Shown one piece after another: positions 1 to 64,000 of a stretch of DNA of 64,000 nucleotides; position 1 is the stretch's first letter, and each line of letters opens with the position of its first letter. The notes under the pieces were generated by a model. It had not been told where the DNA came from. It saw nothing but the letters and a program-made list of their open reading frames with translations, and did no database searches. Made by a program: the position numbers and the translations under genes. Source of the DNA: an uncultured Lachnospiraceae bacterium. GTDB lineage: Bacteria > Bacillota > Clostridia > Lachnospirales > Lachnospiraceae. The stretch is from assembly GCA_947086895.1 (NCBI GenBank), contig CAMUAR010000007.1, positions 1 through 64,000 of the forward strand, in the 5' to 3' direction.

Positions 1-183
1 TGTAAAATATTCATCGTCCAATCGAACTGAGATATGTGGTAACAGCATATCTGCCCAGGGAGCTATATGCTCTGCCCTAGGAAGGGTGATGGCACACCCA
101 TACCTTGCACTGCGATCTGCCAGAAATGGACGGGTCAGCCGATAAATAGCGGCAGGTAGCAAGAACCCCCTGTCTTTCGGCAT
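1..183 (-). CDS. Partial unrecognised CDS cut by the left edge
   Basis: A stop-free minus-strand frame runs from an ATG at 183 off the left edge (61 codons), beginning MPKDRGFLLPAAIYRL and rich in Arg and Pro. It follows the rimI stop by 27 bases, so it could be the next gene of the tsaE-tsaB-rimI run. I do not recognise the protein. The ATG has no good ribosome binding site; an in-frame TTG at 195 behind an AGAAG stretch is an alternative start. Most of the gene lies outside the window, so this rests on the open frame, its protein-like composition and its position. Confidence 0.45.
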   Translation of the reverse strand, partial: MPKDRGFLLPAAIYRLTRPFLADRSARYGCAITLPRAEHIAPWADMLLPHISVRLDDEYFT

Positions 184-210
184 GGGGAGTGTCAAAAAGA
201 TTCTGCTTCT

Positions 211-642
211 TTATAAATAATACCACATAATCAATGCGTCCTCATTTGGTTTTGTATAATAATTCTTGCGCACACCTGCGGTTTCAAAACCAAGCTTCTT
301 ATATACATGAATTGCCGAAGCATTGCTGACACGAACTTCAAGGGTAAATGCTTTTATCTCCATTTCGCTCCCCTGCTTTAAAAGCTCTGATAACATCATC
401 GTTGCAAGCCCGCGTCCGCGTTCTTCTTCCTTTACTGCAACATTGCATATTTGACCTTCCTCTGCAACTCCCCACAACCCACAGTATGCGAGAATTTTAT
501 CATTCTCTTCCACTACTAAATACAGATTTTGTGGTACTTTCATCGAATGTTGAAAGCTCTGTTCGCTCCATGGGTCAGCAAATATTTCTTTTTCTATCGC
601 AGCAACCTGCTCTACATCCATGATACGCATTTTCCGAATCAT
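211..642 (-). CDS. rimI: Ribosomal-protein-alanine N-acetyltransferase RimI
   Basis: A 143-residue GNAT-fold acetyltransferase. RimI proteins acetylate the N-terminal alanine of ribosomal protein S18 with acetyl-CoA. The acetyl-CoA pyrophosphate-binding motif is visible as ERGRGLA near residue 75, and the C-terminal part has the GNAT pattern VYKKLGFE followed by YYTKP. The length is normal for RimI. The start is backed by AGGAG six to seven bases upstream. It lies downstream of tsaB and tsaE in the same direction, the common clostridial order in which rimI travels with the t6A genes. The 176-base gap before it carries a possible promoter of its own. RimI is preferred over a generic GNAT because of this context. 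Confidence 0.88.
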   Translation of the reverse strand: MIRKMRIMDVEQVAAIEKEIFADPWSEQSFQHSMKVPQNLYLVVEENDKILAYCGLWGVAEEGQICNVAVKEEERGRGLATMMLSELLKQGSEMEIKAFTLEVRVSNASAIHVYKKLGFETAGVRKNYYTKPNEDALIMWYYL

Positions 643-751
643 ATTGATCTCCTGACTGCATGTCTCTCAATATTGTAAAAATAATTTTTGCTAATTTAAC
701 GTTTACAGACTACAACAATCCCTGAATTTTTGCTTTACTGCTATATTGAGA

Positions 752-776
752 TTATAATTAAAATTTGTGTATTGCA
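752..776 (-). promoter_or_regulatory. Possible sigma-A promoter for rimI
   Basis: Minus strand: TATAAT (752-757) preceded at about 15-16 bases by TTGCAA, inside an A/T-rich gap between tsaB and rimI. The spacing is slightly short, so the call is tentative. Confidence 0.35.
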
Positions 777-818
777 AAAACAATGTTAAAACTATCATTT
801 CTATATCGTTCTGCTGAT

Positions 819-1523
819 TTATTTTTCAAGTGCTTCTTTTCTCTCCCTCTCCGCCTGCGAAAGCCGCAGATATACTGGAACATGTTCTTCTGCGGAACAA
901 AATTTACCTTGTTCATAATAAATCTGTGCTAATGCACCCACCGCTCCCGCACGTTGCCGTGCAGTATGTGCTGGCGCTAGGCTGTACGATACTGTAACCA
1001 TATTTTCTATCTGCTTTTGATAGACTGGAACGCCATCTCCAAGAAAAATCACAGGGCGCTGCAAGTCATTGACACAGCGAACCAATTCATCCACCGCAAA
1101 CACAGCCTGTTCTCGAAGTGTGATAAAACGATCTCCTTCAAACATATACAACCCCGCGTACACCTGATTTCTCCTCGCATCCATAATCGGACAAATCACT
1201 CTGTCCGTGCCAAAACAATTATATGCCAGCGCGTCCACCGTAGGGACTCCAACAATTGGCTTTTGCAGCGCAAATCCCAATCCCTTTGCTGTTGCTGCAC
1301 CAATCCTCAAACCGGTAAACGATCCCGGACCCTCGGCAACTGCAATCGCATCCAATTCATCCAGCGACTGCTCTGTCATACGCACAATCTCATCGATCAT
1401 CGGAAGCAATGTCTGCGAATGCGTCTTTTTATAATTTACTGTATATTCTGCGATAAGTACTCCATCCGACAACAGAGCCGCAGATGCGACAAGCCCTGAA
1501 CTGTCAATTGCCAGAATCTTCAT
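819..1523 (-). CDS. tsaB: tRNA t6A modification protein TsaB
   Basis: TsaB is the inactive ASKHA-fold partner of TsaD in making threonylcarbamoyl-adenosine at position 37 of ANN-decoding tRNAs. The N-terminus MKILAIDSSG and the motif EGPGSFTGLRIG near residue 65 are typical of the family, as is the 234-residue length. I chose the ATG at 1523 because GAGAGGAATT sits directly before it. The ATG at 1535 would place this ribosome binding site inside the coding region. The leader belongs to the recurrent GGCGGAATGAGAGGA type seen before other genes here. Its neighbours tsaE and rimI support the assignment. Confidence 0.92.
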   Translation of the reverse strand: MKILAIDSSGLVASAALLSDGVLIAEYTVNYKKTHSQTLLPMIDEIVRMTEQSLDELDAIAVAEGPGSFTGLRIGAATAKGLGFALQKPIVGVPTVDALAYNCFGTDRVICPIMDARRNQVYAGLYMFEGDRFITLREQAVFAVDELVRCVNDLQRPVIFLGDGVPVYQKQIENMVTVSYSLAPAHTARQRAGAVGALAQIYYEQGKFCSAEEHVPVYLRLSQAERERKEALEK

Positions 1524-1646
1524 AATTCCTCTCATTCCGCCATATATAACATTTTAGTATTAAAACGCAGAAAACCAGCATTGGATCGTGTTATGTATGG
1601 CATTTTAATCAAGATCAAACATTAAAACTTTCCATTATCTTTTTCT

Positions 1647-2090
1647 TTATAAAAGCAGCTGCTCCGCTGCTCCCAGCAGCTGGATGCGCCGGTAGTCAAA
1701 CCCCTTTTCCAAATCTTTTTCAATGATAATCCAAGAAACGCTTTCCGGCAAAATATCTTGTATAAGTCTGCCCCATTCAACAAGACACACCCCGTTCCCG
1801 TAAAAATAATCTTGGTAGCCAATTTCTTCCATCTCCTCCACATCGCCAATGCGATATACATCAAAATGATAAAAAGGCAATCTGCCTTCCTCATAAATCT
1901 GAACGATCGTAAATGTTGGACTGCTGACTGGTTCCGCAATGCCAATTCCCTTTGCAAAACCCTGCGTAAATACTGTTTTTCCTGTTCCAAGATCACCGTC
2001 CAGACAAAAAATCATTTCTTTTTTCGCCAGTCTGCCAAGTTTTTCTCCTAAAGAAAAGGTTTCTTTCTCACAATTACTCTCTAATATCAT
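1647..2090 (-). CDS. tsaE: tRNA t6A synthesis ATPase TsaE
   Basis: TsaE is the small P-loop ATPase that works with TsaB and TsaD in t6A37 formation. The Walker A motif GDLGTGKT lies near residues 32-39, followed by the family signature SSPTFTIVQIYE and FYHFDVYRI. The 147-residue length is normal. The start has GGGGATAAAAT just upstream. It is the first gene of the tsaE-tsaB-rimI run, with 123 bases separating it from tsaB. Identification is secure from motifs and synteny. Confidence 0.93.
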   Translation of the reverse strand: MILESNCEKETFSLGEKLGRLAKKEMIFCLDGDLGTGKTVFTQGFAKGIGIAEPVSSPTFTIVQIYEEGRLPFYHFDVYRIGDVEEMEEIGYQDYFYGNGVCLVEWGRLIQDILPESVSWIIIEKDLEKGFDYRRIQLLGAAEQLLL

Positions 2091-2157
2091 ATTTTATCCC
2101 CAATTTTTATATTTGACGCTCTTAATACCGAATGACACCGTTTTTTGTCACTCCAAC

Positions 2158-2664
2158 TTACGCCTTCCATTTACATTTGCACAATTTTGGATCCGTGTGA
2201 GACTTCACCAACTCCCGAAATACTTCGCAGTCTTTTCCAATCTCATCTTTTGGGAAAATATAAGCTCTTGTTAAAGAAAGATAAACATAAAAATCTGTTT
2301 TTGTCTCGACCACTTTTCGCAGTTCGCCCCATGTTACAGCCAGCTGCTCTTCCTCCTGGGACACAGTAATGCCTTCTTGTCCGACAACATAATCAAAAGG
2401 TTTTGCAAACATTGGCGTAAGCTTAACTTGCTTTGCTGCTTTGTAATACAAGTATATCGGATTGATTATTGTAAATAATGCCGCTACAATAATAAGCGCA
2501 ACCTTCGCTGTCGTCGTATCGCCAACTCCCATAATAAGAAGCACCAACGCACCTCCGCTGATTATAAGATTGATTATACCCGCTGCTCCCACATATCCAT
2601 GATGCATCAAAAAACGATACATCGTCTTTACCTTCATTGTCACACTGAACCGTATTTCGTCCAT
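2158..2664 (-). CDS. YcxB-like membrane protein
   Basis: A 168-residue protein with a short N-terminal segment, two hydrophobic stretches (about residues 28-45 and 53-70) and a soluble C-terminal half. The C-terminal half (GITVSQEEEQLAVTWGELRKVVETKTDFYVYLS, read in parts) resembles the YcxB-like domain, a PH-like fold found in many Firmicute membrane proteins of unknown role. The ATG at 2664 is preferred because GGAGGGGAC precedes it; a longer frame exists but lacks a ribosome binding site. It lies alone between tsaE and ribU, and no function can be assigned. Confidence 0.7.
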   Translation of the reverse strand: MDEIRFSVTMKVKTMYRFLMHHGYVGAAGIINLIISGGALVLLIMGVGDTTTAKVALIIVAALFTIINPIYLYYKAAKQVKLTPMFAKPFDYVVGQEGITVSQEEEQLAVTWGELRKVVETKTDFYVYLSLTRAYIFPKDEIGKDCEVFRELVKSHTDPKLCKCKWKA

Positions 2665-2770
2665 TGTCCCCTCCAGCCATCTAAAATTTTTATTTTTTAT
2701 CAATAAAAAAGGACCATCATACTGGCGTTCCACCACAATGACAGTCCCATTATAACAGATTGAAAAAAAA

Positions 2771-3547
2771 TTACAACTGGTCGTCTTTTAACAAATGACT
2801 AATTTTTTTATAAACAAGCATTGTAATTGTTCCAACTGCACCGCATTTTATAAAATTAAATGGTGCAACTGCTAATACAGCAAAGCTTGTAAGGCTTGAA
2901 ATCCACTTATTTTTTTCCGTTCCCATCGCAACCAAACCGGAAATATCCATATGAAACGCCTTCGCGTAAGCAGGAAGCAGTACAAAGGCATTGAGCAGAC
3001 ATCCCGACACAATGCAGACTGCCGTGCCAAGCACAATTCCAACAATTGCATTTTTTTTCGTCTTTTTTGCATAATACAGTATCGAAGCGGGAACAATAAA
3101 AGCACATCCAATTAAAAAATTGGCAAATTCACCGACAAATGCGGTGGTCGTGCCGCCAATCAAGATGTTAAGTACAATCTTAACAAACTCAATTGTAACA
3201 CCTGCAACGGGTCCTAGTGTAAACGCGCCAACTAATACTGGCAACTCGCTTAAATCAATTTTATAGAAGGACGGCAGAAATCCCAATGGCACAGAAAACA
3301 TATTTAATACAAAGGCGATTGCGGACAGCAGTGCAATCAAAGTCATCCGCCGAACTTTAAGCCTGTCGTCTCGCCTCTGTCTGCCATTTTTCTTCGCAAA
3401 ATACGATTCCGCGCCAAATGCCACAGCAAGAATTAACGCTACAACAATTACACTCACAGCCAAAAATCCCAGATTATCTTTTGCTGTGAGAAACAGTTCT
3501 TTCAGCACCTTTCCCGGCGCTTTAAAAAAATCAACCAGCTTATCCAT
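2771..3547 (-). CDS. ribU: Riboflavin ECF transporter substrate-binding protein RibU
   Basis: S component of an energy-coupling-factor transporter, predicted to bind riboflavin in the membrane and to share the common EcfAA'T module encoded elsewhere. Several hydrophobic segments follow a short N-terminal extension carrying its own membrane segment (about residues 28-45). The core contains the RibU-like stretches FLPSFYKIDLSELPVLVG and GVTIEFVKIVLN. At 258 residues it is longer than the usual roughly 200, owing to the N-terminal extension. The ATG at 3547 is chosen because AGGAGG precedes it. An FMN riboswitch with terminator lies directly upstream, which strongly supports riboflavin as substrate. 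Confidence 0.88.
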   Translation of the reverse strand: MDKLVDFFKAPGKVLKELFLTAKDNLGFLAVSVIVVALILAVAFGAESYFAKKNGRQRRDDRLKVRRMTLIALLSAIAFVLNMFSVPLGFLPSFYKIDLSELPVLVGAFTLGPVAGVTIEFVKIVLNILIGGTTTAFVGEFANFLIGCAFIVPASILYYAKKTKKNAIVGIVLGTAVCIVSGCLLNAFVLLPAYAKAFHMDISGLVAMGTEKNKWISSLTSFAVLAVAPFNFIKCGAVGTITMLVYKKISHLLKDDQL

Positions 3548-3711
3548 AAAATCCTCCTTTTTACAGGATTTTTCGGTTTCTTCAAAGCTGTTTCCAATAG
3601 AGCTTTTCCTTATTTCTCTACTTTCTGCACCAGCAAATTTCTCGGTACACTTTTCGCACTGTGATACATTTGTATCTTGGTACGTCTTTTGCACCTTTCT
3701 TTCCCTCGCAC

Positions 3712-3739
3712 AAAAAAAGCCCCGGAACAGCTCCGAAGC
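3712..3739 (-). terminator. Riboswitch-controlled intrinsic terminator upstream of ribU
   Basis: Minus strand: GCTTCGGA pairs with TCCGGGGC (two G-U pairs) and is followed by seven T residues. It sits between the FMN aptamer and ribU, as expected for transcriptional attenuation when FMN is bound. Confidence 0.8.
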
Positions 3740-3800
3740 CTGATAACGATAGTTTTGTCACAGCAGTGCGCACTCAAAAAAAGTCTCCTGCCAGACATAA

Positions 3801-3937
3801 CTTCTTCTCTCATCCAGACTATACTGTCGGTTTTGGAATCTCACCAAATCCTGGTTTAAACTGATCTAAACCCTGCGCTTACGCGCTCGCGGACTTTACC
3901 GCCGATCGGGAATTTCACCCTGCCCCGAAGAATCACC
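3801..3937 (-). ncRNA. FMN riboswitch (RFN element)
   Basis: The minus strand carries the conserved aptamer blocks in order: CTTCGGGGCAGGGTGAAATT, CCGATCGGCGGTAAAGTCCG, GATTTGGTGAGATTCC, AACCGACAGTATAGTCTGGA and TGAGAGAAG. The outer stem pairs ATTCTTC with GAAGAAG. It sits about 250 bases upstream of ribU with a terminator between, so it is predicted to switch off transcription of the riboflavin transporter when FMN is abundant. Confidence 0.95.
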
Positions 3938-3955
3938 GTATTTATTTTTTTTGTT

Positions 3956-3984
3956 ATTATAGCACGGTAAAGTACAGAAAGCAA
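3956..3984 (-). promoter_or_regulatory. Sigma-A promoter for the FMN riboswitch and ribU
   Basis: Minus strand: TTGCTT (3979-3984), a 17-base spacer and TATAAT (3956-3961), just upstream of the aptamer. The rest of the interval to 4230 holds no gene I can support. Confidence 0.7.
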
Positions 3985-4229
3985 GTTATTTTTAAGATAC
4001 AAAAATATCTCTAAAATTTTACGCCTAACGATAATGAAGTAGTTCGCACCATAACTAGAAATCGAAGAATTCTTAATCTCTTCTTTCATTGTTAAAGCCT
4101 TGCAATTATATAGAAGAGGTAGGACGTAAAAATCCACCATTACATTATCAGCTTTGACCCTGTGCCGCAGCCAACAAGATGATGTCAGACACGCCGGACA
4201 CAAGCCAATTTACATAACGTGAGCCGAAA

Positions 4230-4802
4230 TTATTTCCGTCCGAGATACCTTCGGACTTTACTTTTATAGACGTTGTACTCTTCCCCAAATGTTTTTGACA
4301 AAAACGTTTCTTCTTGCAGTATTTGCAGATGAAGCATTGTCATAGCAAAAGCAGAAAACACCAGCAAAACCCAGTGAAAGGCTATAAGCAACAGACCCAC
4401 ATAAACACAATCAAAGGCTAAAAAGGCAGGATTTCTGCTAATGCTGTAAATCCCGCTGGTAATGATTTCTGTTTTATCATTTTCTGCTATGCCAGCCCGC
4501 CAACTGTCTTTCATTGTTATAACTGATATAATAAAAAGAATATCTCCGACAAAGCCAAGAACTACACCAGCAGCAACGAGCGTCTGCGGCAAATATGGCG
4601 GAGCAAAAAACAGGCTAAGGACTTCTGCGACAACCACGGAATAAGTGGCTATTTTCATAACCAGCTCAATGTAGAATACTTTTGTTTTCTGCTTGCCTTT
4701 TGCTATTTGGTCTGTATGTATGCCTTTTCTTTTTTGCAATACCATCTTGCTAATGTAGACCGCATAAAACACAGCAAGTATCAGCAAACCTATAATTTTC
4801 AT
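4230..4802 (-). CDS. Isoprenylcysteine carboxylmethyltransferase/PEMT-type membrane methyltransferase
   Basis: A 190-residue integral membrane protein with about five hydrophobic segments. The C-terminal half carries the signature of the ICMT/phospholipid methyltransferase group: SGIYSISRNPAFLAF, the counterpart of the usual RNPxY motif, and EEYNVYKSKVRRYL near the end. Members methylate small or lipid substrates at the membrane using S-adenosylmethionine; the substrate here is unknown. The ATG at 4802 has AAAGGAAACATA before it and is preferred over an upstream in-frame ATG. It adjoins recombinase and regulator relics, so it may be part of an acquired segment. Confidence 0.75.
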   Translation of the reverse strand: MKIIGLLILAVFYAVYISKMVLQKRKGIHTDQIAKGKQKTKVFYIELVMKIATYSVVVAEVLSLFFAPPYLPQTLVAAGVVLGFVGDILFIISVITMKDSWRAGIAENDKTEIITSGIYSISRNPAFLAFDCVYVGLLLIAFHWVLLVFSAFAMTMLHLQILQEETFLSKTFGEEYNVYKSKVRRYLGRK

Positions 4803-4935
4803 TATGTTTCCTTTCTTGTGGGAACCGCATTTTTGATAGAATCCGTATATCACACAGAAACAAATTTTTCTACTTGAATTACAGCGACAGCCCTCAGATA
4901 AAAGCTGTTATTTTGATGGGCGGTAAAAAAGCAAA

Positions 4936-5121
4936 AAACCCCGTAGTAAAGAAGATTTACCGTCTTTGCCTTGCGGGAACAGTCCAACCAAGACAGCCCG
5001 TATGCTTGCCGAACAGCAAATCCCCACGCCAGAAACACTGGAATACCGCTGAACCGGAGGCACCCGCCGCTATCATACCAGCTGCGAGTGCAAGTGGGAA
5101 ACTATTCTCCCGAAACAGTAT
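4936..5121 (+). pseudogene. Degenerate serine-recombinase fragment
   Basis: The plus strand reads VVKKIYRLCLAG, shifts frame near 4982, and continues PTKTARMLAEQQIPTPETL (5001-5043 region), EYR, stop, then TGGTRRYHTSCECKWET. This matches the internal region of large serine recombinases of clostridial conjugative or mobilisable elements (pattern 'LCLAGxGPTxIARxLxEQxIPTP'). The fragment covers only about 60 codons and has at least one frameshift and one in-frame stop, so it is a non-functional relic. No catalytic N-terminal domain or element ends were found next to it. It suggests a mobile element once sat here. Confidence 0.72.
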
Positions 5122-5146
5122 GTCTGTTTTTTAATATAAAAATACA

Positions 5147-5527
5147 CTACTTTTCATCATCTTTTTGCTTCATTTTCCGATCATACTGTACTAACACTTT
5201 CTTCATATTGCGCACAACTTCTTCAATTAAAGTCATCTGTGCCATCGTACAGCCCGCCAGCTCCCGATCAATCTCTTCCGTTACCATGCAGTGTGTTCGA
5301 TCTTGACTTTTCATCTGCCCAAGAAGCAGTACATCCGGTGTTGTATTCAGTGCATCCGCCACATCCACCAAAACCTGAAGGCTGAATTTTGTCTTGCCAT
5401 TCTCAATATTGCTCATATGTGGAATAGACACATCTATCATCTCCGCCAATTTTTCCTGAGATATTTTTTTCTCTCCACGAATCCTCTTTATTCTTTTCCC
5501 TAACTCTGCATAGTCTATTTCTCCCAT
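5147..5527 (-). CDS. XRE-family transcriptional regulator
   Basis: A 126-residue protein with an N-terminal Cro/CI-type helix-turn-helix: LGKRIKRIRGEKKISQEKLA (about 7-26), then IDVSIPHMSNIENGKTKFSL as the recognition region and VDVADALNTTPDVLLLG. The C-terminal 50 residues are predicted helical with no recognised domain. The start has GGAGGATTTC immediately upstream. It lies beside a recombinase relic, and a decayed second copy sits directly upstream. Such regulators are common in accessory elements; its target is unknown. Confidence 0.85.
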   Translation of the reverse strand: MGEIDYAELGKRIKRIRGEKKISQEKLAEMIDVSIPHMSNIENGKTKFSLQVLVDVADALNTTPDVLLLGQMKSQDRTHCMVTEEIDRELAGCTMAQMTLIEEVVRNMKKVLVQYDRKMKQKDDEK

Positions 5528-5552
5528 GAAATCCTCCAGCTAACCATTTCTA

Positions 5553-5772
5553 CTATTTTGTTGAAAATCCAAGGAGCAGTACTTCTGGTGTTATGTTTAA
5601 CGCATTTACTATATTCAACAAAACTTGAAGGCTGAATTTTGTACTGCCATTCTCAATATCGCTTATACGTGGAATAGACACATCAAGGATCTTGACCAAC
5701 TTTTCCTGAGATATTTTTCTCCTCACAAAGCCTCTTTATTCTTTTCCCTAACTCTGTATAGTTCACTTTCAT
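5553..5772 (-). pseudogene. Decayed duplicate of the XRE regulator
   Basis: Minus strand: an ATG at 5772 behind AAGGAATTTC begins MKVNYTELGKRIKRL, paralogous to the intact neighbour. The frame is lost in the A-rich run near 5717; the similarity then continues in another frame as ISQEKLVKILDVSIPRI, DIENGSTKFSLQVL and TPEVLLLGFSTK, followed by a stop. The total length is not a multiple of three, consistent with one small indel. Only the DNA-binding half remains. It is a tandem duplication that has decayed, probably non-functional. Confidence 0.8.
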
Positions 5773-5945
5773 GAAATTCCTTCCGTATAGCTGTTTTCAT
5801 CATTTTATTGGATAAACATCTTTATTTTAATAGTCTCTAGCAAAAGTTTTTCCTTGAAATTTAATGTATATGCAAATAAAAATGCCCCGATCTTATATTG
5901 GAACCCAAAACCTCCAAAATCCCTTCTTTATTTCATATGCAAAAC

Positions 5946-6056
5946 ATGGTATAATATTTATCGATATTATACCGCGTTGATTTGTGTCCGACGAAGGCGG
6001 ACAAATACATTGGCGAATCGTGTGCATCTTCCAGAGGAATGCCATGTTTGAAAAAC
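5946..6056 (+). repeat. Modular palindromic repeat, unit A copy 1
   Basis: First of five copies of a roughly 110-125-base unit seen at three intergenic loci. It begins with the palindrome ATGGTATAATAT...ATATTATACC, has an inner arm pair around GTCCG/CGGAC and the conserved GCGAATCGTGTGCATCTTCC block. It ends in the hairpin CCATGTTT-GAA-AAACATGG that overlaps the start of the next unit. Confidence 0.8.
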
Positions 6057-6182
6057 ATGGTATAATATCGACAGATATTATACCTGCACCAGTTCGCGCT
6101 TGACCGAAGGGAAAGCATCTTCCTTAGCGAACTGTGTGCATCTCACAGAGGATACCATGTCGGAACGATATGGTATAATATC
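6057..6182 (+). repeat. Modular palindromic repeat, unit A copy 2
   Basis: Tandem with copy 1. Hairpin 1 pairs GGTATAATATC with GATATTATACC. Hairpin 2 pairs TGCACCAGTTCGC with GCGAACTGTGTGCA. Hairpin 3 pairs ATACCATGTCG with CGATATGGTAT around a GAA loop. The arms of hairpins 2 and 3 differ from other copies by compensating changes. Confidence 0.85.
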
Positions 6183-6330
6183 CGCGAAAAGCAAAACGAA
6201 TCAGCTAGTATTTTAAACTGCAAAAATTGCTTTTTGTTTCTGGCAGTTTAAAATATTGACTTGTGAGCGCACTCCGCCGCGACCGAAAAACCGCAGTGCA
6301 GCAAGGTTTTGAGGTTTTGCTTTGAGCGTT
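6183..6330 (+). repeat. Modular palindromic repeat, unit B copy 1
   Basis: Begins CGCGAAAAGCAAAAC and ends GTTTTGCTTTGAGCG, an imperfect terminal inverted repeat. Inside is a long hairpin with arms at about 6203-6221 and 6243-6263, then a second stem AAAACC/GGTTTT. A near-identical unit lies at 55504-55650. This copy abuts the upp promoter. Confidence 0.85.
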
Positions 6331-6349
6331 TTGGGAAATATGATATAAT
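6322..6349 (+). promoter_or_regulatory. Likely sigma-A promoter of upp
   Basis: TTGAGC (6322-6327), a 16-base spacer and TATAAT (6344-6349), about 60 bases before the upp start. The -35 lies inside the terminal arm of repeat unit B, so the repeat appears to supply part of the promoter. Confidence 0.6.
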
Positions 6350-6408
6350 AGAAAAACGCAAAAAATAACACACAGAAACATCACACAAACACACTGATGG
6401 AGGTTCTT

Positions 6409-7038
6409 ATGGGTAAAATAACAGTTATGGATCATCCCCTGATCCAACACAAAATTGGTATTATGAGAATGAAAAGCACTTCGACAAAAGAATTTCGCGA
6501 TCTTGTTTCCGAGGTTGCAATGCTTATATATTACGAGGCAAGCCGCAACTTAGTTCTCGCTGACAAAGAAATCGAGACGCCGCTAGTGAAGACAACGGTA
6601 AAGGAAATTGCAGGCAAAAAACTATGTGTTGTGCCGATTTTACGCGCCGGACTGCATATGGCGGACGGTATTTTAAATCTCACGCCAAATGCAAAAGTTG
6701 GTCATATCGGTCTGTACCGTGATGAAAATACCCTTGAACCCGTTGAATATTTTTGTAAACTGCCAAAAGATGCCGCAGAGCGCGAAATCTTTGTGGTTGA
6801 CCCAATGCTTGCAACTGGCGGCTCTGCAATCGCCGCTATTGATATGTTAAAAAAACGCGATATTACCAAAATACGTTTCCTGTGTCTGATTGCTGCGCCG
6901 GAAGGCGTAGAAAAACTAAAAGCAGCACATCCAGATGTTGATCTTTATATTGGCGCAATGGATGAACGGCTGAATGAAAACGGCTATATTTTGCCTGGTC
7001 TTGGCGATGCAGGAGACCGTATTTATGGAACGAAATAA
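6409..7038 (+). CDS. upp: Uracil phosphoribosyltransferase
   Basis: Salvages uracil with PRPP to give UMP. The 209-residue protein has the family N-terminus [10 protein letters not shown], the PRPP-binding loop [11 protein letters not shown] (about residues 128-138) and the uracil-binding C-terminal stretch [16 protein letters not shown]. The start at 6409 is chosen because GGAGG lies five bases upstream; the ATG at 6397 overlaps that site and cannot use it. Modular palindromic repeats sit directly upstream. The ABC-F gene follows after 18 bases and is probably co-transcribed. Confidence 0.96.
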
Positions 7039-7056
7039 TAGAATACGGAGACTATT

Positions 7057-9087
7057 ATGATATTATCCTGTAACAATATAACAAAAAGTTTTGGTATTGA
7101 CACAGTGCTTGACCATATATCCTTTCATATCAATGAGAGGGAAAAAGCCGCAATTGTTGGTATTAACGGCGCAGGTAAATCCACTTTGCTTAAAATTATT
7201 ATGGGGGAACTCGCTGCTGATGAAGGGGAAGTTATATGGGCAAAAGGGGCTTCCATCGGATATCTGTCGCAGCACCAAAATCTGGATTCTGACAGCACAA
7301 TTTACAATGAAGTATTATCGGTCAAAGCTGCGCTGATTGAGATGGAAGCAAAAATTCGTGAACTTGAACATTCTATGAAAAATGTAGAAGGGGAAGCGTT
7401 AGAACGGACACTTGCCACTTACACAAGATTAAATCACGAGTTTGAACTGCAAAACGGCTATGCTTACACAAGCGAGGTTGTCGGAGTATTAAAAGGACTT
7501 GGTTTTTCGGAGGATGAATTTGAAAAAAAAGTAAATACGCTTTCCGGCGGGCAAAAAACCCGCGTTGCACTTGGAAAACTGCTTTTGTCAAATCCAGATA
7601 TTATCTTGCTTGATGAGCCGACAAACCATCTTGACATGACATCAATCGCCTGGCTGGAAACTTTCCTCACCAATTATAACGGCGCTGTTATCGTCGTCGC
7701 GCATGACCGTTATTTTCTCGATAAGATTGTAGGAAAAGTTATTGAACTTTACAATACTCATGCACAGACTTACGAGGGCAATTACTCAGCTTACTCTGAG
7801 AAAAAGACCGCTTTGCGCGAAGCACAACTTCATCACTATTTCAACCAGCAAAAAGAAATTAAGCACCAGGAGGAAGTTATCGCAAAATTGCGCTCTTTCA
7901 ACCGCGAAAAATCAATTCGGCGCGCGGAGAGCCGCGAAAAAATGCTGGAAAAAATGGAGCGCATCGAGAAACCTGTCGAGCTGAAAACAGAGATGAATAT
8001 TCGCCTTGAACCGCGCACGGTCAGCGGCAACGACGTTTTGTCCGTGCGCGGGCTATCCAAAAGTTTTGGAAGTCATAAATTATTTTCTGACCTTGAATTT
8101 GAAATTAAACGCGGAGAACGTGTTGCCATTATTGGAAACAATGGCACTGGCAAGACCACAATCTTAAAATTGATCAATGGTCTTATTCCCGCAGATTCCG
8201 GGAAAATTATACCTGGAGCCAAAGTTCATATTGGTTATTATGATCAGGAACACCAAGTACTTCATCCAGAAAAAACAATTTTTGATGAAATACAAGACGA
8301 ATATCCAACAATGGACAACACCGCGGTGCGCAATGTACTGGCAGCTTTTTTATTTACCGGAGACGATGTATTTAAGAGAGTAAAAGAATTGTCCGGCGGA
8401 GAACGGGGACGTGTTTCTCTTGCAAAGCTGATGCTCTCAGAATCAAATTTTCTGATTTTGGACGAGCCTACAAACCATCTTGATATCACATCAAAAGAAA
8501 TCCTTGAGTCCGCGCTGCTTTCCTACACTGGCACTGTGCTTTATGTCTCGCACGACCGCTATTTTATTAACCGCACAGCGACAAGAATTCTTGATTTGGA
8601 ACGTGGCGTTTTGTTAAATTATATTGGAAATTATGATTATTACCTTGAAAAAAAGGCAGATATTGAAAAAAAATACTTTGGTTTTTCTCTTTCAGAGGCA
8701 CCAGCAGCACCAAAAACTTCCGACCGACTAACCAACCACCGGCAGCTCTACAGCGGTTTAAGCAGCAATACAATCAGCCAGGCGGCAAATAACAGCGATA
8801 CATCGGATTCTTTGCCGAAAACTCCTGTTGCTCCTTCTGGAAAACAGGACTGGCTGCTTCAAAAAGAAGAGCAAGCGCGCGAACGCAAACGGCAAAATGA
8901 TTTAAAGAAAGTGGAATCAGAAATTGAAAATCTTGAGACGCGCGATGCCGATTTGGATGCAATGCTCTCCGACGAGTCCGTATACTCCAATCCTGCGCGG
9001 CTTTTGGAACTTAACACAGAAAAATCAGATATTGCCGCAAGACTGGAACGATTGATGGAACAATGGGAAGAATTGTCCAGCCAATAA
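7057..9087 (+). CDS. ABC-F family ATPase
   Basis: A 676-residue soluble protein with two ATP-binding cassettes and no membrane segments, the ABC-F layout of ribosome-associated factors. Cassette 1 shows Walker A GINGAGKST, signature LSGGQKTR and Walker B IILLDEPTNHLD. Cassette 2 shows GNNGTGKTT, LSGGERGR and FLILDEPTNHLD. Between them lies the charged linker that reaches toward the ribosomal P site. The last 100 residues (from about 575) form a glutamate/lysine-rich coiled coil as in YdiF/Uup-type members. It could be a housekeeping translation factor or an antibiotic-protection factor; the sequence does not decide. ACGGAG precedes the start. Confidence 0.93.
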   Translation: MILSCNNITKSFGIDTVLDHISFHINEREKAAIVGINGAGKSTLLKIIMGELAADEGEVIWAKGASIGYLSQHQNLDSDSTIYNEVLSVKAALIEMEAKIRELEHSMKNVEGEALERTLATYTRLNHEFELQNGYAYTSEVVGVLKGLGFSEDEFEKKVNTLSGGQKTRVALGKLLLSNPDIILLDEPTNHLDMTSIAWLETFLTNYNGAVIVVAHDRYFLDKIVGKVIELYNTHAQTYEGNYSAYSEKKTALREAQLHHYFNQQKEIKHQEEVIAKLRSFNREKSIRRAESREKMLEKMERIEKPVELKTEMNIRLEPRTVSGNDVLSVRGLSKSFGSHKLFSDLEFEIKRGERVAIIGNNGTGKTTILKLINGLIPADSGKIIPGAKVHIGYYDQEHQVLHPEKTIFDEIQDEYPTMDNTAVRNVLAAFLFTGDDVFKRVKELSGGERGRVSLAKLMLSESNFLILDEPTNHLDITSKEILESALLSYTGTVLYVSHDRYFINRTATRILDLERGVLLNYIGNYDYYLEKKADIEKKYFGFSLSEAPAAPKTSDRLTNHRQLYSGLSSNTISQAANNSDTSDSLPKTPVAPSGKQDWLLQKEEQARERKRQNDLKKVESEIENLETRDADLDAMLSDESVYSNPARLLELNTEKSDIAARLERLMEQWEELSSQ

Positions 9088-9098
9088 CACAAAAAAAT

Positions 9099-9136
9099 AA
9101 CCCCAGATAGGCTAAAATAAAAACCTGTCTGGGGTT
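9099..9136. terminator. Bidirectional intrinsic terminator
   Basis: AACCCCAGATAGG (9099-9111) pairs with CCTGTCTGGGGTT (9124-9136), with A-rich flanks on the left and T/A on the right. It separates the convergent ABC-F and gntR genes. Confidence 0.8.
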
Positions 9137-9174
9137 ATAAACTTTCATAGCTTATTTACAGAAACAGTTATCAG

Positions 9175-9897
9175 CTATAATCCGCATCGATTTAGATTGT
9201 CGATCGTCTGTATAATATGCTCATGCGCAAGTTTTTCTGCAAGAACGCCATCTTTTGTGCGAATCGCCTCAAGAATTGCTTTGTGTTCCGTATTGGAATG
9301 CTTGGCACGTGCTTCCTGCGCCAGTGAAATCCGACGCACCCGCTCTACATAATGATGAAAATCACGAAGTATATGTTCCAACATCTTGCTTTCGCATACT
9401 TCATAAATTGTTTCATGAAATTTATTATCCAGCTCGACTACCTGTTCCCAGTGTCCTTTTTCTGTGTGAAATTCGGACAGATAAATAATTTCTTCCAGCT
9501 GTTCCAGTTTTTCCTTGGTAATATGCTCACATGCCCAACGTGCGCATAATCCTTCCAAGTACGATCGAATATGGTAAATATCATGAATATCCTTTTCTGA
9601 AATCCCAGTAACATAAGCCCCTTTATTTGGAACAATAGCTACCAATCCTTCCAGTTCCAGCTGCCGAATCGCTTCGCGCACTGGAGTCCGGCTGACGCCA
9701 AGCCTGCTTCCAATGGTAATCTCCCGCAATTCCTCGCCTTTTTCATACTTCCCAAAAAGAATGTCCTCTCTTAATTGATTAAACACTCTTCCCCGCAAAG
9801 AATATTGATCTGCTGCTCCATTTTGAAAGGACTTTCTTTCACTGACAATTTCATTCTCTGTAAGTTTTGATTTCTCCTTGTCCATATTCATTCCCAT
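9175..9897 (-). CDS. GntR/FadR-type regulator with FCD domain
   Basis: A 240-residue regulator with an N-terminal winged helix (LRGRVFNQLREDILFGKY, GVSRTPVREAIRQLELEGLV, about residues 35-95) and an all-helical FCD ligand domain. The metal/ligand-binding residues are visible as DNKFHETIY and H-containing helices ending HEHIIQTI. FCD regulators sense small carboxylates. It is the last gene of the citrate synthase-isocitrate dehydrogenase operon, and a perfect 12-base palindrome overlaps that operon's promoter, so autorepression responding to a tricarboxylic acid intermediate is likely (inference). The start is uncertain among clustered ATGs at 9897, 9891 and 9885, with a TTG at 9909. Confidence 0.88.
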   Translation of the reverse strand: MGMNMDKEKSKLTENEIVSERKSFQNGAADQYSLRGRVFNQLREDILFGKYEKGEELREITIGSRLGVSRTPVREAIRQLELEGLVAIVPNKGAYVTGISEKDIHDIYHIRSYLEGLCARWACEHITKEKLEQLEEIIYLSEFHTEKGHWEQVVELDNKFHETIYEVCESKMLEHILRDFHHYVERVRRISLAQEARAKHSNTEHKAILEAIRTKDGVLAEKLAHEHIIQTIDNLNRCGL

Positions 9898-9953
9898 TTT
9901 TATACCCAATCACACTATTTATTCAACATATAATATTTTTATACAAAATAATT

Positions 9954-11126
9954 TCAGCTCTTCTGCTTGATTGTTTCCATCAAATAATCTGCAAATTCTT
10001 CATTTGTTGCACCATCTTTGTGGCCTGTCATCACAAGTTTTTTCTCGGTGATTGTACAAATATCCAATGCTTTATACAGGGCATCTGCCTGCTTCTGGTA
10101 TCCAATGTGAGACAAAAGCATTGCCGCTGCACGGATCACGCTGCATGGGTCGGCATATTTTGCTCTTCCCTCCATCACCATACGCGGAGCAGAACCATGG
10201 ATTGCCTCAAACATCGCGTAGCGTTTGCCGATATTCGCGCTTCCTGCTGTGCCAACGCCACCCTGAAACTCTGCTGCTTCATCTGTGATAATATCACCGT
10301 AAAGATTTGGCAGAACGACAACCTGAAATTCACGGCGTCTTGTTTCATCGATCAGTTTTGCTGTCATAATATCAATATACCAGTCATCCGCTGTAATTTC
10401 TGGATATTCTTTTGCAATCTCACGGAAGGTATCAAGAAATTTTCCATCTGTTGTCTTAATAATATTTGCCTTTGTAACCGCAGTCACTCTTGTTTTCTTA
10501 TTTGCTTTTGCATATTCAAACGCCGCGCGGATAATGCGCTCTGTCCCTTGGCTTGTCACAACCGTAAAGTCAACTGCCAAATCATCGGTCACATGCACAC
10601 CGCGGCTTCCCACCGCATAAGCTCCCTCCGTATTTTCACGGTAGAACGTCCAGTCAATGCCCTGTTCTGGAATTCTGACCGGACGCACATTTGCAAATAA
10701 GTCAAGAGCCTTTCGCATCGCAACATTCGCGCTCTCCACATTCGGCCATGGATCGCCTTTGCGCGGTGTTGTTGTCGGTCCCTTTAAAATTACGTGACAA
10801 GCTTTCAGCTCTTTTAGCGTATCGTCTGGAATTGCCTTTCCAAGCTCTGCACGGCGCTCGATTGTAAGCCCGTCAATCACCCGAAACTCAACCTTGCCCT
10901 TTTTTACTTCATCTGCAAGCAAAAATTCCAACACTCTGTGCGCCTGTCCTGTAATTGCTGGACCAATGCCATCTCCGCCGCAGATTCCAATAATAATTTT
11001 ATCCAGCGCCTGATAATCGAGAAAATCCCCCTGCTTCTTCATTTCTTCCACGCGCTCCGACTGCTCAATCAGAAGCTGTCCAAATTTTTCCTTCGCTGCT
11101 TCCAGCTGTTCTGCTGTAATACTCAT
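9954..11126 (-). CDS. Isocitrate dehydrogenase (isocitrate/isopropylmalate dehydrogenase family)
   Basis: A 390-residue beta-decarboxylating dehydrogenase of the isocitrate/isopropylmalate family. Visible are the NAD(P)-site start GICGGDGIGP, the substrate-loop stretch FYRENTEGAYAVGSRG, VTKANIIKTTDG, the metal-binding region NLYGDIITDEAAE and IHGSAPR. Oxidative decarboxylation of isocitrate to 2-oxoglutarate is favoured because it follows a citrate synthase-like gene; isopropylmalate or homoisocitrate dehydrogenase are weaker alternatives. The ATG at 11126 is used because GAGAGGATAT precedes it. It is 42 bases after the synthase and upstream of the GntR gene, forming one operon. Confidence 0.85.
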   Translation of the reverse strand: MSITAEQLEAAKEKFGQLLIEQSERVEEMKKQGDFLDYQALDKIIIGICGGDGIGPAITGQAHRVLEFLLADEVKKGKVEFRVIDGLTIERRAELGKAIPDDTLKELKACHVILKGPTTTPRKGDPWPNVESANVAMRKALDLFANVRPVRIPEQGIDWTFYRENTEGAYAVGSRGVHVTDDLAVDFTVVTSQGTERIIRAAFEYAKANKKTRVTAVTKANIIKTTDGKFLDTFREIAKEYPEITADDWYIDIMTAKLIDETRRREFQVVVLPNLYGDIITDEAAEFQGGVGTAGSANIGKRYAMFEAIHGSAPRMVMEGRAKYADPCSVIRAAAMLLSHIGYQKQADALYKALDICTITEKKLVMTGHKDGATNEEFADYLMETIKQKS

Positions 11127-11158
11127 ATATCCTCTCATTCTGCCGCCAACGGGCGGTC
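11127..11158 (-). promoter_or_regulatory. Recurrent hairpin plus ribosome binding site leader (icd copy)
   Basis: Minus strand: ACCGCC-CGTT-GGCGGC hairpin, then AGAATGAGAGGATAT and ATG. Related leaders occur before the Nudix gene, cbpA, spoVAD and the RlmI-like gene. Confidence 0.65.
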
Positions 11159-11168
11159 TTATTATAAT

Positions 11169-12575
11169 CTAATCTACATTAACCGCAGGCAGATTCACAC
11201 CATACTTCGCCTTGTTTTGTTCAATAATCTCCACCAATTCAGCATCTGTCATCACAGTAATACGACCTTCCTCATACTCCTGATCTACAATTTCTTTAAT
11301 ATGTCCAACCAGCGGATGTGATTTATCCACCACCGCGTCGCCCTTTAAATGATAGAAACTATTGATCCAATGAGCGATCCCTGCAAGTCCTGACGTGTTG
11401 GATACCGAGACAAGTACCGGACGATTTAAAAACTTTTCTGTATCAAATATATTGTAAATTTCCTCATTTTTCAAAAGCCCGTCCGCGTGAATTCCCGCAC
11501 GGGTCACATTGAAATTTTTCCCGACAAACGGCGTGCGGTGCGGAATCTTATAGCCAATTTCTTTCTGATAATAGTCCGCCAGTTCTGTAATTACAGTGGT
11601 TTCCATCCCGTCAAGAGTTCCTTTTAGCTGCGCATACTCGAACACCATCGCCTCCAGCGGAGTATTTCCAGTGCGCTCTCCGATCCCAAACAGAGAACAG
11701 TTTACGCCGCATGCACCGTACAGCCATGCTGTCGTCGAATTTGTAACCGCCTTGTAAAAATCATTGTGACCGTGCCATTCCAAAAGCTCCTCCGGCACAC
11801 CTGCATGTGTGTTTAGACCATAGATAATCCCCTGCACAGAACGCGGGATAACAGCACCGGAAAAATTGACGCCATACCCCATTGTATCACATGCGCGGAT
11901 CTTAACTGGTATGCCGTACTCTGCGCCAAGCTTCATCAATTCAAGACAAAATGGAATAACAAATCCGTAGATATCAGAACGTGTAATATCTTCCAGATGG
12001 CAGCGCGGCGCGACGCCAGTTTCCAGACATTCGCGCACAATACTTAGATAGTGAGCCATCGCCTGCCCTCTTGTCATCTTCATCTTATAAAAAATATGAT
12101 AGTCCGAACAGCTTACCAGAATACCAGTCTCTTTCATCCCAATATCTTTAACCAGCTGAAAGTCCTGCTTGCTCGCCCGAATCCATGAAGTTACCTCTGG
12201 AAACTGATAGCCACGTTCCATACATTTATACACCGCATCGCGATCCTTTTTGCTGTAGAGAAAGAACTCGCTCTGGCGGATAATCCCATTTGGTCCGCCT
12301 AATCGGTGAAGATAATCATAAATTGTTACAATCTGTTCGGTTGTATATGGTGCGCGTGACTGCTGCCCATCGCGGAACGTCGTATCTGTAATCCATATTT
12401 CCTCCGGCATATTATGCGGCACAATCCTGTCATTAAAAGCGATCTTCGGCACCTCATCATAAGGAAAAAGGTTGCGGAATACGTTCGGATTCTTTACATC
12501 AACAAGCTCATAAATATGCTCTTCAAGTGAAAGCAGGTTATTGTGTCGATTTAAATATACTTTCCTGTTCTGCAT
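11169..12575 (-). CDS. Re-type citrate synthase (homocitrate/isopropylmalate synthase family)
   Basis: A 468-residue DRE-TIM metallolyase family protein. The catalytic and metal motif appears as ITDTTFRDGQQSR (residues about 62-74), with the C-terminal side of the barrel giving LEWHGHNDFYKA and the stretch SLFGIGERTGNTPLEA. Family members condense acetyl-CoA with a 2-oxoacid. The roughly 50-residue N-terminal extension, the length, and the isocitrate dehydrogenase directly downstream fit the Re-citrate synthase of clostridia, which replaces ordinary citrate synthase in making 2-oxoglutarate for glutamate. Homocitrate synthase cannot be excluded from sequence alone. It is the first gene of its operon, with a strong promoter and operator upstream. 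Confidence 0.8.
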   Translation of the reverse strand: MQNRKVYLNRHNNLLSLEEHIYELVDVKNPNVFRNLFPYDEVPKIAFNDRIVPHNMPEEIWITDTTFRDGQQSRAPYTTEQIVTIYDYLHRLGGPNGIIRQSEFFLYSKKDRDAVYKCMERGYQFPEVTSWIRASKQDFQLVKDIGMKETGILVSCSDYHIFYKMKMTRGQAMAHYLSIVRECLETGVAPRCHLEDITRSDIYGFVIPFCLELMKLGAEYGIPVKIRACDTMGYGVNFSGAVIPRSVQGIIYGLNTHAGVPEELLEWHGHNDFYKAVTNSTTAWLYGACGVNCSLFGIGERTGNTPLEAMVFEYAQLKGTLDGMETTVITELADYYQKEIGYKIPHRTPFVGKNFNVTRAGIHADGLLKNEEIYNIFDTEKFLNRPVLVSVSNTSGLAGIAHWINSFYHLKGDAVVDKSHPLVGHIKEIVDQEYEEGRITVMTDAELVEIIEQNKAKYGVNLPAVNVD

Positions 12576-12587
12576 GACTATACCCTT

Positions 12588-12612
12588 TCCTGCGTACCGC
12601 AGGTACGCTCAA
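12588..12612 (-). promoter_or_regulatory. Leader hairpin of the citrate synthase operon
   Basis: Minus strand: GCGTACCTGCGGTACGC forms a 6-7 base-pair stem immediately followed by AGGAAAGGG, the ribosome binding site. A stem abutting the ribosome binding site recurs in this window. Confidence 0.55.
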
Positions 12613-12630
12613 TAAAAATTGTTTCGTCCT

Positions 12631-12659
12631 ATTGTATACAATGATACGAGTATTGTCAA
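12631..12659 (-). promoter_or_regulatory. Sigma-A promoter with GntR-type operator
   Basis: Minus strand: TTGACA (12654-12659), a 17-base spacer and TACAAT (12631-12636). The perfect palindrome ATTGTATACAAT (12631-12642) overlaps the -10. It has the GT-N2-AC core typical of FCD-type GntR operators, and the operon's last gene encodes such a regulator, so repression at this site is the simplest reading. Confidence 0.8.
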
Positions 12660-12788
12660 CTATTTTTCCCTTTCCTCTCACAGGTCAACTGCCTGCCGCC
12701 ATAGAATTGAGCAGCTTTTGTCTGGTATAAACAGGTATGCTGCCGCATAAATTATTTCAGATTCTTACATAATATATTGGAGATAATA

Positions 12789-13385
12789 GTGAATTGGATT
12801 TTCTCTTTCCTTAACAATTATGGTATGCCTGCTATGCTGTTTCTGATTTTGTTAGAATATGCCTGTTTTCCGATCTCTTCCGAAATTGTTCTCCCCTTCT
12901 GCGGCGCACTTGCCGCAAGCCAGCATACACCGTACCCTCTGCTTGTTCTCTTAAGCGCGGCGGCTGGTCTGGCTGGCACAAGTATCTGCTATATTATCGG
13001 ACGCATCGGCGGAAAACCGCTTTTGGATCGGATTACAAAACGTTTTCCAAAAACTCAGCGCGGTCTTGATGTGTCGATGAACTATTTTGAACGGCGCGGT
13101 GCGGCACTTGTTCTGTTCGGCAGATTTATCCCGCTGTGCCGCACCTACCTAGGATTTGTCGCAGGAGCGCTAAATCTGCCGCTCCCAACCTATCTATCCT
13201 GTTCATTTGTCGGCATCTTTTTTTGGAATGCACTGTTATGCGGATTGGGTTATCTTCTTGGAAGCAACTGGCCAGTCGTCGCAAGCTGGTACACCCGCTA
13301 TAAAAATATTATAATTCCCGCTCTGTTAATTATCGTTCTTCTCGGTTTATATCTGCGCAACCTTTCTACAAAAGAAACACATTGA
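12789..13385 (+). CDS. DedA-family membrane protein
   Basis: A 198-residue integral membrane protein with about five hydrophobic segments. The DedA/VTT signature is present: EYACFPISSEIVLPFCGALA, then GRIGGKPLLDR, and the conserved re-entrant stretch FGRFIPLCRTYLGFVAGAL. Members are implicated in undecaprenyl-phosphate or phospholipid handling and membrane homeostasis. The GTG at 12789 is chosen because GGAG lies seven bases upstream; an upstream in-frame TTG is less likely. Its 3' end overlaps the convergent zinc-ribbon gene by 20 bases, leaving no space for a terminator. Confidence 0.85.
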   Translation: MNWIFSFLNNYGMPAMLFLILLEYACFPISSEIVLPFCGALAASQHTPYPLLVLLSAAAGLAGTSICYIIGRIGGKPLLDRITKRFPKTQRGLDVSMNYFERRGAALVLFGRFIPLCRTYLGFVAGALNLPLPTYLSCSFVGIFFWNALLCGLGYLLGSNWPVVASWYTRYKNIIIPALLIIVLLGLYLRNLSTKETH

Positions 13386-13833
13386 CAATAAAAGAAAGTA
13401 TTCCAAAGACAATCCAAACAATTACAATCACGGTTACAACTTTGGATACTGTTGAAGAACCTTTTATATTTGTCCCTTTTTTTACAGATTCTGCAACTGC
13501 TTCGCTCGCTGACATCGCCTTTGCGCGAGGCTGTGTCCGCGGCGCAGCAGTCTGGACTTTTTGATTGATCTGGCTGGATGGATTTTGCTCTTTCTGACCT
13601 GCTGCATCAGCACTGTTTCTATCTTGTGCCAAATTGGTATAATCACTGTTTTTTTCTGATTGTTCCACAAATTCCGTAGTATAATTTTTATCTTTATTTT
13701 CTGTTGAAAAACGAGCGTTAAGATCATCGGAAACCTCAACATAAATTGGTTTCTTAACTTTTGAACCGCAAAAATTGCATCGTCCTTTTTCTATCATCTC
13801 ATGATCACAATATGGACATAACATTTTCTTCAT
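13366..13833 (-). CDS. Zinc-ribbon membrane-anchored protein of unknown function
   Basis: A 155-residue protein. An N-terminal zinc ribbon (CPYCDHEMIEKGRCNFCGSK, four cysteines in two CxxC pairs) is followed by a low-complexity Asn/Gln/Ser-rich linker of about 80 residues. A single C-terminal membrane segment (VVTVIVIVWIVFGILSFIV) ends the protein. The zinc ribbon therefore probably faces the cytoplasm, tethered to the membrane. No function is recognised. The start at 13833 is chosen by closeness to the ribbon; a longer version begins at 13851 and neither has a clear ribosome binding site. Confidence 0.7.
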   Translation of the reverse strand: MKKMLCPYCDHEMIEKGRCNFCGSKVKKPIYVEVSDDLNARFSTENKDKNYTTEFVEQSEKNSDYTNLAQDRNSADAAGQKEQNPSSQINQKVQTAAPRTQPRAKAMSASEAVAESVKKGTNIKGSSTVSKVVTVIVIVWIVFGILSFIVNVFLL

Positions 13834-13946
13834 AAATTTTAACAAGCGCAAAACTGACCGCCTACGGCTGTCAAAAAGCGCCGTTCTCCTTTTTTCAGCA
13901 AAATTAGATTCCTGTAAATAACTTATTGAAAAAACTTTTATATTAA

Positions 13947-14024
13947 GGCGCGTCTGAAAAGCCCTATCTTATAAATCTGCAAAAGCAAAAAAATATGAAT
14001 CCCGCTTTATTTTTCAGACGCTCC
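13947..14024. repeat. Inverted-repeat element downstream of pyrF
   Basis: Arms GGCGCGTCTGAAAAG (13947-13961) and TTTTTCAGACGCTCC (14010-14024) enclose about 48 bases. The arm sequence shares GTCTGAAAA with a second element at 58663-58769. It could act as a terminator for pyrF or be a small non-autonomous transposon. Confidence 0.55.
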
Positions 14025-14029
14025 CAAAA

Positions 14030-14950
14030 TTATCTTGCTGCATTGATATCTTCAATCATATCAATAACTGCCTGTCTGGATGCATCGGCAAAATATTTTT
14101 GACCAAATTCAGCATACTTTTCATCTTTATAAGCAGCAATAATACCTCTGGAAGAATTCACAATCGCACCGAGACCATCTTTGTTAAAATAGCAGGCAAG
14201 GTCAGAGGCCTTTCCGCCCTGCGCGCCATAGCCCGGCACAAGAATATAAGCTTTCGGCATCCTGCGGCGCAGCACTTTGCCCATCTCTGGATATGTGGCG
14301 CCAACCACCGCGCCGACTGCGCTGTATCCGCTCTCCCCAATACAATCCTCACCCCAGAAATTAACCTTATCCGCAACCATCTCATACAGCGGTCTGCCGT
14401 CAATCAGCTGATCCTGAAATTCTCCGCTTGATGGATTTGATGTTTTTACAAGAACAAAGATTCCTTTTTGCTGTTCGCGGCAAACATCGACAAACGGCTT
14501 TACGCCGTCTGTGCCAAGATACGGATTTACCGTTACAAAATCTTCCTTAAAACCGCGCAATGTGATATTTCCAATTTTTACACCGCCAATATGCGCTGCC
14601 GCATAAGCAGCCGAAGTTGAGCCAATATCCCCCCGCTTCACATCCCCGATCACCACAAGTCCTTTTGACTTACAGTATTCTACGGTTCGCGCAAACGCGG
14701 CAATTCCCGGAACACCAAATTGCTCGTACATTGCAACCTGCGGTTTTACTGCTGGTACCAAATCAAAAACTGCATCAATAATCGCTTTATTAAACTGCCA
14801 TACTACCTTTGCTGCCGCCTCAAGCGTTTGTCCGTACTCTTCTATTGCCTGCTGCAAAAGATGCTCCGGCAGATAACTGAGCATTGGGTCCAGCCCAACG
14901 ACAACCGGCGCATTTTTTTCCTGAATTTTTTTCACCAATTCATCAATCAT
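14030..14950 (-). CDS. pyrF: Orotidine 5'-phosphate decarboxylase
   Basis: Last step of de novo UMP synthesis, decarboxylating OMP. The 306-residue protein is of the longer type 2 subfamily, with the catalytic Asp-x-Lys-x-x-Asp motif visible as DVKRGDIGST (about residues 99-108). PVVVGLDPML marks the N-terminus, and ILVPGYGAQGG plus IVNSSRGI form the phosphate-binding end. GAAATGAGGAATTTGT precedes the start. It lies 36 bases downstream of pyrC, so the two are co-transcribed. Confidence 0.96.
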   Translation of the reverse strand: MIDELVKKIQEKNAPVVVGLDPMLSYLPEHLLQQAIEEYGQTLEAAAKVVWQFNKAIIDAVFDLVPAVKPQVAMYEQFGVPGIAAFARTVEYCKSKGLVVIGDVKRGDIGSTSAAYAAAHIGGVKIGNITLRGFKEDFVTVNPYLGTDGVKPFVDVCREQQKGIFVLVKTSNPSSGEFQDQLIDGRPLYEMVADKVNFWGEDCIGESGYSAVGAVVGATYPEMGKVLRRRMPKAYILVPGYGAQGGKASDLACYFNKDGLGAIVNSSRGIIAAYKDEKYAEFGQKYFADASRQAVIDMIEDINAAR

Positions 14951-14986
14951 ACAAATTCCTCATTTCTGCAATATAAAACAGTTTTT

Positions 14987-16261
14987 TTACACTTCGTGAA
15001 CAATTTCTCCATTTACCATTGTTACAAGAATTTTTCCGCAAACTTTTTTTCCGTGGAACGGCGAGTTTTTTCCTTTTGAAACAAATTTTTCTGCATCGAT
15101 ACAATATTTTGCTTCTGGGTCGGCAATCACAAGATCTGCAATATGCCCCTCTGAAATATCTCCCTTATCAATTCCCAAAATGCGCGCTGGATTCCAGCTC
15201 ATTTTCTCCACAAGCTGCATTGGCGTTAAATACCCTTTTTTTACAAGTTCTGTAAAGGAGATGGCAAACGCCGTTTCTGACCCGACAATACCAAATGGCG
15301 CATCCTTAATCGAGCGTGCTTTTTCCACGGCGGAATGCGGCGCATGGTCTGTTGCGATCACCTCCATTGTACCATCCGCAAGCCCTGCAATCAGCGCATC
15401 TACATCCGTGCGCGAACGAAGCGGCGGATTCATTTTATAATTTGCATTATCCCCTGGAATATCTTCCTCCGACAATGCGAAATGATGAGGACACACCTCC
15501 GCAGAAAGCTGCACTCCAATTTTTTTGCCAAAGCGCACAAGCTCAACAGAATCTGCGGTTGAGCAGTGGCAAAGGTGAAGCTTCGCTCCTGTCTCCTTTG
15601 CAAGCAGGATATCGCGCGCCGCAATAACATCCTCGACGGAATTTGTAATCCCTGGCATTTTAAGCTCATCCGCCTTTTTTCCTGCGTTTAACACCCCTCC
15701 GGCAAGCAGTCCGCGATCTTCGCAATGCGCAAGTACAACAAGCCCTTTTTTTGCTGCTTGTCTCATTCCTTCTTTGTAGACAAGCGGATCCATCACAGAC
15801 TTTCCATCCTCGCTAAGCGCAAGCGCGCCCGCCTCTGCCATTCCCCAAATATCTGAGAGCGTTTTTCCTTCCTGTCCAACAGTAACCGCTCCTACTGGCA
15901 CAATGTTGATCAGAGAAACTTTTTCTGCTTTTAAATTTAAATATTCAACCATAGCGCGGCTGTCGATCACAGGTTTTGTGTTCGGCATTGCACATATTGT
16001 AGTAAAACCTCCCGCCGCTGCCGCCATCGCGCCGCTTTCAATGGTTTCCTTATACTCAAATCCTGGTTCTCTCAAGTGCTCATGCAAATCGATAAACCCT
16101 GGCATAACATACTTGCCGGATGCATCAATAACACGGTGTGCCTGCGCTGTGATTTGCGGCGCAATCTCTTTTACTATTTCATCAACAATAAGCACATCAT
16201 TTACCCCGCACAGCCCTGTTGCTGGGTTCAGCACAAGCCCTCCTTTTATCAATGTAATCAT
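14987..16261 (-). CDS. pyrC: Dihydroorotase
   Basis: Interconverts carbamoyl-aspartate and dihydroorotate in pyrimidine synthesis. A 424-residue type I enzyme of the amidohydrolase superfamily: the metal motif DLHEHLREPG (about 58-67), VLAHCED, HLCHCST and the catalytic ATDHAPHS are all present. Its start follows GTGAGGGAAT. It sits 16 bases after the Nudix gene and 36 before pyrF, so these three form one transcription unit. The leader just upstream has the AGAATGTGAGGGAAT form of the recurrent ribosome binding site. Confidence 0.96.
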   Translation of the reverse strand: MITLIKGGLVLNPATGLCGVNDVLIVDEIVKEIAPQITAQAHRVIDASGKYVMPGFIDLHEHLREPGFEYKETIESGAMAAAAGGFTTICAMPNTKPVIDSRAMVEYLNLKAEKVSLINIVPVGAVTVGQEGKTLSDIWGMAEAGALALSEDGKSVMDPLVYKEGMRQAAKKGLVVLAHCEDRGLLAGGVLNAGKKADELKMPGITNSVEDVIAARDILLAKETGAKLHLCHCSTADSVELVRFGKKIGVQLSAEVCPHHFALSEEDIPGDNANYKMNPPLRSRTDVDALIAGLADGTMEVIATDHAPHSAVEKARSIKDAPFGIVGSETAFAISFTELVKKGYLTPMQLVEKMSWNPARILGIDKGDISEGHIADLVIADPEAKYCIDAEKFVSKGKNSPFHGKKVCGKILVTMVNGEIVHEV

Positions 16262-16277
16262 ATTCCCTCACATTCTG

Positions 16278-16676
16278 CTAGATCTCAAACACCCTTGCGA
16301 TGTCCTCATACAGCTTTGAATTTGTAATATACTGCTCAAATTCTTCTTTTCCCACAAACCGGTAATCATTCAGCTCCTCGGATAAAAATACTTCATCCGT
16401 CAATGTCATGCACTCATAGCTAATGCCAATGTGATGCACATCTCCAACCAAGTAAGACCATGTATAGATAATATGATCAACCATTGTTTCAAGCCCTGTC
16501 TGTTCCCGAATCAACCGCACTACCGCCTTATCAGGAGATTCTCCAAACTCAATTTTCCCGTCAACAAATCCCCATTGATATGGATCTTCAATTCGGTCGT
16601 CATACCATCTCTGGACAATCAAATATCGCTCTTCAAATTTAACAATCCCTTTTACAACAACCTGATACTTTTCCAT
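16278..16676 (-). CDS. Nudix-fold protein with degenerate catalytic box
   Basis: A 132-residue protein with the Nudix fold. The Nudix box (GX5EX7REUXEEXGU) is read as GKIEFGESPDKAVV followed by RLIREQTGL. The first Glu of the REUXEE core is Leu and the last is Gln, so two of the residues usually used for metal binding or catalysis are missing while one Glu remains. It may therefore bind nucleotides without hydrolysing them, or use an altered mechanism. It lies 16 bases upstream of pyrC, in the pyrimidine operon. A hairpin and GGTGAGGGAAT precede the start. Confidence 0.8.
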   Translation of the reverse strand: MEKYQVVVKGIVKFEERYLIVQRWYDDRIEDPYQWGFVDGKIEFGESPDKAVVRLIREQTGLETMVDHIIYTWSYLVGDVHHIGISYECMTLTDEVFLSEELNDYRFVGKEEFEQYITNSKLYEDIARVFEI

Positions 16677-16709
16677 ATTCCCTCACCTTCTGCCGTAAAA
16701 CGGCTCTGA
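16677..16709 (-). promoter_or_regulatory. Recurrent hairpin plus ribosome binding site leader (Nudix copy)
   Basis: Minus strand: GCCGTTTTACGGC hairpin, then AGAAGGTGAGGGAAT and ATG, matching the module before icd, cbpA, spoVAD and the RlmI-like gene. Confidence 0.65.
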
Positions 16710-16747
16710 AATCAAGTAAAAATGGCTTTTCAGTTACCTTTTTATCA

Positions 16748-17494
16748 TCATGTAGGATAGATTACATCCGTTAAAAACAGCCCTTTTGCTTCCAGGCGTT
16801 CCCCTGCCTGCGCACGATCTTTGCTCTCGATCACCTGCCGCACCAGTTCCGGCTTTATCTCGCCTTTTCCTGCTGCCAACACGGTACCCGCCATAATTCT
16901 TGCCATATAAGGCCAGAAATCGTCCGCTGTTATACGAAATAAAACTTCTTTTGTATCACCGTACACATCAAACTCTTTCACGGTGCGCACGGTAGATTTT
17001 TTCATCCGCTTATTCTCGGAAAATGCTGCAAAATCATGTTCCCCCAAAACATGCGCCGCAGCCTCACGCATCCATTTAATCTCCGGGCGCTTAAAACAGT
17101 AATAATTGTATTTGCGCTCAAACACGGACGGAACTTCCCCGATCGAAATATGATATTCGTAAGTAAATCCTTTTGCAAGATAGGCAGCATGAAACCGCTC
17201 AGGCACTTCCACGGACTCCAACACCGCAATATCGCGCGGAAGAAAACGATTGAGATACCGTTTTATCTCAAGACAGGACATCAATGTATTTGTGTGAAAA
17301 TTTGCAACTTGCCCGCTCGCATGTACCCCTGCCTCTGTACGGGCAGCACCAATCACCTCAATTTTTTCTTCGTCCATCCTGGTAAGAACTTCCTCAATCT
17401 TTTCTTTCACAGTGGTGCTTTTTTCTCCTGCTGATTTCTGCCAGCCTTCATAGCGCGAACCATCGTATTCTATCAACAACTTAATGTTTCTCAT
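16748..17494 (-). CDS. TruA-family tRNA pseudouridine synthase homologue, catalytic Asp replaced by Glu
   Basis: A 248-residue protein of the TruA family, which isomerises uridines 38-40 of tRNA anticodon stems. Recognisable parts are MRNIKLLIEYDGSRYEGWQ, the active-site region and FAAFSENKRMKKSTVRTV. The universally conserved catalytic motif GRTDxGVHA reads AARTEAGVHASG: the codon is GAG, so Asp is Glu. The motif after it and the fold are otherwise intact. It is not beside the rplM-rpsI genes that often accompany truA, so it may be a paralogue with lost or changed activity. The start at 17494 has GGAAGGAAAA before it; an in-frame extension upstream lacks one. Confidence 0.82.
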   Translation of the reverse strand: MRNIKLLIEYDGSRYEGWQKSAGEKSTTVKEKIEEVLTRMDEEKIEVIGAARTEAGVHASGQVANFHTNTLMSCLEIKRYLNRFLPRDIAVLESVEVPERFHAAYLAKGFTYEYHISIGEVPSVFERKYNYYCFKRPEIKWMREAAAHVLGEHDFAAFSENKRMKKSTVRTVKEFDVYGDTKEVLFRITADDFWPYMARIMAGTVLAAGKGEIKPELVRQVIESKDRAQAGERLEAKGLFLTDVIYPT

Positions 17495-17502
17495 TTTTCC
17501 TT

Positions 17503-17570
17503 CCATTCCGAAGCGTTTTACGCTGTGGAACACGCGATTTATAAAATTTGTGACGCTTCGGCACAAATTC
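17503..17570 (-). repeat. Palindromic element in the truA leader
   Basis: CCGAAGCGT (17508-17516) pairs with ACGCTTCGG (17553-17561). The segment resembles 40695-40780 upstream of dltC: both contain CCATTCCGAAG on one side and GCGATTT...AAATTTGTGA on the other. Confidence 0.5.
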
Positions 17571-17712
17571 TAACGGAACTTGTTTTGTTTGTTAAAGCCA
17601 TTGCTTTTCAGAACACTGCACTGTGAATTTTATCCATTCTAAGTGCATCATAATATAACACTTTTTTGCAAACTGCTTTCTCCCAAAAAACAACGCCGGA
17701 CTATACTGAAAA

Positions 17713-20208
17713 TTAGCCCATTGTCACAACTACTTTATGCTCCGCCTTATCGCCAAATACAGGAATTATATTGCCCTGTATTTTTACGCCGTCAGCGACA
17801 ATCTCCTTCACTCCTCTCGATACATGATCTGGATTTACAACACTGATTTTCATTGTGTCGCCGCGGAACTGACGCACCACCTCAAAACCATCCCATGATT
17901 TCGGAATGCATGGGTCGATCGCCAGACCGTCATACTCTGGCTTTATACCGAGAATATACTGCGATATCGCGATAAAATTCCAGGAAGCCGTTCCGGTCAG
18001 CCATGAATTTTTCGCTTCCCCAAAGCGTTTTGCATCTTTGCCTGCAACCATCTGTGCATACACATAAGGTTCCAGCCGATGAATCTCCGAATACTCCTCC
18101 GTGTAGGCTGGCGCAATTCTTGTATAATAGTCAAACGCCTTGTCTCCTCTTCCCATAAAAGCCTCCGCACAGATAATCCATGCATTGTTATGGCAGAATA
18201 TTCCGGCATTTTCCTTGTAGCCTGCCGGGTAGGTAGAAATTTCGCCGTACTCGACGTAGTACTTTGTAAAGGCTGGATTGTTTAATACAAGACCATATTT
18301 TGTGCCAAGTCTTTCTTCCACGGCATCCAATGCCGCAATTGCCTTTCCGTCCTTGACACCGCATTTGCCAAGAATACAAAAACCTTGCGATTCAATAAAG
18401 ATCTTTGCTTCCTCACATTCCTTACTTCCAACTTTTCTTCCAAAATCATCATAAGCGCGCAGAAACCATTCTCCATCATAAGCAGTCTCCATAATTGCTT
18501 CGCGCATTTTTTCCACTTCAGTATAAGCGCGCGCGGACTCTTTGGTATCGCCGATCTTCTCCATTAAAATGGCGTACTCCTCGCCGATATAGGCGAACAT
18601 TCCCGCGATCATCACTGATTCCGCCACCTTGCCGTCCTTGCTTGTCACAGTCTGAAACGATTCTCCCGGTTCCGTTGAAAAACAATTTAAATTCAGACAA
18701 TCGTTCCAGTCAGCACGACCGATCAAAGGCAGATTATGCGGTCCCAAATTGTTTATTACATGGTCAAACGACCGCTTTAAATGGTCGGTAAGCGGCGCCG
18801 CAAGTTCTTCTTTATTGTCATAAGGCACCATAACATTAAGAATGTCGTAATCGCCGGTTTCTTTAATATAGGAAACTACTGCAAGAATCATCCAGAGCGG
18901 ATCGTCGTTAAAATTGCCGCCAATTTCATCGTTTCCCTTTTTGGTCAGCGGCTGGTATTGATGATATGCTCCTCCATCCAGCAGCTGCGTTGACGCCAAA
19001 TCAATAATCCTCTCCCTTGCGCGGTCTGGAATCTGATGCACAAAACCGAGCAGGTCCTGATTGGAATCACGGAATCCCATACCGCGCCCAATCCCGGATT
19101 CAAAATAGGACGCACTGCGCGACAAGTTAAATGTAACCATGCACTGATACTGATTCCAGATATTAACCATGCGGTTCGTTTTTTCTTCCGGTGTTTTTGC
19201 TGTATATTTTGACAGCAGCTTATCCCAGTATTCTTTTAATTCGGAAAATGCCGCATCCACCGCCTCGCCGGTGGCAAAACGGGCAATCATCTGCTCTGCT
19301 TTTTTCTTGTTGATAATATTTGTTCCGTTCGGCGCGCCTGTGGACTGCAAAAGCCCGGTATCATCTGGAGTTCCAACTTGCCACTCCCACTTTTCCGCCA
19401 AAGAGTTTTCCACATAGCCCAAAAGAAATACCATCTCACGCGACTCTCCTGGGGACAGTTCAAGCTCTACACAATGTGAAGCAATCGGAGACCATCCGTT
19501 CGCCACAGAATTTTTAGAATTTCCTTCTGCGACTGCCTTTGGATTTTCAAAACTGCCATAAGTGCCAAGAAAACTCTCGCGGTCCGAGTCAAAACCGGAG
19601 ATTGGCACATTGACAGAATAGAACGCATAATGATCGCGGCGCTCCTTGTACTCTGTTTTATGATAGATTACCGAACCTTTTATTTCCACTTCTCCGGTAT
19701 TTAAATTCCGCTGAAAATTTGTGCTGTCGTCCTGCGCGTTCCAAAGGCACCATTCGATAAAAGAAAACAGCTTTAACTTTTTACTTTCTGTCCCTGTATT
19801 ACGCACAACAACCTTATGTACTTCACCATTGCAATTCAATGGCACAAAAAACGTTGCCTGGACTTCCACGCCGTTTCTGCTTCCAGTAATTTTTGTGTAC
19901 CCCATTCCATGACGGCACTCATAAGAATCAAGTTTCTTTTTTGCAGGCGCGTACTCTGGAGACCAGAAATCCCCACTATCATACAAATAAAAATAACGCC
20001 CGCCTCCTAGATCCAACGGCACATTATTATAGCGAAATCTTGTAATGCGACGCAATTTTGCATCTTTGTAGAAACAATATCCACCCGCTGTATTTGAAAT
20101 CAGCGAAAAAAATTCTTGTGATCCAAGATAATTAATCCACGGGTATGGTGTCTCTGGTGTAGTTATTACATATTCTTTGTTGACATCATCAAAATACCCA
20201 AACTTCAT
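17713..20208 (-). CDS. cbpA: Cellobiose phosphorylase (GH94)
   Basis: Phosphorolyses cellobiose to glucose 1-phosphate and glucose in the cytoplasm. The 831-residue length and N-terminus [20 protein letters not shown] are typical of GH94 cellobiose phosphorylases. The catalytic Asp lies in [13 protein letters not shown] (about residue 500), with [15 protein letters not shown] and [11 protein letters not shown] as substrate-binding stretches. There is no signal peptide. The recurrent hairpin leader with GTGAGGAACGT precedes the start. It stands alone, with no cellodextrin transporter beside it; the GPH symporter at 58.9 kb could supply disaccharide, but that is speculation. Confidence 0.93.
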
Positions 20209-20243
20209 ACGTTCCTCACATTCTGCCGCTTTACAGCGGCTTT
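20209..20243 (-). promoter_or_regulatory. Recurrent hairpin plus ribosome binding site leader (cbpA copy)
   Basis: Minus strand: GCCGCTGTAAAGCGGC hairpin, AGAATGTGAGGAACGT and ATG. Confidence 0.65.
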
Positions 20244-20378
20244 ATAAATACTATATCTCTTTTTTCATCATTCACGTATAGTTTAACATACTGGATGAAA
20301 AAACGCTACTGCATGTTTTATCAAAATTTAGTAATTTGTTTTTTTGCGGAACGGCTTTTCTTTATATTCTTTGTTTTG

Positions 20379-20423
20379 CGTAGAAAAAGCCACACACTGT
20401 ATTTGCGTGCGGCTTTTTCTACG
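20379..20423. terminator. Bidirectional intrinsic terminator
   Basis: CGTAGAAAAAGCC (20379-20391) pairs with GGCTTTTTCTACG (20411-20423), with CAC/GTG extending the stem inward. The A and T runs of the stem serve as tails in either direction. It ends the capD-wzz transcript. Confidence 0.75.
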
Positions 20424-20448
20424 TATTATTTCATCTTTATTGCAGCTC

Positions 20449-21873
20449 TTACGGCACTGCGTCCACGCCGACCACGATAACACCGAGCACTTTCTTTTTC
20501 CAAGCTTTCAGTACTTCTAATTCTTTCTCAATCTTTGAGTATGTGCTCTCTTCCTGCTTTTCAACAAGAATTACATAATCGGATGCTGTCACTTTTGATA
20601 CGGCGGACGGATCAATCAAAATATTTGGAACGCTCTTTGCAGAATAATCACTCTCCCATTTCATATTCTGCAGCATAGCATCAAGCTCTCCCACCGTAAT
20701 ATTTCCGGTAAAAGCAAGTTTGCATGGCTCCTTGTCTTCCTTTATGCTGTCCAGCTCCGCTTTCACTGTGCAGGCAGCAACTTTTGCAAGCTGTTCATAA
20801 TCGCTCTCTTTTGTCTGCAAACCTCCCCAGTGTGCGAACAGACGGTCAAAACCAACCCATACACGTTTTTTGTGTACCTTTGGAAGTTCCGCAATCACAC
20901 GCAGCCCAAAACGGTTCTTTAATTCCTTTGCATCCTGCAATTTATCCGACATAATATAGCGGAATGCGATAAATACCGCCGCAAGCACCGCGCCGATAAT
21001 AAATCCAAAAATCATCATTTTAATTGAGTTTTTAATGATTCTTCCTATAGTAAAACTCTTCTGCGGTTCTGGCGTTTCCTTCCATTCAATATAATCCTCA
21101 TTCTTCTCCTGAAGGTTAATTCCAAGATCCAATACATATTGCTGGTTTGCCTTCTGCAGCTCATCCAAATCAAGGTTTACATTTTCATAAACGGACTGGT
21201 TGATTGTTTCCAGACGATGTTCTCCGATGGATGTTACAATCTCATCTTTCTTTGTCTGAATGCCCTCAATTGCATAATTCAAAATCTCCCGGCAGGACGC
21301 TTCATCTACATGACGCACACTCATTGTAATCATATAAGTATCATAATCTGCAGAAATTGAAAGAATCTCTCTCAAATACCGCAGTTCAATTTTTGTTGCC
21401 AAATGGTCAAGAATATACTGATACATATCGCCGTTGACCATGTAAGTTACATAAGATCTTAAAATACGATTTGACAAGTCAATGTTCTGATAAGTAAGTT
21501 CCGGGTTAATCTGGTAATCCGTCGATACATACAGCTGCAAAGATGCATTGAACTCGCGGAACGGGTTAATTTTCATTAAAATAGAATTCTCATTATATTC
21601 CTGCTGTTCTGCGCGCGTATCTTCAAGGTTTGCAATCTCCCGCTGCAGCGTTTCCCCCTGCGCCTCAAAAGCTGCCAGTTCTCTTTCAAAGTTCTGTTCC
21701 TCTTCTGTAATATACTCTGGATCTGCAATCTTGATCCTTTTGATTGCAAAGTTTCCCAAACCGACCAAAACTCCAATAACCAAAGCGATAACAAAGACTT
21801 TTCTCCAATCCCGAAACACCCGGTAAAGCATTTTTCCAATGCTGATCTCCTGTTCATAATTCTGCTCGTTCAT
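20449..21873 (-). CDS. Wzz/CpsC-like polysaccharide chain-length protein with degenerate kinase-like tail
   Basis: A 474-residue protein with a Wzz domain: N-terminal membrane segment (about 29-48), a periplasmic-type coiled coil (about 60-250) and a second membrane segment (about 283-303). Such proteins control polymer chain length with a Wzy polymerase. The cytoplasmic tail (about 320-474) resembles a BY-kinase region, with VIAELPKVHKK and LGVIVVGVD, but where a Walker A motif should be it reads LAFTGNITVGELD. No terminal tyrosine cluster is present. The kinase function is therefore probably lost. It starts 5 bases after the dehydratase gene and is co-transcribed with it. Confidence 0.85.
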   Translation of the reverse strand: MNEQNYEQEISIGKMLYRVFRDWRKVFVIALVIGVLVGLGNFAIKRIKIADPEYITEEEQNFERELAAFEAQGETLQREIANLEDTRAEQQEYNENSILMKINPFREFNASLQLYVSTDYQINPELTYQNIDLSNRILRSYVTYMVNGDMYQYILDHLATKIELRYLREILSISADYDTYMITMSVRHVDEASCREILNYAIEGIQTKKDEIVTSIGEHRLETINQSVYENVNLDLDELQKANQQYVLDLGINLQEKNEDYIEWKETPEPQKSFTIGRIIKNSIKMMIFGFIIGAVLAAVFIAFRYIMSDKLQDAKELKNRFGLRVIAELPKVHKKRVWVGFDRLFAHWGGLQTKESDYEQLAKVAACTVKAELDSIKEDKEPCKLAFTGNITVGELDAMLQNMKWESDYSAKSVPNILIDPSAVSKVTASDYVILVEKQEESTYSKIEKELEVLKAWKKKVLGVIVVGVDAVP

Positions 21874-21878
21874 CCCTC

Positions 21879-23777
21879 TTATCCTCTTCCTTTCTTGCTG
21901 CGCTTGCGATTTTTTCCTGTCTCCGGCTGCTGAATCACATAAGTCGGCACAATCTCCTGCACCTTTTTTCGAATGTCCTTTCCCTCCGGTTCCGATAAAG
22001 CTTCCTGATAAAGCTCATCCAGCTGTTTTAAGAAACGCTCTTCGTTCATCTCAATCGGCTTGCCGATATGAATCAATTTATTTTCCGTGTCCTGCATTCC
22101 CTCCTCTTTCATCAAAAGCTCTTCGTAGAGTTTTTCTCCCGGACGCAGACCGGTAAATTCTATCATAATGTCCTCATTCGGCACATAGCCAGACAGCCGG
22201 ATCAAATTTTTGGCCAAATCCAGTATTTTCACCGGCGCTCCCATATCAAGCACAAAGATTTCCCCTCCCTTTGCGTAAGCACCCGCCTGCAGCACCAAAG
22301 AAACTGCTTCTGGAATTGTCATAAAATATCGGATGATATCCGGGTGGGTTACCGTCACGGGTCCTCCTTCCAGAATCTGCTTTTTAAACAGCGGTATCAC
22401 GCTGCCGTTGCTCCCAAGCACATTGCCAAAACGCACCGCGACAAACTCTGTTTTTGACTTGCGGTTCCATGTCTGAATAATCATCTCACAGATTCGTTTT
22501 GTGGCGCCCATAATATTCGTCGGATTGACCGCCTTGTCCGTCGATATCATAACAAACCGCTTAACTCCGTAACGGTCGGCGGCCTGCACAGTTTTTAATG
22601 TCCCGAACACATTGTTTTTTACCGCCTCGTTCGGGCTTGTCTCCATCAATGGCACATGCTTGTGTGCAGCAGCGTGGTAGACAATATCCGGGCGATATTT
22701 GTCAAAAATATCATTCATGCGTTTTGTGTTTCGCACAGAAGCAATCAGCACGACAAGATTTAAGTCAGGATGCTTGCGCGTCAATTCCTGCTGTATCTCA
22801 TAGGCGTTGTTCTCATAGATATCTACAAGCAAAAGCTGTTTTGGATTCCGCTCTGCAATCTGACGGCAAAGTTCACTTCCGATCGACCCTCCTCCTCCGG
22901 TTACAAGAACCACCTTATCGGTGACATAACTCATAATTGATTCCAGATTCACCTGAATCGGGTCTCTTCCAAGCAGATCTTCAACCTCAACATTGCGCAG
23001 CTTACTTACACTGACATCCCCGTTCATCAGCTGGTACATTCCCGGCACAATCTTTAAATCGCATTCCGTTTCTTTACAGATTTCAAGAATCTCACTGACA
23101 GGCTTTCTTGAAACTGACGGCATCGCAATATCGATCTCCGTAATTCCAAAACGCTCCACATTTTCTTTAATGGAATACCGGTTGCCAACCACCTTGACTC
23201 CCTGGATAAACATCCCCTGTTTTTCCGGGGCATCGTCAATCACACATTTCACGGTTTTATGTAGGTGCTGACTTGAGATCATCTCGCGGATAATTACATT
23301 TCCCGCCTCCCCCGCACCGACTACCATAACATTGTGTCCGGTTGCTTTCACCCGCCTGCGCCGTCGTTCCATGCGCAGTGCGCGATAACCAAATCTTGTC
23401 AGCGTCGTCAGTCCAACCAGAAATATACCGTAAAACAAATAGCTGCTGCGCGGCAATCCCAGGTCTAAAAACTGTGTTCCTGCCACCTGAAGCACAGACG
23501 CAGCAACACAGCCAACCACTACATTTTCAAGTTCTGTCAGCCCTGCAAACATCCATAAACTATGATAAAGCCGGAAACAGTAGAATAATATGACTGTACA
23601 TATAATGTTGATTGGCAGATAGGACCAAAAGTGATTTAAATACTGAACTTCCGCTTTTGCAATTGAAAAATCAAACCGTGCAATCACTGCCAGAAAACCT
23701 GCCGTCACTACACAGCAAATATCAAGTGCGACAAAAAACAACCGTCTGGCGACAAGCTGTTTATCGTATCTTTTCAT
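21879..23777 (-). CDS. PglF/CapD-type UDP-sugar 4,6-dehydratase
   Basis: A 632-residue membrane enzyme. Four N-terminal membrane segments (to about residue 125) are followed by a first nucleotide-binding region VVGAGEAGNVIIREM and then the short-chain dehydrogenase domain with VTGGGGSIGSEL (about 295). The stretches YHAAAHKHVPLME, STDKAVNPTNIMGATKR and RFGNVLGSNGSVIPLF complete the signature. The family converts UDP-GlcNAc to its 4-keto-6-deoxy form. The PglE-like aminotransferase and PglC-like transferase at 48-49.5 kb would use this product to give a 4-amino-sugar primer on undecaprenyl phosphate (inference). The start lacks a strong ribosome binding site. Confidence 0.9.
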   Translation of the reverse strand: MKRYDKQLVARRLFFVALDICCVVTAGFLAVIARFDFSIAKAEVQYLNHFWSYLPINIICTVILFYCFRLYHSLWMFAGLTELENVVVGCVAASVLQVAGTQFLDLGLPRSSYLFYGIFLVGLTTLTRFGYRALRMERRRRRVKATGHNVMVVGAGEAGNVIIREMISSQHLHKTVKCVIDDAPEKQGMFIQGVKVVGNRYSIKENVERFGITEIDIAMPSVSRKPVSEILEICKETECDLKIVPGMYQLMNGDVSVSKLRNVEVEDLLGRDPIQVNLESIMSYVTDKVVLVTGGGGSIGSELCRQIAERNPKQLLLVDIYENNAYEIQQELTRKHPDLNLVVLIASVRNTKRMNDIFDKYRPDIVYHAAAHKHVPLMETSPNEAVKNNVFGTLKTVQAADRYGVKRFVMISTDKAVNPTNIMGATKRICEMIIQTWNRKSKTEFVAVRFGNVLGSNGSVIPLFKKQILEGGPVTVTHPDIIRYFMTIPEAVSLVLQAGAYAKGGEIFVLDMGAPVKILDLAKNLIRLSGYVPNEDIMIEFTGLRPGEKLYEELLMKEEGMQDTENKLIHIGKPIEMNEERFLKQLDELYQEALSEPEGKDIRKKVQEIVPTYVIQQPETGKNRKRSKKGRG

Positions 23778-24051
23778 AAAATTAACCAGCTATGGAAATC
23801 CAAATAGCTTCTCCTTTCTAAAATACTTATTTTTATCGTTAAAATTTGTTGTTTATACAATACTTTTCCATGAAAAAAACGTGAAATACAAATGATCAAA
23901 AGCGCTCTTAAGTACTTCCAGTCCTTATTTACGTACCTGCTAATCATAGCACAAAGAAAACCATTTCGCAACATTTACTTTTTTTCAACATCAAGATTTT
24001 ACAAAAAAAGTCATTTGCCTGCAAGGAAAAGCCATTCCCGGACGCGCTCTA

Positions 24052-24089
24052 GAAATGGCTTGATACAAAAAATAATATCAAGCCATTTC
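24052..24089. terminator. Perfect 14-base-pair hairpin after spoVAE
   Basis: GAAATGGCTTGATA (24052-24065) and TATCAAGCCATTTC (24076-24089) directly follow the spoVAE stop. No U tract follows on either strand, so it may stabilise the 3' end rather than terminate on its own. Confidence 0.5.
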
Positions 24090-24095
24090 CAAAGA

Positions 24096-24452
24096 TTACA
24101 TTTTCATTTTTGATTTAAATACAAGCGACGCAATATATCCTATTACCAAAGCTCCTGAAATACCTACTGCCGTCTCCGACAGTCCTCCTTTGAAAAGCCC
24201 TAAAAAACCATCTGTATCCACAGCTTTTTTTACTCCTTGAAATAACATATTGCCAAATCCAGAAAGCGGAACGGTCGCTCCTGCCCCTGCCCATTCCGCA
24301 AATGGCTTATAGATGCCGAGCGCGCTTAAAATACTTCCAAGACATAGTAAAATTACCATAATCCTTCCCGGCAAAAGCTTTGTCACATCCATCAGCACCT
24401 GAACAAGCGCACAGATCGCGCCGCCCACCAAAAACGCTATCAAATAATCCAT
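24096..24452 (-). CDS. spoVAE: Stage V sporulation protein AE
   Basis: A 118-residue membrane protein with three to four hydrophobic segments, beginning MDYLIAFLVGGAICALVQVL and containing GAGATVPLSGFGNML and EGLFKGG-like text (FLGLFKGGLSETAVGI). SpoVA proteins form the channel that moves Ca-dipicolinic acid into the forespore and out at germination. GGAGGGGAGAGCA precedes the ATG at 24452; the longer in-frame version has no such site. It follows spoVAD by 20 bases. spoVAC, normally the gene before spoVAD, is not present here. Confidence 0.93.
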   Translation of the reverse strand: MDYLIAFLVGGAICALVQVLMDVTKLLPGRIMVILLCLGSILSALGIYKPFAEWAGAGATVPLSGFGNMLFQGVKKAVDTDGFLGLFKGGLSETAVGISGALVIGYIASLVFKSKMKM

Positions 24453-24472
24453 TGCTCTCCCCTCCAATTTTA

Positions 24473-25510
24473 TTACTGTCCTGCTCCACAATACTCAAAT
24501 GCGATGGCGTGCGCAATTCCAGGCACACTGTTGCCCTCGTTAAAACTGACTGTGGAAAGCAACGCGCCCGTTGGCACAAACAACACTTTCTTCCATGTTC
24601 CCTGCGCGATCTGACGCAGAATATACCCTGTCAGAGTAATCGCAGAACAGCCGCACCCGCTGCCTCCTGAGTCTGTTCCCTGTTTTGGATCAAAAATTTC
24701 AATCCCGCAGTCCATATAATTTTTTTCGATATCATAACCTTTTTCTCTCAACATCGCAACGAGAATCTCTCGTCCAACAACACCCAAATCACCGGTGATA
24801 ATACGGTCAAATTCCTCCGGGGATGCTTTAAAATCCTCCATATAGCGGTATATTGTATCGCATGCCGCCGGAGCCATACACGCCCCCATATTCATGGAAT
24901 CTTTCACACCGTAATCCACCACACGCCCCATCGTGGCAGAAGTTACCCGAATTGGATAGTTGGTCTGTCTGGATGACAAAACTACCGCTCCGCTGCCGGT
25001 CACGGTCCAAGTCGCTGCCATCGGACGCTGATTGCCGTAGGCTAACGGAAAACGAAACTGTTTTTCCGCGCCCGCAAAATGGCTTGAAGTCATGGCAATC
25101 ATATTTCCGCCAAAACCGCCATCGACAAACACGGACGCAGCGAGCAGCGATTCTCCCATCGTAGAACATGCCCCGTACAATCCAAGCAGCGGAATATCCA
25201 TCTTTTCAATGCCAAATGTTGTCGCAATCAGCTGTCCAAGCAGATCGCCGCCCGCGATAAAACGAATGTCTGTTTTTTCCAGTCCCGCATCTGCAATCGC
25301 ACGATCCACTGCCATGCGCTGTAAATTGCTCTCCGCTTCCTCCCAAGTTGCCCCGCCGAACATGGCATCTTCCTGAACAATATCGAAATATTTGCCAAGA
25401 GGTCCTTCTCCCTCCAATTTGCCAGCGACGCTTCCCAGCCCTCTAACATAAACCCCATTTCCAAAATACAGGCTCTGTTTGCCTGGGCATTTGGATTTTT
25501 GTTCCTTCAT
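24473..25510 (-). CDS. spoVAD: Stage V sporulation protein AD
   Basis: A 345-residue protein with the thiolase-like fold of SpoVAD, the dipicolinic-acid-binding subunit of the SpoVA channel. Family text includes LYFGNGVYVRGLGSVAG, GPLGKYFD, GLYGACSTMGESL and DSGGSGCGCSA. The start MKEQKSKCPG is chosen because GAGAGGAAAAAA lies immediately before it; a 20-residue in-frame extension upstream is rejected for lack of a ribosome binding site. The recurrent hairpin leader lies upstream. Expression in the forespore under sigma-G is expected, though I could not read a convincing sigma-G promoter. Confidence 0.95.
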   Translation of the reverse strand: MKEQKSKCPGKQSLYFGNGVYVRGLGSVAGKLEGEGPLGKYFDIVQEDAMFGGATWEEAESNLQRMAVDRAIADAGLEKTDIRFIAGGDLLGQLIATTFGIEKMDIPLLGLYGACSTMGESLLAASVFVDGGFGGNMIAMTSSHFAGAEKQFRFPLAYGNQRPMAATWTVTGSGAVVLSSRQTNYPIRVTSATMGRVVDYGVKDSMNMGACMAPAACDTIYRYMEDFKASPEEFDRIITGDLGVVGREILVAMLREKGYDIEKNYMDCGIEIFDPKQGTDSGGSGCGCSAITLTGYILRQIAQGTWKKVLFVPTGALLSTVSFNEGNSVPGIAHAIAFEYCGAGQ

Positions 25511-25545
25511 TTTTTTCCTCTCATTCTGCCGCTCAAACGGCATTC
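25511..25545 (-). promoter_or_regulatory. Recurrent hairpin plus ribosome binding site leader (spoVAD copy)
   Basis: Minus strand: GCCGTTTGAGCGGC hairpin, AGAATGAGAGGAAAA and ATG. Confidence 0.65.
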
Positions 25546-26004
25546 CAATCTGCAAAATTTTTTGGCGCAAAACGTCATAAATTTCGAGATTGAAAATTTC
25601 AATTTTCTATATCAGCCTTCTATACTTCCTAGTTTTTATATAAACTCTGTCGTCTGCAAAGTCTGCTTTACAAAACATCGCTGTTTTATGGCATTGTCTT
25701 GACGGCAGCAGACAAGTCCAAATTTTAAATTTTTAGAGATCAGGACTTTTCTGATAAGGTTAAAATACCCATAATATAAGGAATCTATGCGCCGAAGGAT
25801 ACCTTTCACTTTTCTTTCCTTACGAAAAGCCACTGTACAAATTTTCCAAATTCTGATATAATGTCCAAAGTTGCGATACATGCTTTGATTTTATATAAAA
25901 TACACAATAAATTTATCAGCCGCACAAAAACAACTGTTTTTCTCACTTTAATTTTCTGACTCTGCAAAATATATACATTTATTATTACTTTCAGGGGGAT
26001 TGCT
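25546..26004. other. Gene-free interval between spoVAD and yihY-like gene
   Basis: About 460 bases between divergent genes. One 81-codon minus-strand frame (25636-25881) has no ribosome binding site and no recognisable motif. Promoters of both flanking genes should lie here but no clear pair was read. Confidence 0.5.
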
Positions 26005-26901
26005 ATGCTTTATTCTTTGATAAAACTAATCAATTCATTTTCAAAAAAATTGAGGGATGATTATATTAGTGCATTTTCGGCACAGGCGGCATTCTTCCTT
26101 ATTATATCCTTTTTTCCGTTTGCCATGTTTTTATTGACGCTGCTCAACTACCTGCCGTTTTCCATACATGAAATGATTGCTACAATCAATGATGTATTTC
26201 CAGAACCGATCAACAGTTATGTTGCAGATCTTCTCTCCGAACTGCTGGAAAAATCATCCGGCACTGTTTTGTCCCTCACAGCGATCGCTGCACTCTGGTC
26301 GTCGTCAAAAGGTTTTTATTCGGTTGTGCGCGGGCTGAATTCCATCTATAAGCCGACCGATAAAAAAAATTATTTTATCACGCGCGCACTTGCTGCGCTC
26401 TATACCTTATTGTTTGCCCTGCTGCTGATTATCGTACTTCTTATCTTTGTATTCGGCAATCAGATCTATCTTTGGAGCGTCAGACACCTGCCAATTTTAT
26501 CAGAAATGGCACTGTTGATTATCAGCGTGCGCACAATTGTCGGCTTTAGTTTGATGATTTTGTTCTTTACATTGATGTTTATGACGCTGCCTGGAAGAAA
26601 AACTTCTTTTTTTGCAGAACTTCCTGGTTCTATTCTTGCATCTGCGGGCTGGCTTGGTTTTTCTTACCTTTTTTCCTTCTACATTGATAACTTCAGCAAT
26701 TATTCTGCAACTTACGGCAGTTTAACCGCGATTGTGCTCTGTATGCTGTGGTTTTACTCCTGTATGTACATTATGTTTATCGGCGCGGAGATCAACCAAG
26801 TATTATCAAATCCAATTATACATCAAGCCTTCCGCGACCTGAAGGAAACAAGAAAAAAACGCCGCTTAAGCCGGAAGGCTGAAAAAGCCTCCGGCAAATA
26901 A
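26005..26901 (+). CDS. YihY/BrkB-family membrane protein
   Basis: A 298-residue integral membrane protein with about six hydrophobic segments. The family signature appears as DDYISAFSAQAAFFLIISFFPF at the first segment (read in parts), then ALWSSSKGFYSVVRGLNSIY and NYSATYGSLTAIVLCMLWFY. The role of the family is unsettled; it was once called ribonuclease BN in error. TCAGGGGGATTGCT precedes the start. The C-terminal tail is basic (RKKRRLSRKAEKASGK). It converges on spoIID with 70 bases between, and its last codons contain a GC-rich hairpin (about 26872-26896). Confidence 0.85.
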   Translation: MLYSLIKLINSFSKKLRDDYISAFSAQAAFFLIISFFPFAMFLLTLLNYLPFSIHEMIATINDVFPEPINSYVADLLSELLEKSSGTVLSLTAIAALWSSSKGFYSVVRGLNSIYKPTDKKNYFITRALAALYTLLFALLLIIVLLIFVFGNQIYLWSVRHLPILSEMALLIISVRTIVGFSLMILFFTLMFMTLPGRKTSFFAELPGSILASAGWLGFSYLFSFYIDNFSNYSATYGSLTAIVLCMLWFYSCMYIMFIGAEINQVLSNPIIHQAFRDLKETRKKRRLSRKAEKASGK

Positions 26902-26971
26902 GCAGCTGTTGAAAAAAAGGTTTTTTATCAAAACTTTAATAAAAATCATGTAAAACACAACACCGATATAC

Positions 26972-29446
26972 TTAATATAGAAATATCAACTCTGATCCCG
27001 TATAGTAATGCCCGATAATATCCTCATACTGATACCCTGCTTCAACCATTGCCTTCACACCATTCTGGCTCATTCCAGTTCCGTGACCATAGCCTCCCCC
27101 TCTCAATTTCCAGGCGATGGTCTTACCATCCTCCTTCACCTCGTCCAGCACAAAAAATGCACTTGGCAGCAGGCTCATATTCGCTGTTTCACTTCCATCC
27201 CGGCGCACAACTGCAGTTTTTTTCGGTGCAAGCGCCGTGCGAATCGCAGTTTGATAAGATACTGTACCAACCGCAGGAACTGACTTGCCATTCGATTCTT
27301 TTGTACCCTCTACAGTGAGTTCCAGCACAATACCGCTCTTTCCGCGCTTTGTCACTTTCGCGCTGGTCACGGTATCAAGCCCTGTCGCTGCACAAAGCTG
27401 AGCAGAAAACTGCTCTGCCGGCATTAAAACTTCCCATCGATACCACTGAAATGATGTCTCAAATGTATCAGCCTTCGCATCCAAAATAAACTTGCGAAAC
27501 TCCTTTTCCACAGAAAAATCAACCTCTTCTTTTTCAGGATTCTGCAGACATCCGGTTAGATAAGCAATCGGCGACGCGCTCTCCCACACTTCCTCATAAC
27601 TTGCAGTATGCCCGCACGAAGTAGAAAAATAATAAGCCGTAATCACGCTTCCTTCAAACGCCGCCACAAATCCATAAGTGTCCTTTACTGCAAGAATAGA
27701 AGCTTCATTTTCCGCAACATTATTATAAACCTGACTGTTCACACTATCATCCACATGAGCGCCGTAAGTGCGATACCGGCTTGCCACAAGCTGATTAAAA
27801 GCATAACTTCTCGCACACACCGCCTGCACCTTCAAAGCTTCCTGACCATAAGAGGTTGGCATCTCGCTTGGAATCACTGCATACAAGTACTCTTCCATCG
27901 ATAACTCATTGACAACAAGCAATCCGTCCGTTCCAGACGCCACCTCGATTGTTCCGCGGTAGGCAGGATTTCCACAGCTGCGTCTGACGGACAAAAGCGT
28001 AATTTTCCCCTCGCCGCCTACGGTTTCAACGACAGCCCGCTCCTCTTTCCCCTGTTTCTCGGCGGAAAAACTTACCGTCTCACCTGCGCGGTACTTTGTA
28101 ATCTCCTCTCCTTTTGTCACTGTAAACTCACGGTCTGCCGTAAGTTCTACTGTATCATGGTAATAAGATTTATAACTTGTTGTATTGATCAGCACTCGGA
28201 TATTGTCTGCCTTTAATTTTTCTTTGATCAAAGCCGCACAAATTTTGCCGTCTGAGACAACAAAATCGGTGATTGTATACCCGACCAAAATACGGTTTGT
28301 CTTTTCCATCGCCAGATCGCCATATATTTTATAGATGCGAAAATGTTCCTCCAACTCTAACTGACCGTACCCTTCAACCTCAATCACATTCTCTGTTGTC
28401 AGCAGTACTTTTCCCTGAATCACATCGCTTTTCACCGTCAATCCGCATACTTTGCCAGCATAAATATCAATGTCACACACCACGTTATCAATATTTCCCA
28501 TCAGCGGCAAACCTGTGCGAAACTCCTTGTTTTCCCCGTTGACAAAAGCGGAAATCTTTGTCCCAGCAGCTTCTATTACCCAGACATTTGGTACTGTGAC
28601 TGTCTCCCACACTTCTCCCCGAATATATAAGACCTGATTTCCAGCGCACATTACTTTAATAGAAGAATTCTCATAACCTGCCATGCTTTTTTCTGCATCT
28701 TTCCGGCTGACAGGTTTTCTGTTTAAAAGTTCATTTTGCTTTGGATTTTGCCATACAAGACCCGCTAATACCTGACTGTAATCTTCACAGCCATCATAAG
28801 AAAACTTTTCTCCATACTCATTATATAATGTAGTTCCACTCCCAAAAGAAAGAATATAAAGAGACCTGATTGACGGTGTTTTTCCTTCGGATTTTTTTAA
28901 AACTTCATCACAGAGAACCTCGTAAACAGATAAAAATTCCTCCAAGTAAAGCGGATCGCGCTCGCTGACAGTCGTCATACGTTCTGGCAGCGCCGGAAGA
29001 ATGGTATAATAATCAATCTCCTCTTCGCGGCATACAGCAATCAACAGATCACGCAGACCGCCGCAGGTAAGCTCCTGGTCTGGATCAATCAAATCGGCAG
29101 AAAAATAACCCGCAGCAACTGCCGCAGCAATATGCTTCGCTCCATCCACACCGTCCAATATCTCCGTTAATTCCTCTGGAATTTCAAGTTTCTTCTGCTC
29201 GTCCTTGCTGTAATGAAGATAACTTAACAACCTGCATACTTCCTCCTGAGTAATTCTTTCTTTTTTTATATGAACAGCAAAATCCTTATCTTTGTCTTCT
29301 TCAAGATTTTCCACATTTTCCTTATCTTTATCCGGGTTTATTTTCCCTGCACCGCCTATAATATTATAAATAAGAACAAACGCTGCCAATATTGTGCAAA
29401 GCGCCAGCAGAATAATATTTTTTAATTTTCCAGTACCTTTCGACAA
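26972..29446 (-). CDS. spoIID: Very large SpoIID-family lytic transglycosylase
   Basis: An 824-residue protein with an N-terminal membrane anchor (about residues 10-28), roughly 450 residues of unrecognised, mostly extracytoplasmic sequence, and a C-terminal SpoIID/LytB domain (about 485-824). The domain shows NELSMEEYLYAVIPSEMPTS with the catalytic Glu, AVCARSYAFNQL, YFSTSCGHT and GHGTGMSQNG near the end. SpoIID cleaves denuded glycan during engulfment; usual length is about 330-400. The TTG at 29446 is the start, preceded by GGGGGGAAGAG. Given the extension it may be a SpoIID-like amidase enhancer with a vegetative role, so the symbol is provisional. Confidence 0.8.
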   Translation of the reverse strand: MSKGTGKLKNIILLALCTILAAFVLIYNIIGGAGKINPDKDKENVENLEEDKDKDFAVHIKKERITQEEVCRLLSYLHYSKDEQKKLEIPEELTEILDGVDGAKHIAAAVAAGYFSADLIDPDQELTCGGLRDLLIAVCREEEIDYYTILPALPERMTTVSERDPLYLEEFLSVYEVLCDEVLKKSEGKTPSIRSLYILSFGSGTTLYNEYGEKFSYDGCEDYSQVLAGLVWQNPKQNELLNRKPVSRKDAEKSMAGYENSSIKVMCAGNQVLYIRGEVWETVTVPNVWVIEAAGTKISAFVNGENKEFRTGLPLMGNIDNVVCDIDIYAGKVCGLTVKSDVIQGKVLLTTENVIEVEGYGQLELEEHFRIYKIYGDLAMEKTNRILVGYTITDFVVSDGKICAALIKEKLKADNIRVLINTTSYKSYYHDTVELTADREFTVTKGEEITKYRAGETVSFSAEKQGKEERAVVETVGGEGKITLLSVRRSCGNPAYRGTIEVASGTDGLLVVNELSMEEYLYAVIPSEMPTSYGQEALKVQAVCARSYAFNQLVASRYRTYGAHVDDSVNSQVYNNVAENEASILAVKDTYGFVAAFEGSVITAYYFSTSCGHTASYEEVWESASPIAYLTGCLQNPEKEEVDFSVEKEFRKFILDAKADTFETSFQWYRWEVLMPAEQFSAQLCAATGLDTVTSAKVTKRGKSGIVLELTVEGTKESNGKSVPAVGTVSYQTAIRTALAPKKTAVVRRDGSETANMSLLPSAFFVLDEVKEDGKTIAWKLRGGGYGHGTGMSQNGVKAMVEAGYQYEDIIGHYYTGSELIFLY

Positions 29447-29584
29447 ACTCTTCCCCCCGTTTCTTTTCTGTTGTTTACAAATATGCTGCCTATAGTAAAA
29501 ACAAGTCTATATCCCTAAAATTTATAGCTTCACCACACTATCTTATGTCCAAGCTTTCCTGATTATGAATCCTCAAAGGGATGC

Positions 29585-29711
29585 AGATATTATACCATAT
29601 CGTTCTGATATGGTATCCTCTGGAAGATGCACACGATTCGCAGATGAAGATGTCCTCCCTTTGGTCGGACGCAAATCGGTGCAGGTATAATATCTGTCGA
29701 TATTATACCAT
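29585..29711 (-). repeat. Modular palindromic repeat, unit A copy 3
   Basis: Minus-strand copy of the unit at 6057-6182. Hairpin 2 pairs GCACCGATTTGC with GCGAATCGTGTGC: relative to copy 2 the AG/CT pairs are changed to GA/TC, so pairing is kept. It lies alone between spoIID and the exopolysaccharide operon. Confidence 0.82.
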
Positions 29712-29741
29712 GTTCTCTTTTTTCGTTCTATAGAAAAATTA

Positions 29742-29768
29742 AAACCCACTGTTAAAAACCGTGGGTTT
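29742..29768 (-). terminator. Probable intrinsic terminator
   Basis: AAACCCAC (29742-29749) pairs with GTGGGTTT (29761-29768); on the minus strand an interrupted T run (TTTTAATTTTT) follows. It follows the nuclease-domain relic and could end the exopolysaccharide transcript. Confidence 0.55.
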
Positions 29769-29777
29769 ATGGTCGTT

Positions 29778-29930
29778 CTATTTCCGTTTTTCTATTACAC
29801 AGCTATGCGGTTTATCTTTATGATCCTTGTCATAATTAATACCGACCAGAAGAATTTCCGCTGCATATCCTTGGAGTTTTTGTGTATAATGCCTGTCTTT
29901 GATCTGCTGTATTTCTATATCAGCAGAAAT
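29778..29930 (-). pseudogene. 3' remnant of a PD-(D/E)XK nuclease-domain AAA-ATPase-like gene
   Basis: Minus strand, stop at 29778: the last about 50 codons read ADIEIQQIKDRHYTQKLQ, then YAAEILLVGINYDKD and HSCVIEKRK. This matches the C-terminal PD-(D/E)XK nuclease domain of a protein family abundant in gut anaerobes (AAA-ATPase-like plus DUF1703; pattern 'GEILLVGINYDKxxKxHxCxIE'). An in-frame TGA at 29931 and the absence of any upstream coding sequence show it is a truncated relic. Confidence 0.7.
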
Positions 29931-30015
29931 TCATTATAAAATAACTTAAAATCAAAAACTTGCAAAGTAGTATATAAAATAAATATATTAATATCCAAAT
30001 TATAACTTCTACTTT

Positions 30016-31452
30016 TTAATTACTTTTTCTTTTTATACAAAAATATTTTTTAAAAAATATCAATATAAAAAAGTACATGCCTCCGCCAAACACAATATCC
30101 AAAAAAAGAGCCAAGTAAATGTTGTGAATTTTTAAATCGATCAATTTACATATCATAAATTCAATTATACATGATATAATAACTTCAACTATATTTCTCT
30201 TGCTAATCAAAAATATTATTATTTTTTTCGAACTGATAAATGATATCAAAAAAACAATAATTTCAGCAATCAACGTAGTCGTTGCTGCTCCCTCAATCCC
30301 AAATCTTGGGATTAAAAAAATATTTAATACTACATTTAATACTGCTGCTGTTATTGTTGCATTCATAAAATATATTTCTTTTTTATTTGGCAACAAAATG
30401 GAATATGAAAAAAAACACGCAAATACAGCAAACAATATAGAAATACTTAAAATGCGAACAACATTACTTCCCTCTAAATACCCCTCACCTGCAATCACAA
30501 ATATTATTTTATCTGCTTCCATAAACATTCCGACAACAATAGGAAAAATTAAAATAACCAAAATCTCAAAAACCTTTTTTAACTCTGTTTTTAGATCCTC
30601 CATTTTTTCTTCTGCCACGTATCTTGAAAATCTTGGAACAGTTACCATAATAATCGCATTTATTAAACTTTTTACTGTTGTATAAATTCTGGAAGATATG
30701 GTATATATTCCAACTTGAATATTATCTGTTAAAATTCCAAGCATTGTAACATCTGAATTCAAATAAATAATTGAAGCAACATTATTAAAAAACAAAGTTA
30801 AAATAGGACGAAGATGTTTTCTTAAATTTACGTTTAATGTAAATTGAATTTTTATTGAATTTTTTCTTATGTATACAAAGTTAAAAATATTTCCTCCAAC
30901 ATTAGCTAATACAGAAATAAATGTATATATATACAATGAATTTTTATCCTTCACAAAAATAAAAAGGGCTATTAAAGATAACAATTGAAATATTATATAT
31001 CTTATTGTTAAATATATATAATCTTCAAATATTGAGTTAATCCAGTCTGCTCCTAAAGTAGTTAAAATAATTTGTAAACTCTGTATTATTATGATATATT
31101 TATACTTGTTTACATCTTCTATCAATACAATACAAAAAAACAAACTAATATATGCAATTATTGTTGTAATACAGTTGATTGAAAAAACTTCATTGATAAA
31201 TTTTCTTATTGCTAATAAATTATTCCGACAAGCTGCTCCTTCCCTAACAGCATAAGTTGGAATACCCAAACAAGAAATCAATAAAAAATATGATATAATA
31301 GATTGACCAAAAGAATATATCCCCAACTGGGCTGCTCCAAGAATCCTAGAACAATACATAAAAGATACTAGTGGAAACATAATAGAGCATCCTTGTTTTA
31401 TTCCATTTAAAAAAGCATTTTTCCCTAATTTATTATTTTTGCTATAAAACAT
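30016..31452 (-). CDS. Wzx-type polysaccharide flippase
   Basis: A 478-residue integral membrane protein of the MATE-like polysaccharide transporter family, with 12-14 hydrophobic segments. It begins NKLGKNAFLNGIKQGCSIMFPLVSF (read in parts) and contains SRILGAAQLGIYSFGQSI, the usual N-terminal flippase pattern, and PRFSRYVAEEKMEDLK in the central loop. It should flip undecaprenyl-linked repeat units to the outer face for polymerisation. It is the last gene of the operon, 10 bases after a glycosyltransferase. Its DNA is visibly more A/T-rich than the wbp and dlt genes. Confidence 0.9.
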   Translation of the reverse strand: MFYSKNNKLGKNAFLNGIKQGCSIMFPLVSFMYCSRILGAAQLGIYSFGQSIISYFLLISCLGIPTYAVREGAACRNNLLAIRKFINEVFSINCITTIIAYISLFFCIVLIEDVNKYKYIIIIQSLQIILTTLGADWINSIFEDYIYLTIRYIIFQLLSLIALFIFVKDKNSLYIYTFISVLANVGGNIFNFVYIRKNSIKIQFTLNVNLRKHLRPILTLFFNNVASIIYLNSDVTMLGILTDNIQVGIYTISSRIYTTVKSLINAIIMVTVPRFSRYVAEEKMEDLKTELKKVFEILVILIFPIVVGMFMEADKIIFVIAGEGYLEGSNVVRILSISILFAVFACFFSYSILLPNKKEIYFMNATITAAVLNVVLNIFLIPRFGIEGAATTTLIAEIIVFLISFISSKKIIIFLISKRNIVEVIISCIIEFMICKLIDLKIHNIYLALFLDIVFGGGMYFFILIFFKKYFCIKRKSN

Positions 31453-31462
31453 AAAATATAGA

Positions 31463-32392
31463 TTACAATAAACTCTCTTGAATTCTTGTAATAATATCTC
31501 CTATTATTATTCTCACACCAGAGTGCATTTTAAAATTTTTTATCGCCCAAATAAAATATTTTCCCAATCTCCCTTTCATTATTAATTTTCGCTGCTTATA
31601 ATAAATAATATAAATTTTTATCTGTATTCTTGACTCTTCACTTAAATAATTTGAATTATATTTTAATAAAGCTTGTAAATAGTATAACTCTTTTTCGATT
31701 TGTGTTATACGACCATTAAAATCTGATCTTAGCTTCATTGTTAAATTTAAACCTGAAGTATTATGTTCATGTATTCTATATCTTGTTAAATGTTTATTTA
31801 ACAAATAAAATCCATTATATTCACACGCCACTAATTCAATTAGTCTGTCATGTTCTTTAAATTCTTTCGTATTCCAAACAGAAAGTTTCCATTTTAATTC
31901 TTTTTTTATAGCAAGGCTCATTCCAGGTCTAAGTCCTGTTTGATGCAACAACTGTTTTGTTGTAATTTTTGTCAGTAATTGTTTTTTTCTTTTTTCTCTT
32001 TTTATTACATTTCCTGTTCCATCAACAATTATATTTAATGCAGAAATACATAATATCGATTTATACTTTCTTAAAGTTGATACCATACATAAAACTTTGT
32101 TGTTCTCCCATATATCATCTTGATCCGCAAAAAAAATAATGTTCCCTTTTGCTAATTTTAACGCTTCAAAAAAAGTTTGTGCATACCCCTTGTTTTCCTT
32201 ATGTTTTATATACTTTATATAAATTTTTGTCTTTTTAGAAAACTCCAAAATAATTTCATCACTTGGCACAGCAGAACAATCATCAATAATTATAATCTCA
32301 TCTACAGATTGTGATTGATGGTCAATACTCTCTAATTGTTCTTTTAAATATTTGTTACCATTATATACTGCTATAACAACACTGATATCCAT
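31463..32392 (-). CDS. GT2 family glycosyltransferase
   Basis: A 309-residue GT-A fold glycosyltransferase with the family-2 N-terminus DISVVIAVYNGNKYLKEQLE, the acidic stretch IIIDDCSAV, and the metal-binding DQDDIW at about residues 90-95. The C-terminal third is basic and without membrane segments, so the enzyme probably associates with the inner membrane face to add one sugar to the repeat unit; the sugar cannot be told. The ATG directly abuts the stop of the polymerase gene, showing tight operon structure. Confidence 0.9.
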   Translation of the reverse strand: MDISVVIAVYNGNKYLKEQLESIDHQSQSVDEIIIIDDCSAVPSDEIILEFSKKTKIYIKYIKHKENKGYAQTFFEALKLAKGNIIFFADQDDIWENNKVLCMVSTLRKYKSILCISALNIIVDGTGNVIKREKRKKQLLTKITTKQLLHQTGLRPGMSLAIKKELKWKLSVWNTKEFKEHDRLIELVACEYNGFYLLNKHLTRYRIHEHNTSGLNLTMKLRSDFNGRITQIEKELYYLQALLKYNSNYLSEESRIQIKIYIIYYKQRKLIMKGRLGKYFIWAIKNFKMHSGVRIIIGDIITRIQESLL

Positions 32393-33646
32393 CTACTTAT
32401 TTGTGCCTTGAAAAAGCACTCTCCTTCCAATTATATAAGTATTATCCAACAATACAACATCCATAAAATAGCAATAGACAAAACATTCTAGGTTCGGAAA
32501 TAAAGTAAAATAATTGCAAAAGAAACATACCATAAACATGCCAAGCAAATATACAGATGTGATAATTCTTTTTCCGTTATAGATCATATTAATAAAAAAA
32601 TAGTAAACAATACTCCCTATTAAAAAAACATACAAGATTGCAGGAATATACCCTATATTTAATACACTTTCAGAAAAAATCCCCCCAACATTTGCAGTTA
32701 ATCCAGATTCTTCTACCACTGGCCATAATGTAATAACAGGATCATTATAATTTCCTTGTCCAGAAAGCCACTGATATAACGTATCAAACGGGCTAAAATT
32801 ATTTCTTATTCCTGAATCAAAGCCAAGATATGCTGGATTATCAAAATATTCATTTGATGCTATAAAAGGGCAAAATAAATAATGAAAAAAATGGCGAAAT
32901 GAAAACCTGAGTCCGTCTCTCATATCTAACCACGTTGTTTCACCTGCTAAAATGTTAGGAATAACTGTATAAACAGAAACAAATAAAATTATTGCTGCTA
33001 AGAAAGTTATTGCTGCTATTTTTAATATTTTTGAAATTCTAATATTCTTCTTTGTTGTTAAAAATAGCACAACAAAGCCGGCAATTGGAATGTAAAGATG
33101 ATATTTTCCTTTAAACATTATAAGAGCTACAACATTAATTACAGCTGCTATTAAATATTTCAGTTTTTTATTTTCTATAAAATAATATAAAATAACAGGC
33201 AACAAACATCTTGATAAAAAACCAACATGAGCAAACGGACCATAAGCTTTACTTTTCGTATTATCAATACCATATCGCTGTATTACTTGAAGTAAACTAA
33301 CCACATAACAGGCAAGCGACACAATATAAGCCTGCCATATAAATTTTTCTTTATAAAATAATTTTTCCTTTATGTAATTATTAGAAATACGTCTATTACT
33401 ACAGCGTCCTAATACCACCAGCCAAAATTGACCACAAATAAGCAAAATAAGCAAAAATAATGTAAATAATATAATTGTTTTATCTTCTAATTTCAAAAAT
33501 CCTAAAAATACTCCTATTGTATTTATCATTGGTATAAATAAAAAATAAATCCCACCTAAAATAACAATTGGTGTTGCTGCCAAATGATATTGCTTATATT
33601 CATAAAATATCATAAAAATAATTAAAATTTCTGCTAAAATTATCAT
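32393..33646 (-). CDS. Wzy-like oligosaccharide repeat-unit polymerase
   Basis: A 417-residue membrane protein with about ten hydrophobic segments and a large outside loop in the second half (about 245-300: FRHFFHYLFCPFIASNEYF, then GFDSGIRNNFSPFDTL). This arrangement, between flippase and glycosyltransferase genes, fits Wzy polymerases, which are recognised by topology rather than motifs. It would join flipped repeat units. The G6 run at 32681-32686 in NVGGIF is in frame. Annotation is mainly by context. Confidence 0.72.
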   Translation of the reverse strand: MIILAEILIIFMIFYEYKQYHLAATPIVILGGIYFLFIPMINTIGVFLGFLKLEDKTIILFTLFLLILLICGQFWLVVLGRCSNRRISNNYIKEKLFYKEKFIWQAYIVSLACYVVSLLQVIQRYGIDNTKSKAYGPFAHVGFLSRCLLPVILYYFIENKKLKYLIAAVINVVALIMFKGKYHLYIPIAGFVVLFLTTKKNIRISKILKIAAITFLAAIILFVSVYTVIPNILAGETTWLDMRDGLRFSFRHFFHYLFCPFIASNEYFDNPAYLGFDSGIRNNFSPFDTLYQWLSGQGNYNDPVITLWPVVEESGLTANVGGIFSESVLNIGYIPAILYVFLIGSIVYYFFINMIYNGKRIITSVYLLGMFMVCFFCNYFTLFPNLECFVYCYFMDVVLLDNTYIIGRRVLFQGTNK

Positions 33647-33696
33647 TATATCACCATAAATATATAATATCTTTTTTAATCACAATAATTTTATAT

Positions 33697-34791
33697 CTAA
33701 ATCCAATTACCTAAACATTGTTTTATTATCTTAATTTCTTTATCCACGGTATTTTTTGCATAATACATACTATTTTTTTTGTATGGCAAATTCACCAAAA
33801 GCCTATCAACCACTTTTACTGCATTCCACTGAGAAATATTATTTGGCATCAATACTACATTATGCATTCCGCCAAAAATTTCCCTGCACACATCAATATC
33901 TGATGTAATTACTGGCATACCATAAGTTGCACATTCACATGCCATTACACCTTGAGTATCCTCCCGCGTAAAGAAAAGCGCACATTTACTTTTATCCATA
34001 TAATCCAACATTTTTTCATGTAGCAATGTTTCTTCAACCCAAATCAAGTTTTTGGGTTTGTCGTTATAATTAAAAAATTGTCCTTTCCCTATCAATAAAA
34101 ACTTCATTTTAGGATACTTTTTAGCCATAGCAACAACCAAATCTACCCCATATTTTGAATCATCCAAATTTCCTCGGATTGTTATAAAATCAAATTCTTT
34201 TTTTTGGAATACATTATAACTAACTTGTTCAAAAATACGCCCCACTGAATTATGAACTATATAAGTTTTTCCCTTAAATTTATTTAAATGAAGATTCTTT
34301 TTAAACTGTTCATAAAGCCATCTGCTTACAAAAATTAATTTTATTTTTTTAGAATTTTTTAAAAAATATTTTCTCCATACTTCGAACTTAAAACAATCAT
34401 AAAAATCTTGAAATTTATCCTTCCATAAACTTCTTCTGCAAAAATCATAAGGTTTTGGATAAGCTTCATTGATTTTTAAAATTTCATGCCCATGAAAAAT
34501 AAAAATAATCTGCTTAAAATTAATATCATATTTCCTTAAAAACTTATAATGATTCCTAAGATTTGCTGCATGACATATTAAAATTTGAAATTTCTTTAGA
34601 TTTTCTTGAAAATTCTGTAACGTAATAACAGGTATTCCATCAATCTCATAATTTATTTTGGATGAGAAATTTAAAACTTCAACATCCAATCCAGCCTCTA
34701 CATAATATCTATTTCGCACATGTACAAACGACATTGCACGTCCGCCATCAAGACGTGGATAATCTGCTACTGCTACTAATATTTTTTTCAT
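33697..34791 (-). CDS. Glycosyltransferase (GT4-like, GT-B fold)
   Basis: A 364-residue cytoplasmic GT-B enzyme. The C-terminal nucleotide-sugar-binding domain shows FDFITIRGNLDDSKYGVDLV, MKFLLIGKG and the loop FFTREDTQGVMACECATYGMPVITSD, which corresponds to the E-x7-E motif region of GT4 enzymes. The N-terminus MKKILVAVADYPRLDGGRAMS fits the acceptor domain. The donor and acceptor are unknown. The gene is very A/T-rich with long A and T runs, like the genes after it in the operon. Confidence 0.85.
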   Translation of the reverse strand: MKKILVAVADYPRLDGGRAMSFVHVRNRYYVEAGLDVEVLNFSSKINYEIDGIPVITLQNFQENLKKFQILICHAANLRNHYKFLRKYDINFKQIIFIFHGHEILKINEAYPKPYDFCRRSLWKDKFQDFYDCFKFEVWRKYFLKNSKKIKLIFVSRWLYEQFKKNLHLNKFKGKTYIVHNSVGRIFEQVSYNVFQKKEFDFITIRGNLDDSKYGVDLVVAMAKKYPKMKFLLIGKGQFFNYNDKPKNLIWVEETLLHEKMLDYMDKSKCALFFTREDTQGVMACECATYGMPVITSDIDVCREIFGGMHNVVLMPNNISQWNAVKVVDRLLVNLPYKKNSMYYAKNTVDKEIKIIKQCLGNWI

Positions 34792-34807
34792 TTTTAATAT
34801 ATTGTAC

Positions 34808-35337
34808 TTAGACGGGTTTCGCAGGTATACCCGCTAGAGTCAGCCCCTCCTCTTTATAACTTTTCACTACCACAGCATTTGCACCAATAATTGTATTATT
34901 TGGTATTGAGATTCCTCCTAAAATTTTAGCCCCTGCGCCAATCAAAACATTATCTCCTATTATTGGTACAGCTTCATCCTTACCAGAAACACCAATAACT
35001 ACTCCTTGCTGAATCGAACAATTTTTTCCGATTTTGGCATTCCCATTTACTACAATCAAACCATGATGATGAATATTTAATCCTGCTCCAAAAGTGTTGA
35101 TCGGTATATCAAATCCGAGCTTTATTCCAAGCTGATGATATCTTAATTTCCAAAACCCTCTAAAAATACACCTTTTTACCCCCCCATAATATTCTGATAA
35201 TATTCTAATTTTCTTAATGATTTCTGAAATTTTAAAATTTCTTTTCCAAATAAGGGCAAAATTTTTTTATATTTATAACCCAATTTATTAAAATCGGCAT
35301 TTAAATAATCAAATAAATCTGCTTTGCTCTGAATCAT
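34808..35337 (-). pseudogene. Serine-acetyltransferase-like hexapeptide enzyme, frame broken at a G7 tract
   Basis: Minus strand: ATG at 35337 behind GAGAGGATATATTAAAC reads MIQSKADLFDYLNADFNKLG through LRKLEYYQNIMGG and stops directly after seven G residues (35179-35185). One extra G (or two fewer) restores VKRCIFRGFWKLRYHQLGIK, then LGFDIPINTFGAGLNIHHHG and the left-handed beta-helix to IPAKPV. The restored 176-residue product resembles polysaccharide O-acetyltransferases of the CysE-like hexapeptide family. As given the gene is off. It may be a phase-variable gene rather than a dead one; a sequencing error in the tract is the other option. Confidence 0.8.
35179..35185 (-). repeat. Homopolymeric G7 tract in the acetyltransferase gene
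   Basis: Seven C on the given strand. The downstream frame is open only for tract lengths of 5 or 8. Confidence 0.85.
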
Positions 35338-35393
35338 GTTTAATATATCCTCTCAACAGTGAAATTAAATTTTTAGAATCAATATCAAATCTC

Positions 35394-36542
35394 TTAATTA
35401 TTTTTTAAATCAAACAATTCTCTTATTGATTCTACAACTTGTACTATCTCACTTTCATTTAAATATGGATGAATTGGAATACTAAGAACTTTCTTGCACA
35501 AACTCTCTGTCACTGGACAATTTGCAATTGCGCTGTCTGTTCCAACAAAAGCTTTTTGTAAATGCATCGGTTTTTTATAATACACCATTGTTGGAATTTC
35601 TTTTTCCTTTAATTTTGCTTGTACTTCTGCACGTTCAACCTCTTCTGGCAATTGTATTGTATATTGAGCCCAACTACTGGCAAAATCATTTTTTATAATT
35701 GGGAGAACCAAATCAGGAATATCACTTAATCTTTCTGTATACATATTTGCAATTTGATTAATATTATTTAATTCATAATTTTTAAATGCTTCTATCTTTA
35801 CCAACAACACTGCAGCTTGAATTGTATCAAGTCTACTATTAATTCCTATACGAACATTATTGTATTTGTCTTTTTTATTCTGTCCATGTATTCGGTAACT
35901 TTTTATTAAATCTGCCCATTCGTCATTATTTGTAAAAACTGCACCTCCGTCACCATAACATCCTAATGGCTTTGCTGGAAAAAAACTTGTTGTTGAAATG
36001 TCTCCAAAACTACAAGCTTTTTTTTCTCCTATCATTCCGCCAAATCCCTGCGCCCCATCTTCCAACAACAGCAAATGATATTTTTCACAAATAATCTTAA
36101 TTTTCTGATAATCTGCCGGTAAACCAAATAAATCAACTGCTATAACAACTTTTGGATTATATTTTCCTTCCTTTTTTACCTGAATAATTGATTCTTCCAA
36201 TTTCTCTGGGCTAATATTGTATGTATATCTATCAACATCAACAAAAATAGGTGTTGCACCTTGATAAGCCGGGCATTCTCCACTAGCAAAAAAAGTAAAA
36301 TTCGGTACAAATACTGCATCTTTCTTTTTTATATTCCATGCCATTAATGCTAATGTAATTGCATCTGTCCCATTTGCACATGTAATACAATACTTAACTC
36401 CAACATAAGCAGCTAATTTTTGTTCTAGTTCTTCTACTTCGAATCCAGAAATAAAATTTGCAGAATTTATTACAGTAGCTATTCTGGCATCCATTTCTGA
36501 TTTTAACGCTTTATACTGTTTCTTTAAATCTCTAAATTCCAT
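35394..36542 (-). CDS. wbpE: UDP-3-keto-GlcNAcA aminotransferase (WbpE/WlbC-like)
   Basis: A 382-residue PLP-dependent sugar aminotransferase of the DegT/DnrJ/EryC1/StrS family. MEFRDLKKQYKAL at the N-terminus, the PLP-phosphate stretch ANGTDAITLAL, LLEDGAQGFG (Asp for the PLP ring nitrogen) and SFFPAKPLGCYGDGGA with the Schiff-base Lys are present. With WbpB and WbpD homologues immediately upstream it should install the 3-amino group of UDP-2-acetamido-3-amino-glucuronate. It overlaps wbpD by 11 bases. Confidence 0.88.
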   Translation of the reverse strand: MEFRDLKKQYKALKSEMDARIATVINSANFISGFEVEELEQKLAAYVGVKYCITCANGTDAITLALMAWNIKKKDAVFVPNFTFFASGECPAYQGATPIFVDVDRYTYNISPEKLEESIIQVKKEGKYNPKVVIAVDLFGLPADYQKIKIICEKYHLLLLEDGAQGFGGMIGEKKACSFGDISTTSFFPAKPLGCYGDGGAVFTNNDEWADLIKSYRIHGQNKKDKYNNVRIGINSRLDTIQAAVLLVKIEAFKNYELNNINQIANMYTERLSDIPDLVLPIIKNDFASSWAQYTIQLPEEVERAEVQAKLKEKEIPTMVYYKKPMHLQKAFVGTDSAIANCPVTESLCKKVLSIPIHPYLNESEIVQVVESIRELFDLKNN

Positions 36543-37140
36543 TCTGCTCCTCCTTTTCTTTCTGAATTGTATTATTTATTTCAAAATATTTGCGATAACA
36601 ATCACTGCAATATAAATTGTGATCTAATATTTGACCACATTCACAAACAACCCCAACCTGCTTTCCTGGCACTCCCGCAACCAACGCATAATCTGGTACA
36701 TCCTTTGTCACAACCGCTCCAGCTGCAACCATTGCATACTTTCCAATTACATGCCCGCATAGGATTGTTGCATTCGCACCAATGCTTGCCCCTTCCCGTA
36801 CAATAGTTTTTATATAGTTCTCTCTTCCTTTCGGAAATCTTGCCCTCGGCGTAAGATCATTGGTAAACACACAGGATGGACCACAAAAAACACCATCCTC
36901 CAACTCGACCCCTTCATATACGGATACATTGTTTTGAATTTTTACTTTATCACCGATCACTACATGATTTGCAATATTTACATTTTGCCCAATGGAACAA
37001 TGTTTTCCAATTCTAGCGCCGGATTGTATATGACAAAAATGCCAAATCTTTGTTCCATCTCCGATTTCCACATTCTCATCAATATAACTGCTCTCATGCG
37101 CAAAATATCCTGTTTTTTCCTTCTTAATTTTTCTTCTCAT
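36532..37140 (-). CDS. wbpD: UDP-3-amino-GlcNAcA N-acetyltransferase (WbpD/WlbB-like) with zinc-ribbon tail
   Basis: A 202-residue left-handed beta-helix acetyltransferase. Hexapeptide repeats run from about residue 17 to 165, with IWHFCHIQSGARIG, NVNIANHVVIGDKVKIQNN and GVFCGPSCVFTNDLTPRA, all typical of WbpD/WlbB, which acetylates the 3-amino group. The last 40 residues add two cysteine pairs (CECGQILDHNLYCSDC), a likely zinc-binding tail. It lies between the WbpB and WbpE homologues, completing the pathway to UDP-2,3-diacetamido-glucuronate. Confidence 0.88.
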   Translation of the reverse strand: MRRKIKKEKTGYFAHESSYIDENVEIGDGTKIWHFCHIQSGARIGKHCSIGQNVNIANHVVIGDKVKIQNNVSVYEGVELEDGVFCGPSCVFTNDLTPRARFPKGRENYIKTIVREGASIGANATILCGHVIGKYAMVAAGAVVTKDVPDYALVAGVPGKQVGVVCECGQILDHNLYCSDCYRKYFEINNTIQKEKEEQNGI

Positions 37141-37274
37141 CTTCCTTACTTCTCTTTTCTGTCACCCTGTCTTTTGAAATTCCTATTGTCCATCATTTTG
37201 ACAGTTCCTAAAATTTTCTATATTTCTTTGGCTTTTATATGTAATTCCCTATTCAAAGTCATTTTCATAAATTC

Positions 37275-38372
37275 TTAAAATTCTTTTATCTTCTCTTCTC
37301 CAAACTCTCCTTTCATATCTGCGCTTCCAAATTCTTTTAATGGAAATTCCACCACTTCCCCAGTTTTCTGGCTTTTATAAACTGCCAATACCAATTCCAA
37401 CGCTCTTCTTCCCGCATGGGCATCCACATATGGTTCTCTGTCTTCCCGGATGGCACAAACCACATCTGCAAAAAGGCTGGTATGACCATTCCCGTAAACA
37501 TTGCTGGTTGCTTCCTTTAGACTTTTGTTTTTATAATCCTCCTCTGTTTCACCCGCAAAATTCCAAACTTCAATATTGTTTGTCGATTTTCCGCCCAGTT
37601 TTACGGTTCCGTTCTCTCCAAACAGATATAAAGTTTCTTCCAGATTCTGAGGATACACATTCGTTGTCCCTTCAATGGTTGCAATCACGCCATTTTTAAA
37701 CTTTACCACTGCCATCCCCACATCTTCCGCTTCCAGATAAGAATGGAATTGCTGCCTTGTTGCGCCGTAGACACTTTCGATCTCATCCCCCAGCATCCAG
37801 CGCAGCAGGTCGATCCCATGGATGCACTGGTTCATCAACGCACCGCCGTCCTGTTCCCAAGTGCCGCGCCAAGGTGCCTGTGTGTAATAATCTCTGTTGC
37901 GGTTCCAGCGGACATGGATGGAACCGTGGGAAATCCTGCCAAAACGCCCTGTTTCCAATGCTTTTCTCATCTCCTGTACCGCGATGTTAAATCGGTTTTG
38001 GTGACAGGCAGATACTTTCACATGATATTCTTCTGACAATTGGATAATCCTGTCAGCTTCTGCAAGTGACATTGCCATCGGCTTTTCAATAATGACATGG
38101 ATTCCATGCTGAATACAGTCAAGGGCAATCTGCCCGTGCAGACCACTTTCAGTTGCGATGCTGACCAACTCTGGTTTTATTTCTGCAATCATTTTCCGAT
38201 AATCTGTATAACGCGCTATTGTTCGATCTTCTTTTTTCTCATGTTTTTCCAAAACTGCTTCCATATGTTCCGGGATAATATCGCATACTGCCACAAGCTC
38301 CAACTGGTTGGCAATCGCCGCTTTTATATGGTTTGTGGAAATCCGACCACAGCCGATCAGTGCATATCTCAT
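37275..38372 (-). CDS. wbpB: UDP-GlcNAcA 3-dehydrogenase (WbpB/WlbA-like)
   Basis: A 365-residue Gfo/Idh/MocA oxidoreductase with the Rossmann start RYALIGCGRISTNHIKAA, the conserved EKPMAM (about residues 96-101), CHQNRFNIAVQEMRKAL and GALMNQCIHGIDLLRWMLG with the catalytic His region. The family member WbpB/WlbA oxidises the 3-hydroxyl of UDP-GlcNAcA. The match to WlbA-type features and the adjacent aminotransferase and acetyltransferase genes make this the specific call. AGGAG precedes the start. The dlt set lies immediately upstream. Confidence 0.87.
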   Translation of the reverse strand: MRYALIGCGRISTNHIKAAIANQLELVAVCDIIPEHMEAVLEKHEKKEDRTIARYTDYRKMIAEIKPELVSIATESGLHGQIALDCIQHGIHVIIEKPMAMSLAEADRIIQLSEEYHVKVSACHQNRFNIAVQEMRKALETGRFGRISHGSIHVRWNRNRDYYTQAPWRGTWEQDGGALMNQCIHGIDLLRWMLGDEIESVYGATRQQFHSYLEAEDVGMAVVKFKNGVIATIEGTTNVYPQNLEETLYLFGENGTVKLGGKSTNNIEVWNFAGETEEDYKNKSLKEATSNVYGNGHTSLFADVVCAIREDREPYVDAHAGRRALELVLAVYKSQKTGEVVEFPLKEFGSADMKGEFGEEKIKEF

Positions 38373-38409
38373 TTTTCTTTTCTCCTGTTCTTGTTATATA
38401 TTTTCTATC

Positions 38410-38562
38410 CTAAAACTGATTATAAATAAATTCTGGAACTGTGGTCATCTCTGTGTTAATCAGATGGAAAAAAATACAGATCAGCATGATTCCCATGGCA
38501 ATCCCATGAACGACCAGCACTATATTTTCATTTTTTTTTATTCTGCTTATCAGCTTATTCAC
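38410..38562 (-). CDS. dltX: DltX-like small membrane protein
   Basis: A 50-residue protein with a GTG start at 38562 behind GAGGTGG. A basic N-terminus (NKLISRIKKNEN) is followed by one membrane segment (IVLVVHGIAMGIMLICIFFH, about residues 14-33) and the C-terminus TVPEFIYNQF. DltX proteins are about 50 residues with one membrane helix and end in FIYNxF; the Tyr is the proposed carrier of D-alanine between DltB and DltD. It lies 42 bases after dltD, completing a dltABCDX set. DltX is usually encoded before dltA, so the position at the end is unusual. Confidence 0.85.
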   Translation of the reverse strand: MNKLISRIKKNENIVLVVHGIAMGIMLICIFFHLINTEMTTVPEFIYNQF

Positions 38563-38604
38563 TTTACGATCCACCTCATTTTCGAATCTTTTTATAAAAG
38601 GTTT

Positions 38605-40434
38605 TCACTCACTTTGCATTACATGAAATATGTCAATTCCTCTGATCTCGATTCTTTCAGAAAGAAAAGTACTCACATCAAACTGATATTTCACCACATC
38701 ACCATGCTTTAATGCGACTTGACTCGCTATCGTCTGATCCGCCTTGTTACTATTTCCTTTAACCACAAATGTATAGATACCATCATCAAGTTGATTGACA
38801 TAAGTACCGCTCAAATATCCGGTTTCTGACAGGCTATCTATATTTGCAATATGGCTGCCCTCCGAGTCATACACCTGTAAGACAACAGCATTAAATTGAT
38901 TATCCTCTGTCTCTGTTGTCATAATAAATTTCCCGGGTTCTGACTCCACGCACCCTGCTGAGAGCTGTCTGTTCAAAAACATCCTCTCTGCCTGCAGTAT
39001 TGTTACATCCGCCCTTATCCCTGCCCCGTGGTCCGCAACCCCTTCAAGATTTACTGTTTTTTGTTTTGTTATTTCCTCTGCTGCATCGGTCACACCTCTA
39101 AGATACCCATCTGCACTTATGGTAAGCTTTATGGGAGAATCAAAATTTATCTGTGCTTCCGAAACATCAGATATATAATTTAACAAACGGATTTCAGCAC
39201 TTTTGCTCTCCGTATCCTCCTTTATCACATACGCGGATACCTCAAATGGATAATTCCTTACTTTGTCATGATCAAGGTAATAGCGGTAAACTCCCTCATT
39301 AAGGTATGCCCATCCTTTCCAGCCAAGGTGCATAATATCCTTGAGGAAATAAGGTTCATACTCCTTATCAGAAAAATCCAGCACTGACACGCCATGCGCC
39401 ATACAAATATCCCTTATCTTTTGATAATAGGCTTTCCTGCTTGCCTGCGGAAAACCAGTCCAGTCATACCAGATTCCGTTCACTGGAATATTTACAATCA
39501 ACGGGGTAATTCCCGTATCCTCACAGACTTTGAAAAACAACTCTAAATCGTCATATTCCGGGGATTCCAGATAACTCGCTCCTGTATTTACACCCTTGTT
39601 GCTAAAGTATCCGCTTTCAATATATGTAGTGTAATAATAGTCATATATATATAAATTGTTGTTTGTACACGCCTTTACACCAGCCTGCTCCGCTTTTTTC
39701 AACAACTCCTGATAATCGATATTCTCTGCCACGACCTGCTCTTCTGACGGACTTACTGTGATTTTCTCCAGTTCCATCAACAGATCCCTTGTCTGCTTAT
39801 TCTCCATAACAATATCCCAAGCCGCAACTTGTAATCTCTCCGCCAAACTGGCATTTTTTTCTATATACACCTTGTCATAAAGCAGCACCCTCCGATATTC
39901 TTCTGGGTTTCCTGTTTCCAGCAAACTTTCTGCCCGGTCAGCCAGTTTCCTTTTTGTCTCATAGGAGAGATTTTTATTTTTTACCATATGCGAAAATAAT
40001 CTCTCGGAAAACCTGCTCGCATAAGCTTCGCCGCTTAAGTGACTTGCAGTAAACCACTGCGGCGACAAAATCAATACAACTTTTTTGTTTTCGATATCAT
40101 CCGCAACTGCTCCTAAAGTAATCGCGTGGTGAAGGGATTGCATAGTCCCCCTTCCTACCATAATTATATTATAATCAGAATTTCCTCCATTAAATAACGC
40201 GGGCGGGTACGCAACATTGTCCGATGCTGACAGCTCAGATGATCCAAATAACAAAATCGAGCTGTTATCTGCCAAATCTCCCAAAACCGCCGCGCAGAAA
40301 TTCCTTGTGTCAGTATTATAATAGATAATTTTGCTCCTGTCTGACAGGACTGCCTTTTGATTGAATACAGAATATCCCACAACAAAGACAGTTAAGATTA
40401 CACAGGCAGCCACCAGCGGCAAAATTCTTTTCAT
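38605..40434 (-). CDS. dltD: DltD-like D-alanyl transfer protein with C-terminal extension
   Basis: A 609-residue exported, membrane-anchored protein: N-terminal membrane segment (about 4-22), then an SGNH-like hydrolase domain. The catalytic Ser is in LLFGSSELSAS (about residue 65) and the Asp/His pair in LKDIMHLGWKGWAYLN (about 363-378); WNGxGM-like text typical of the fold is absent. DltD moves D-alanine to its final acceptor outside the membrane. Usual length is about 390-430; here some 200 extra C-terminal residues follow, probably beta-rich with Ig-like character, and may hold the polymer. GGAGGCGCAGGA precedes the start. Confidence 0.88.
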   Translation of the reverse strand: MKRILPLVAACVILTVFVVGYSVFNQKAVLSDRSKIIYYNTDTRNFCAAVLGDLADNSSILLFGSSELSASDNVAYPPALFNGGNSDYNIIMVGRGTMQSLHHAITLGAVADDIENKKVVLILSPQWFTASHLSGEAYASRFSERLFSHMVKNKNLSYETKRKLADRAESLLETGNPEEYRRVLLYDKVYIEKNASLAERLQVAAWDIVMENKQTRDLLMELEKITVSPSEEQVVAENIDYQELLKKAEQAGVKACTNNNLYIYDYYYTTYIESGYFSNKGVNTGASYLESPEYDDLELFFKVCEDTGITPLIVNIPVNGIWYDWTGFPQASRKAYYQKIRDICMAHGVSVLDFSDKEYEPYFLKDIMHLGWKGWAYLNEGVYRYYLDHDKVRNYPFEVSAYVIKEDTESKSAEIRLLNYISDVSEAQINFDSPIKLTISADGYLRGVTDAAEEITKQKTVNLEGVADHGAGIRADVTILQAERMFLNRQLSAGCVESEPGKFIMTTETEDNQFNAVVLQVYDSEGSHIANIDSLSETGYLSGTYVNQLDDGIYTFVVKGNSNKADQTIASQVALKHGDVVKYQFDVSTFLSERIEIRGIDIFHVMQSE

Positions 40435-40445
40435 TCCTGCGCCTC

Positions 40446-40685
40446 CTATATCCTCCCTGTTCTCTGAAGCACCAAATCTATAACTTTTTGAGGCGTATTG
40501 ATCTGCGCTCTGTCAAGTTCTGATGGCGCCACTGTAATCCCGAATGTTTCCTCAAGCTGTATTACCATCTCGATAAATCCAAGGGAATCCAGCAAATCCG
40601 TTTCGAAAAGTTCTATGTTAAGATCCTCTTTTACGACATCATCCTCACATGCCTTTGATAATATATCTAAAATCTTCTCTTCCAT
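40446..40685 (-). CDS. dltC: D-alanyl carrier protein DltC
   Basis: A 79-residue acyl-carrier protein. The phosphopantetheine-bearing Ser is in DLLDSLGFIEM (Ser34), matching the DSLG variant used by DltC. It receives D-alanine from DltA and delivers it to DltB at the membrane. Length and acidity are typical. GGGGGATTAAA precedes the start. It is separated from dltB by 122 bases that contain a palindromic element, and from dltD by 11 bases. Confidence 0.93.
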   Translation of the reverse strand: MEEKILDILSKACEDDVVKEDLNIELFETDLLDSLGFIEMVIQLEETFGITVAPSELDRAQINTPQKVIDLVLQRTGRI

Positions 40686-40694
40686 TTTAATCCC

Positions 40695-40780
40695 CCATTC
40701 CGAAGTGCTTTTTGTTTAAGGTATGCAAGCCGAATATTAGATTTGGCTCTGCGATTTAAATTTGTGATGTTCTGGCATAA
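40695..40780 (-). repeat. Possible palindromic element between dltB and dltC
   Basis: Shares CCATTCCGAAG and GCGATTT...AAATTTGTGA with the element in the truA leader (17503-17570), in the same orientation relative to the downstream gene. The stem is weaker here. Confidence 0.4.
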
Positions 40781-40807
40781 TCCTTTTCGTTTATACCTTT
40801 CGCATCT

Positions 40808-41998
40808 TTATACTCCTATAATCACTGCCCCTTTTATAAAATCCTGCACCATTGTGTTTATATACCCCGAAAAAACCAAAAAGCCAAACATCACAATATT
40901 TAATGTGATAAACCATGATGCCATTTTATACCAAAGTTTCCCTTTTGATTTTTTGTAAAACTTTGATTTTTTCTGATAAATTTCTGTTATAGCTAAAATC
41001 ACACCATGATACAGACCATATTGTATATAATGCGTCTCAAGTCCATGCCACAGACCCATAATAAACATGTTCACGATATATCCTGCCGATGCTGCATAAA
41101 TACGGTCAGAAAACCATTTGCTTTTTAAGGCTCCCATCATAAAACGATTAAAAATAAAATCTCGGAACCATGTTGACAGCGAAATATGCCACCGATTCCA
41201 GAAATCTTTCATATCAAGACTGATAAATGGCAGCCGAAAATTATCTGGCAGCTGTATACCCAAAACATACGCTGTACCCACAGCCATTGCCGAGTACCCG
41301 GCAAAATCAAAGAACAGATATAATCCGTAGGTATAGGCACTTCCCAGTACTGTCAGTGTACTGTATGGTTTTGCAAAAAAATCCTGCATCCAGCCATAAC
41401 ATATCTCTGAGCATACAATTTTGTAAAATGCCCCAAGGACAAGTTTGAATGTACCAGCTTCAAACAGCTTGCTGTATTCCTCCCTTGTATACTCTCTTGC
41501 ATCATCCTGGCAAAACCTTCTGCTTCGGTCGATCGGTCCAGAACTTAAGCTTGGGAAAAACAAGAGGAAACCCAAATACGAAAAGGCTTGGATATCCGCA
41601 ATTACACCATCGTGGATTTCTATGATTACCTGCACGGATCGGAAACAGATATATGAAATTCCAAGGAATCCCCCCACACCTTCTTCGAACGCGGATATTT
41701 TGTAAAACACCAGCAGCATTAACGCTAAACCTACTACAGTATGGAATACGAAATCGCTATCATTCCCCCTGCTCTTTAAGTAAATATATATTTTAGTCAA
41801 AAACAACGCAAATATTGCATAACCTAACAACAGCCACAATTGATTTGGAGTTGTGTGATATATCAGATAGATCAAGAGTCCCGATGCAAATGCTCTGTAA
41901 AATTTTAGGTACTTACTTTTCCAAAATCCTATCACAGCCGCTGCGATCAACACCACAGCCAGCCACGAGAAAAAATCAAATCCTGAATAGAAACTCAT
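40808..41998 (-). CDS. dltB: MBOAT acyltransferase DltB
   Basis: A 396-residue membrane protein of the MBOAT family with about eleven hydrophobic segments. DltB features are clear: LLFFPSLSSGPIDRSRRF, the DLDMKDFWNRWHISLSTWF-like text (LDMKDFWNRWHISLS) and the catalytic His in MGLWHGLETHY (about residue 317). It accepts D-alanine from DltC inside and passes it across the membrane. It overlaps dltA by 4 bases (ATGA). A G6 run (41670-41675, VGGF) is in frame. Confidence 0.94.
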   Translation of the reverse strand: MSFYSGFDFFSWLAVVLIAAAVIGFWKSKYLKFYRAFASGLLIYLIYHTTPNQLWLLLGYAIFALFLTKIYIYLKSRGNDSDFVFHTVVGLALMLLVFYKISAFEEGVGGFLGISYICFRSVQVIIEIHDGVIADIQAFSYLGFLLFFPSLSSGPIDRSRRFCQDDAREYTREEYSKLFEAGTFKLVLGAFYKIVCSEICYGWMQDFFAKPYSTLTVLGSAYTYGLYLFFDFAGYSAMAVGTAYVLGIQLPDNFRLPFISLDMKDFWNRWHISLSTWFRDFIFNRFMMGALKSKWFSDRIYAASAGYIVNMFIMGLWHGLETHYIQYGLYHGVILAITEIYQKKSKFYKKSKGKLWYKMASWFITLNIVMFGFLVFSGYINTMVQDFIKGAVIIGV

Positions 41999-43581
41999 CT
42001 TTGGCTGTCCTCCAATGCTTTTCTGTCCACTTTTCCATTCATTGTCATAGGAATAAAATCAACGAACTTGATTTTTTTTGGAACCATATACTCTGGCAAA
42101 AGCTGTTTTAATTCCCTTTTTATTTTCTGTGATAACTGAAAATCAAACGTTGCAATTTTTGTACTGTTTTCTCTATACACAAGATAGGCTGTAAGGCTTT
42201 TCACTCGGTGGCTGTCATCAAAATTTGGCAGCACAACTGCCTTCTCTACATAAGGTATCTTAATCAAATTGTTTTCTATATCCTCAATTTCTATTCTGTA
42301 GCCGTGGAGCTTGATTTGAAAATCCATGCGCCCGCAGTAAAACAATTGACCGTTTTTTTTATATCCTTTATCACCTGTGCGGTACAGACGATATTCTGTG
42401 CCATTAATCGTATAAATTGAAAATGATTTTTTTGTCTGCTCCTCATTTCTATAATATCCTGTGCTTACTGTGTCGCCTACAATAATGATTTCGCCCTCTT
42501 CCCCATCTGGCATATTATTACCATTTTCATCCACGATAAAAATCCATGTGCCGGGTTTTGCCGCGCCAACCGGCAGTGGATTGTAATCATTCAATGTTTC
42601 TTCGTCAATCACAGCCTGTGTTACACAAACCGTCGATTCTGTAGGTCCGTAAGTATTTACAATTACGGATTCTGGGAAATTTTCACGCAATCTTTCTACC
42701 GTTCTGTTTGTCAATACCTCTCCACAGAACAGAAAGTATTTCATATTCTTTAACAGCTTATCATTAAAGCAATGGTCTGACAGACATACATCAGCAAACG
42801 AGGGAGTGAATACCCAGATATTTACATCTGCTACAGATAATACCTTATACAGCAGCTTTAAATTCTTCTGTATTTCTTTCGTGACTGCACATATCGTCCC
42901 ACCAGTGCAGAGAGAAAGATATATATCCATCACTGACAGGTCGAAGGAAAATGGAGCCTGATTCAGAAAGCGGTACGTATGTTGTGAAATACCCCCCCCC
43001 GCTAAATTTTGAGCCCACTTTACATAATTTGTGAGACACTCCGTGCTGATCTTCACGCCCTTGGGATTTCCTGTTGAGCCAGATGTGAAAATGATATAGA
43101 AGGTGTCTTCTGGTTTTGTACAGAGATCTTGTGCTATTTCATACTGTCCATCATAACTTATATTCCTTATGGACATTAGGTCAAGATATTCACAGCCTAT
43201 TGGCAACAAAAAGTCTTTATCTTCTGTTGCCAATATTATTTCAGGTTCCACGCTGCCAATAATATCTTCCACCCTTGATGTTGGAACGGATACATCTATG
43301 GGAATATAGGCATGTCCTGATTTTGCACAAGCTATAAAACAACTAAGCATATATTTATTTTTATGCCCGTACACAATAATTGGGTTTCTCCCCTTTGTAT
43401 GGGTGCTGATATAGCCAGCCAATCGATCCGAATATTGATTTAACTCCTTCCATGTTAAAGAATCTACTGTATAATGGGACTTTTGCAACATATCTGTTTC
43501 CGCTGCATCATATACAATATATGCTATGCTATCAGGGTTCTTCTTGGCATATTCTTTTATCTGATGGATCATTTCATTCAT
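41995..43581 (-). CDS. dltA: D-alanine--carrier protein ligase DltA, with internal G9 tract
   Basis: A 528-residue adenylating enzyme. The ATP loop IIFTSGSTGNPKG (about 165-177), LNQAPFSFDLSVMD, the D-alanine-selective Cys in LFCGEVL (about 290), NTYGPTES, YRTGD and the C-terminal catalytic Lys in NGKVDRKAL are all conserved, closely following DltA proteins. It activates D-alanine and loads DltC. AGGAGG lies ten bases before the start. Codons around residue 195 contain nine consecutive G (42992-43000) encoding AGGG in a non-conserved loop; a change of one would truncate the enzyme at about 200 residues. Confidence 0.95.
   Translation of the reverse strand: MNEMIHQIKEYAKKNPDSIAYIVYDAAETDMLQKSHYTVDSLTWKELNQYSDRLAGYISTHTKGRNPIIVYGHKNKYMLSCFIACAKSGHAYIPIDVSVPTSRVEDIIGSVEPEIILATEDKDFLLPIGCEYLDLMSIRNISYDGQYEIAQDLCTKPEDTFYIIFTSGSTGNPKGVKISTECLTNYVKWAQNLAGGGISQHTYRFLNQAPFSFDLSVMDIYLSLCTGGTICAVTKEIQKNLKLLYKVLSVADVNIWVFTPSFADVCLSDHCFNDKLLKNMKYFLFCGEVLTNRTVERLRENFPESVIVNTYGPTESTVCVTQAVIDEETLNDYNPLPVGAAKPGTWIFIVDENGNNMPDGEEGEIIIVGDTVSTGYYRNEEQTKKSFSIYTINGTEYRLYRTGDKGYKKNGQLFYCGRMDFQIKLHGYRIEIEDIENNLIKIPYVEKAVVLPNFDDSHRVKSLTAYLVYRENSTKIATFDFQLSQKIKRELKQLLPEYMVPKKIKFVDFIPMTMNGKVDRKALEDSQR
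42992..43000 (-). repeat. Homopolymeric G9 tract in dltA
   Basis: Nine C on the given strand. The frame is open at this length; adding or losing one or two bases would shift it. Confidence 0.9.
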
Positions 43582-43675
43582 TTGTACCAGTCCTCCTCTT
43601 AATTCCCATCTCCAAAAGGCTCTTCATCTTTTCAGATTAATTGTTCTTTTCAACTGCACCCAACCAATGTATATT

Positions 43676-44775
43676 TTATAAAAAACTACCTCTTTCCATC
43701 TTATCTTCAAGAAGTTGTACAATTTTTTCAGCAGAATGACCATCTCCAAAAGGGTTGTAATCTTCTTTAATCAACTGCTTGGTATTTAATTTATCAATAA
43801 TCTCATCTGCAATTGGTTTTGACAATTCGTTTCTGCCATCTACCATAATTTCCGGCCAACATACAAAATCAAGAATTGTGATACATTTCTTTTTTGCAAA
43901 AAATGCTTCACGCTGCAAACCTCCTGAGTCTGTAACTACTTTTTTTGCATTATCAACAAGATAAATACTTTCCAGATAACCGACTGGTTCACATAATATT
44001 ATCTTTTGGAATTTATATTTTCGCTGTAACTTTTCTGCATATTGCCTACTTCTTGGATGTACAGGATAAATCGTGGGAGCATCTAACTGTTCCATCGCTC
44101 TAAATATTTCTAAAAGTGTATGGCTATCACTTGTATTTTCTTCTCTATGACAAGTCAAATAATAAAATTCTTTAGGTATGGAAATCAAACCTTCAAAAAA
44201 TGAATTTAGTTTAAAATCTTTACAATACTTTTTTATTCTATATTTTAAAAAAGCATCGTACATAGGATCTCCAACCATATATCCCCGCTCAGATAATCCT
44301 TCTGAATTTATATTTCTTATACCACTTTGTGTACTTGCCAACAATAAAGATGAAAGATGATCTGTTAAAATTCTATTGACTTCTTCTGGATTCTTTTTAT
44401 TATAAGTACGTACTCCTGCCTCCACATGGCAAATTGGAATATGTAACTTCGCCGCTGACAATGCCGCTGCTAATGTGGAATTTGTATCTCCATAAACAAG
44501 TAACAGATCTACCCCCCCCCAATATATTTTTGCAATATTTCTTCTATTGCAATCATCATTCTACCTGTCATTTGCGCATGAGTACCTCCAGAAATACCAA
44601 GATTATAATCTGGATCTGGAATATCCAATTCTTTAAAAAATTGCGCAGACATATTATAATCATAATGCTGACCTGTATGGATTAATACTTCTGTATGTTT
44701 TTTTCTTAGTATTTCTGACACAACTGCTGCCTTAATAAACTGGGGACGCGCCCCAACAACAGTAACTATTTTCAT
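43676..44775 (-). pseudogene. wbpI: UDP-GlcNAc3NAcA 2-epimerase (WbpI-like), frame broken at a G9 tract
   Basis: Reads MKIVTVVGARPQFIKAAVVS, IHTGQHYDYNMS and GGTHAQMTGRM to EEILQKYIGGG, then stops at 44509 directly after nine G. With 7 or 10 G the frame continues VDLLLVYGDTNSTLAAAL, HVEAGVRTYNKKNPEEVNRI, TCHREENTSDSH and TDSGGLQREAFF to the end. The text fits WbpI (GISGGTH...MTGRM) better than housekeeping WecB. The restored enzyme (about 365 residues) would convert UDP-GlcNAc3NAcA to UDP-ManNAc3NAcA. As given it is off; no other damage is seen, so it may be switchable. It ends one base before wbpA's stop region and precedes dltA by 94 bases. Confidence 0.85.
44512..44520 (-). repeat. Homopolymeric G9 tract in wbpI
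   Basis: Nine C on the given strand. The downstream frame is open only for tract lengths of 7, 10 and so on. Confidence 0.9.
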
Positions 44776-46092
44776 TTACAATACCTCAACATTTTCTTTG
44801 TTTTTCACATTACTCATTACATTTTTAGTGTCAAAGACCACTTTTGCATTTTTTTGAACCATATCATAGTCAATATTGTGGTGCGCTGCGGTTACTATCA
44901 CCAGATCAAATTCTGCGATAACCTGAAAAGTAAGTTCAGGAATACTTTTGCCATTTTCTCCATACATATTTCTAAATTCTGGTATCCATGGATCATAATA
45001 CTCCACAATTGCACCAACTTTTTTTAATTCTTTTAAAACTCTGATTGCTGGACTTTCTCGATAATCATCAATATCATTTTTATAAGAGACACCAAGAAGG
45101 AGAATTTTTGCCCCATTGATCGCTTTTTTCTGTCGATTTAAAATATGCATTACTCTTTCAACACAATATTCAGGCTGACCATCATTAATTATCATGCTAT
45201 TTTCAATTAACGTAGTATGAAATCCATATTCACGCGCTTTCCATGTAAGATAATATGGATCTAATGGAATGCAGTGACCCCCAAGCCCTGGTCCTGGATA
45301 AAATGCTTGAAATCCATAAGGTTTTGTTTTTGCTGCATCAATTACCTCCCAGATAGAAATCCCCATCTTATGACATAACCTTCCAAGTTCATTGATCAAA
45401 CCTATGTTTATATTGCGGTAAGTATTTTCTAAAATTTTTTCCATTTCTGCTACTGCTGGACTGGATACAGTATGTACTTCTCCATCAAGTACAGCCCTGT
45501 ACATTGCCGAAATTACTTCGGCTGCATCTTTCCCAATTCCTCCAACCACTTTCGGAGTATTTTTTGTTTTATAAATCAAATTTCCTGGATCAACTCTTTC
45601 TGGGCTAAACCCAAGATAAAAATCTTTTTCACATTTTAAGCCGCTTCCTTTTTCCAGAATTGGTTTTATCAATTCTTCTGTTGTTCCAGGATATGTTGTA
45701 GATTCAAGTACTACAATAGAGCCTTTTTTTAAATACTTTGAAATAGAAACAGCACAATTCTTTACATAGCTGATGTCTGGCTCCTGATGTTTATCCAATG
45801 GTGTAGGGACGCAGATTGCGATAAAATCTACATCTTTAATAAAAGAAAAATCTGTTGTAGCACGGAACCTCTTATTTTTAACCAAACTGGCAATATCAGA
45901 ATCAACTACATCGCCAATATAATTCTGCCCTGCATTAACCAAATCAACTTTATTTGACTGAACATCAAAACCTATTGTTTGAAAACCTGCTTTTGCTTTT
46001 TCTACAGCAAGAGGCAGTCCTACATATCCTAACCCAACAACTCCAGCAACAATAGTACGATTTTCAATTTTGCTCAATAATTCTTTTTTCAT
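44776..46092 (-). CDS. wbpA: UDP-N-acetylglucosamine 6-dehydrogenase (WbpA-like)
   Basis: A 438-residue UDP-sugar dehydrogenase with VGLGYVGLPLAVEKA at the NAD site, CVPTPLD, ESTTYPGTTEEL, the substrate region NTYRNINIGLINELGRL and the catalytic Cys in GLGGHCIPLDPYYL (about residue 260). WbpA oxidises UDP-GlcNAc to UDP-GlcNAcA, the first step toward the diacetamido-uronic acid made by WbpB, WbpE and WbpD encoded downstream. WecC-type UDP-ManNAc dehydrogenase is the close alternative; the presence of the other wbp genes favours WbpA. It overlaps the upstream glycosyltransferase by 4 bases. Confidence 0.88.
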   Translation of the reverse strand: MKKELLSKIENRTIVAGVVGLGYVGLPLAVEKAKAGFQTIGFDVQSNKVDLVNAGQNYIGDVVDSDIASLVKNKRFRATTDFSFIKDVDFIAICVPTPLDKHQEPDISYVKNCAVSISKYLKKGSIVVLESTTYPGTTEELIKPILEKGSGLKCEKDFYLGFSPERVDPGNLIYKTKNTPKVVGGIGKDAAEVISAMYRAVLDGEVHTVSSPAVAEMEKILENTYRNINIGLINELGRLCHKMGISIWEVIDAAKTKPYGFQAFYPGPGLGGHCIPLDPYYLTWKAREYGFHTTLIENSMIINDGQPEYCVERVMHILNRQKKAINGAKILLLGVSYKNDIDDYRESPAIRVLKELKKVGAIVEYYDPWIPEFRNMYGENGKSIPELTFQVIAEFDLVIVTAAHHNIDYDMVQKNAKVVFDTKNVMSNVKNKENVEVL

Positions 46093-47336
46093 TTTTTTTT
46101 AAATGCCCTTTCAAACTTTTCTGATAATACAGGAATTGTAAAGTTCTGCATTACTGCATCCTTTCCGTTTTTTCCCATAGATTCTAATTTTTCTTTTGGC
46201 ATACCGATTAATTTTTGAATTCCTTCAACAAGAGCTTCTGTACTTTCTGGAGTCACGCTGATTCCACAATGATAATCTTTAATATAATTGTTTGGTGCAT
46301 GAACTGCATATAAAATTGGTTTACCAGACATCATAGAATCAAACAATTTATTCATACATATTCCAAAACGGAACATTCTGCTATTAATGGCACCGATATA
46401 TATAATATCCACCTGACTCAGCAAAACTGGAACACTTTTTTTTGAAATACTTTCAAAAAAATATATATTATTCATACCTGCAGCTCGCTCAACCAATTTG
46501 TTTTTGTAATTTCCATTTCCAACTATCAGAAGTCCTACTTCCGTATTATTAAACTGTTTCATCGCATCAATCAGATAATCCAAAGCATAAGAAATTGTTA
46601 TACTTCCAAAAAAACAAATCAGAAATTTATGGTTTTTCTTAATTCCTGTAAGTTCTTGTTGCATCTTCTCTGGCAAAGGTGTAATATTTAACCATTCTTC
46701 CTCAAGAATACCATTCGGTACATGAACAAATTTTCCTTGACGCAATCCACGTTTTATCAAATATTTTTCTGCACATGGCAACAATGAAACTACAGCGTCC
46801 GAATTGCAGCAAAAAGATTTTTCTGCTTTTTGCATTATCTTGATAAATGGATGTTTTGGGGACATTCCTCCAATTTCAACAGGAACAATTGGCCACATAT
46901 CATGAATTTCATGAATTAACTTTCCTTTTCCTCTAGTATACTTCTTAATACGCTGCCCTACATAGGTATCAAGTGGATAAGTAGAAGATGTGATTATAAC
47001 ATCTGGTTGAAACTTTTGTGCAATGTTCTTTGCATTAAACCATAACTTTCCTACAAATTGAAACATTGTTAAAGCTCTTTTCCCACCATTTCCTTCGTAA
47101 CTTATTGTATGAATCCAATGATAATGAATACCGTCTATTATTTGTTCCTCAAAATCTTTGTTTATTTTAGGATTGCTGATCCGTAAATGCGAATAGCTTG
47201 CTGCTATCACATCGACTCGATATCCTTTTTTGACCCATTCCCTCGCAAAATAATATGGTCTGAATTCCATTCCCATATCAGGAGAACCTGCATAATGGTT
47301 GATTAATAATATATTTTTTATAGCCCTATTTTTCAT
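46089..47336 (-). CDS. GT4-family glycosyltransferase (WbuB-like)
   Basis: A 415-residue GT-B glycosyltransferase. The N-terminus ILLINHYAGSPDMGMEFRPY and YYFAREWVKKGYRVDVIAAS are typical of the WbuB-like group that adds amino-sugars early in repeat-unit assembly. HEIHDMWPIVPVEIGG, VVSLLPCAEKYL and FFGSITISYALDYLIDAM continue the match; the C-terminal motif region reads FGICMNKLFDSMMSGKPILYAV. It follows the initiating transferase, so it may add the second sugar (inference). Confidence 0.88.
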   Translation of the reverse strand: MKNRAIKNILLINHYAGSPDMGMEFRPYYFAREWVKKGYRVDVIAASYSHLRISNPKINKDFEEQIIDGIHYHWIHTISYEGNGGKRALTMFQFVGKLWFNAKNIAQKFQPDVIITSSTYPLDTYVGQRIKKYTRGKGKLIHEIHDMWPIVPVEIGGMSPKHPFIKIMQKAEKSFCCNSDAVVSLLPCAEKYLIKRGLRQGKFVHVPNGILEEEWLNITPLPEKMQQELTGIKKNHKFLICFFGSITISYALDYLIDAMKQFNNTEVGLLIVGNGNYKNKLVERAAGMNNIYFFESISKKSVPVLLSQVDIIYIGAINSRMFRFGICMNKLFDSMMSGKPILYAVHAPNNYIKDYHCGISVTPESTEALVEGIQKLIGMPKEKLESMGKNGKDAVMQNFTIPVLSEKFERAFKKK

Positions 47337-47447
47337 AAGACTTTTTTACCTCCAATAACACTTTCAATATTATGTAATTCTATTTTCTTAATAATATTGA
47401 TTATAGTAATGTTATGTTTTCTTTATTATTTGATTATTTTTAAAAAT

Positions 47448-48137
47448 TCACCCTCTCACTACTGCCCCTATTGTTCTTATCATCACCCAAATCTCTCTTA
47501 GAAATCCAAACTTTCTTATCCCCTCCAAATTATATTTCATCTTTCCTGGCAGCACTTTTTTTATATAAACCTCTTCCACATTCTCCCCCGCAGCCCCAAG
47601 CGTTCCTGCCTCATCTTTATAATAAATACTTGCTTCGCTTGTAATTCCAGCCGGAAGTAACAGTGTTGCTCTCATTTCCCTTGTATATTTCTTTACATAC
47701 CTTGGAACCTTGGGTCTTGTTCCGACAAAACTCATCGCCCCGCTTATTACATCAAATAACTGCGGAAGCTCGTCCAGTCTGTATTTTCGCAAAACCTTTC
47801 CCACTTTTGTGACTCGGTTATCTTGTCCTACTGTTACCTGCGAGCCAAGTTGATCCGCGTTTTGTACCATCGTTCGAAATTTATGTATCCGAAACCTTCT
47901 TCCGTAAGCGGTCACCCGCACTTGGCGATAAAATATTCCTCCCGGCGAATCAAACACGATAGCAATTGCAATCGCGCACATTACCGGTATGAAAAAGATC
48001 AGCAGTATTATGGCTGCAAAAAAATCAAACCCCCGCTTAAACGCCAAACTTATTTTTCTTTTCGCCAGAATATCATAATATTCCTTTACTTCTGGTATCT
48101 GCATCCAAACCGGCAGCTTATCCCATGCCTTCAGCAT
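47448..48137 (-). CDS. Initiating phosphoglycosyl transferase (PglC/WcaJ type)
   Basis: A 229-residue monotopic membrane enzyme that transfers a sugar phosphate to undecaprenyl phosphate to start the repeat unit. One membrane segment (about residues 36-60) ends in a Pro-containing turn (FFIPVMCA). Motifs follow: FYRQVRVTAYGRRFRIHKFR, TM, RKYRLDELPQLFDVISG and MSFVGTRPKVPRYV. The small size without the extra N-terminal membrane domain makes it PglC-like. With the PglF-like dehydratase at 22-23.8 kb and the aminotransferase just upstream, a 4-amino-4,6-dideoxy sugar is the likely first residue. Confidence 0.9.
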   Translation of the reverse strand: MLKAWDKLPVWMQIPEVKEYYDILAKRKISLAFKRGFDFFAAIILLIFFIPVMCAIAIAIVFDSPGGIFYRQVRVTAYGRRFRIHKFRTMVQNADQLGSQVTVGQDNRVTKVGKVLRKYRLDELPQLFDVISGAMSFVGTRPKVPRYVKKYTREMRATLLLPAGITSEASIYYKDEAGTLGAAGENVEEVYIKKVLPGKMKYNLEGIRKFGFLREIWVMIRTIGAVVRG

Positions 48138-48241
48138 TTTTTTATTTCCTTTTCTATATTTCAGTGACGGTAAAACTCTAAACTTTTGATGTATTCAGCG
48201 AACTGCCTTATAAAAGCTTTTAAAGATAAAATAAAAATCAC

Positions 48242-49459
48242 CTACTTTCCTGCAATTTCTTTTACTGCTTCTATAAAGGTTCCAATTACATACTCTACAT
48301 CTTCATTGTTAAGGCAAGTGTGCAATGGCAGGGAAATCTCATTTTTATATTGCCGGTATGAATTGGGATAATCTTCAATACATAACCCCATTTTTTGGTA
48401 AGCGGTCATCATTGGCAGCGGTTTATAGTGAACATTGCAGGCAATTTTCTTTTCCGCCATCTGCGCAATCAGTTTATTTCTCTCTCCCTCTGTAATTCCA
48501 GGTATTCTGGCTAAATAAAGATGCCCGCTGGAACTGTTGTGATGGTCATAATGCACCAGTCTGCGGATACCGAAAGGCAGGAATGCTCTATCGTACTGTT
48601 CAATAATTTCTCTGCGTCTGTCAAGCAATTTATCGTATCGTTCCAGCTGTTTTAATCCAATGGCGGCCTGAATGTCTGTCATATTACATTTAAACGCGGG
48701 GTATATGATGTCATATTCCCAATTGCCAAATTGATTTTTTGTAAATGCATCCTTACTTTGACCATGTAGAGAATATAACATATATTGATGATACAGCCAT
48801 TCTTCATCAATTTCTTCTCTTTTTCTCCATGTCACAGCTCCGCCCTCCCCTGTTGTCAGGTTCTTGACAGCATGAAAAGAAAATGTTGTAAAATCTGCAA
48901 GCTGCCCGCTTTTTTTTCCATCCTGAACCGCCCCAAAACCATGTGCAGAATCTGCGATAACAATAACTCTGCCATACACTTCCTGCAATGGATTATTTGG
49001 TTGAAACAGTTCCTTTTTACTTTCAATTTCCTGGTAAATTCTTTTGTAGTCGCACAAACGTCCTCCAAGATCCACTGGTATAATTGCCTTTGTTTTTTCT
49101 GTAATCGCCCCAGCAATCTTGTTATAATCCATCTCAAACGACTCATCAGACACATCCAGCATAACAATTTTGGCGCCGGTATGAGCCACTACAGATGCAG
49201 ATGCTGTGTAAGTATAAGCTGGCACAATAACTTCATCTCCTGGCCCAATGCCCAAAATCCGAAGTGTCATCTCGGCAGCGGCCGTCTGAGAATTTAAGAC
49301 AACCGCATATTTGTTTCCTATATACTCTGCTATTCTTTTTTCAAAACATTTTGTTCTTGCGCCTGTTGTAATCCATCCTGACTTTAAAGCATCCACTACT
49401 TCGTCCACTTCAAGCTGCGTGATATCCGGCGGGGAAAATGGCACTGCCTGTCTTACCAT
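48242..49459 (-). CDS. UDP-4-keto-sugar aminotransferase (DegT/PglE-like)
   Basis: A 405-residue PLP enzyme of the DegT/DnrJ/EryC1/StrS family: VPFSPPDITQLEVDEVVDAL, LNSQTAAAEMTL, the long VIVIADSAHGFGAV stretch with the PLP Asp, and FSFHAVKNLTTGEGGAV with the Schiff-base Lys. It likely aminates the 4-keto product of the PglF/CapD-type dehydratase at 21.9-23.8 kb. It is the first gene of the roughly 19.5-kb exopolysaccharide operon. An upstream ATG at about 49468 is a less likely start. A GGCTGTACAGCC palindrome lies about 35 bases upstream. Confidence 0.87.
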   Translation of the reverse strand: MVRQAVPFSPPDITQLEVDEVVDALKSGWITTGARTKCFEKRIAEYIGNKYAVVLNSQTAAAEMTLRILGIGPGDEVIVPAYTYTASASVVAHTGAKIVMLDVSDESFEMDYNKIAGAITEKTKAIIPVDLGGRLCDYKRIYQEIESKKELFQPNNPLQEVYGRVIVIADSAHGFGAVQDGKKSGQLADFTTFSFHAVKNLTTGEGGAVTWRKREEIDEEWLYHQYMLYSLHGQSKDAFTKNQFGNWEYDIIYPAFKCNMTDIQAAIGLKQLERYDKLLDRRREIIEQYDRAFLPFGIRRLVHYDHHNSSSGHLYLARIPGITEGERNKLIAQMAEKKIACNVHYKPLPMMTAYQKMGLCIEDYPNSYRQYKNEISLPLHTCLNNEDVEYVIGTFIEAVKEIAGK

Positions 49460-49593
49460 TGCTTACCATGCCTTTCTACACTTTGCAAACCGATGGCTGT
49501 ACAGCCAATTTTTTCGCTTTTAGATTATATAAAATTCTCTAAAAGGATACGGTTCATTATGTATTAACATACTAAATTTTTAACATATCATTT

Positions 49594-49622
49594 ACTATAA
49601 CATCTCTTTTATAAAATTGCAA
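49594..49622 (-). promoter_or_regulatory. Sigma-A promoter of the exopolysaccharide operon
   Basis: Minus strand: TTGCAA (49617-49622), 17-base spacer, TATAGT (49594-49599). The leader is about 125 bases long and contains the palindrome GGCTGTACAGCC (about 49491-49502). Confidence 0.65.
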
Positions 49623-49629
49623 GTATAAA

Positions 49630-50082
49630 ATTTTTTAATATTTTAAAATGGATTTTCAAAGATCTCCAAAATAATAAAAATTATTTTCCTTAAACATTTA
49701 TGGAAAACACTCAAACAATTGGGAATCCGTGGTTCTTTGGTTAAAAGCGTCGTATTTTTTTGTTGATGCTGATTCGATGATTTCTTTATAAAACTCTATC
49801 AATTCTTATTTTCCTCAAATATATAGAAACCACTTTATAGAATTTAATAAATTTTTCTTTTTTTGTTCTGATTATCACTGCTGCAACCTTTTTCATTTAT
49901 CTTATAGTCAAAAAATTTATTATAAATTCAAGGCTTATACAGCAAAGAATGTCCCTCTTCAGAATTCTTCACCGCGTCAACTTTCCGCCTTCTAAACGAT
50001 CGTGGGGGTTGATTCCTGTAAAATTTTATAAATAAATCTTAAAGCAAATAAAAAAATATTATACTTTCCGGCGATATTATAG
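49630..50082. other. Gene-free A/T-rich interval
   Basis: About 450 bases between the divergent exopolysaccharide operon and the ligase-like gene. No open frame with a ribosome binding site and no clear repeat was found. It may hold upstream regulatory sites. Confidence 0.5.
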
Positions 50083-50111
50083 TTGTGTTTTCAACAAAAA
50101 TCATGTAAGAT
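50083..50111 (+). promoter_or_regulatory. Sigma-A promoter of the O-antigen-ligase-like gene
   Basis: TTGTGT (50083-50088), 17-base spacer, TAAGAT (50106-50111). An isolated AGGAGG about ten bases downstream has no start codon in range. Confidence 0.6.
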
Positions 50112-50236
50112 AGACACTAGGAGGATAGAAAATTACGCTGGATTTATTTTAGCTTTTACAAAGGAAAATAAAAAAATTGTACAACAAAATACATTTTTAT
50201 TTCTTATACAGTATATTTATAGCAAGGAGAAATACA

Positions 50237-52123
50237 ATGAGTTCATATTCCAATAAATACAACAATCAGAAAAAAAGTAAGTTTGCTAAATTTCTTTGTG
50301 ATAACTATCCGATCCTTTTATTGATCGCTGCACTATTTATTCCGCTTATCACACGGCTGTACCAATATGATCCAAAGCTTAGTCAGTTTAGCTGGTTTCC
50401 GCTGGATGCGGTTTTGGATGTCTTTCTCTATTGGAAAAGTGTTGCCCTTACTGTACTTGGCAGCGTTATCGCAGTTATTATTGCGATTAAGCTTACTTCC
50501 AAAAAAAACCGTGCGGAATATAAAAAGACAATCTGGCTTTATTTTCTTTTGGGTTATGCGGTTTTAACGCTGCTTTCCACCTTGTTTTCCAAATACCGTG
50601 ATTTTGGATTTACGGGTATTTATGAGCAGTTTGAACCATTATGGGCTATTTTGGCATATTGCCTTATAACATTTTTTGCTTATATGTTTATCCGAAAAGA
50701 CAGTGATCTTACCATGATCCGCTGCGCGCTGGCTGTGCTGCTTGTTATTTTATGTGCGCTTGGCATATCTCAGCTTATTGGACATGATTTTTTTGAAAGC
50801 GAACTTGGCAGAAAATTGATTGTTCCTGACAGCCTTGCAGAACAGCGGGATGCTTTGAATTTTCATTTTTCCAACAGCGGCAACCATCAGGTATATTTAA
50901 CGCTCTACAATCCAAACTATGTTGGTATGTTTGCTTCTTTGATCCTTCCGATAACAACAATACTGTTTTTTGGATCAAAAGGCTGGTGGAGAAGAGTAAT
51001 CTGGGGCGTACTGTCATTGGTGCTGCTTGTCTGTACCTTTGGTTCCGGCTCCAAATCTTTTATGATTTCCATTGTGATCAGCATGGTTATCGCAGCTGTA
51101 TTTTCCCGGAAAATACTTTTAAAACGCTGGTTTGTTGTAATTCCTGCCCTTGTGGTTGTACTTTTTGTTGGAAAGTCATATTTTAACCGAATGAACATCA
51201 ATCCATTTCAATATGTTAAAAATGCTCTCACATTAAATGAAACTATTTTTGGTTTTGAAGATATTCGCTTTTATGACACTCATATATCTGTTTTTATGGA
51301 AGGCGAAGAACTCCGTGCAATGTACTTTTTGGAGGGTGATAATTTATTCCTTGTCTGCATGGACAGTGATGGCGTTTCCGTGGAATATACCATGCGGGAG
51401 GATGGTGTATTTGTGACTTCCGACCCTCGTTTTTCCCGTATTTCCTTCCGCTTTTTTAGCGGCAATGGAAAGTATCCTTATATTGCAGCTGTTTATCCAG
51501 ACGGAAAACTTATTTACTTTGTCTCCACAGAAAATGGCTATCAGTACTATACTTATGCCGGCAAAGTCGGTGTGCCAGATTATCCAGAATCCGCAATTTT
51601 CACCAACTATGGGCGTTTTGCGTCTGGACGTGGTTATTTGTGGTCGCGCTCTATTCCTCTGTTAAAAAAATACTTTATTCTCGGCTCTGGAGCAGATACA
51701 TTTTCCATCGCATTTCCACAAAATGACGTTGTAGGCAAGACCAACTATGGTTACAATTATTCCTATATTACAAAGCCTCACTGTCTTTATCTGCAAATTG
51801 GAGTTCAGCATGGGGTTTTGGGCTTGATTTGTTTCCTTGCAGTGTGTATAATATATATTGTACAGAGCTTCCGCCTGTACTGGCGTGGTACCTTCACTGA
51901 CAGCAGACAATGGTTCGGACTTGGAATTATGCTTGGTATCATCGGCTACCTTATTTCTGGCATTTCCAATGATTCTACCATTACTGTAGCGCCGCTTTTC
52001 TGGGCGCTGCTCGGCATCGGCTTTGCTGTCAATCGGATGAACCAGCAAGATATCGCAGTAGAAACTGCCACTATCTCTACAGAAAGTGAGAAATCAAGCG
52101 GAAAGAAAAAAAGAAAGGGATAA
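50237..52123 (+). CDS. O-antigen ligase/polymerase-like protein (Wzy_C family) with inserted domain
   Basis: A 628-residue membrane protein with about eleven hydrophobic segments. The conserved Wzy_C-type region reads YNPNYVGMFASLILPITTIL, GSGSKSFMISIVIS and, after the insertion, LLKKYFILGSGADTFSIAFP and KPHCLYLQIGVQHGVLGLI with the functional Arg/His positions of this family. A soluble segment of about 140 residues, rich in short beta-type repeats (MYFLEGDNLFLVCMD, YPYIAAVYPDGKL), interrupts the usual outside loop. It could ligate or polymerise the polysaccharide made by the divergent operon. AAGGAGAAATACA precedes the ATG at 50237; an in-frame TTG at 50177 is rejected. Confidence 0.85.
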   Translation: MSSYSNKYNNQKKSKFAKFLCDNYPILLLIAALFIPLITRLYQYDPKLSQFSWFPLDAVLDVFLYWKSVALTVLGSVIAVIIAIKLTSKKNRAEYKKTIWLYFLLGYAVLTLLSTLFSKYRDFGFTGIYEQFEPLWAILAYCLITFFAYMFIRKDSDLTMIRCALAVLLVILCALGISQLIGHDFFESELGRKLIVPDSLAEQRDALNFHFSNSGNHQVYLTLYNPNYVGMFASLILPITTILFFGSKGWWRRVIWGVLSLVLLVCTFGSGSKSFMISIVISMVIAAVFSRKILLKRWFVVIPALVVVLFVGKSYFNRMNINPFQYVKNALTLNETIFGFEDIRFYDTHISVFMEGEELRAMYFLEGDNLFLVCMDSDGVSVEYTMREDGVFVTSDPRFSRISFRFFSGNGKYPYIAAVYPDGKLIYFVSTENGYQYYTYAGKVGVPDYPESAIFTNYGRFASGRGYLWSRSIPLLKKYFILGSGADTFSIAFPQNDVVGKTNYGYNYSYITKPHCLYLQIGVQHGVLGLICFLAVCIIYIVQSFRLYWRGTFTDSRQWFGLGIMLGIIGYLISGISNDSTITVAPLFWALLGIGFAVNRMNQQDIAVETATISTESEKSSGKKKRKG

Positions 52124-52134
52124 GGGTAAACGAT

Positions 52135-52539
52135 ATGGAAGACAGCAAAAAGGAATTGGCAAGAAACCATTACAAAAATGCGCTTGAAGGACTTGAACGA
52201 TCAAATCAAATCTTTTACTCCGGCAGGCACAGCGCCGCAGTAAATAATTCCTACTATGCTGTCTATGACGGGATGCGTGCGATTCATGCCTTAGATGACG
52301 ATGTTGGCAGCGACAACTGCGATGATATTGTTTCTAGTTTTAATCGTTTTCATATTATCGGAGAGTGGTTTGAAGTCCCTGCATGTCAAATTATCCGCAA
52401 CACAGTCAGCATTATTAAGTGCGGCATCCCCGATAACTCGCCGGAAGTATCCAGACCGGAAGCAATGACCCAGCTAATTATGTCCGCACAATTTATCAGC
52501 TATATTAAAGTATACCTTATCAATCATTTTATTTTATAA
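52135..52539 (+). CDS. HEPN-domain protein without a nucleotidyltransferase partner
   Basis: A 134-residue all-helical HEPN protein: ARNHYKNALEGLERSNQIF, then SAAVNNSYYAVYDGMRAIHA, the typical HEPN pair of helices. Active HEPN RNases carry an R-x4-6-H motif; I do not see a clear one, so it may be a non-catalytic member. HEPN genes normally pair with a small nucleotidyltransferase (MNT) gene; none is adjacent. It starts 11 bases after the ligase-like gene and is probably co-transcribed. Its role there is unknown. Confidence 0.78.
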   Translation: MEDSKKELARNHYKNALEGLERSNQIFYSGRHSAAVNNSYYAVYDGMRAIHALDDDVGSDNCDDIVSSFNRFHIIGEWFEVPACQIIRNTVSIIKCGIPDNSPEVSRPEAMTQLIMSAQFISYIKVYLINHFIL

Positions 52540-52558
52540 ATCTTTTTAGAATAATTTT

Positions 52559-52592
52559 AAGGCAAGTAAATATAATAAAATTTACTTGCCTT
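52559..52592. terminator. Bidirectional intrinsic terminator
   Basis: AAGGCAAGTAAAT (52559-52571) pairs with ATTTACTTGCCTT (52580-52592), between the convergent HEPN and htrA genes. Confidence 0.75.
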
Positions 52593-52650
52593 ATAGAATA
52601 CAATAAATTAAATTTTTATATGTTACAACAAAGAAAAACTGCTTTCTGCT

Positions 52651-54003
52651 CTACTTTTTTCCCCCGCGGTATCCAAGCACTACTTTTAATTCTCTCTCTA
52701 CATAACTGCCATTTTCAAGTACTTTAATCAAAAGTGTCGCCTCTGTACCGCCTCTTGTATATCTGAGAACTGTGGTTAATTCTTCCATTGTACTGACATC
52801 TCGGTCATTAATCTTTGTGATAATATCTCCCAGATGCAGTCCTGCCTGCTCCGCCGGGCTTCCCTTGGTAATCGAAGAAACATAAATTCCGGCTGGCATT
52901 CGGAAACTGTTTGCATGAGAACTTGTGATATTTTTTCCAACAATGCCAAGATACGCCGTTTCCTCTTCTTTCAACCGCTCGCGATTCATCAGATCATTGA
53001 TAATCGGAACTACTTCGCTGATCGGAATCGCATACCCGACCCGCTCCACATCAACAGAGGAATATTTGGCAGAATTGATGCCAATTACCTGCCCGTTGGC
53101 ATCCAGCAGCGCACCACCGCTGTTTCCATGATTGATCGCCGCATCTACTTGCAAGAGATTTAACGTCACTCCTTCTTCTGTTATCTGACGATTTTTTGCG
53201 CTGATATAGCCCACGGTAACACTCTGCCCATAGCCGAGGGCATTGCCGATCGCAATTACAAAGTCTCCCATTTTTACGGCGTCGGAATCTCCAAGTGTCG
53301 CAAGACGAATCTGATTGATGGTATCTCCTGGCAAATCAGAAAGCTTAACTGCAACCACAGCCAAATCATTGCCTGCTTCCGTGCCTTTTACCTCCGCTTG
53401 CACAGTTTCTTTATTGCAGAACTCAATACCAACTTTAACAGCATCCTCAATCACATGGTTATTTGTAACAATCAGCACTTCTCTGTCACTCTGTCCGACA
53501 ATAATACCAGTTCCCGACGAAATGCCTTTTTCTTTTTGCTCATGTCCTCTTCCAAAAAAATCGTAGCTGACTGTGCTCTTTTCCACCTCGCAATTGATCG
53601 CTACAACCGCAGGCATCACATTTTCTGCCACGGATGATACATCTGTAACATCCGCGCCTTTCACAACAGACTTTATGTCAGGTCTCTCATTGTTCTGGAT
53701 GTTTTCATCCAATTCATCAATCGGTTTTGAGGTTACCACCCCATCTGGTTCTTGTCCAGACCGCGCATAAAACCAGTGAATTCCTAACTGTACTGCCGCT
53801 GCGCCGATTCCTAAAATGGCGGCCAGCATAACAAGCAGTGCAAAACGTTTCCATCCGCGACGGTTGATATTTTGTCTTTGCTGCCTGTCCTTGCGGTATT
53901 CTTCTGCTTTTTTCAAATTGACCGCAGCGGCTGATACGACCGTCAATTTTTCTTCCAAGGACTTCTCGTTCGTCTTATAACCATTTTCTATATTGTCCTG
54001 CAT
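52651..54003 (-). CDS. htrA: HtrA/DegP-type membrane-anchored serine protease
   Basis: A 450-residue envelope quality-control protease. A cytoplasmic N-terminus of about 50 residues precedes one membrane segment (about 52-72). The trypsin-like domain shows the catalytic triad: His in VTNNHVIEDA, Asp in GNDLAVVAV and Ser in NHGNSGGALLDA. A C-terminal PDZ domain (about 345-440) contains ITKGSPAEQAGLHLGDIITK. Length and layout are usual for Firmicute HtrA. GGAGGATGCGCC precedes the start. Confidence 0.95.
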   Translation of the reverse strand: MQDNIENGYKTNEKSLEEKLTVVSAAAVNLKKAEEYRKDRQQRQNINRRGWKRFALLVMLAAILGIGAAAVQLGIHWFYARSGQEPDGVVTSKPIDELDENIQNNERPDIKSVVKGADVTDVSSVAENVMPAVVAINCEVEKSTVSYDFFGRGHEQKEKGISSGTGIIVGQSDREVLIVTNNHVIEDAVKVGIEFCNKETVQAEVKGTEAGNDLAVVAVKLSDLPGDTINQIRLATLGDSDAVKMGDFVIAIGNALGYGQSVTVGYISAKNRQITEEGVTLNLLQVDAAINHGNSGGALLDANGQVIGINSAKYSSVDVERVGYAIPISEVVPIINDLMNRERLKEEETAYLGIVGKNITSSHANSFRMPAGIYVSSITKGSPAEQAGLHLGDIITKINDRDVSTMEELTTVLRYTRGGTEATLLIKVLENGSYVERELKVVLGYRGGKK

Positions 54004-54149
54004 GGCGCATCCTCCATCTTAAAACCTGCCGTTGACTGGTTTTCTGCATATAAATTGCAAAAGAATAATTTTCTATAAAACTATTTTCTCACAAAACCTT
54101 GTCGGAATTTCGATGATACTGTGAAAATATTGTGAAAACCTGCTTATTC

Positions 54150-55289
54150 TTATGATTCCAGTGTTCGAAAATTGCCAAGCAGCCGCATCTCCAACGCCTC
54201 GGCACAGATTCCTCCAAGCGTATTCTGCACAGCAGCCTCTTTTAAGTTTCCCTCAAAATCCACAAAAAATCGATACTCAAATGTTCTGCCTGCTAATGGA
54301 CGTGATTCAATTTTTGTCATATTTAAATCATTATAGATAATATTAGATAACATACGATATAAGCTTCCTGTTTGGTGCGGCAGAGAAAAACACACGCTGA
54401 TCTTTTGGGCGTTCGTCAAATATTTTTTTTGATTTGTGATAATAATAAAGCGCGTAGAATTTGAATCCTCATAATTTGTTTTTTCTGCAAGTATATTTAA
54501 CCCGTAAGTTTTTGCCGCCCGTCTGCTCGCGATAGCAGCTTGAGTTATATCGCCAGCCTGCGCCACTTTCCTCGCGCTCCAAGCTGTACTTTCACCTTCA
54601 ATTGTCTGTATTGCCGGATACTGTTCAAGAAACTTTCTGCTCTGTAAAATCCCCTGCGGATGTGAGTAGACTGTGCGAATATCCGAAAGCTTCGCTCCTG
54701 GCAATCCCAAAAGCACCTGATTGACTTTTAGCACATGTTCGCCAACAATATAGTTTTCAAACTCCACCAGCAAATCATAGCTGTCGGTAATGCCCCCTGT
54801 TGTTGTGTTCTCAATCGGCAGCACCCCGAAATCTGCTTTTCCTTCCTTTACTGCCGACATAACTTCACGAAATGTCGGTGCCGGAAACCTTGTGACTTGT
54901 TCTCCAAAGCATTCTTCCATCGCCTGTTCTGAGTACGAACCTGGCGCGCCAAAATACACAATCTTTGTCGCCGCATCGTTCGGCAGCTTTAAAAGCTCCT
55001 CAAAGTCCAGAAAAGCCTTCGCCTCATTTAATTTATATTGATAACGCCGGCTAATGCTCATCAGCTGCTGAAAAATTTCTTGTACTGCATGACCGTTAAA
55101 CTCATTGGAGCAAAGTTTTTTTACCGCCTCTAACTTTTGCTGTTCCCGTTCTCTATCATAGATGGGTTTCCCAATCTCCTTTTTATACTCCGCAACATCA
55201 GAAGCGACTTTCATTCGCCGCTCAAACAGTTCTACAATCTGCCGGTCAATCTGGTCAATCTCCTCCCTTGAATCTTTTAAATCTATCAT
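54150..55289 (-). CDS. pheA: Bifunctional chorismate mutase/prephenate dehydratase (P-protein)
   Basis: A 379-residue enzyme for phenylalanine synthesis. N-terminal chorismate mutase domain (about 1-85: LKDSREEIDQIDRQIVELF, KPIYDREREQQKL), then prephenate dehydratase (about 105-285) with VYFGAPGSYSEQAM, VLPIENTTTGGI and the catalytic SNSTRFIII. A C-terminal ACT domain (about 300-379) contains the phenylalanine-binding GSLYRML and ESRPL, so feedback inhibition by phenylalanine is expected. The ATG at 55289 has AGGAAGG before it; an in-frame ATG at 55310 overlaps that site. It is not in an operon here. Confidence 0.96.
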   Translation of the reverse strand: MIDLKDSREEIDQIDRQIVELFERRMKVASDVAEYKKEIGKPIYDREREQQKLEAVKKLCSNEFNGHAVQEIFQQLMSISRRYQYKLNEAKAFLDFEELLKLPNDAATKIVYFGAPGSYSEQAMEECFGEQVTRFPAPTFREVMSAVKEGKADFGVLPIENTTTGGITDSYDLLVEFENYIVGEHVLKVNQVLLGLPGAKLSDIRTVYSHPQGILQSRKFLEQYPAIQTIEGESTAWSARKVAQAGDITQAAIASRRAAKTYGLNILAEKTNYEDSNSTRFIIITNQKKYLTNAQKISVCFSLPHQTGSLYRMLSNIIYNDLNMTKIESRPLAGRTFEYRFFVDFEGNLKEAAVQNTLGGICAEALEMRLLGNFRTLES

Positions 55290-55378
55290 AAAAAACCTTC
55301 CTTTCTCCAATGGACTGTTATAAGTATAACGGCTCTTCTGGCATTTTGCAATGCAGTACTGGAAAAAAATAAAGTTTT

Positions 55379-55503
55379 ATGGTATAATATCGCCAGATAT
55401 TATACCTGCACCAGTTCGCGCTTGACCGAAGGGAGAGTATCTTCCATAGCGAACTGTGTGCATGCCCCGCAGGGAACCATATCGGAACGATATGGTATAA
55501 TAT
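55379..55503 (+). repeat. Modular palindromic repeat, unit A copy 4
   Basis: Close copy of 6057-6182: palindrome GGTATAATATCG...ATTATACC, CAGTTCGC/GCGAACTG stem and the final CGATATGGTATAATATCCGC. It is followed directly by unit B, the same order as at 6.1 kb. Confidence 0.88.
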
Positions 55504-55650
55504 CCGCGAAAAGCAAAACGAACAAGTCAATCGTTTAAACTGCGGAAACTGCTTTTTGTTTCTGGCAGTTTAAACGATTGGCTTGTGAGCGCGCAACGCG
55601 ACCGAAAAACCGCAGCGCAGCAAGGTTTTGAGGTTTTGCTTTGAGCATTT
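55504..55650 (+). repeat. Modular palindromic repeat, unit B copy 2
   Basis: Near-identical to 6183-6330. The long hairpin has 21-base arms at 55523-55543 and 55565-55585 that pair fully but for one G-T. Relative to copy 1, two base pairs in the arm change together (T-A to G-C and A-T to C-G). Confidence 0.88.
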
Positions 55651-55660
55651 TGGAAAAACG

Positions 55661-55765
55661 CGGTATTATACCTGCACCGATTCGCGTCCAACGAAGGAGG
55701 ACAAATACATCAGCAAATCATGCGCATCCCTCGGAGAGTACCATGTTTGAAAAACAAGATAAAAT
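55661..55765 (+). repeat. Modular palindromic repeat, unit A copy 5 (5' truncated)
   Basis: Begins inside the first palindrome (GGTATTATACC) and keeps the CGATTCGC/GCAAATCA stem, the AAGGAGGACAAATACATC block and the end CCATGTTTGAAAAACA. It resembles copy 1 more than copy 4. Confidence 0.8.
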
Positions 55766-55818
55766 ACAATAATTCATTATTTATAACACAGCGCACAATG
55801 TGCAGAAATGGAGAATTT

Positions 55819-56832
55819 ATGAAAAAAATCATCATTTTTCTTTTACTGGCAGCTGCCATTGCAGGAGCCATCTTCTGGAGCAAATATTCCAACAAAGTGT
55901 ACTACAATGCGGAAGGAACGTCTGGAAATTCTGCCGGAAATCTCTACAACGGCGGCTTATTTTGCGAGATCAATGGCACTGTCTATTTTTCCAATCACAA
56001 AGATGACGGCGCCCTCTACTCTATGGATACAGATTTATCTAACGTAGAAAAAGTTTTGCCGGACAAAGTTGTTTCCATCAATGCAGACAGTCATTATGTA
56101 TACTATTCTCGCCGGAATTACGAAAAAGAAAACCGCGTGGTCAGCGCTTTAAACTTTCAGGATCATGGCATTTTCCGAATGAACCGCAAAGACAAAAAAC
56201 TTACAATGCTGACAGAAGAACTCAATGGTGTCTTATGTCTTTCTGGAAATACCATTTTCTTTCAGCAGCTTGACCGCTCTGGCAATATTGAAATTCGTCG
56301 AATCGGCATCGACAAAAAAAATGCGGCGCTTTTGACCAAAGAACCACTGATTCCAGCTTCCGTTCGCAACGGTCTGCTCTACTATGCCGGCGTTTCTTCC
56401 GACCATTTTCTACATTCTATGGCACTTTTCTCCGGCGCAGAAGAACTTATATCCGACCAATTCTGCTATATGCCTGTAGCAATGCCAGAGTATATTTATT
56501 ATATAGCGACCACTGACGGGCATAACCTGTGCCGCATGGATTATTCCGGCGGCAGCAAAGAAACGCTTGTTGAAGATTTCTGCTCTACTTTTAATATCAC
56601 GCCAGATGAGCGCTACTTGTACTACCAAGTTGACGGTGGAGACGACAACCGTATTGTCCAGCTTGATCTTGTAACTGGGTTTACCACAACATTGATTGAC
56701 GGCAACTACAAACAAATTCATGTCACAAGCAAGTATATCTTCTTTTATGATTTCATTGGTAAAACAGTCTATGCTTACGACCGGGCTACCGAACTTTTAA
56801 GTGTTTTTAATCCTCCGGTATTCGAAAAGTAA
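55819..56832 (+). CDS. DUF5050-like exported beta-propeller protein
   Basis: A 337-residue protein with an N-terminal membrane anchor (KKIIIFLLLAAAIAGAIFW) followed by repeats typical of DUF5050/prolow-density-receptor-like beta-propellers. Repeats are of the form 'YYxxxxDxxxLYRMD': GGLFCEINGTVYFSNH, GALYSMDTDL, HGIFRMNRKDKKL, HNLCRMDYSGGSKETL. The function is unknown; such proteins are exported to the cell surface in many clostridia. The ATG at 55819 has TGGAGAATTT before it. Palindromic repeats fill its upstream region. It ends 12 bases from the convergent RlmI-like gene. Confidence 0.78.
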   Translation: MKKIIIFLLLAAAIAGAIFWSKYSNKVYYNAEGTSGNSAGNLYNGGLFCEINGTVYFSNHKDDGALYSMDTDLSNVEKVLPDKVVSINADSHYVYYSRRNYEKENRVVSALNFQDHGIFRMNRKDKKLTMLTEELNGVLCLSGNTIFFQQLDRSGNIEIRRIGIDKKNAALLTKEPLIPASVRNGLLYYAGVSSDHFLHSMALFSGAEELISDQFCYMPVAMPEYIYYIATTDGHNLCRMDYSGGSKETLVEDFCSTFNITPDERYLYYQVDGGDDNRIVQLDLVTGFTTTLIDGNYKQIHVTSKYIFFYDFIGKTVYAYDRATELLSVFNPPVFEK

Positions 56833-56844
56833 CAATCATAATAT

Positions 56845-58041
56845 CTATTTTTCTTTACATACCTGAAAAATAATAAATTTTAAATAGTAGGACTCTTCCG
56901 CAGACCACAAAATTGGATGGTCTGCGGACTGAGTGCGGTACTCTACCTGACGCAGACGACAGTGCGCGCTTCTCGCTGCCTGTCCAATTGTCTCCATAAA
57001 TAACTCCGGTGTCATAAAATGAGAACATGAGCAGGTTGCAAGATAACCTCCATCGCGCAGCAGCTTCATACCGCGCAAGTTAATTTCCCGATATCCTTTC
57101 ACCGCATTTTTCACCGAGCTTCTTGACTTTGTAAACGCGGGCGGATCAAGAATAATAAAATCAAATACTTCGCCCTCTGCTTCCAGTTTTGGAAGAAGTT
57201 CAAACACAGATGCACAGAGAAATTTCACCTTATCTTCCATATGATTCAGCTCTGCATTTCTTATCGCCTGCCGGATTCCAAGTTCTGAAACATCCACACC
57301 CAGAACGGACGAGGCGCCTCCCAGCGCGGCATTCAGCGCAAAAGAACCTGTATGAGTAAAACAGTCCAATACCTTCATGCCGTGCGCAAGTGCTTTGACC
57401 GCCGCGCGATTATATTTCTGGTCAAGAAAAAATCCCGTTTTCTGTCCATCTTCAACATCGACCTCATAAATTACTCCGTTTTCCTGTATCTGGACAATGG
57501 TGTCAAACGGCTCGGACAAAAAACCTTTTACACGCTCCATACCTTCTAACTCGCGAACCTTCGCATCGCTCCGCTCATAAATTCCCCGAACTGCAATTCC
57601 ATCCTCCGCCAAAATACAAGTGAGAATATCAAGAATTTGTCCTTTTATCCGGTCAATGCCAAGCGCGAGCGACTGCACGACAAGCACATCCGAGAACTTA
57701 TCAATCACAAGCCCCGGCAAAAAATCGGCCTCTCCAAAAATCACACGGCAACTGTTTGTATCCACAGTGCGCTTGCGGTATTCCCAAGCGGCGCGCACGC
57801 GCATTTCCAAAAACTTCTTGTCAATTTCCTGTCCTTTTACCCGGCTCATAATACGCACAATAATTTTTGATTTTGTGTTGATAAAACCCTTTCCGAGAAA
57901 ATATCCGTCAAAATCCAGTACATCCACAAAATCTCCGTCCGAAAACTCTCCTGTTATCTTGTCCACTTCATTATCATACACCCAAAGACCGCCCGCTTTT
58001 AAACTGCGCCCTTGTCCTTTTTTTAAAACAACTTCCGCCAT
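56845..58041 (-). CDS. RlmI-like class I rRNA large-subunit methyltransferase
   Basis: A 398-residue protein with an N-terminal PUA domain (about 1-85: VLKKGQGRSLKAGGLWVYDN) and a C-terminal SAM-dependent methyltransferase domain. Motifs are DGQKTGFFLDQKYNR, DCFTHTGSFALNAA, the catalytic ILDPPAFTKSR and the CSCSHFM stretch. The family methylates C5 of a cytidine in 23S rRNA (RlmI) or related sites; the exact site is not decided. The ATG at 58041 is chosen because GAGAGGAATT precedes it, in the recurrent hairpin leader; the ATG at 58053 is within that leader. Confidence 0.9.
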   Translation of the reverse strand: MAEVVLKKGQGRSLKAGGLWVYDNEVDKITGEFSDGDFVDVLDFDGYFLGKGFINTKSKIIVRIMSRVKGQEIDKKFLEMRVRAAWEYRKRTVDTNSCRVIFGEADFLPGLVIDKFSDVLVVQSLALGIDRIKGQILDILTCILAEDGIAVRGIYERSDAKVRELEGMERVKGFLSEPFDTIVQIQENGVIYEVDVEDGQKTGFFLDQKYNRAAVKALAHGMKVLDCFTHTGSFALNAALGGASSVLGVDVSELGIRQAIRNAELNHMEDKVKFLCASVFELLPKLEAEGEVFDFIILDPPAFTKSRSSVKNAVKGYREINLRGMKLLRDGGYLATCSCSHFMTPELFMETIGQAARSAHCRLRQVEYRTQSADHPILWSAEESYYLKFIIFQVCKEK

Positions 58042-58075
58042 AATTCCTCTCATTCTGCCGCTGCAGCGGCTTTAT
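58042..58075 (-). promoter_or_regulatory. Recurrent hairpin plus ribosome binding site leader (RlmI-like copy)
   Basis: Minus strand: GCCGCTGCAGCGGC hairpin, AGAATGAGAGGAATT and ATG. The sequence before the stem (ATATAAA) resembles that before the cbpA leader. Confidence 0.68.
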
Positions 58076-58148
58076 ATTATACATCTTTATTTTTTAAATA
58101 AATTTTTTCTGCTGTTTTTCCATCCTTAAAATCTAAAAAAACGCTCTT

Positions 58149-58622
58149 CTAACGTTTTAAAAATACAAATATCTTACTAAATATATAGTTCAATATAATC
58201 ACGATCACTGCCAATACTGCTTTTACCACAAGCCCGTTCCAATGCAGCGTTTTGACAAAAAATAGAATCCCGCCTTCTTCCACAAGAAAGGTTAAAAAGC
58301 GTGCTGCGTAAAACCGGAATATTTTCTTTCCTTCTGCTGCCCATCCGGTAAATTTACTGCGAAATACCCACATCGCATTTACCGCGTAAGCAAACGCAAC
58401 GGTCAGCACCCAGTCGAGCGCGTTGCCGCTTAATTCCTCCATGCCAAGCCGCTCGACCAAAAGCCAGTACAGCACCCAATTAACCGCTGTTGTAAGTACG
58501 CCGGAAATCAGATAAGCAATCATCTCGCGCGTCGTAAAAACATCCCACAATCTAAAAAATATCCGCCAGATTATAAAGTTGCTCTGACGATATTTTGACT
58601 TTCTTTTTTCTTCTTCATCCAT
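58149..58622 (-). CDS. GtrA-family membrane protein
   Basis: A 157-residue protein with four hydrophobic segments in the GtrA layout: YLISGVLTTAVNWVLYWLLV near the N-terminus, then ALDWVLTVAFAYAVNAMWVF and RFLTFLVEEGGILFFV. GtrA-like proteins are thought to move undecaprenyl-phosphate-linked sugars across the membrane for polymer glycosylation. No partner GtrB-like glycosyltransferase is adjacent. The ribosome binding site is weak (purine-rich run). The N-terminus is highly charged. Confidence 0.82.
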   Translation of the reverse strand: MDEEEKRKSKYRQSNFIIWRIFFRLWDVFTTREMIAYLISGVLTTAVNWVLYWLLVERLGMEELSGNALDWVLTVAFAYAVNAMWVFRSKFTGWAAEGKKIFRFYAARFLTFLVEEGGILFFVKTLHWNGLVVKAVLAVIVIILNYIFSKIFVFLKR

Positions 58623-58662
58623 CTTTTTTTCTGCTGCTGAAAACTTATTTTTTCTTCTTTAG

Positions 58663-58769
58663 AGCGTGTCTGAAAATTTCATGCAGTTGATCCGATTTTT
58701 TGCATAAAACGTTCCAAAACACGACCGTTTTTCAACCGTTTTCTTTCGACACAATTTCTCAGACACGCT
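58663..58769. repeat. 107-base inverted-repeat element
   Basis: Arms AGCGTGTCTGAAAATTTC (58663-58680) and AATTTCTCAGACACGCT (58753-58769). The arms share GTCTGAAAA with the element at 13947-14024. The centre has repeated ACCGTTTT blocks. No flanking target duplication was seen. Confidence 0.6.
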
Positions 58770-58867
58770 TCTGTCCCCTGTTTTGCAGCAACGTTCTCCT
58801 TCTTTCATAAAACTGCTTTTTTTAAGGCATCACAAATATAAAACTTCTGCTATAATAAATACCGCAC

Positions 58868-60331
58868 CTACTCCTGTTTTTTCTTTCCAAACAACATCCT
58901 GTTTTTTTTGCTGACTTCCTGCATTTTTTCCTTGTCTAACTCATAGTGCCGCATCACCCAAAGCGCGAAAATCCATCCAAGCATCGGCACAATACAATAC
59001 ATAAAAATCGTGGCTATTTTTACCTGAGGAGTAAGTGTATCTTCCACCTGAGGCAGCACTTCAGTAAATCCAATTAACGCGACGATACCGCCAACAAAAA
59101 TTGTCGCAAGCGATGAAATTACCTGATCTACAAGTGCAAAAAGCGCGCCCATAAATCCCGGCACGTACAGCCCGCTGCGATACACTTCATAATCGGAACA
59201 GTCGGCAATCATAGGTACAACAATACTGTTGCTAACCGATTTCGTACCGTTTAAAAAAATGTAAATCAAAAGAAATGCAATTGTCGAGCCAGTCAAGTTG
59301 GAAAAAGAGATTCCTTCCACGCGCGCAAACGCCAAAAACAACGTCATTATAAGCTGGCAAAAAATTGCAAGTTTCATAAATAAAGAAAAGGTGTGTTTCT
59401 GTCCAATCCGCTGGGCAAGCGATACGCCAAATGTCACAATCGCAAGGTTTGGAAGAATTGTCACAAGCCCAACTTGACCTGCCATTGCATAATTTTTCAT
59501 CATAATTCCAAACAGCATTACACAGACCGTAACATTATTGTACACCGTGGATGTAAATTTATTTACGGACGCTGAGATAACAAGCTGCCGGATTGGACGA
59601 TTGTTGCGCAGCACTTCCAAATAATCACGCATTTTAATTTTATTTTTCTCGCCGCCTACCTGATAATGCTCCGGTCTGTCTTTATTCCATATTCCGACAA
59701 GCCCAAGCACCGTACAAAGCACGGAAATTCCCGCAATTACAAGAGTAAATTGCTGAAATAATTTTGGATTTGTATAGCTCCCATACTTGGGTATTAAATA
59801 TGCCGCCGTGTACAAAGAGATCCCGCCATAACATGAAGTGACAAACAGCGAATCAAAATAACTTACAAGCGGGCGCATTTTCGGGTTGTCTGTCATTACT
59901 GTCTGCCCGGACTTTGCAACAATCATCTGAAAGGTATACCCAAATACATAGACAACATAAACTGCTACAAAATACGGCAGACGCAGCGCCGTTGGAATTT
60001 GGTGCGTTGTATTAAACATCAAAAGCACGCTCACAAGCATCAAGACATTGCCAAGCACCATAAATGGACGAAATTTTCCAAAACGCCCCTCAAATCGATC
60101 TACAATAAAACCGATCATCGGGTCAATCAATCCGTCAAACACTCGCAGCGCTGTCAACAGCGCCGACGCAAAAATTACTGTAAATCCAACAATACCGTTC
60201 ACATAGTAAGACACATATTCCATCAGCACCAAATATAGCGTTGTCGCCGCTGAATTCAGCGAAAACAACGCTATCTGAAATGCACTTGCATTATTATATT
60301 TTGAATCTAGGTCTTTGGTTGTAAATATCAT
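58868..60331 (-). CDS. GPH-family glycoside/cation symporter (MFS)
   Basis: A 487-residue permease of the glycoside-pentoside-hexuronide:cation symporter family with 12 hydrophobic segments. The cation-site region near the N-terminus reads RVFDGLIDPMIGFIVDRFEG, followed by RFGKFRPFMVLGNVLM, both hallmarks of GPH carriers. The C-terminal half holds SVSNSIVVPMIADCSDYEVY. The substrate is unknown; a disaccharide is possible given the cellobiose phosphorylase at 17.7-20.2 kb, though the two are far apart. GGGAAAGGCGT precedes the ATG at 60331. No glycosidase gene is adjacent. Confidence 0.88.
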   Translation of the reverse strand: MIFTTKDLDSKYNNASAFQIALFSLNSAATTLYLVLMEYVSYYVNGIVGFTVIFASALLTALRVFDGLIDPMIGFIVDRFEGRFGKFRPFMVLGNVLMLVSVLLMFNTTHQIPTALRLPYFVAVYVVYVFGYTFQMIVAKSGQTVMTDNPKMRPLVSYFDSLFVTSCYGGISLYTAAYLIPKYGSYTNPKLFQQFTLVIAGISVLCTVLGLVGIWNKDRPEHYQVGGEKNKIKMRDYLEVLRNNRPIRQLVISASVNKFTSTVYNNVTVCVMLFGIMMKNYAMAGQVGLVTILPNLAIVTFGVSLAQRIGQKHTFSLFMKLAIFCQLIMTLFLAFARVEGISFSNLTGSTIAFLLIYIFLNGTKSVSNSIVVPMIADCSDYEVYRSGLYVPGFMGALFALVDQVISSLATIFVGGIVALIGFTEVLPQVEDTLTPQVKIATIFMYCIVPMLGWIFALWVMRHYELDKEKMQEVSKKNRMLFGKKKQE

Positions 60332-60538
60332 ACGCCTTTCCCGGTTTCCCGGACTCCTTATCCCCTTTTTTCTAGCTATGCTGCAAACCATATCCAAAAA
60401 CAGCGCCGACTGTGTTTCCCCTCACGGTCTTTGCCTGGCATAATTGCACTTCTCATAACCTAGACCCATTTTAAATAGTTTCCCGAACATTGTCAACTTA
60501 AGCTTTTCTTAACAAATATAATAAGCAAAAATATAGCA

Positions 60539-61513
60539 TCAAAAAGATTTTATTTCTCCTTTCAAATCATAAATTTCATACATAGCCAGCATATTTTGAT
60601 ATGTCATTTTTCGCGCCAACAGTTGCTGGTAAGTGACTGTTTTCACTTTTCCTTCTGCTTTCAGTTTCTCCATCTTTGATAAAATATCTGCGTATTCTTT
60701 CTGAACTGCTGCAAACATAGATTCAAAGGCAGCCAAACGGGTATTCTTACATTCCTTTTGAACCGCGACAATGGTAAATTCACCTGGCAATTTTTGATTT
60801 GTCCATGCTGGATGTTCGTCAAACCGCTGCAAAACAAAGCCGCTGTCAACTACCGCATTAATAATCTCACTTATTGTATATTTTCGGTAACTGCATTTTG
60901 GCATTTGGGCGCGAATCTCATCTTCAAAAAAACGTGCGTGCGCCATCTCGCCCTCAAATATTTCCGTGGAAAAATAACCTGCCCGCGGCAATTTCTGCTC
61001 AAATTCCAAAAGATCACTTATCTTAGTAAACGGGTGAAAATCGCTGCATATCATTTTCCCTCCTGCTTTTAACAGTAAGTGCATCTTTTGCATAAAAGCG
61101 TCAATATCATGAAAATAATGTAAAATACCACCTTCCATAAAAACAATATCAAAACATCCGCCATACTGTTCTGCATCAATCTCCAAAACATCACAAACCA
61201 CATAATCCAGCTCTGTACCTGCTGCCTTTGCCAGTTCAAGGGCATATTTTTGATTGTCTTTTGAAATATCAAACACGGTCACTTTCGCGCCGAGAAGCGC
61301 AAGCGGAACCGCTTTTTTCCCGCAGGAACCGCAGATATTTGCAATACGCATTCCCTTGTAAGTATCAAAATATGCCGCATACTTTTTTAATTCTCCAACC
61401 GGATTTTGTCTGATTTTTTCCGCTCTGACCTCTGGAAGCCCCACTTCTTTTATCCAAAATTGGTATGCATTATATTCCCATGCCGCTTTGTTTTGAATAC
61501 TGTAATCTATCAC
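60539..61513 (-). CDS. Class I SAM-dependent methyltransferase
   Basis: A 324-residue methyltransferase. The SAM site is RIANICGSCGKKAVPLALLG (about residues 57-76), with the acidic motif II in VTVFDISKDN and CDVLEIDAEQYGGCFDIVFM. FMEGGILHYFHDIDAFMQKM is a typical post-motif region. The last 75 residues form a helical tail (FAAVQKEYADILSKMEKLKA). The substrate is unknown. The start is a GTG at 61513 with AAAGGAAAACGATT before it. It stands alone. Confidence 0.85.
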   Translation of the reverse strand: MIDYSIQNKAAWEYNAYQFWIKEVGLPEVRAEKIRQNPVGELKKYAAYFDTYKGMRIANICGSCGKKAVPLALLGAKVTVFDISKDNQKYALELAKAAGTELDYVVCDVLEIDAEQYGGCFDIVFMEGGILHYFHDIDAFMQKMHLLLKAGGKMICSDFHPFTKISDLLEFEQKLPRAGYFSTEIFEGEMAHARFFEDEIRAQMPKCSYRKYTISEIINAVVDSGFVLQRFDEHPAWTNQKLPGEFTIVAVQKECKNTRLAAFESMFAAVQKEYADILSKMEKLKAEGKVKTVTYQQLLARKMTYQNMLAMYEIYDLKGEIKSF

Positions 61514-61669
61514 AATCGTTTTCCTTTCAAGTGCAAATATTTATTTTAACTTTTTTAGTTCTTCTCACTTGAATTTTATTTTCCCCTCAAAATTTTTTGT
61601 TTTAGCTGCTGCGGGCTTGATATCCACAAAACTTGGATTTATGCCTGTATCGGATATTGATACAAAGAA

Positions 61670-62152
61670 TTAAAGAGGCTTTTTCATTATGCTCATACTT
61701 TCTTCGAATTTGGCGCCATTATAATAATTCGTTGTGTAAAGAACATCAAATCCAGCTTTTTTATAATAATCTACATGGGACAAGGTACAAAGATACAAAA
61801 AGTCAAATCCGATACTTTTGGCATAATTGCATATTTTGCTGATAAAAGCCAGCCCAACATGCTGATTCCTGTATTTTTCATCCACAAACAAAAAATCCAG
61901 CCATGGTGAATTGCTGTCATTCTCTGCACAGCTTTCTTTTACGATTGCAGCAAAGCCAATAACCTTATGATTCAAAATTGCTGTATATACTTTCTCATAC
62001 TCCTCAAAAGCATAGTCAGACAACAATTCCGCAAGATAAGAACCTGTTCCCTGAAATGAACAGGTCTTCGCATAGCAGATTAAGTCTTTCATTAATATTG
62101 CAGATGTACTAACATCTACAATATCATAATTCATAATATCCTTATTTTCCAT
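61670..62152 (-). CDS. GNAT-family N-acetyltransferase
   Basis: A 160-residue GNAT protein. The acetyl-CoA-binding strand-loop reads LDFLFVDEKYRNQHVGLAFI (about residues 87-106), where the usual R-x-x-G-x-G/A is R-N-Q-H-V-G, and YYKKAGFDVLYTTNYY marks the C-terminal part. The acceptor is unknown; this subgroup often acts on small molecules or antibiotics but nothing here specifies it. The context gives no further clue. Confidence 0.8.
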   Translation of the reverse strand: MENKDIMNYDIVDVSTSAILMKDLICYAKTCSFQGTGSYLAELLSDYAFEEYEKVYTAILNHKVIGFAAIVKESCAENDSNSPWLDFLFVDEKYRNQHVGLAFISKICNYAKSIGFDFLYLCTLSHVDYYKKAGFDVLYTTNYYNGAKFEESMSIMKKPL

Positions 62153-62255
62153 TCCTATAATCCACCTTTCTGCGAAAAGTACTTATAAAGTTATAAACCG
62201 TTTTCTCATTCCGCTTGTTGTGCTTCTTATAATATACATTGCCGTTTCAATAACA

Positions 62256-62281
62256 TTTCCCCTGCCGAAAGACAGGGGAAT
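62256..62281. terminator. Hairpin downstream of the ABC exporter gene
   Basis: TTCCCCTG pairs with CAGGGGAA around CCGAAAGA. No clear U run follows on the minus strand, so termination is uncertain. Confidence 0.4.
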
Positions 62282-62358
62282 CTAAGTGGATTACCAAAAT
62301 ATAGCAAATCCTAATCGTTCATATAGCCATTGCTATTGAGATAATCAGCCGCAGTCTT

Positions 62359-64000
62359 TTAAGCTACTCCAAGCTCTCCCATCTGCGCAGTATACAACTT
62401 GTAATACGCGCCTTTTTTCGCCATCAGTTCATCGTGCGTACCGCATTCTTGTATACCTCCATCGGAAATATACATAATCTTATCACAATTTTTAATTGTT
62501 GACAAGCGATGCGCGATAATAAAAGATGTCCGTCCTTGTAACATCGCGTTTAATCCCTGCTGCAGCGCCTTTTCCGTCTGGACATCAATACTTGACGTCG
62601 CCTCGTCAAGCACTAAAATCGCCGGGTCAGAAAGCAATGTGCGCGCAAAACTGATCAACTGCCGCTGCCCCTGCGACAAAAGAGAGCCGCGCTCCTTTAC
62701 TTCTGTCTGATAGCCGTCTGCCATCGATTCAATAAAGGAATCTGCACAGACTACTTTTGACGCTTCTTTGATCTCTTCTGCTGTGGCATCCAGTTTGCCA
62801 TAACGGATATTATCCTCGATTGTCCCGCTGAAAATAAAGCTGTCCTGCAGCATAATACCCATCTGAGACCGAAGAGAATGTAGCGTCACTTTGGAAATAT
62901 CCTGGTCATCCACCAGCACACGCCCGCTTGTAACATTGTAAAAGCGCGAAATAAGATTGACAATCGTACTTTTTCCCGCGCCGGTCGGTCCTACCAAAGC
63001 GACACTCTCCCCCGGGTTTACCGTAAAAGAAACATGCTCCAGCACATGCTGCCCCGGCTCATAGCCAAAACATACATCATCAAATGTAACTTTTCCCTTA
63101 ATTTTGGGCAGCTCGCCCGCTCCAGGCTCGTCGTCAACGGTTACTGGCTCATCCAATGTCTCAAAAATGCGTTCCAGATAAGCAATATTATTGATAAAGT
63201 TATTAAAAATATTGCCCAGGTTCATAATCGGCTGCCAAAATCTTGATGCGTAGGAACTGATTGCGACAATCGTTCCGAGCGACACGGCTTCTGGTCCTAA
63301 AACAAGCAGACCGACCGCAAAAATCGCCGCGCGCACAACAACTGCTATATCGTCGATCGCAGGCCAGACAAGGTTTGAATATCTGATCGCTCCCATCCAT
63401 GCATCTTTGCATTTTCCCGAAAGCGTCTCAAAAATTTCTGCGTTTTCTTCCTCGCGCGCAAAGATCTGCGTAATGCGCGCGCCTGCAATATTTTCCTGCA
63501 AATAGGCGTTTAAGTTTGAATTTTTATTTGAAACCTGCTGCCACGCTCTTCTTTGATGTTTCTTAATATAGGATAGAACCGCCGCAAGCACTGGAACACC
63601 AGCAAACACAACAAAAGAAAGCTTTACATCCACAAGAAGCATAAAAATTACAATAAACACCATATTAAGTATTTCAAGCACAACATTAATCAGTCCATTG
63701 GAAAGCATATCCGATACAGAATTCACGTAATTGACAACGCGAATCATAATTTTTCCATGCGGTCTGTCATCGTAGTACTGAAATGGCAATTTTTGCAGAT
63801 GAGCAAATAAATCTTTGCGAATATCAAAAATAATGCTCTGCCCTACCACGGTCATAATGCGCGAACGTATTGTGGAAAATGCAATGCTGACTATGTATGT
63901 TACAGCAAGCAAAATCACTAATCCGACAAGCATTTTTTTGTCTTTCTGCGGAATTGCTTCATCGAGCGCCTTCTGCACAATCACGGGGTTTAACAATCCG
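62359..64000 (-). CDS. ABC exporter subunit with fused membrane and ATPase domains (partial)
   Basis: The open frame runs off the right edge; 547 codons are visible and a few dozen N-terminal ones are missing. Membrane domain with about five of six helices (visible residues 1-250), then the ATPase: Walker A VGPTGAGKST, Q loop MGIMLQDSFIFSGT, signature LLSQGQRQLISF, Walker B ILVLDEATSSID and IAHRLSTI. This is the heterodimeric exporter layout; such genes usually come in pairs, so a partner may lie just beyond the edge. The substrate is unknown. Fifteen in-frame codons follow the TAA stop before a second stop. Confidence 0.9.
   Translation of the reverse strand, partial: GLLNPVIVQKALDEAIPQKDKKMLVGLVILLAVTYIVSIAFSTIRSRIMTVVGQSIIFDIRKDLFAHLQKLPFQYYDDRPHGKIMIRVVNYVNSVSDMLSNGLINVVLEILNMVFIVIFMLLVDVKLSFVVFAGVPVLAAVLSYIKKHQRRAWQQVSNKNSNLNAYLQENIAGARITQIFAREEENAEIFETLSGKCKDAWMGAIRYSNLVWPAIDDIAVVVRAAIFAVGLLVLGPEAVSLGTIVAISSYASRFWQPIMNLGNIFNNFINNIAYLERIFETLDEPVTVDDEPGAGELPKIKGKVTFDDVCFGYEPGQHVLEHVSFTVNPGESVALVGPTGAGKSTIVNLISRFYNVTSGRVLVDDQDISKVTLHSLRSQMGIMLQDSFIFSGTIEDNIRYGKLDATAEEIKEASKVVCADSFIESMADGYQTEVKERGSLLSQGQRQLISFARTLLSDPAILVLDEATSSIDVQTEKALQQGLNAMLQGRTSFIIAHRLSTIKNCDKIMYISDGGIQECGTHDELMAKKGAYYKLYTAQMGELGVA

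Follow-up and report, generated by a model that had tools for sequence, protein, structure and literature searches.

D-Alanylation is conventionally treated as a regulated modification of teichoic acids. A locus in the draft genome (3.75 Mb) of an uncultured Lachnospiraceae bacterium raises the question of whether D-alanine might also be delivered to an exopolysaccharide (EPS). The whole stretch of DNA that was analyzed, a 64-kb segment of contig C7 that we call the window, carries a complete dltABCDX set at positions 38410 to 43581 on the minus strand. These genes are flanked by wbpI and wbpB inside a gene run for a Wzx/Wzy-type EPS. Below, we describe the locus, the features that set its Dlt proteins apart, and its relatives in other genomes, and we then weigh the candidate acceptors for the D-alanine.

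An intact dltABCDX set resides within an EPS operon

The unidirectional gene run that houses dltABCDX extends on the minus strand from position 49459 to position 30016, with intergenic spacing of -11 to 134 bp. Its first gene encodes a DegT aminotransferase (48242 to 49459; Pfam PF01041), which is followed by genes for a PglC/WcaJ-type priming sugar transferase (47448 to 48137; Pfam PF02397), a GT4-type glycosyltransferase (46089 to 47336; Pfam), WbpA, and WbpI. After dltA, dltB, dltC, dltD, and dltX come wbpB, wbpD, wbpE, a hexapeptide transferase gene, and genes for another GT4-type glycosyltransferase (33697 to 34791; Pfam), a Wzy-like polymerase (32393 to 33646; DUF6337, Pfam PF19863), whose role is assigned from its position and hydrophobicity, a GT2-type glycosyltransferase (31463 to 32392; Pfam PF00535), and a Wzx flippase (30016 to 31452; Pfam PF01943). 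The immediate neighbors of the dlt genes, wbpI upstream (43676 to 44775) and wbpB downstream (37275 to 38372), are on the same strand and are separated from them by small gaps. A promoter and terminator scan revealed no excess of terminators in the operon (8 terminator-like sites versus 8.9 expected), and because such sites occur at chance level, no internal stop is indicated. The run from 49459 to 30016 is presumably a single transcription unit.

All five dlt genes are intact, and their products retain the catalytic residues. DltA, the 528-aa D-alanine–carrier protein ligase (41995 to 43581; TIGR01734/NF003417), clears its NCBIfam equivalog cut-off (567.6 versus 559.85 bits), as do the MBOAT D-alanyl transferase DltB (40808 to 41998; TIGR04091, 443.7 versus 375 bits), the D-alanyl carrier protein DltC with its DSLG site (40446 to 40685; TIGR01688/NF003464, 71.7 versus 52.35 bits for TIGR01688), and the SGNH D-alanyl transferase DltD (38605 to 40434; TIGR04092, 330.2 versus 150 bits). 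In DltD, the transferase occupies residues 1 to 390 and precedes a C-terminal extension; the invariant columns of the family, including the SGNH residues GSSE and D366-x-x-H369, are kept. Among solved structures, DltB matches 6bug (E value of 1e-71) and DltA matches Bacillus cereus DltA (3fcc/3dhv; E value of 1e-130). The DltA alignment runs over the length of the protein and places the FCGEVL sequence on the same residues of the B. cereus enzyme. This agrees with the statement in an earlier note on this DNA that the D-alanine-selective cysteine is conserved, and it is consistent with D-alanine being the activated amino acid.

The remaining component, the 54-aa membrane microprotein DltX (38410 to 38574), gave no match in an HMM search. 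Its C terminus, EFIYNQF, fits the FXYXXF acyl-shuttle motif, and the gene occupies the same position as in most clostridial dlt loci. In the published mechanism, the tyrosine of this motif carries D-alanine from DltB to DltD (PMC12148441). We considered whether the gene order is unusual and rejected this idea because placement of dltX after dltD is the rule in clostridia. With DltA through DltD above their cut-offs and both flanking genes correctly named, the earlier description of a full dltABCDX set between wbpI and wbpB is borne out.

The set at 38410 to 43581 is the only dlt operon in this genome. A DltA-like match on contig C39, which lies with genes for an MBOAT protein and an SGNH-type protein, was rejected as a second example because it is an AMP ligase scoring 137 bits, below the cut-off.

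In its five proteins, catalytic residues, FXYXXF-bearing DltX, and ABCDX gene order, which is that of clostridia, the locus resembles the canonical dlt(X)ABCD operon of Firmicutes. It differs from that operon in its location inside a Wzx/Wzy EPS operon, in the DltD extension of approximately 220 residues, in a G9 tract within dltA, and in being absent from the congeners searched. The explanation that we favor is incorporation of a genuine Dlt pathway into an EPS operon. Judging from the protein families, DltA would activate D-alanine and load it onto DltC, DltB would hand it to the tyrosine of DltX, and DltD would transfer it to extracellular hydroxyl groups. To this point, the proposed mechanism is the known Dlt mechanism.

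The dlt genes divide a pathway for a diacetamido-uronic acid

The operon contains homologues of WbpA, WbpB, WbpE, WbpD, and WbpI, which together constitute the route to UDP-ManNAc3NAcA. These are a UDP-HexNAc 6-dehydrogenase (WbpA, 44776 to 46092; TIGR03026 and Pfam), a Gfo/Idh/MocA UDP-sugar 3-dehydrogenase (WbpB; Pfam, and PDB 3q2i/3q2k with E values of 1e-70 or better), a DegT-type 3-aminotransferase (WbpE, 35394 to 36542; PDB 3nyu, a WbpE structure, E value of 3e-86), a hexapeptide N-acetyltransferase (WbpD, 36532 to 37140; PDB 3mqg, E value of 6e-56), and a UDP-GlcNAc3NAcA 2-epimerase (WbpI; PDB 8sxv, E value of 3e-53). For WbpE, WbpD, WbpB, and part of WbpI, the best or near-best matches among solved structures are enzymes from the route to UDP-2,3-diacetamido-uronic acid. 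Because these matches point to one uronic acid route, the earlier proposal that the dlt genes split the pathway for a single sugar holds. The exact sugar of the polymer is presumably a 2,3-diacetamido-uronic acid.

The five-step route is not fully intact in the assembly. The wbpI reading frame is broken at a G9 tract (44512 to 44520), which leaves two open reading frames (44509 to 44775 and 43676 to 44461), and with this break the assembled genes would take synthesis no further than the gluco sugar unless wbpI switches frame. The hexapeptide (serine-acetyltransferase-like) gene (34808 to 35337, minus strand) is likewise out of frame, in this case at a G7 tract (35179 to 35185). Thus, the operon resembles the wbpABEDI genes for UDP-ManNAc3NAcA in Pseudomonas aeruginosa in having a homologue for all five enzyme steps, whereas it differs in being split by dltABCDX and in the frame of wbpI.

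DltD carries a C-terminal extension related to an AlgX-family protein

The DltD protein encoded by the operon is 609 aa long. Approximately 100 DltD proteins were examined, and this one is alone in having the extension (approximately residues 390 to 609; 38605 to 39267, minus strand); the others are no longer than 439 residues. Solved DltD structures (PDB 3bma/6o93) match residues 54 to 391 only, and sequence searches of the PDB with the tail-bearing proteins returned no match to the tail. When folded alone, the tail yielded an unreliable model (pLDDT of 32). A model of full-length DltD built with nine sequences captured the core and was again unreliable for the tail, where pLDDT was under 50.

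A search for the tail in 397 genomes of the family identified one other protein, found in L258, which matches residues 503 to 598 (E value of 2.4e-8 per genome), so that the part of the tail with a homologue is limited to its last 95 or so residues. Direct blastp comparison confirmed the relationship (E value of 1e-11). The L258 protein is an AlgX-family SGNH protein (PF16822) encoded directly after an AlgI-type MBOAT, and the shared domain is C-terminal to the SGNH domain there as well. In P. aeruginosa, a carbohydrate-binding module follows the SGNH domain of AlgX, and the protein binds and acetylates polymannuronate (PMC4148444). This parallel, an SGNH domain joined to a C-terminal domain, suggests that DltD has been fitted with a polymer-binding tail.

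The comparison can be extended to AlgI/AlgJ/AlgX O-acetylation in general, wherein an MBOAT protein and an SGNH protein act on an extracellular uronic acid polymer, which is also the probable acceptor here. There are two main differences. The acyl donor in our system would be D-alanyl-DltC rather than acetyl-CoA, and the SGNH core is that of DltD rather than AlgX, with the tail as a putative carbohydrate-binding module.

Poly-G tracts in dltA and other glycan genes

In addition to the tracts that break wbpI and the hexapeptide transferase gene, an in-frame G9 tract is present in dltA (42992 to 43000, minus strand), where it encodes part of a variable loop. Any slip of a single base in this tract would cut the 528-residue protein short at residue 206 or 246. 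Given the three glycines that it encodes, a G9 tract arises at this site in 2% of synonymous shuffles. These three tracts are the only G/C runs of at least 7 nucleotides in the window; all are in this operon, and all have G on the coding strand.

The same bias is seen genome-wide, as judged from a pattern search combined with selected genome regions. We found 20 distinct tracts of G9 or longer, and these are strongly clustered. All but one are in glycan biosynthesis loci (some assigned by position only), and the 20th is located upstream of a kinase gene. Every cluster has its G nucleotides on the coding strand. The tract-bearing glycan genes encode FdtA, a GT4 enzyme, hexapeptide and GNAT acyltransferases, a sugar dehydratase, UDP-galactopyranose mutase, an acyltransferase-3 protein, TupA, a CMP-sugar synthetase, and a polysaccharide deacetylase. 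Some are intact and others are frame-broken. Similar tract clusters are present in a congener, and a cytidylyltransferase tract is G10 in that congener versus G11 in this genome, within otherwise diverged DNA. This length change was seen between two congeners for the cytidylyltransferase gene, and dltA is known from one allele.

In Campylobacter, cgtB alternates between tracts of 8 and 9 G nucleotides (PMC6437147). The pattern observed here appears to be that of slipped-strand contingency genes of this kind. As in the poly-G glycan genes of Campylobacter jejuni, coding tracts of G8 to G12 are found in genes of which some are in frame and some broken. The differences are that the host belongs to the Lachnospiraceae, that dltA is among the affected genes, and that switching is here a prediction from sequence. 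Because the coding G9 tract of dltA is of a type found almost only in glycan loci in this genome, D-alanylation is likely to be phase-variable.

Association of dlt with wbp and EPS genes in other genomes

Genes for Dlt proteins are uncommon in this family. Of 299 genomes drawn from across the family, 13 encode a DltD protein that scores over the cut-off; the corresponding figures are 18 of 391 genomes for the class and 47 of 206 genomes for what is probably the Clostridiaceae. No DltB over the cut-off was found in the five congeners searched, several of which are incomplete genomes. Most dlt loci in clostridial relatives are stand-alone, as had been claimed for dlt operons generally, and a search seeded with DltA returned 11 related loci, none of which is embedded in an EPS operon.

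The pairing of dlt genes with wbp homologues recurs in other genomes. In 16 Clostridiaceae genomes (L128, L129, L132, and thirteen more), wbpE-wbpD-wbpA are followed directly, on the same strand, by dltD-dltX-dltA-dltB-dltC, and the WbpA and WbpD proteins are 62 to 63% and 57 to 61% identical, respectively, to those of our operon. These clusters call for some caution as parallels to an EPS operon, since they have no wbpB and no flippase or polymerase (Wzx/Wzy) genes nearby. Furthermore, in another Lachnospiraceae genus (G262; L270/L037), dltABCDX closes a related EPS operon whose DegT and PglC proteins share 60% and 55% identity, respectively, with those described here.

In a tree based on DltA and DltB, the wbp-linked Clostridiaceae loci form a supported clade that is far from the dlt genes of this operon. 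According to this tree, therefore, the association between dlt and wbp genes is one that arose at least twice. The dlt genes of our operon join the EPS-embedded locus of L037 with moderate support, although both are on long branches and the join may be false. Among the open-access papers that our literature searches brought up, no title or abstract describes a system of this kind, whether dlt genes in capsule or EPS loci, D-alanine esters on EPS, phase variation of dltA, or poly-G phase variation in Lachnospiraceae.

The likely acceptor of D-alanine

The most likely acceptor is the Wzx/Wzy polymer made by the same operon. On balance, we consider it reasonably probable that D-alanine esters are added to this polymer, possibly in a phase-variable manner. 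If the polymer contains a 2,3-diacetamido-uronic acid, then the esters would offset its carboxylates. The AlgX-like C-terminal domain of DltD may hold or guide the polymer, and D-alanylation could be switched via the G9 tract of dltA together with the choice of sugar via wbpI.

The coupling of dlt to the EPS, which the earlier note had put forward, gains from the recurrent pairing with wbp and EPS genes and from the AlgX-family tail of DltD. It loses some ground because the genome has two of the three features that the note had named as speaking against it, namely a single dlt operon and teichoic-type genes. These genes encode TagD, TagF-like enzymes, and a TagGH-type transporter (contigs C12 and C57), along with an LtaS-like sulfatase (contig C82), as named from sequence inspection and matches to PF04464 and PF00884. 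Thus, a conventional acceptor is available. The dlt genes might then D-alanylate ordinary (lipo)teichoic acid made by other loci, with the EPS placement reflecting an insertion accident or co-expression only. The mostly stand-alone dlt loci of relatives fit this explanation too. It does not account well for the recurrence of the wbp-dlt pairing in a separate clade and the EPS embedding in another genus, for a tail seen in no other DltD examined, or for a dltA tract of the glycan-gene type, and we regard it as rather unlikely.

A second alternative is that both polymers are substituted. Dlt systems serve more than one teichoic polymer (LTA and WTA), and this genome encodes both types of acceptor, so that DltX and DltD might give D-alanine to any passing polymer, and the position of the genes would then couple D-alanylation to the expression or phase of the EPS. 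The C-terminal extension of DltD points to a dedicated acceptor, and we consider this broader activity improbable. Finally, the frame breaks in wbpI and the acetyltransferase gene, known from one genome only, could indicate an inactive or decaying cassette or homopolymer assembly errors, but this is very improbable given five intact dlt genes with their catalytic residues and tracts that are concentrated in glycan loci and reappear at the corresponding site in a congener, as random error would not.

Returning to the polymer of the same operon as the acceptor, we tentatively propose a more specific model, which as a whole may well not hold in every part. A Dlt system that formerly served teichoic acid would have been redirected to a diacetamido-uronic acid polymer through fusion of an AlgX-type domain to DltD. 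Slippage at the poly-G tracts of dltA and wbpI would switch its activity along with the sugar composition of the polymer, yielding a stochastic surface charge in a gut member of the Lachnospiraceae. The novelty lies in finding together an EPS embedding that recurs, an AlgX-type DltD tail, and a slippery dltA gene.

Implications for surface polymer charge

If correct, a Dlt system dedicated to EPS would extend the MBOAT-SGNH theme to D-alanine on capsules and would provide anionic polymers with a route to a zwitterionic state. Such a change bears on resistance to antimicrobial peptides and on the immune recognition of zwitterionic capsules. The coding G9 tract in dltA would, moreover, make the charge of the polymer phase-variable. 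The presence of wbpEDA-dlt clusters in many Clostridiaceae means that the question can be tested in culturable species.

Organization of dlt loci in other genomes

Among Clostridiaceae, the gene order wbpE-wbpD-wbpA-dltD-dltX-dltA-dltB-dltC is kept, joining genes of the UDP-diacetamido-uronic acid route to those for D-alanylation (loci L128, L129, L132, L203, L207, L210, L212, L214, L216-L218, L220, L221 and L223-L225). This cluster does not include wbpB, and no paper describing it was found in the literature. One Clostridiaceae genus carries two dltD genes that face each other (7678, plus strand, and 11539, minus strand, in locus L189; also in L186 and L190), and its dlt operon therefore has one extra DltD. 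In genome G282, the dlt operon is followed by genes that we named TarI-like and TarJ-like by sequence inspection (L031, 6571-13665), which points to a ribitol-phosphate polymer as the probable dlt target in its genus.

Acyl transfer and G-tracts in the window's genome

The window's own genome (G000) also has adjoining genes for an MBOAT protein, a DltA-like AMP ligase of 688 amino acids and an SGNH-type protein (L120, contig C39, 7822-13441). This trio is a predicted second acyl-transfer cassette, of a non-Dlt kind.

In the exopolysaccharide operon, the frame of a serine-acetyltransferase-like hexapeptide gene is interrupted at a G7 run, leaving two pieces (window positions 35176-35337 and 34808-35059). 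Elsewhere in G000, coding G8-G12 tracts are clustered in glycan genes, many of them frame-broken (contigs C2, C3, C33, C47, C60, C69, C71, C79 and C94; L171-L178 and L119), and the congener G173 has such clusters in glycan genes as well (L229-L235). These sets of glycan loci with coding G-tracts resemble those of Campylobacter, and their expression in these Lachnospiraceae is predicted from sequence to be phase-variable.

Follow-up and report, generated by a model that had tools for sequence, protein, structure and literature searches.

We asked whether the dlt operon in the 64,000-nucleotide stretch of Lachnospiraceae DNA analysed here (the window) includes a gene for the microprotein DltX, and which polymer the encoded system would modify. 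The question turns on a gene that is easily overlooked: dltX frequently goes unnoticed owing to its small size, and DltX of B. thuringiensis was concluded to be essential for D-alanylation (PMC5541007). In PMC12148441, the C-terminal FXYXXF of DltX is described as an "acyl shuttle" motif, in which a tyrosine ester passes D-alanine from DltB to DltD.

A 50-codon frame downstream of dltD

Four canonical dlt genes lie on the minus strand of the window, each over an NCBIfam cut-off. They are dltA, the D-alanine–carrier protein ligase (41995–43581; TIGR01734 567.6 bits, cut-off 559.85; NF003417 593.4 bits, cut-off 476), dltB, an MBOAT acyltransferase (40808–41998; TIGR04091 443.7 bits, cut-off 375), the carrier protein gene dltC (40446–40685; NF003464 76.8 bits, cut-off 68; TIGR01688 71.7 bits, cut-off 52.35), and dltD (38605–40434; 609 residues; TIGR04092 330 bits, PF04914, and DltD matches by structure model and PDB). 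A sequence-only reading of this DNA had proposed a 50-codon, GTG-initiated gene at 38410–38562. These coordinates are right, and the strand, which that reading left unstated, is minus. Window:38410-38562:- translates as VNKLISRIKKNENIVLVVHGIAMGIMLICIFFHLINTEMTTVPEFIYNQF, 50 codons followed by a stop, and the plus strand encodes nothing comparable there. With this frame the dltA-B-C-D-X set is complete.

The frame has a GTG start with an imperfect Shine-Dalgarno. An in-frame GTG at 38574, twelve bases upstream, would extend the protein to 54 residues; the GTG at 38562 is favored because a Shine-Dalgarno-like AGGTGG, read from the sequence (38571–38576, minus strand), lies 8 nt upstream of it and because relatives such as L092 start at the matching position. 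A gap of 42 nt separates the last base of dltD (38605) from dltX, and 37 nt separate dltX from a Gfo/Idh-type gene (37275–38372), all on the same strand. Neither the dltD–dltX gap nor the stretch just past dltX showed a terminator-like site on the minus strand.

The protein is laid out as a small membrane protein. Its best 19-residue hydropathy window, IVLVVHGIAMGIMLICIFF (mean 2.76), is preceded by K, R, K, K and E and followed by E and E, leaving the N-side positive. The structure model predicts helices at residues 2–8 and 12–37 and a C-terminal tail without secondary structure. This tail spans 13 residues and places Tyr fourth from the end (Tyr47 in the 50-residue numbering), and its terminal F-I-Y-N-Q-F fits the DltX motif FXYXXF. 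The earlier description of a single-helix protein ending in EFIYNQF thus agrees with both the translation and the predicted helix.

Bacillus and Staphylococcus DltX (dltXABCD; PF12459, formerly DUF3687), as described in PMC5541007 and PMC12148441, share with the window protein a length of about 50 residues, one helix, linkage to dltABCD, a positive N-terminus inside the cell and a short outside tail ending in FXYXXF. The layout is the same as that given for B. thuringiensis DltX in PMC5541007. Unlike the gene of these dltXABCD operons, window dltX follows dltD and falls below Pfam detection. The frame shows the operon with dltA, B, C and D, the size of about 50 residues, the single predicted helix, the C-terminal FXYXXF with its Tyr, and profile homology; the trait it does not share is the Bacillus-type position before dltA.

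How unusual is the motif? The window has 1185 stop-to-stop frames with at least 30 codons, and of these dltX alone ends in FxYxxF; 40 first-order random 64-kb sequences yielded a mean of 0.15 such frames (maximum 2). By itself, the C-terminal motif is mildly unusual; the combination of motif, helix and post-dltD position is far beyond chance. Given the random-sequence counts, the motif alone is not decisive, and position and conservation decide.

Curated profiles do not detect the protein. Pfam PF12459 gave no match at E≤10 and its 25-bit gathering cut-off was not reached; NCBIfam gave no meaningful match to window DltX and no DltX-type match for any of 20 DltX-like proteins; and a PDB sequence search returned 0 matches with the single protein and only unrelated weak ones with a profile. 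The PF12459 gathering cut-off is a detection threshold and not a biological trait. At E≤1, PF12459 matches 15 of 33 collected DltX-like proteins (best 9.3e-16), nearly end to end, and it matches 6 of the 14 in the family set described below. In a set of ten proteins it matches six over nearly the whole profile at 12.8–22.5 bits, all below the 25-bit cut-off (L046, one of the ten, is a member of the family set as well).

We then scored the window with a profile built from 97 DltX-like sequences, the window protein excluded. This held-out profile ranks dltX first of 1873 window frames (E=6.5e-10; runner-up 0.078), a score that is partly motif-driven since the sequences were mostly gathered by their terminal motif pattern, which also makes Tyr present in 97/97 by construction. 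The profile search that the sequence-only reading proposed was silent with PF12459 and positive with the held-out profile. At the free position −2, the 97 sequences have Gln (48), Glu (32), Asn (6), Gly (4), Ala (3), Asp (2), Met (1) and Ser (1). The Gln that had been singled out as an oddity is indeed there, but it is the commonest residue, ahead of Glu and Asp.

DltX-like frames in dlt loci of relatives

Within the family, 13 of 299 genomes encode DltD, in 14 operons. Every one of these operons (14/14) carries a DltX-like frame, directly after dltD in 13. Twelve frames, the window included, have a strict FXYXXF after dltD; G262 has YIYSQF after dltD, and G287 has FIYNEF before dltA. Tyr and the last Phe are invariant in the family alignment and the first Phe is near-invariant, which partly reflects selection, as 13 of the 14 were picked with the motif pattern. 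In a similarity search free of the motif, small frames reaching the same C-terminus were found in G262 (E=2.1e-5), G032, G082, G148, G141, G090 and G133. These seven matches range from E=2.1e-5 to 0.012 and all adjoin dltD; the same search gave some match at E≤1 in 156 of 299 genomes, mostly by chance, with many weaker ones unrelated to dlt.

Across the class, a search of 391 genomes gave 19 DltB places over the cut-off, the window among them, spread over 18 genomes. All 18 loci outside the window have a DltX-like frame, 16 of them right after dltD, in the gene orders D-X-A-B-C (11), A-B-C-D-X (5) and, in L063 and L068, with X before dltD (2). The survey gave 23 DltB matches outside the window, of which 20 were read (18 strong and 2 weak), and the weak matches G657, G322 and G673 were left out. 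The two weak loci that were read are of a different kind. L076 has a dlt-like set that is divergent (A, C, X, B), with no dltD detected; its X, a frame ending in GFQYVGF (5434–5598, minus strand), is flanked by the DltC-like gene and the DltB-like gene. In L077 the tail, ending in EFIYFQF, is fused to an MBOAT.

A third survey covered named contigs and took the best 80 of 573 DltB relatives, ranked by similarity to a clostridial DltB alignment. Because of this query, the set leans to Clostridia and under-samples Bacilli, where dltX lies before dltA; nor is it independent of the unnamed sets, as contigs overlap (L142 and L063, for example). Six of the 80 loci, truncated or with dltD incomplete or missing, were excluded; L106, one of these six, still shows the ORF. 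Of the 74 kept from these best 80 of 573, 67 have a DltX-like frame directly after dltD; counting the Coriobacteria variants, the frame lies after dltD in 68/74 and before it in 6/74, and 0 are without one. In L142 and L146 the ORF precedes dltD. A scan of named genomes with window DltD found no relatives.

Five Coriobacteria loci (L097, L104, L108, L115 and L147) were considered as loci without DltX, and this was rejected. Each has a membrane-helix ORF with a variant ending, namely PVYAEF (L097), PVYAGF (L104), PAYAAY (L108 and L115) or PVYENF (L147). In L147 the ORF follows dltD; in the remaining four loci it precedes a dltD. These ORFs are the top match of the 97-sequence profile in each locus (E=4.3e-7 to 1.3e-3), and their Tyr is there by selection because the search required a Tyr near the end. 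In dlt loci of Collinsella, Olsenella and Adlercreutzia, the DltX-like motif starts with Pro in place of Phe, as P-x-Y-x-x-[FY], or is of the A-x-Y type.

Rotating a single circular gene order yields all three arrangements, X-A-B-C-D (L045 and one copy in L124), D-X-A-B-C and A-B-C-D-X. In the D-X-A-B-C loci L058, L144 and L151, the dltX-like frame sits between dltD and dltA. In PMC10642750, the C. difficile operon is named dltDABC, with four genes, and the word dltX was counted 0 times. Oral streptococci have a dltB-dltD-X set (L124, 5722–7502; also L114, L123 and L140), which in L124 stands beside the canonical X-A-B-C-D operon and may be a second acyl transfer unit.

Placement after dltD had been read as an exception. 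The placement itself is as described, but it is the usual one in the relatives examined (67/74 named loci), so a position before dltA does not define DltX. In Lachnospiraceae and other Clostridia, the post-dltD ORFs (L078, L079, L082, L086, L090, L094 and L109) share the place, topology and ending of window DltX, down to a final PEFIYNQF in L078 and L079, yet over the aligned set of DltX-like proteins identity to the window protein is only 14–36%. Window dltX is ordinary for its relatives in its place and in its Gln at −2; it is missed by length and by profile. A literature search covering titles, abstract openings and passages found no account of dltX after dltD or of Dlt acting on capsule.

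Operon context, motif, topology, the match to the held-out profile and the frame's conservation in relatives together identify the ORF, as the sequence-only reading had it, as DltX, and we consider it very probable that it is the dltX of a complete dltABCDX operon. That reading had named the joint absence of a profile match and of conservation as what would count against it; PF12459 is silent, but the frame is conserved. A chance, untranslated open frame downstream of dltD, as the short length, GTG start, lack of a DltX match in Pfam or NCBIfam and the motif-ending frames of some random 64-kb sequences (mean 0.15) might suggest, is extremely improbable against the AGGTGG, the held-out E=6.5e-10 and the conservation of frame, helix, terminal motif and place in family operons (14/14, 13 after dltD) despite 14–36% identity. 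It is also very unlikely that the gene is a relic, or that another DltX encoded elsewhere in the genome makes it redundant. The protein has diverged from its relatives, and the TAP of the DltX-like consensus is TVP in it, but its motif is intact, as are dltA–D. A PF12459 search of the window's own genome gave 0 matches, which speaks weakly against a second copy, as this search misses the window-type clade.

A predicted route for D-alanine

By transfer from studied Dlt systems, DltA would activate D-alanine and load it onto DltC, and DltB would hand it through the membrane to Tyr47 of the microprotein, whose tail is predicted to lie outside the cell. The DltX tail would then swing to DltD, where the active-site serine would place D-alanine onto a surface polymer. 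His318 of window DltB is invariant in an alignment of 14 DltBs, and the GSSE block (64–67), Asp366 and His369 of DltD are invariant in an alignment of 16 DltDs, so the pathway positions of both proteins are present in the window. We take the DltD residues to be the pattern expected of an SGNH-type active site. We take window DltX to be this same kind of shuttle. The analysis establishes its sequence, motif, operon, predicted topology and conservation across relatives; that it is expressed, forms D-alanyl-tyrosine and binds DltB and DltD is inferred, as is the acceptor. Its Tyr is a putative D-alanine carrier, and its requirement for D-alanylation is likewise putative.

Window DltB (40808–41998) ends without a fused tail; the tail is a separate frame. 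PatA-type MBOAT acyltransferases have a C-terminal FXYXXF, an acyl-tyrosine shuttle motif, according to PMC12148441. This motif is of the same form as that of window DltX, but in PatA-type enzymes it is fused to the MBOAT and acetyl-CoA is used in place of a carrier protein.

DltX provides the shuttle step of D-alanylation; to a gene finder or a Pfam-based survey, the window system would look incomplete. Our surveys suggest that a search beside dltD would turn up a DltX in nearly all dlt operons of these groups and that the curated PF12459 profile is too narrow. The completeness claimed earlier holds for the genes, dltA-B-C-D-X all being present, but a gene set does not show teichoic acid to be the acceptor.

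The polysaccharide block and the acceptor

The operon is enclosed by a same-strand Wzx/Wzy-type polysaccharide block that runs from 49459 to 30016 on the minus strand. On one side (30016–38372) lie genes for a Gfo/Idh oxidoreductase, a hexapeptide acyltransferase, a DegT aminotransferase, glycosyltransferases, a DUF6337 protein with a probable Wzy-like role, and a Wzx-type flippase. The other side (43676–49459) encodes a split wecB-like epimerase, a nucleotide-sugar dehydrogenase, a glycosyltransferase, an initiating sugar transferase and the second of the two DegT aminotransferases in the block.

DltD also has a C-terminal extension. In the structure model, the SGNH part covers residues ~1–386, a linker (389–484) is poorly modelled (pLDDT under 50), and a beta-rich C-terminal domain (~488–605) is moderately confident. 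The extension (38605–39275) amounts to about 220 extra residues, beta-rich in the model; part of it is also present, at 26% identity, in DltD of L078, the locus listed first in the DltB search. The glycan-block context and this domain are new relative to the sequence-only reading, and the glycan-island context is worth following.

These features raise the possibility that the protein is a true DltX and the Dlt machine D-alanylates the surrounding Wzx/Wzy-type polysaccharide, either instead of or in addition to lipoteichoic or wall teichoic acid. Consistent with this are the position of dltABCDX between same-strand glycan genes, the extra DltD domain, and the sparse distribution in the genus, where DltD occurs in 1/6 genomes and DltB likewise. 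The block flanks have close genus matches (24473–29506 in L160, L162 and L163; 50153–60421 in L164), and the glycan and dlt block was not beside the matching flanks in the stretches read (five regions in four genomes, with several short contigs). However, in the relative G173 the two flanks are on different contigs and no clean empty site was seen.

Other dlt loci bear on the acceptor in both directions. With 13 window queries, 16 of 111 other loci showed window-like glycan genes close to dlt, but 95 of 111 have no such neighbor at E≤1e-6 in short flanks, and a common location does not equal a common substrate. Two sulfatase-fold proteins elsewhere in the genome, judged by eye, may be lipoteichoic acid synthases, which keeps teichoic acid possible. 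On balance, we regard a glycan acceptor as possible but doubtful: the D-alanine acceptor may be the glycan of the block rather than teichoic acid. The fuller scenario, in which a Dlt system with a divergent DltX and a beta-domain DltD joined a polysaccharide island and D-alanylates its glycan instead of teichoic acid, yielding a zwitterionic glycan, is speculative and rather unlikely. If the glycan were the acceptor, Dlt would be a more general editor of surface-polymer charge than the teichoic acid name implies.

The glycan neighbors of dlt recur in part. A sugar dehydrogenase and hexapeptide transferase pair, mostly with DegT, is present in six loci (five distinct, as L063 and L142 are one contig), and this set recurs near dlt in Clostridium-type loci. 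DegT lies beside dltA in L081 and L082, and L152 has a sugar transferase and DegT. In the window, the wecB-like UDP-GlcNAc 2-epimerase gene (43676–44775) is split into 44509–44775 and 43676–44461 by a frameshift or an assembly error.
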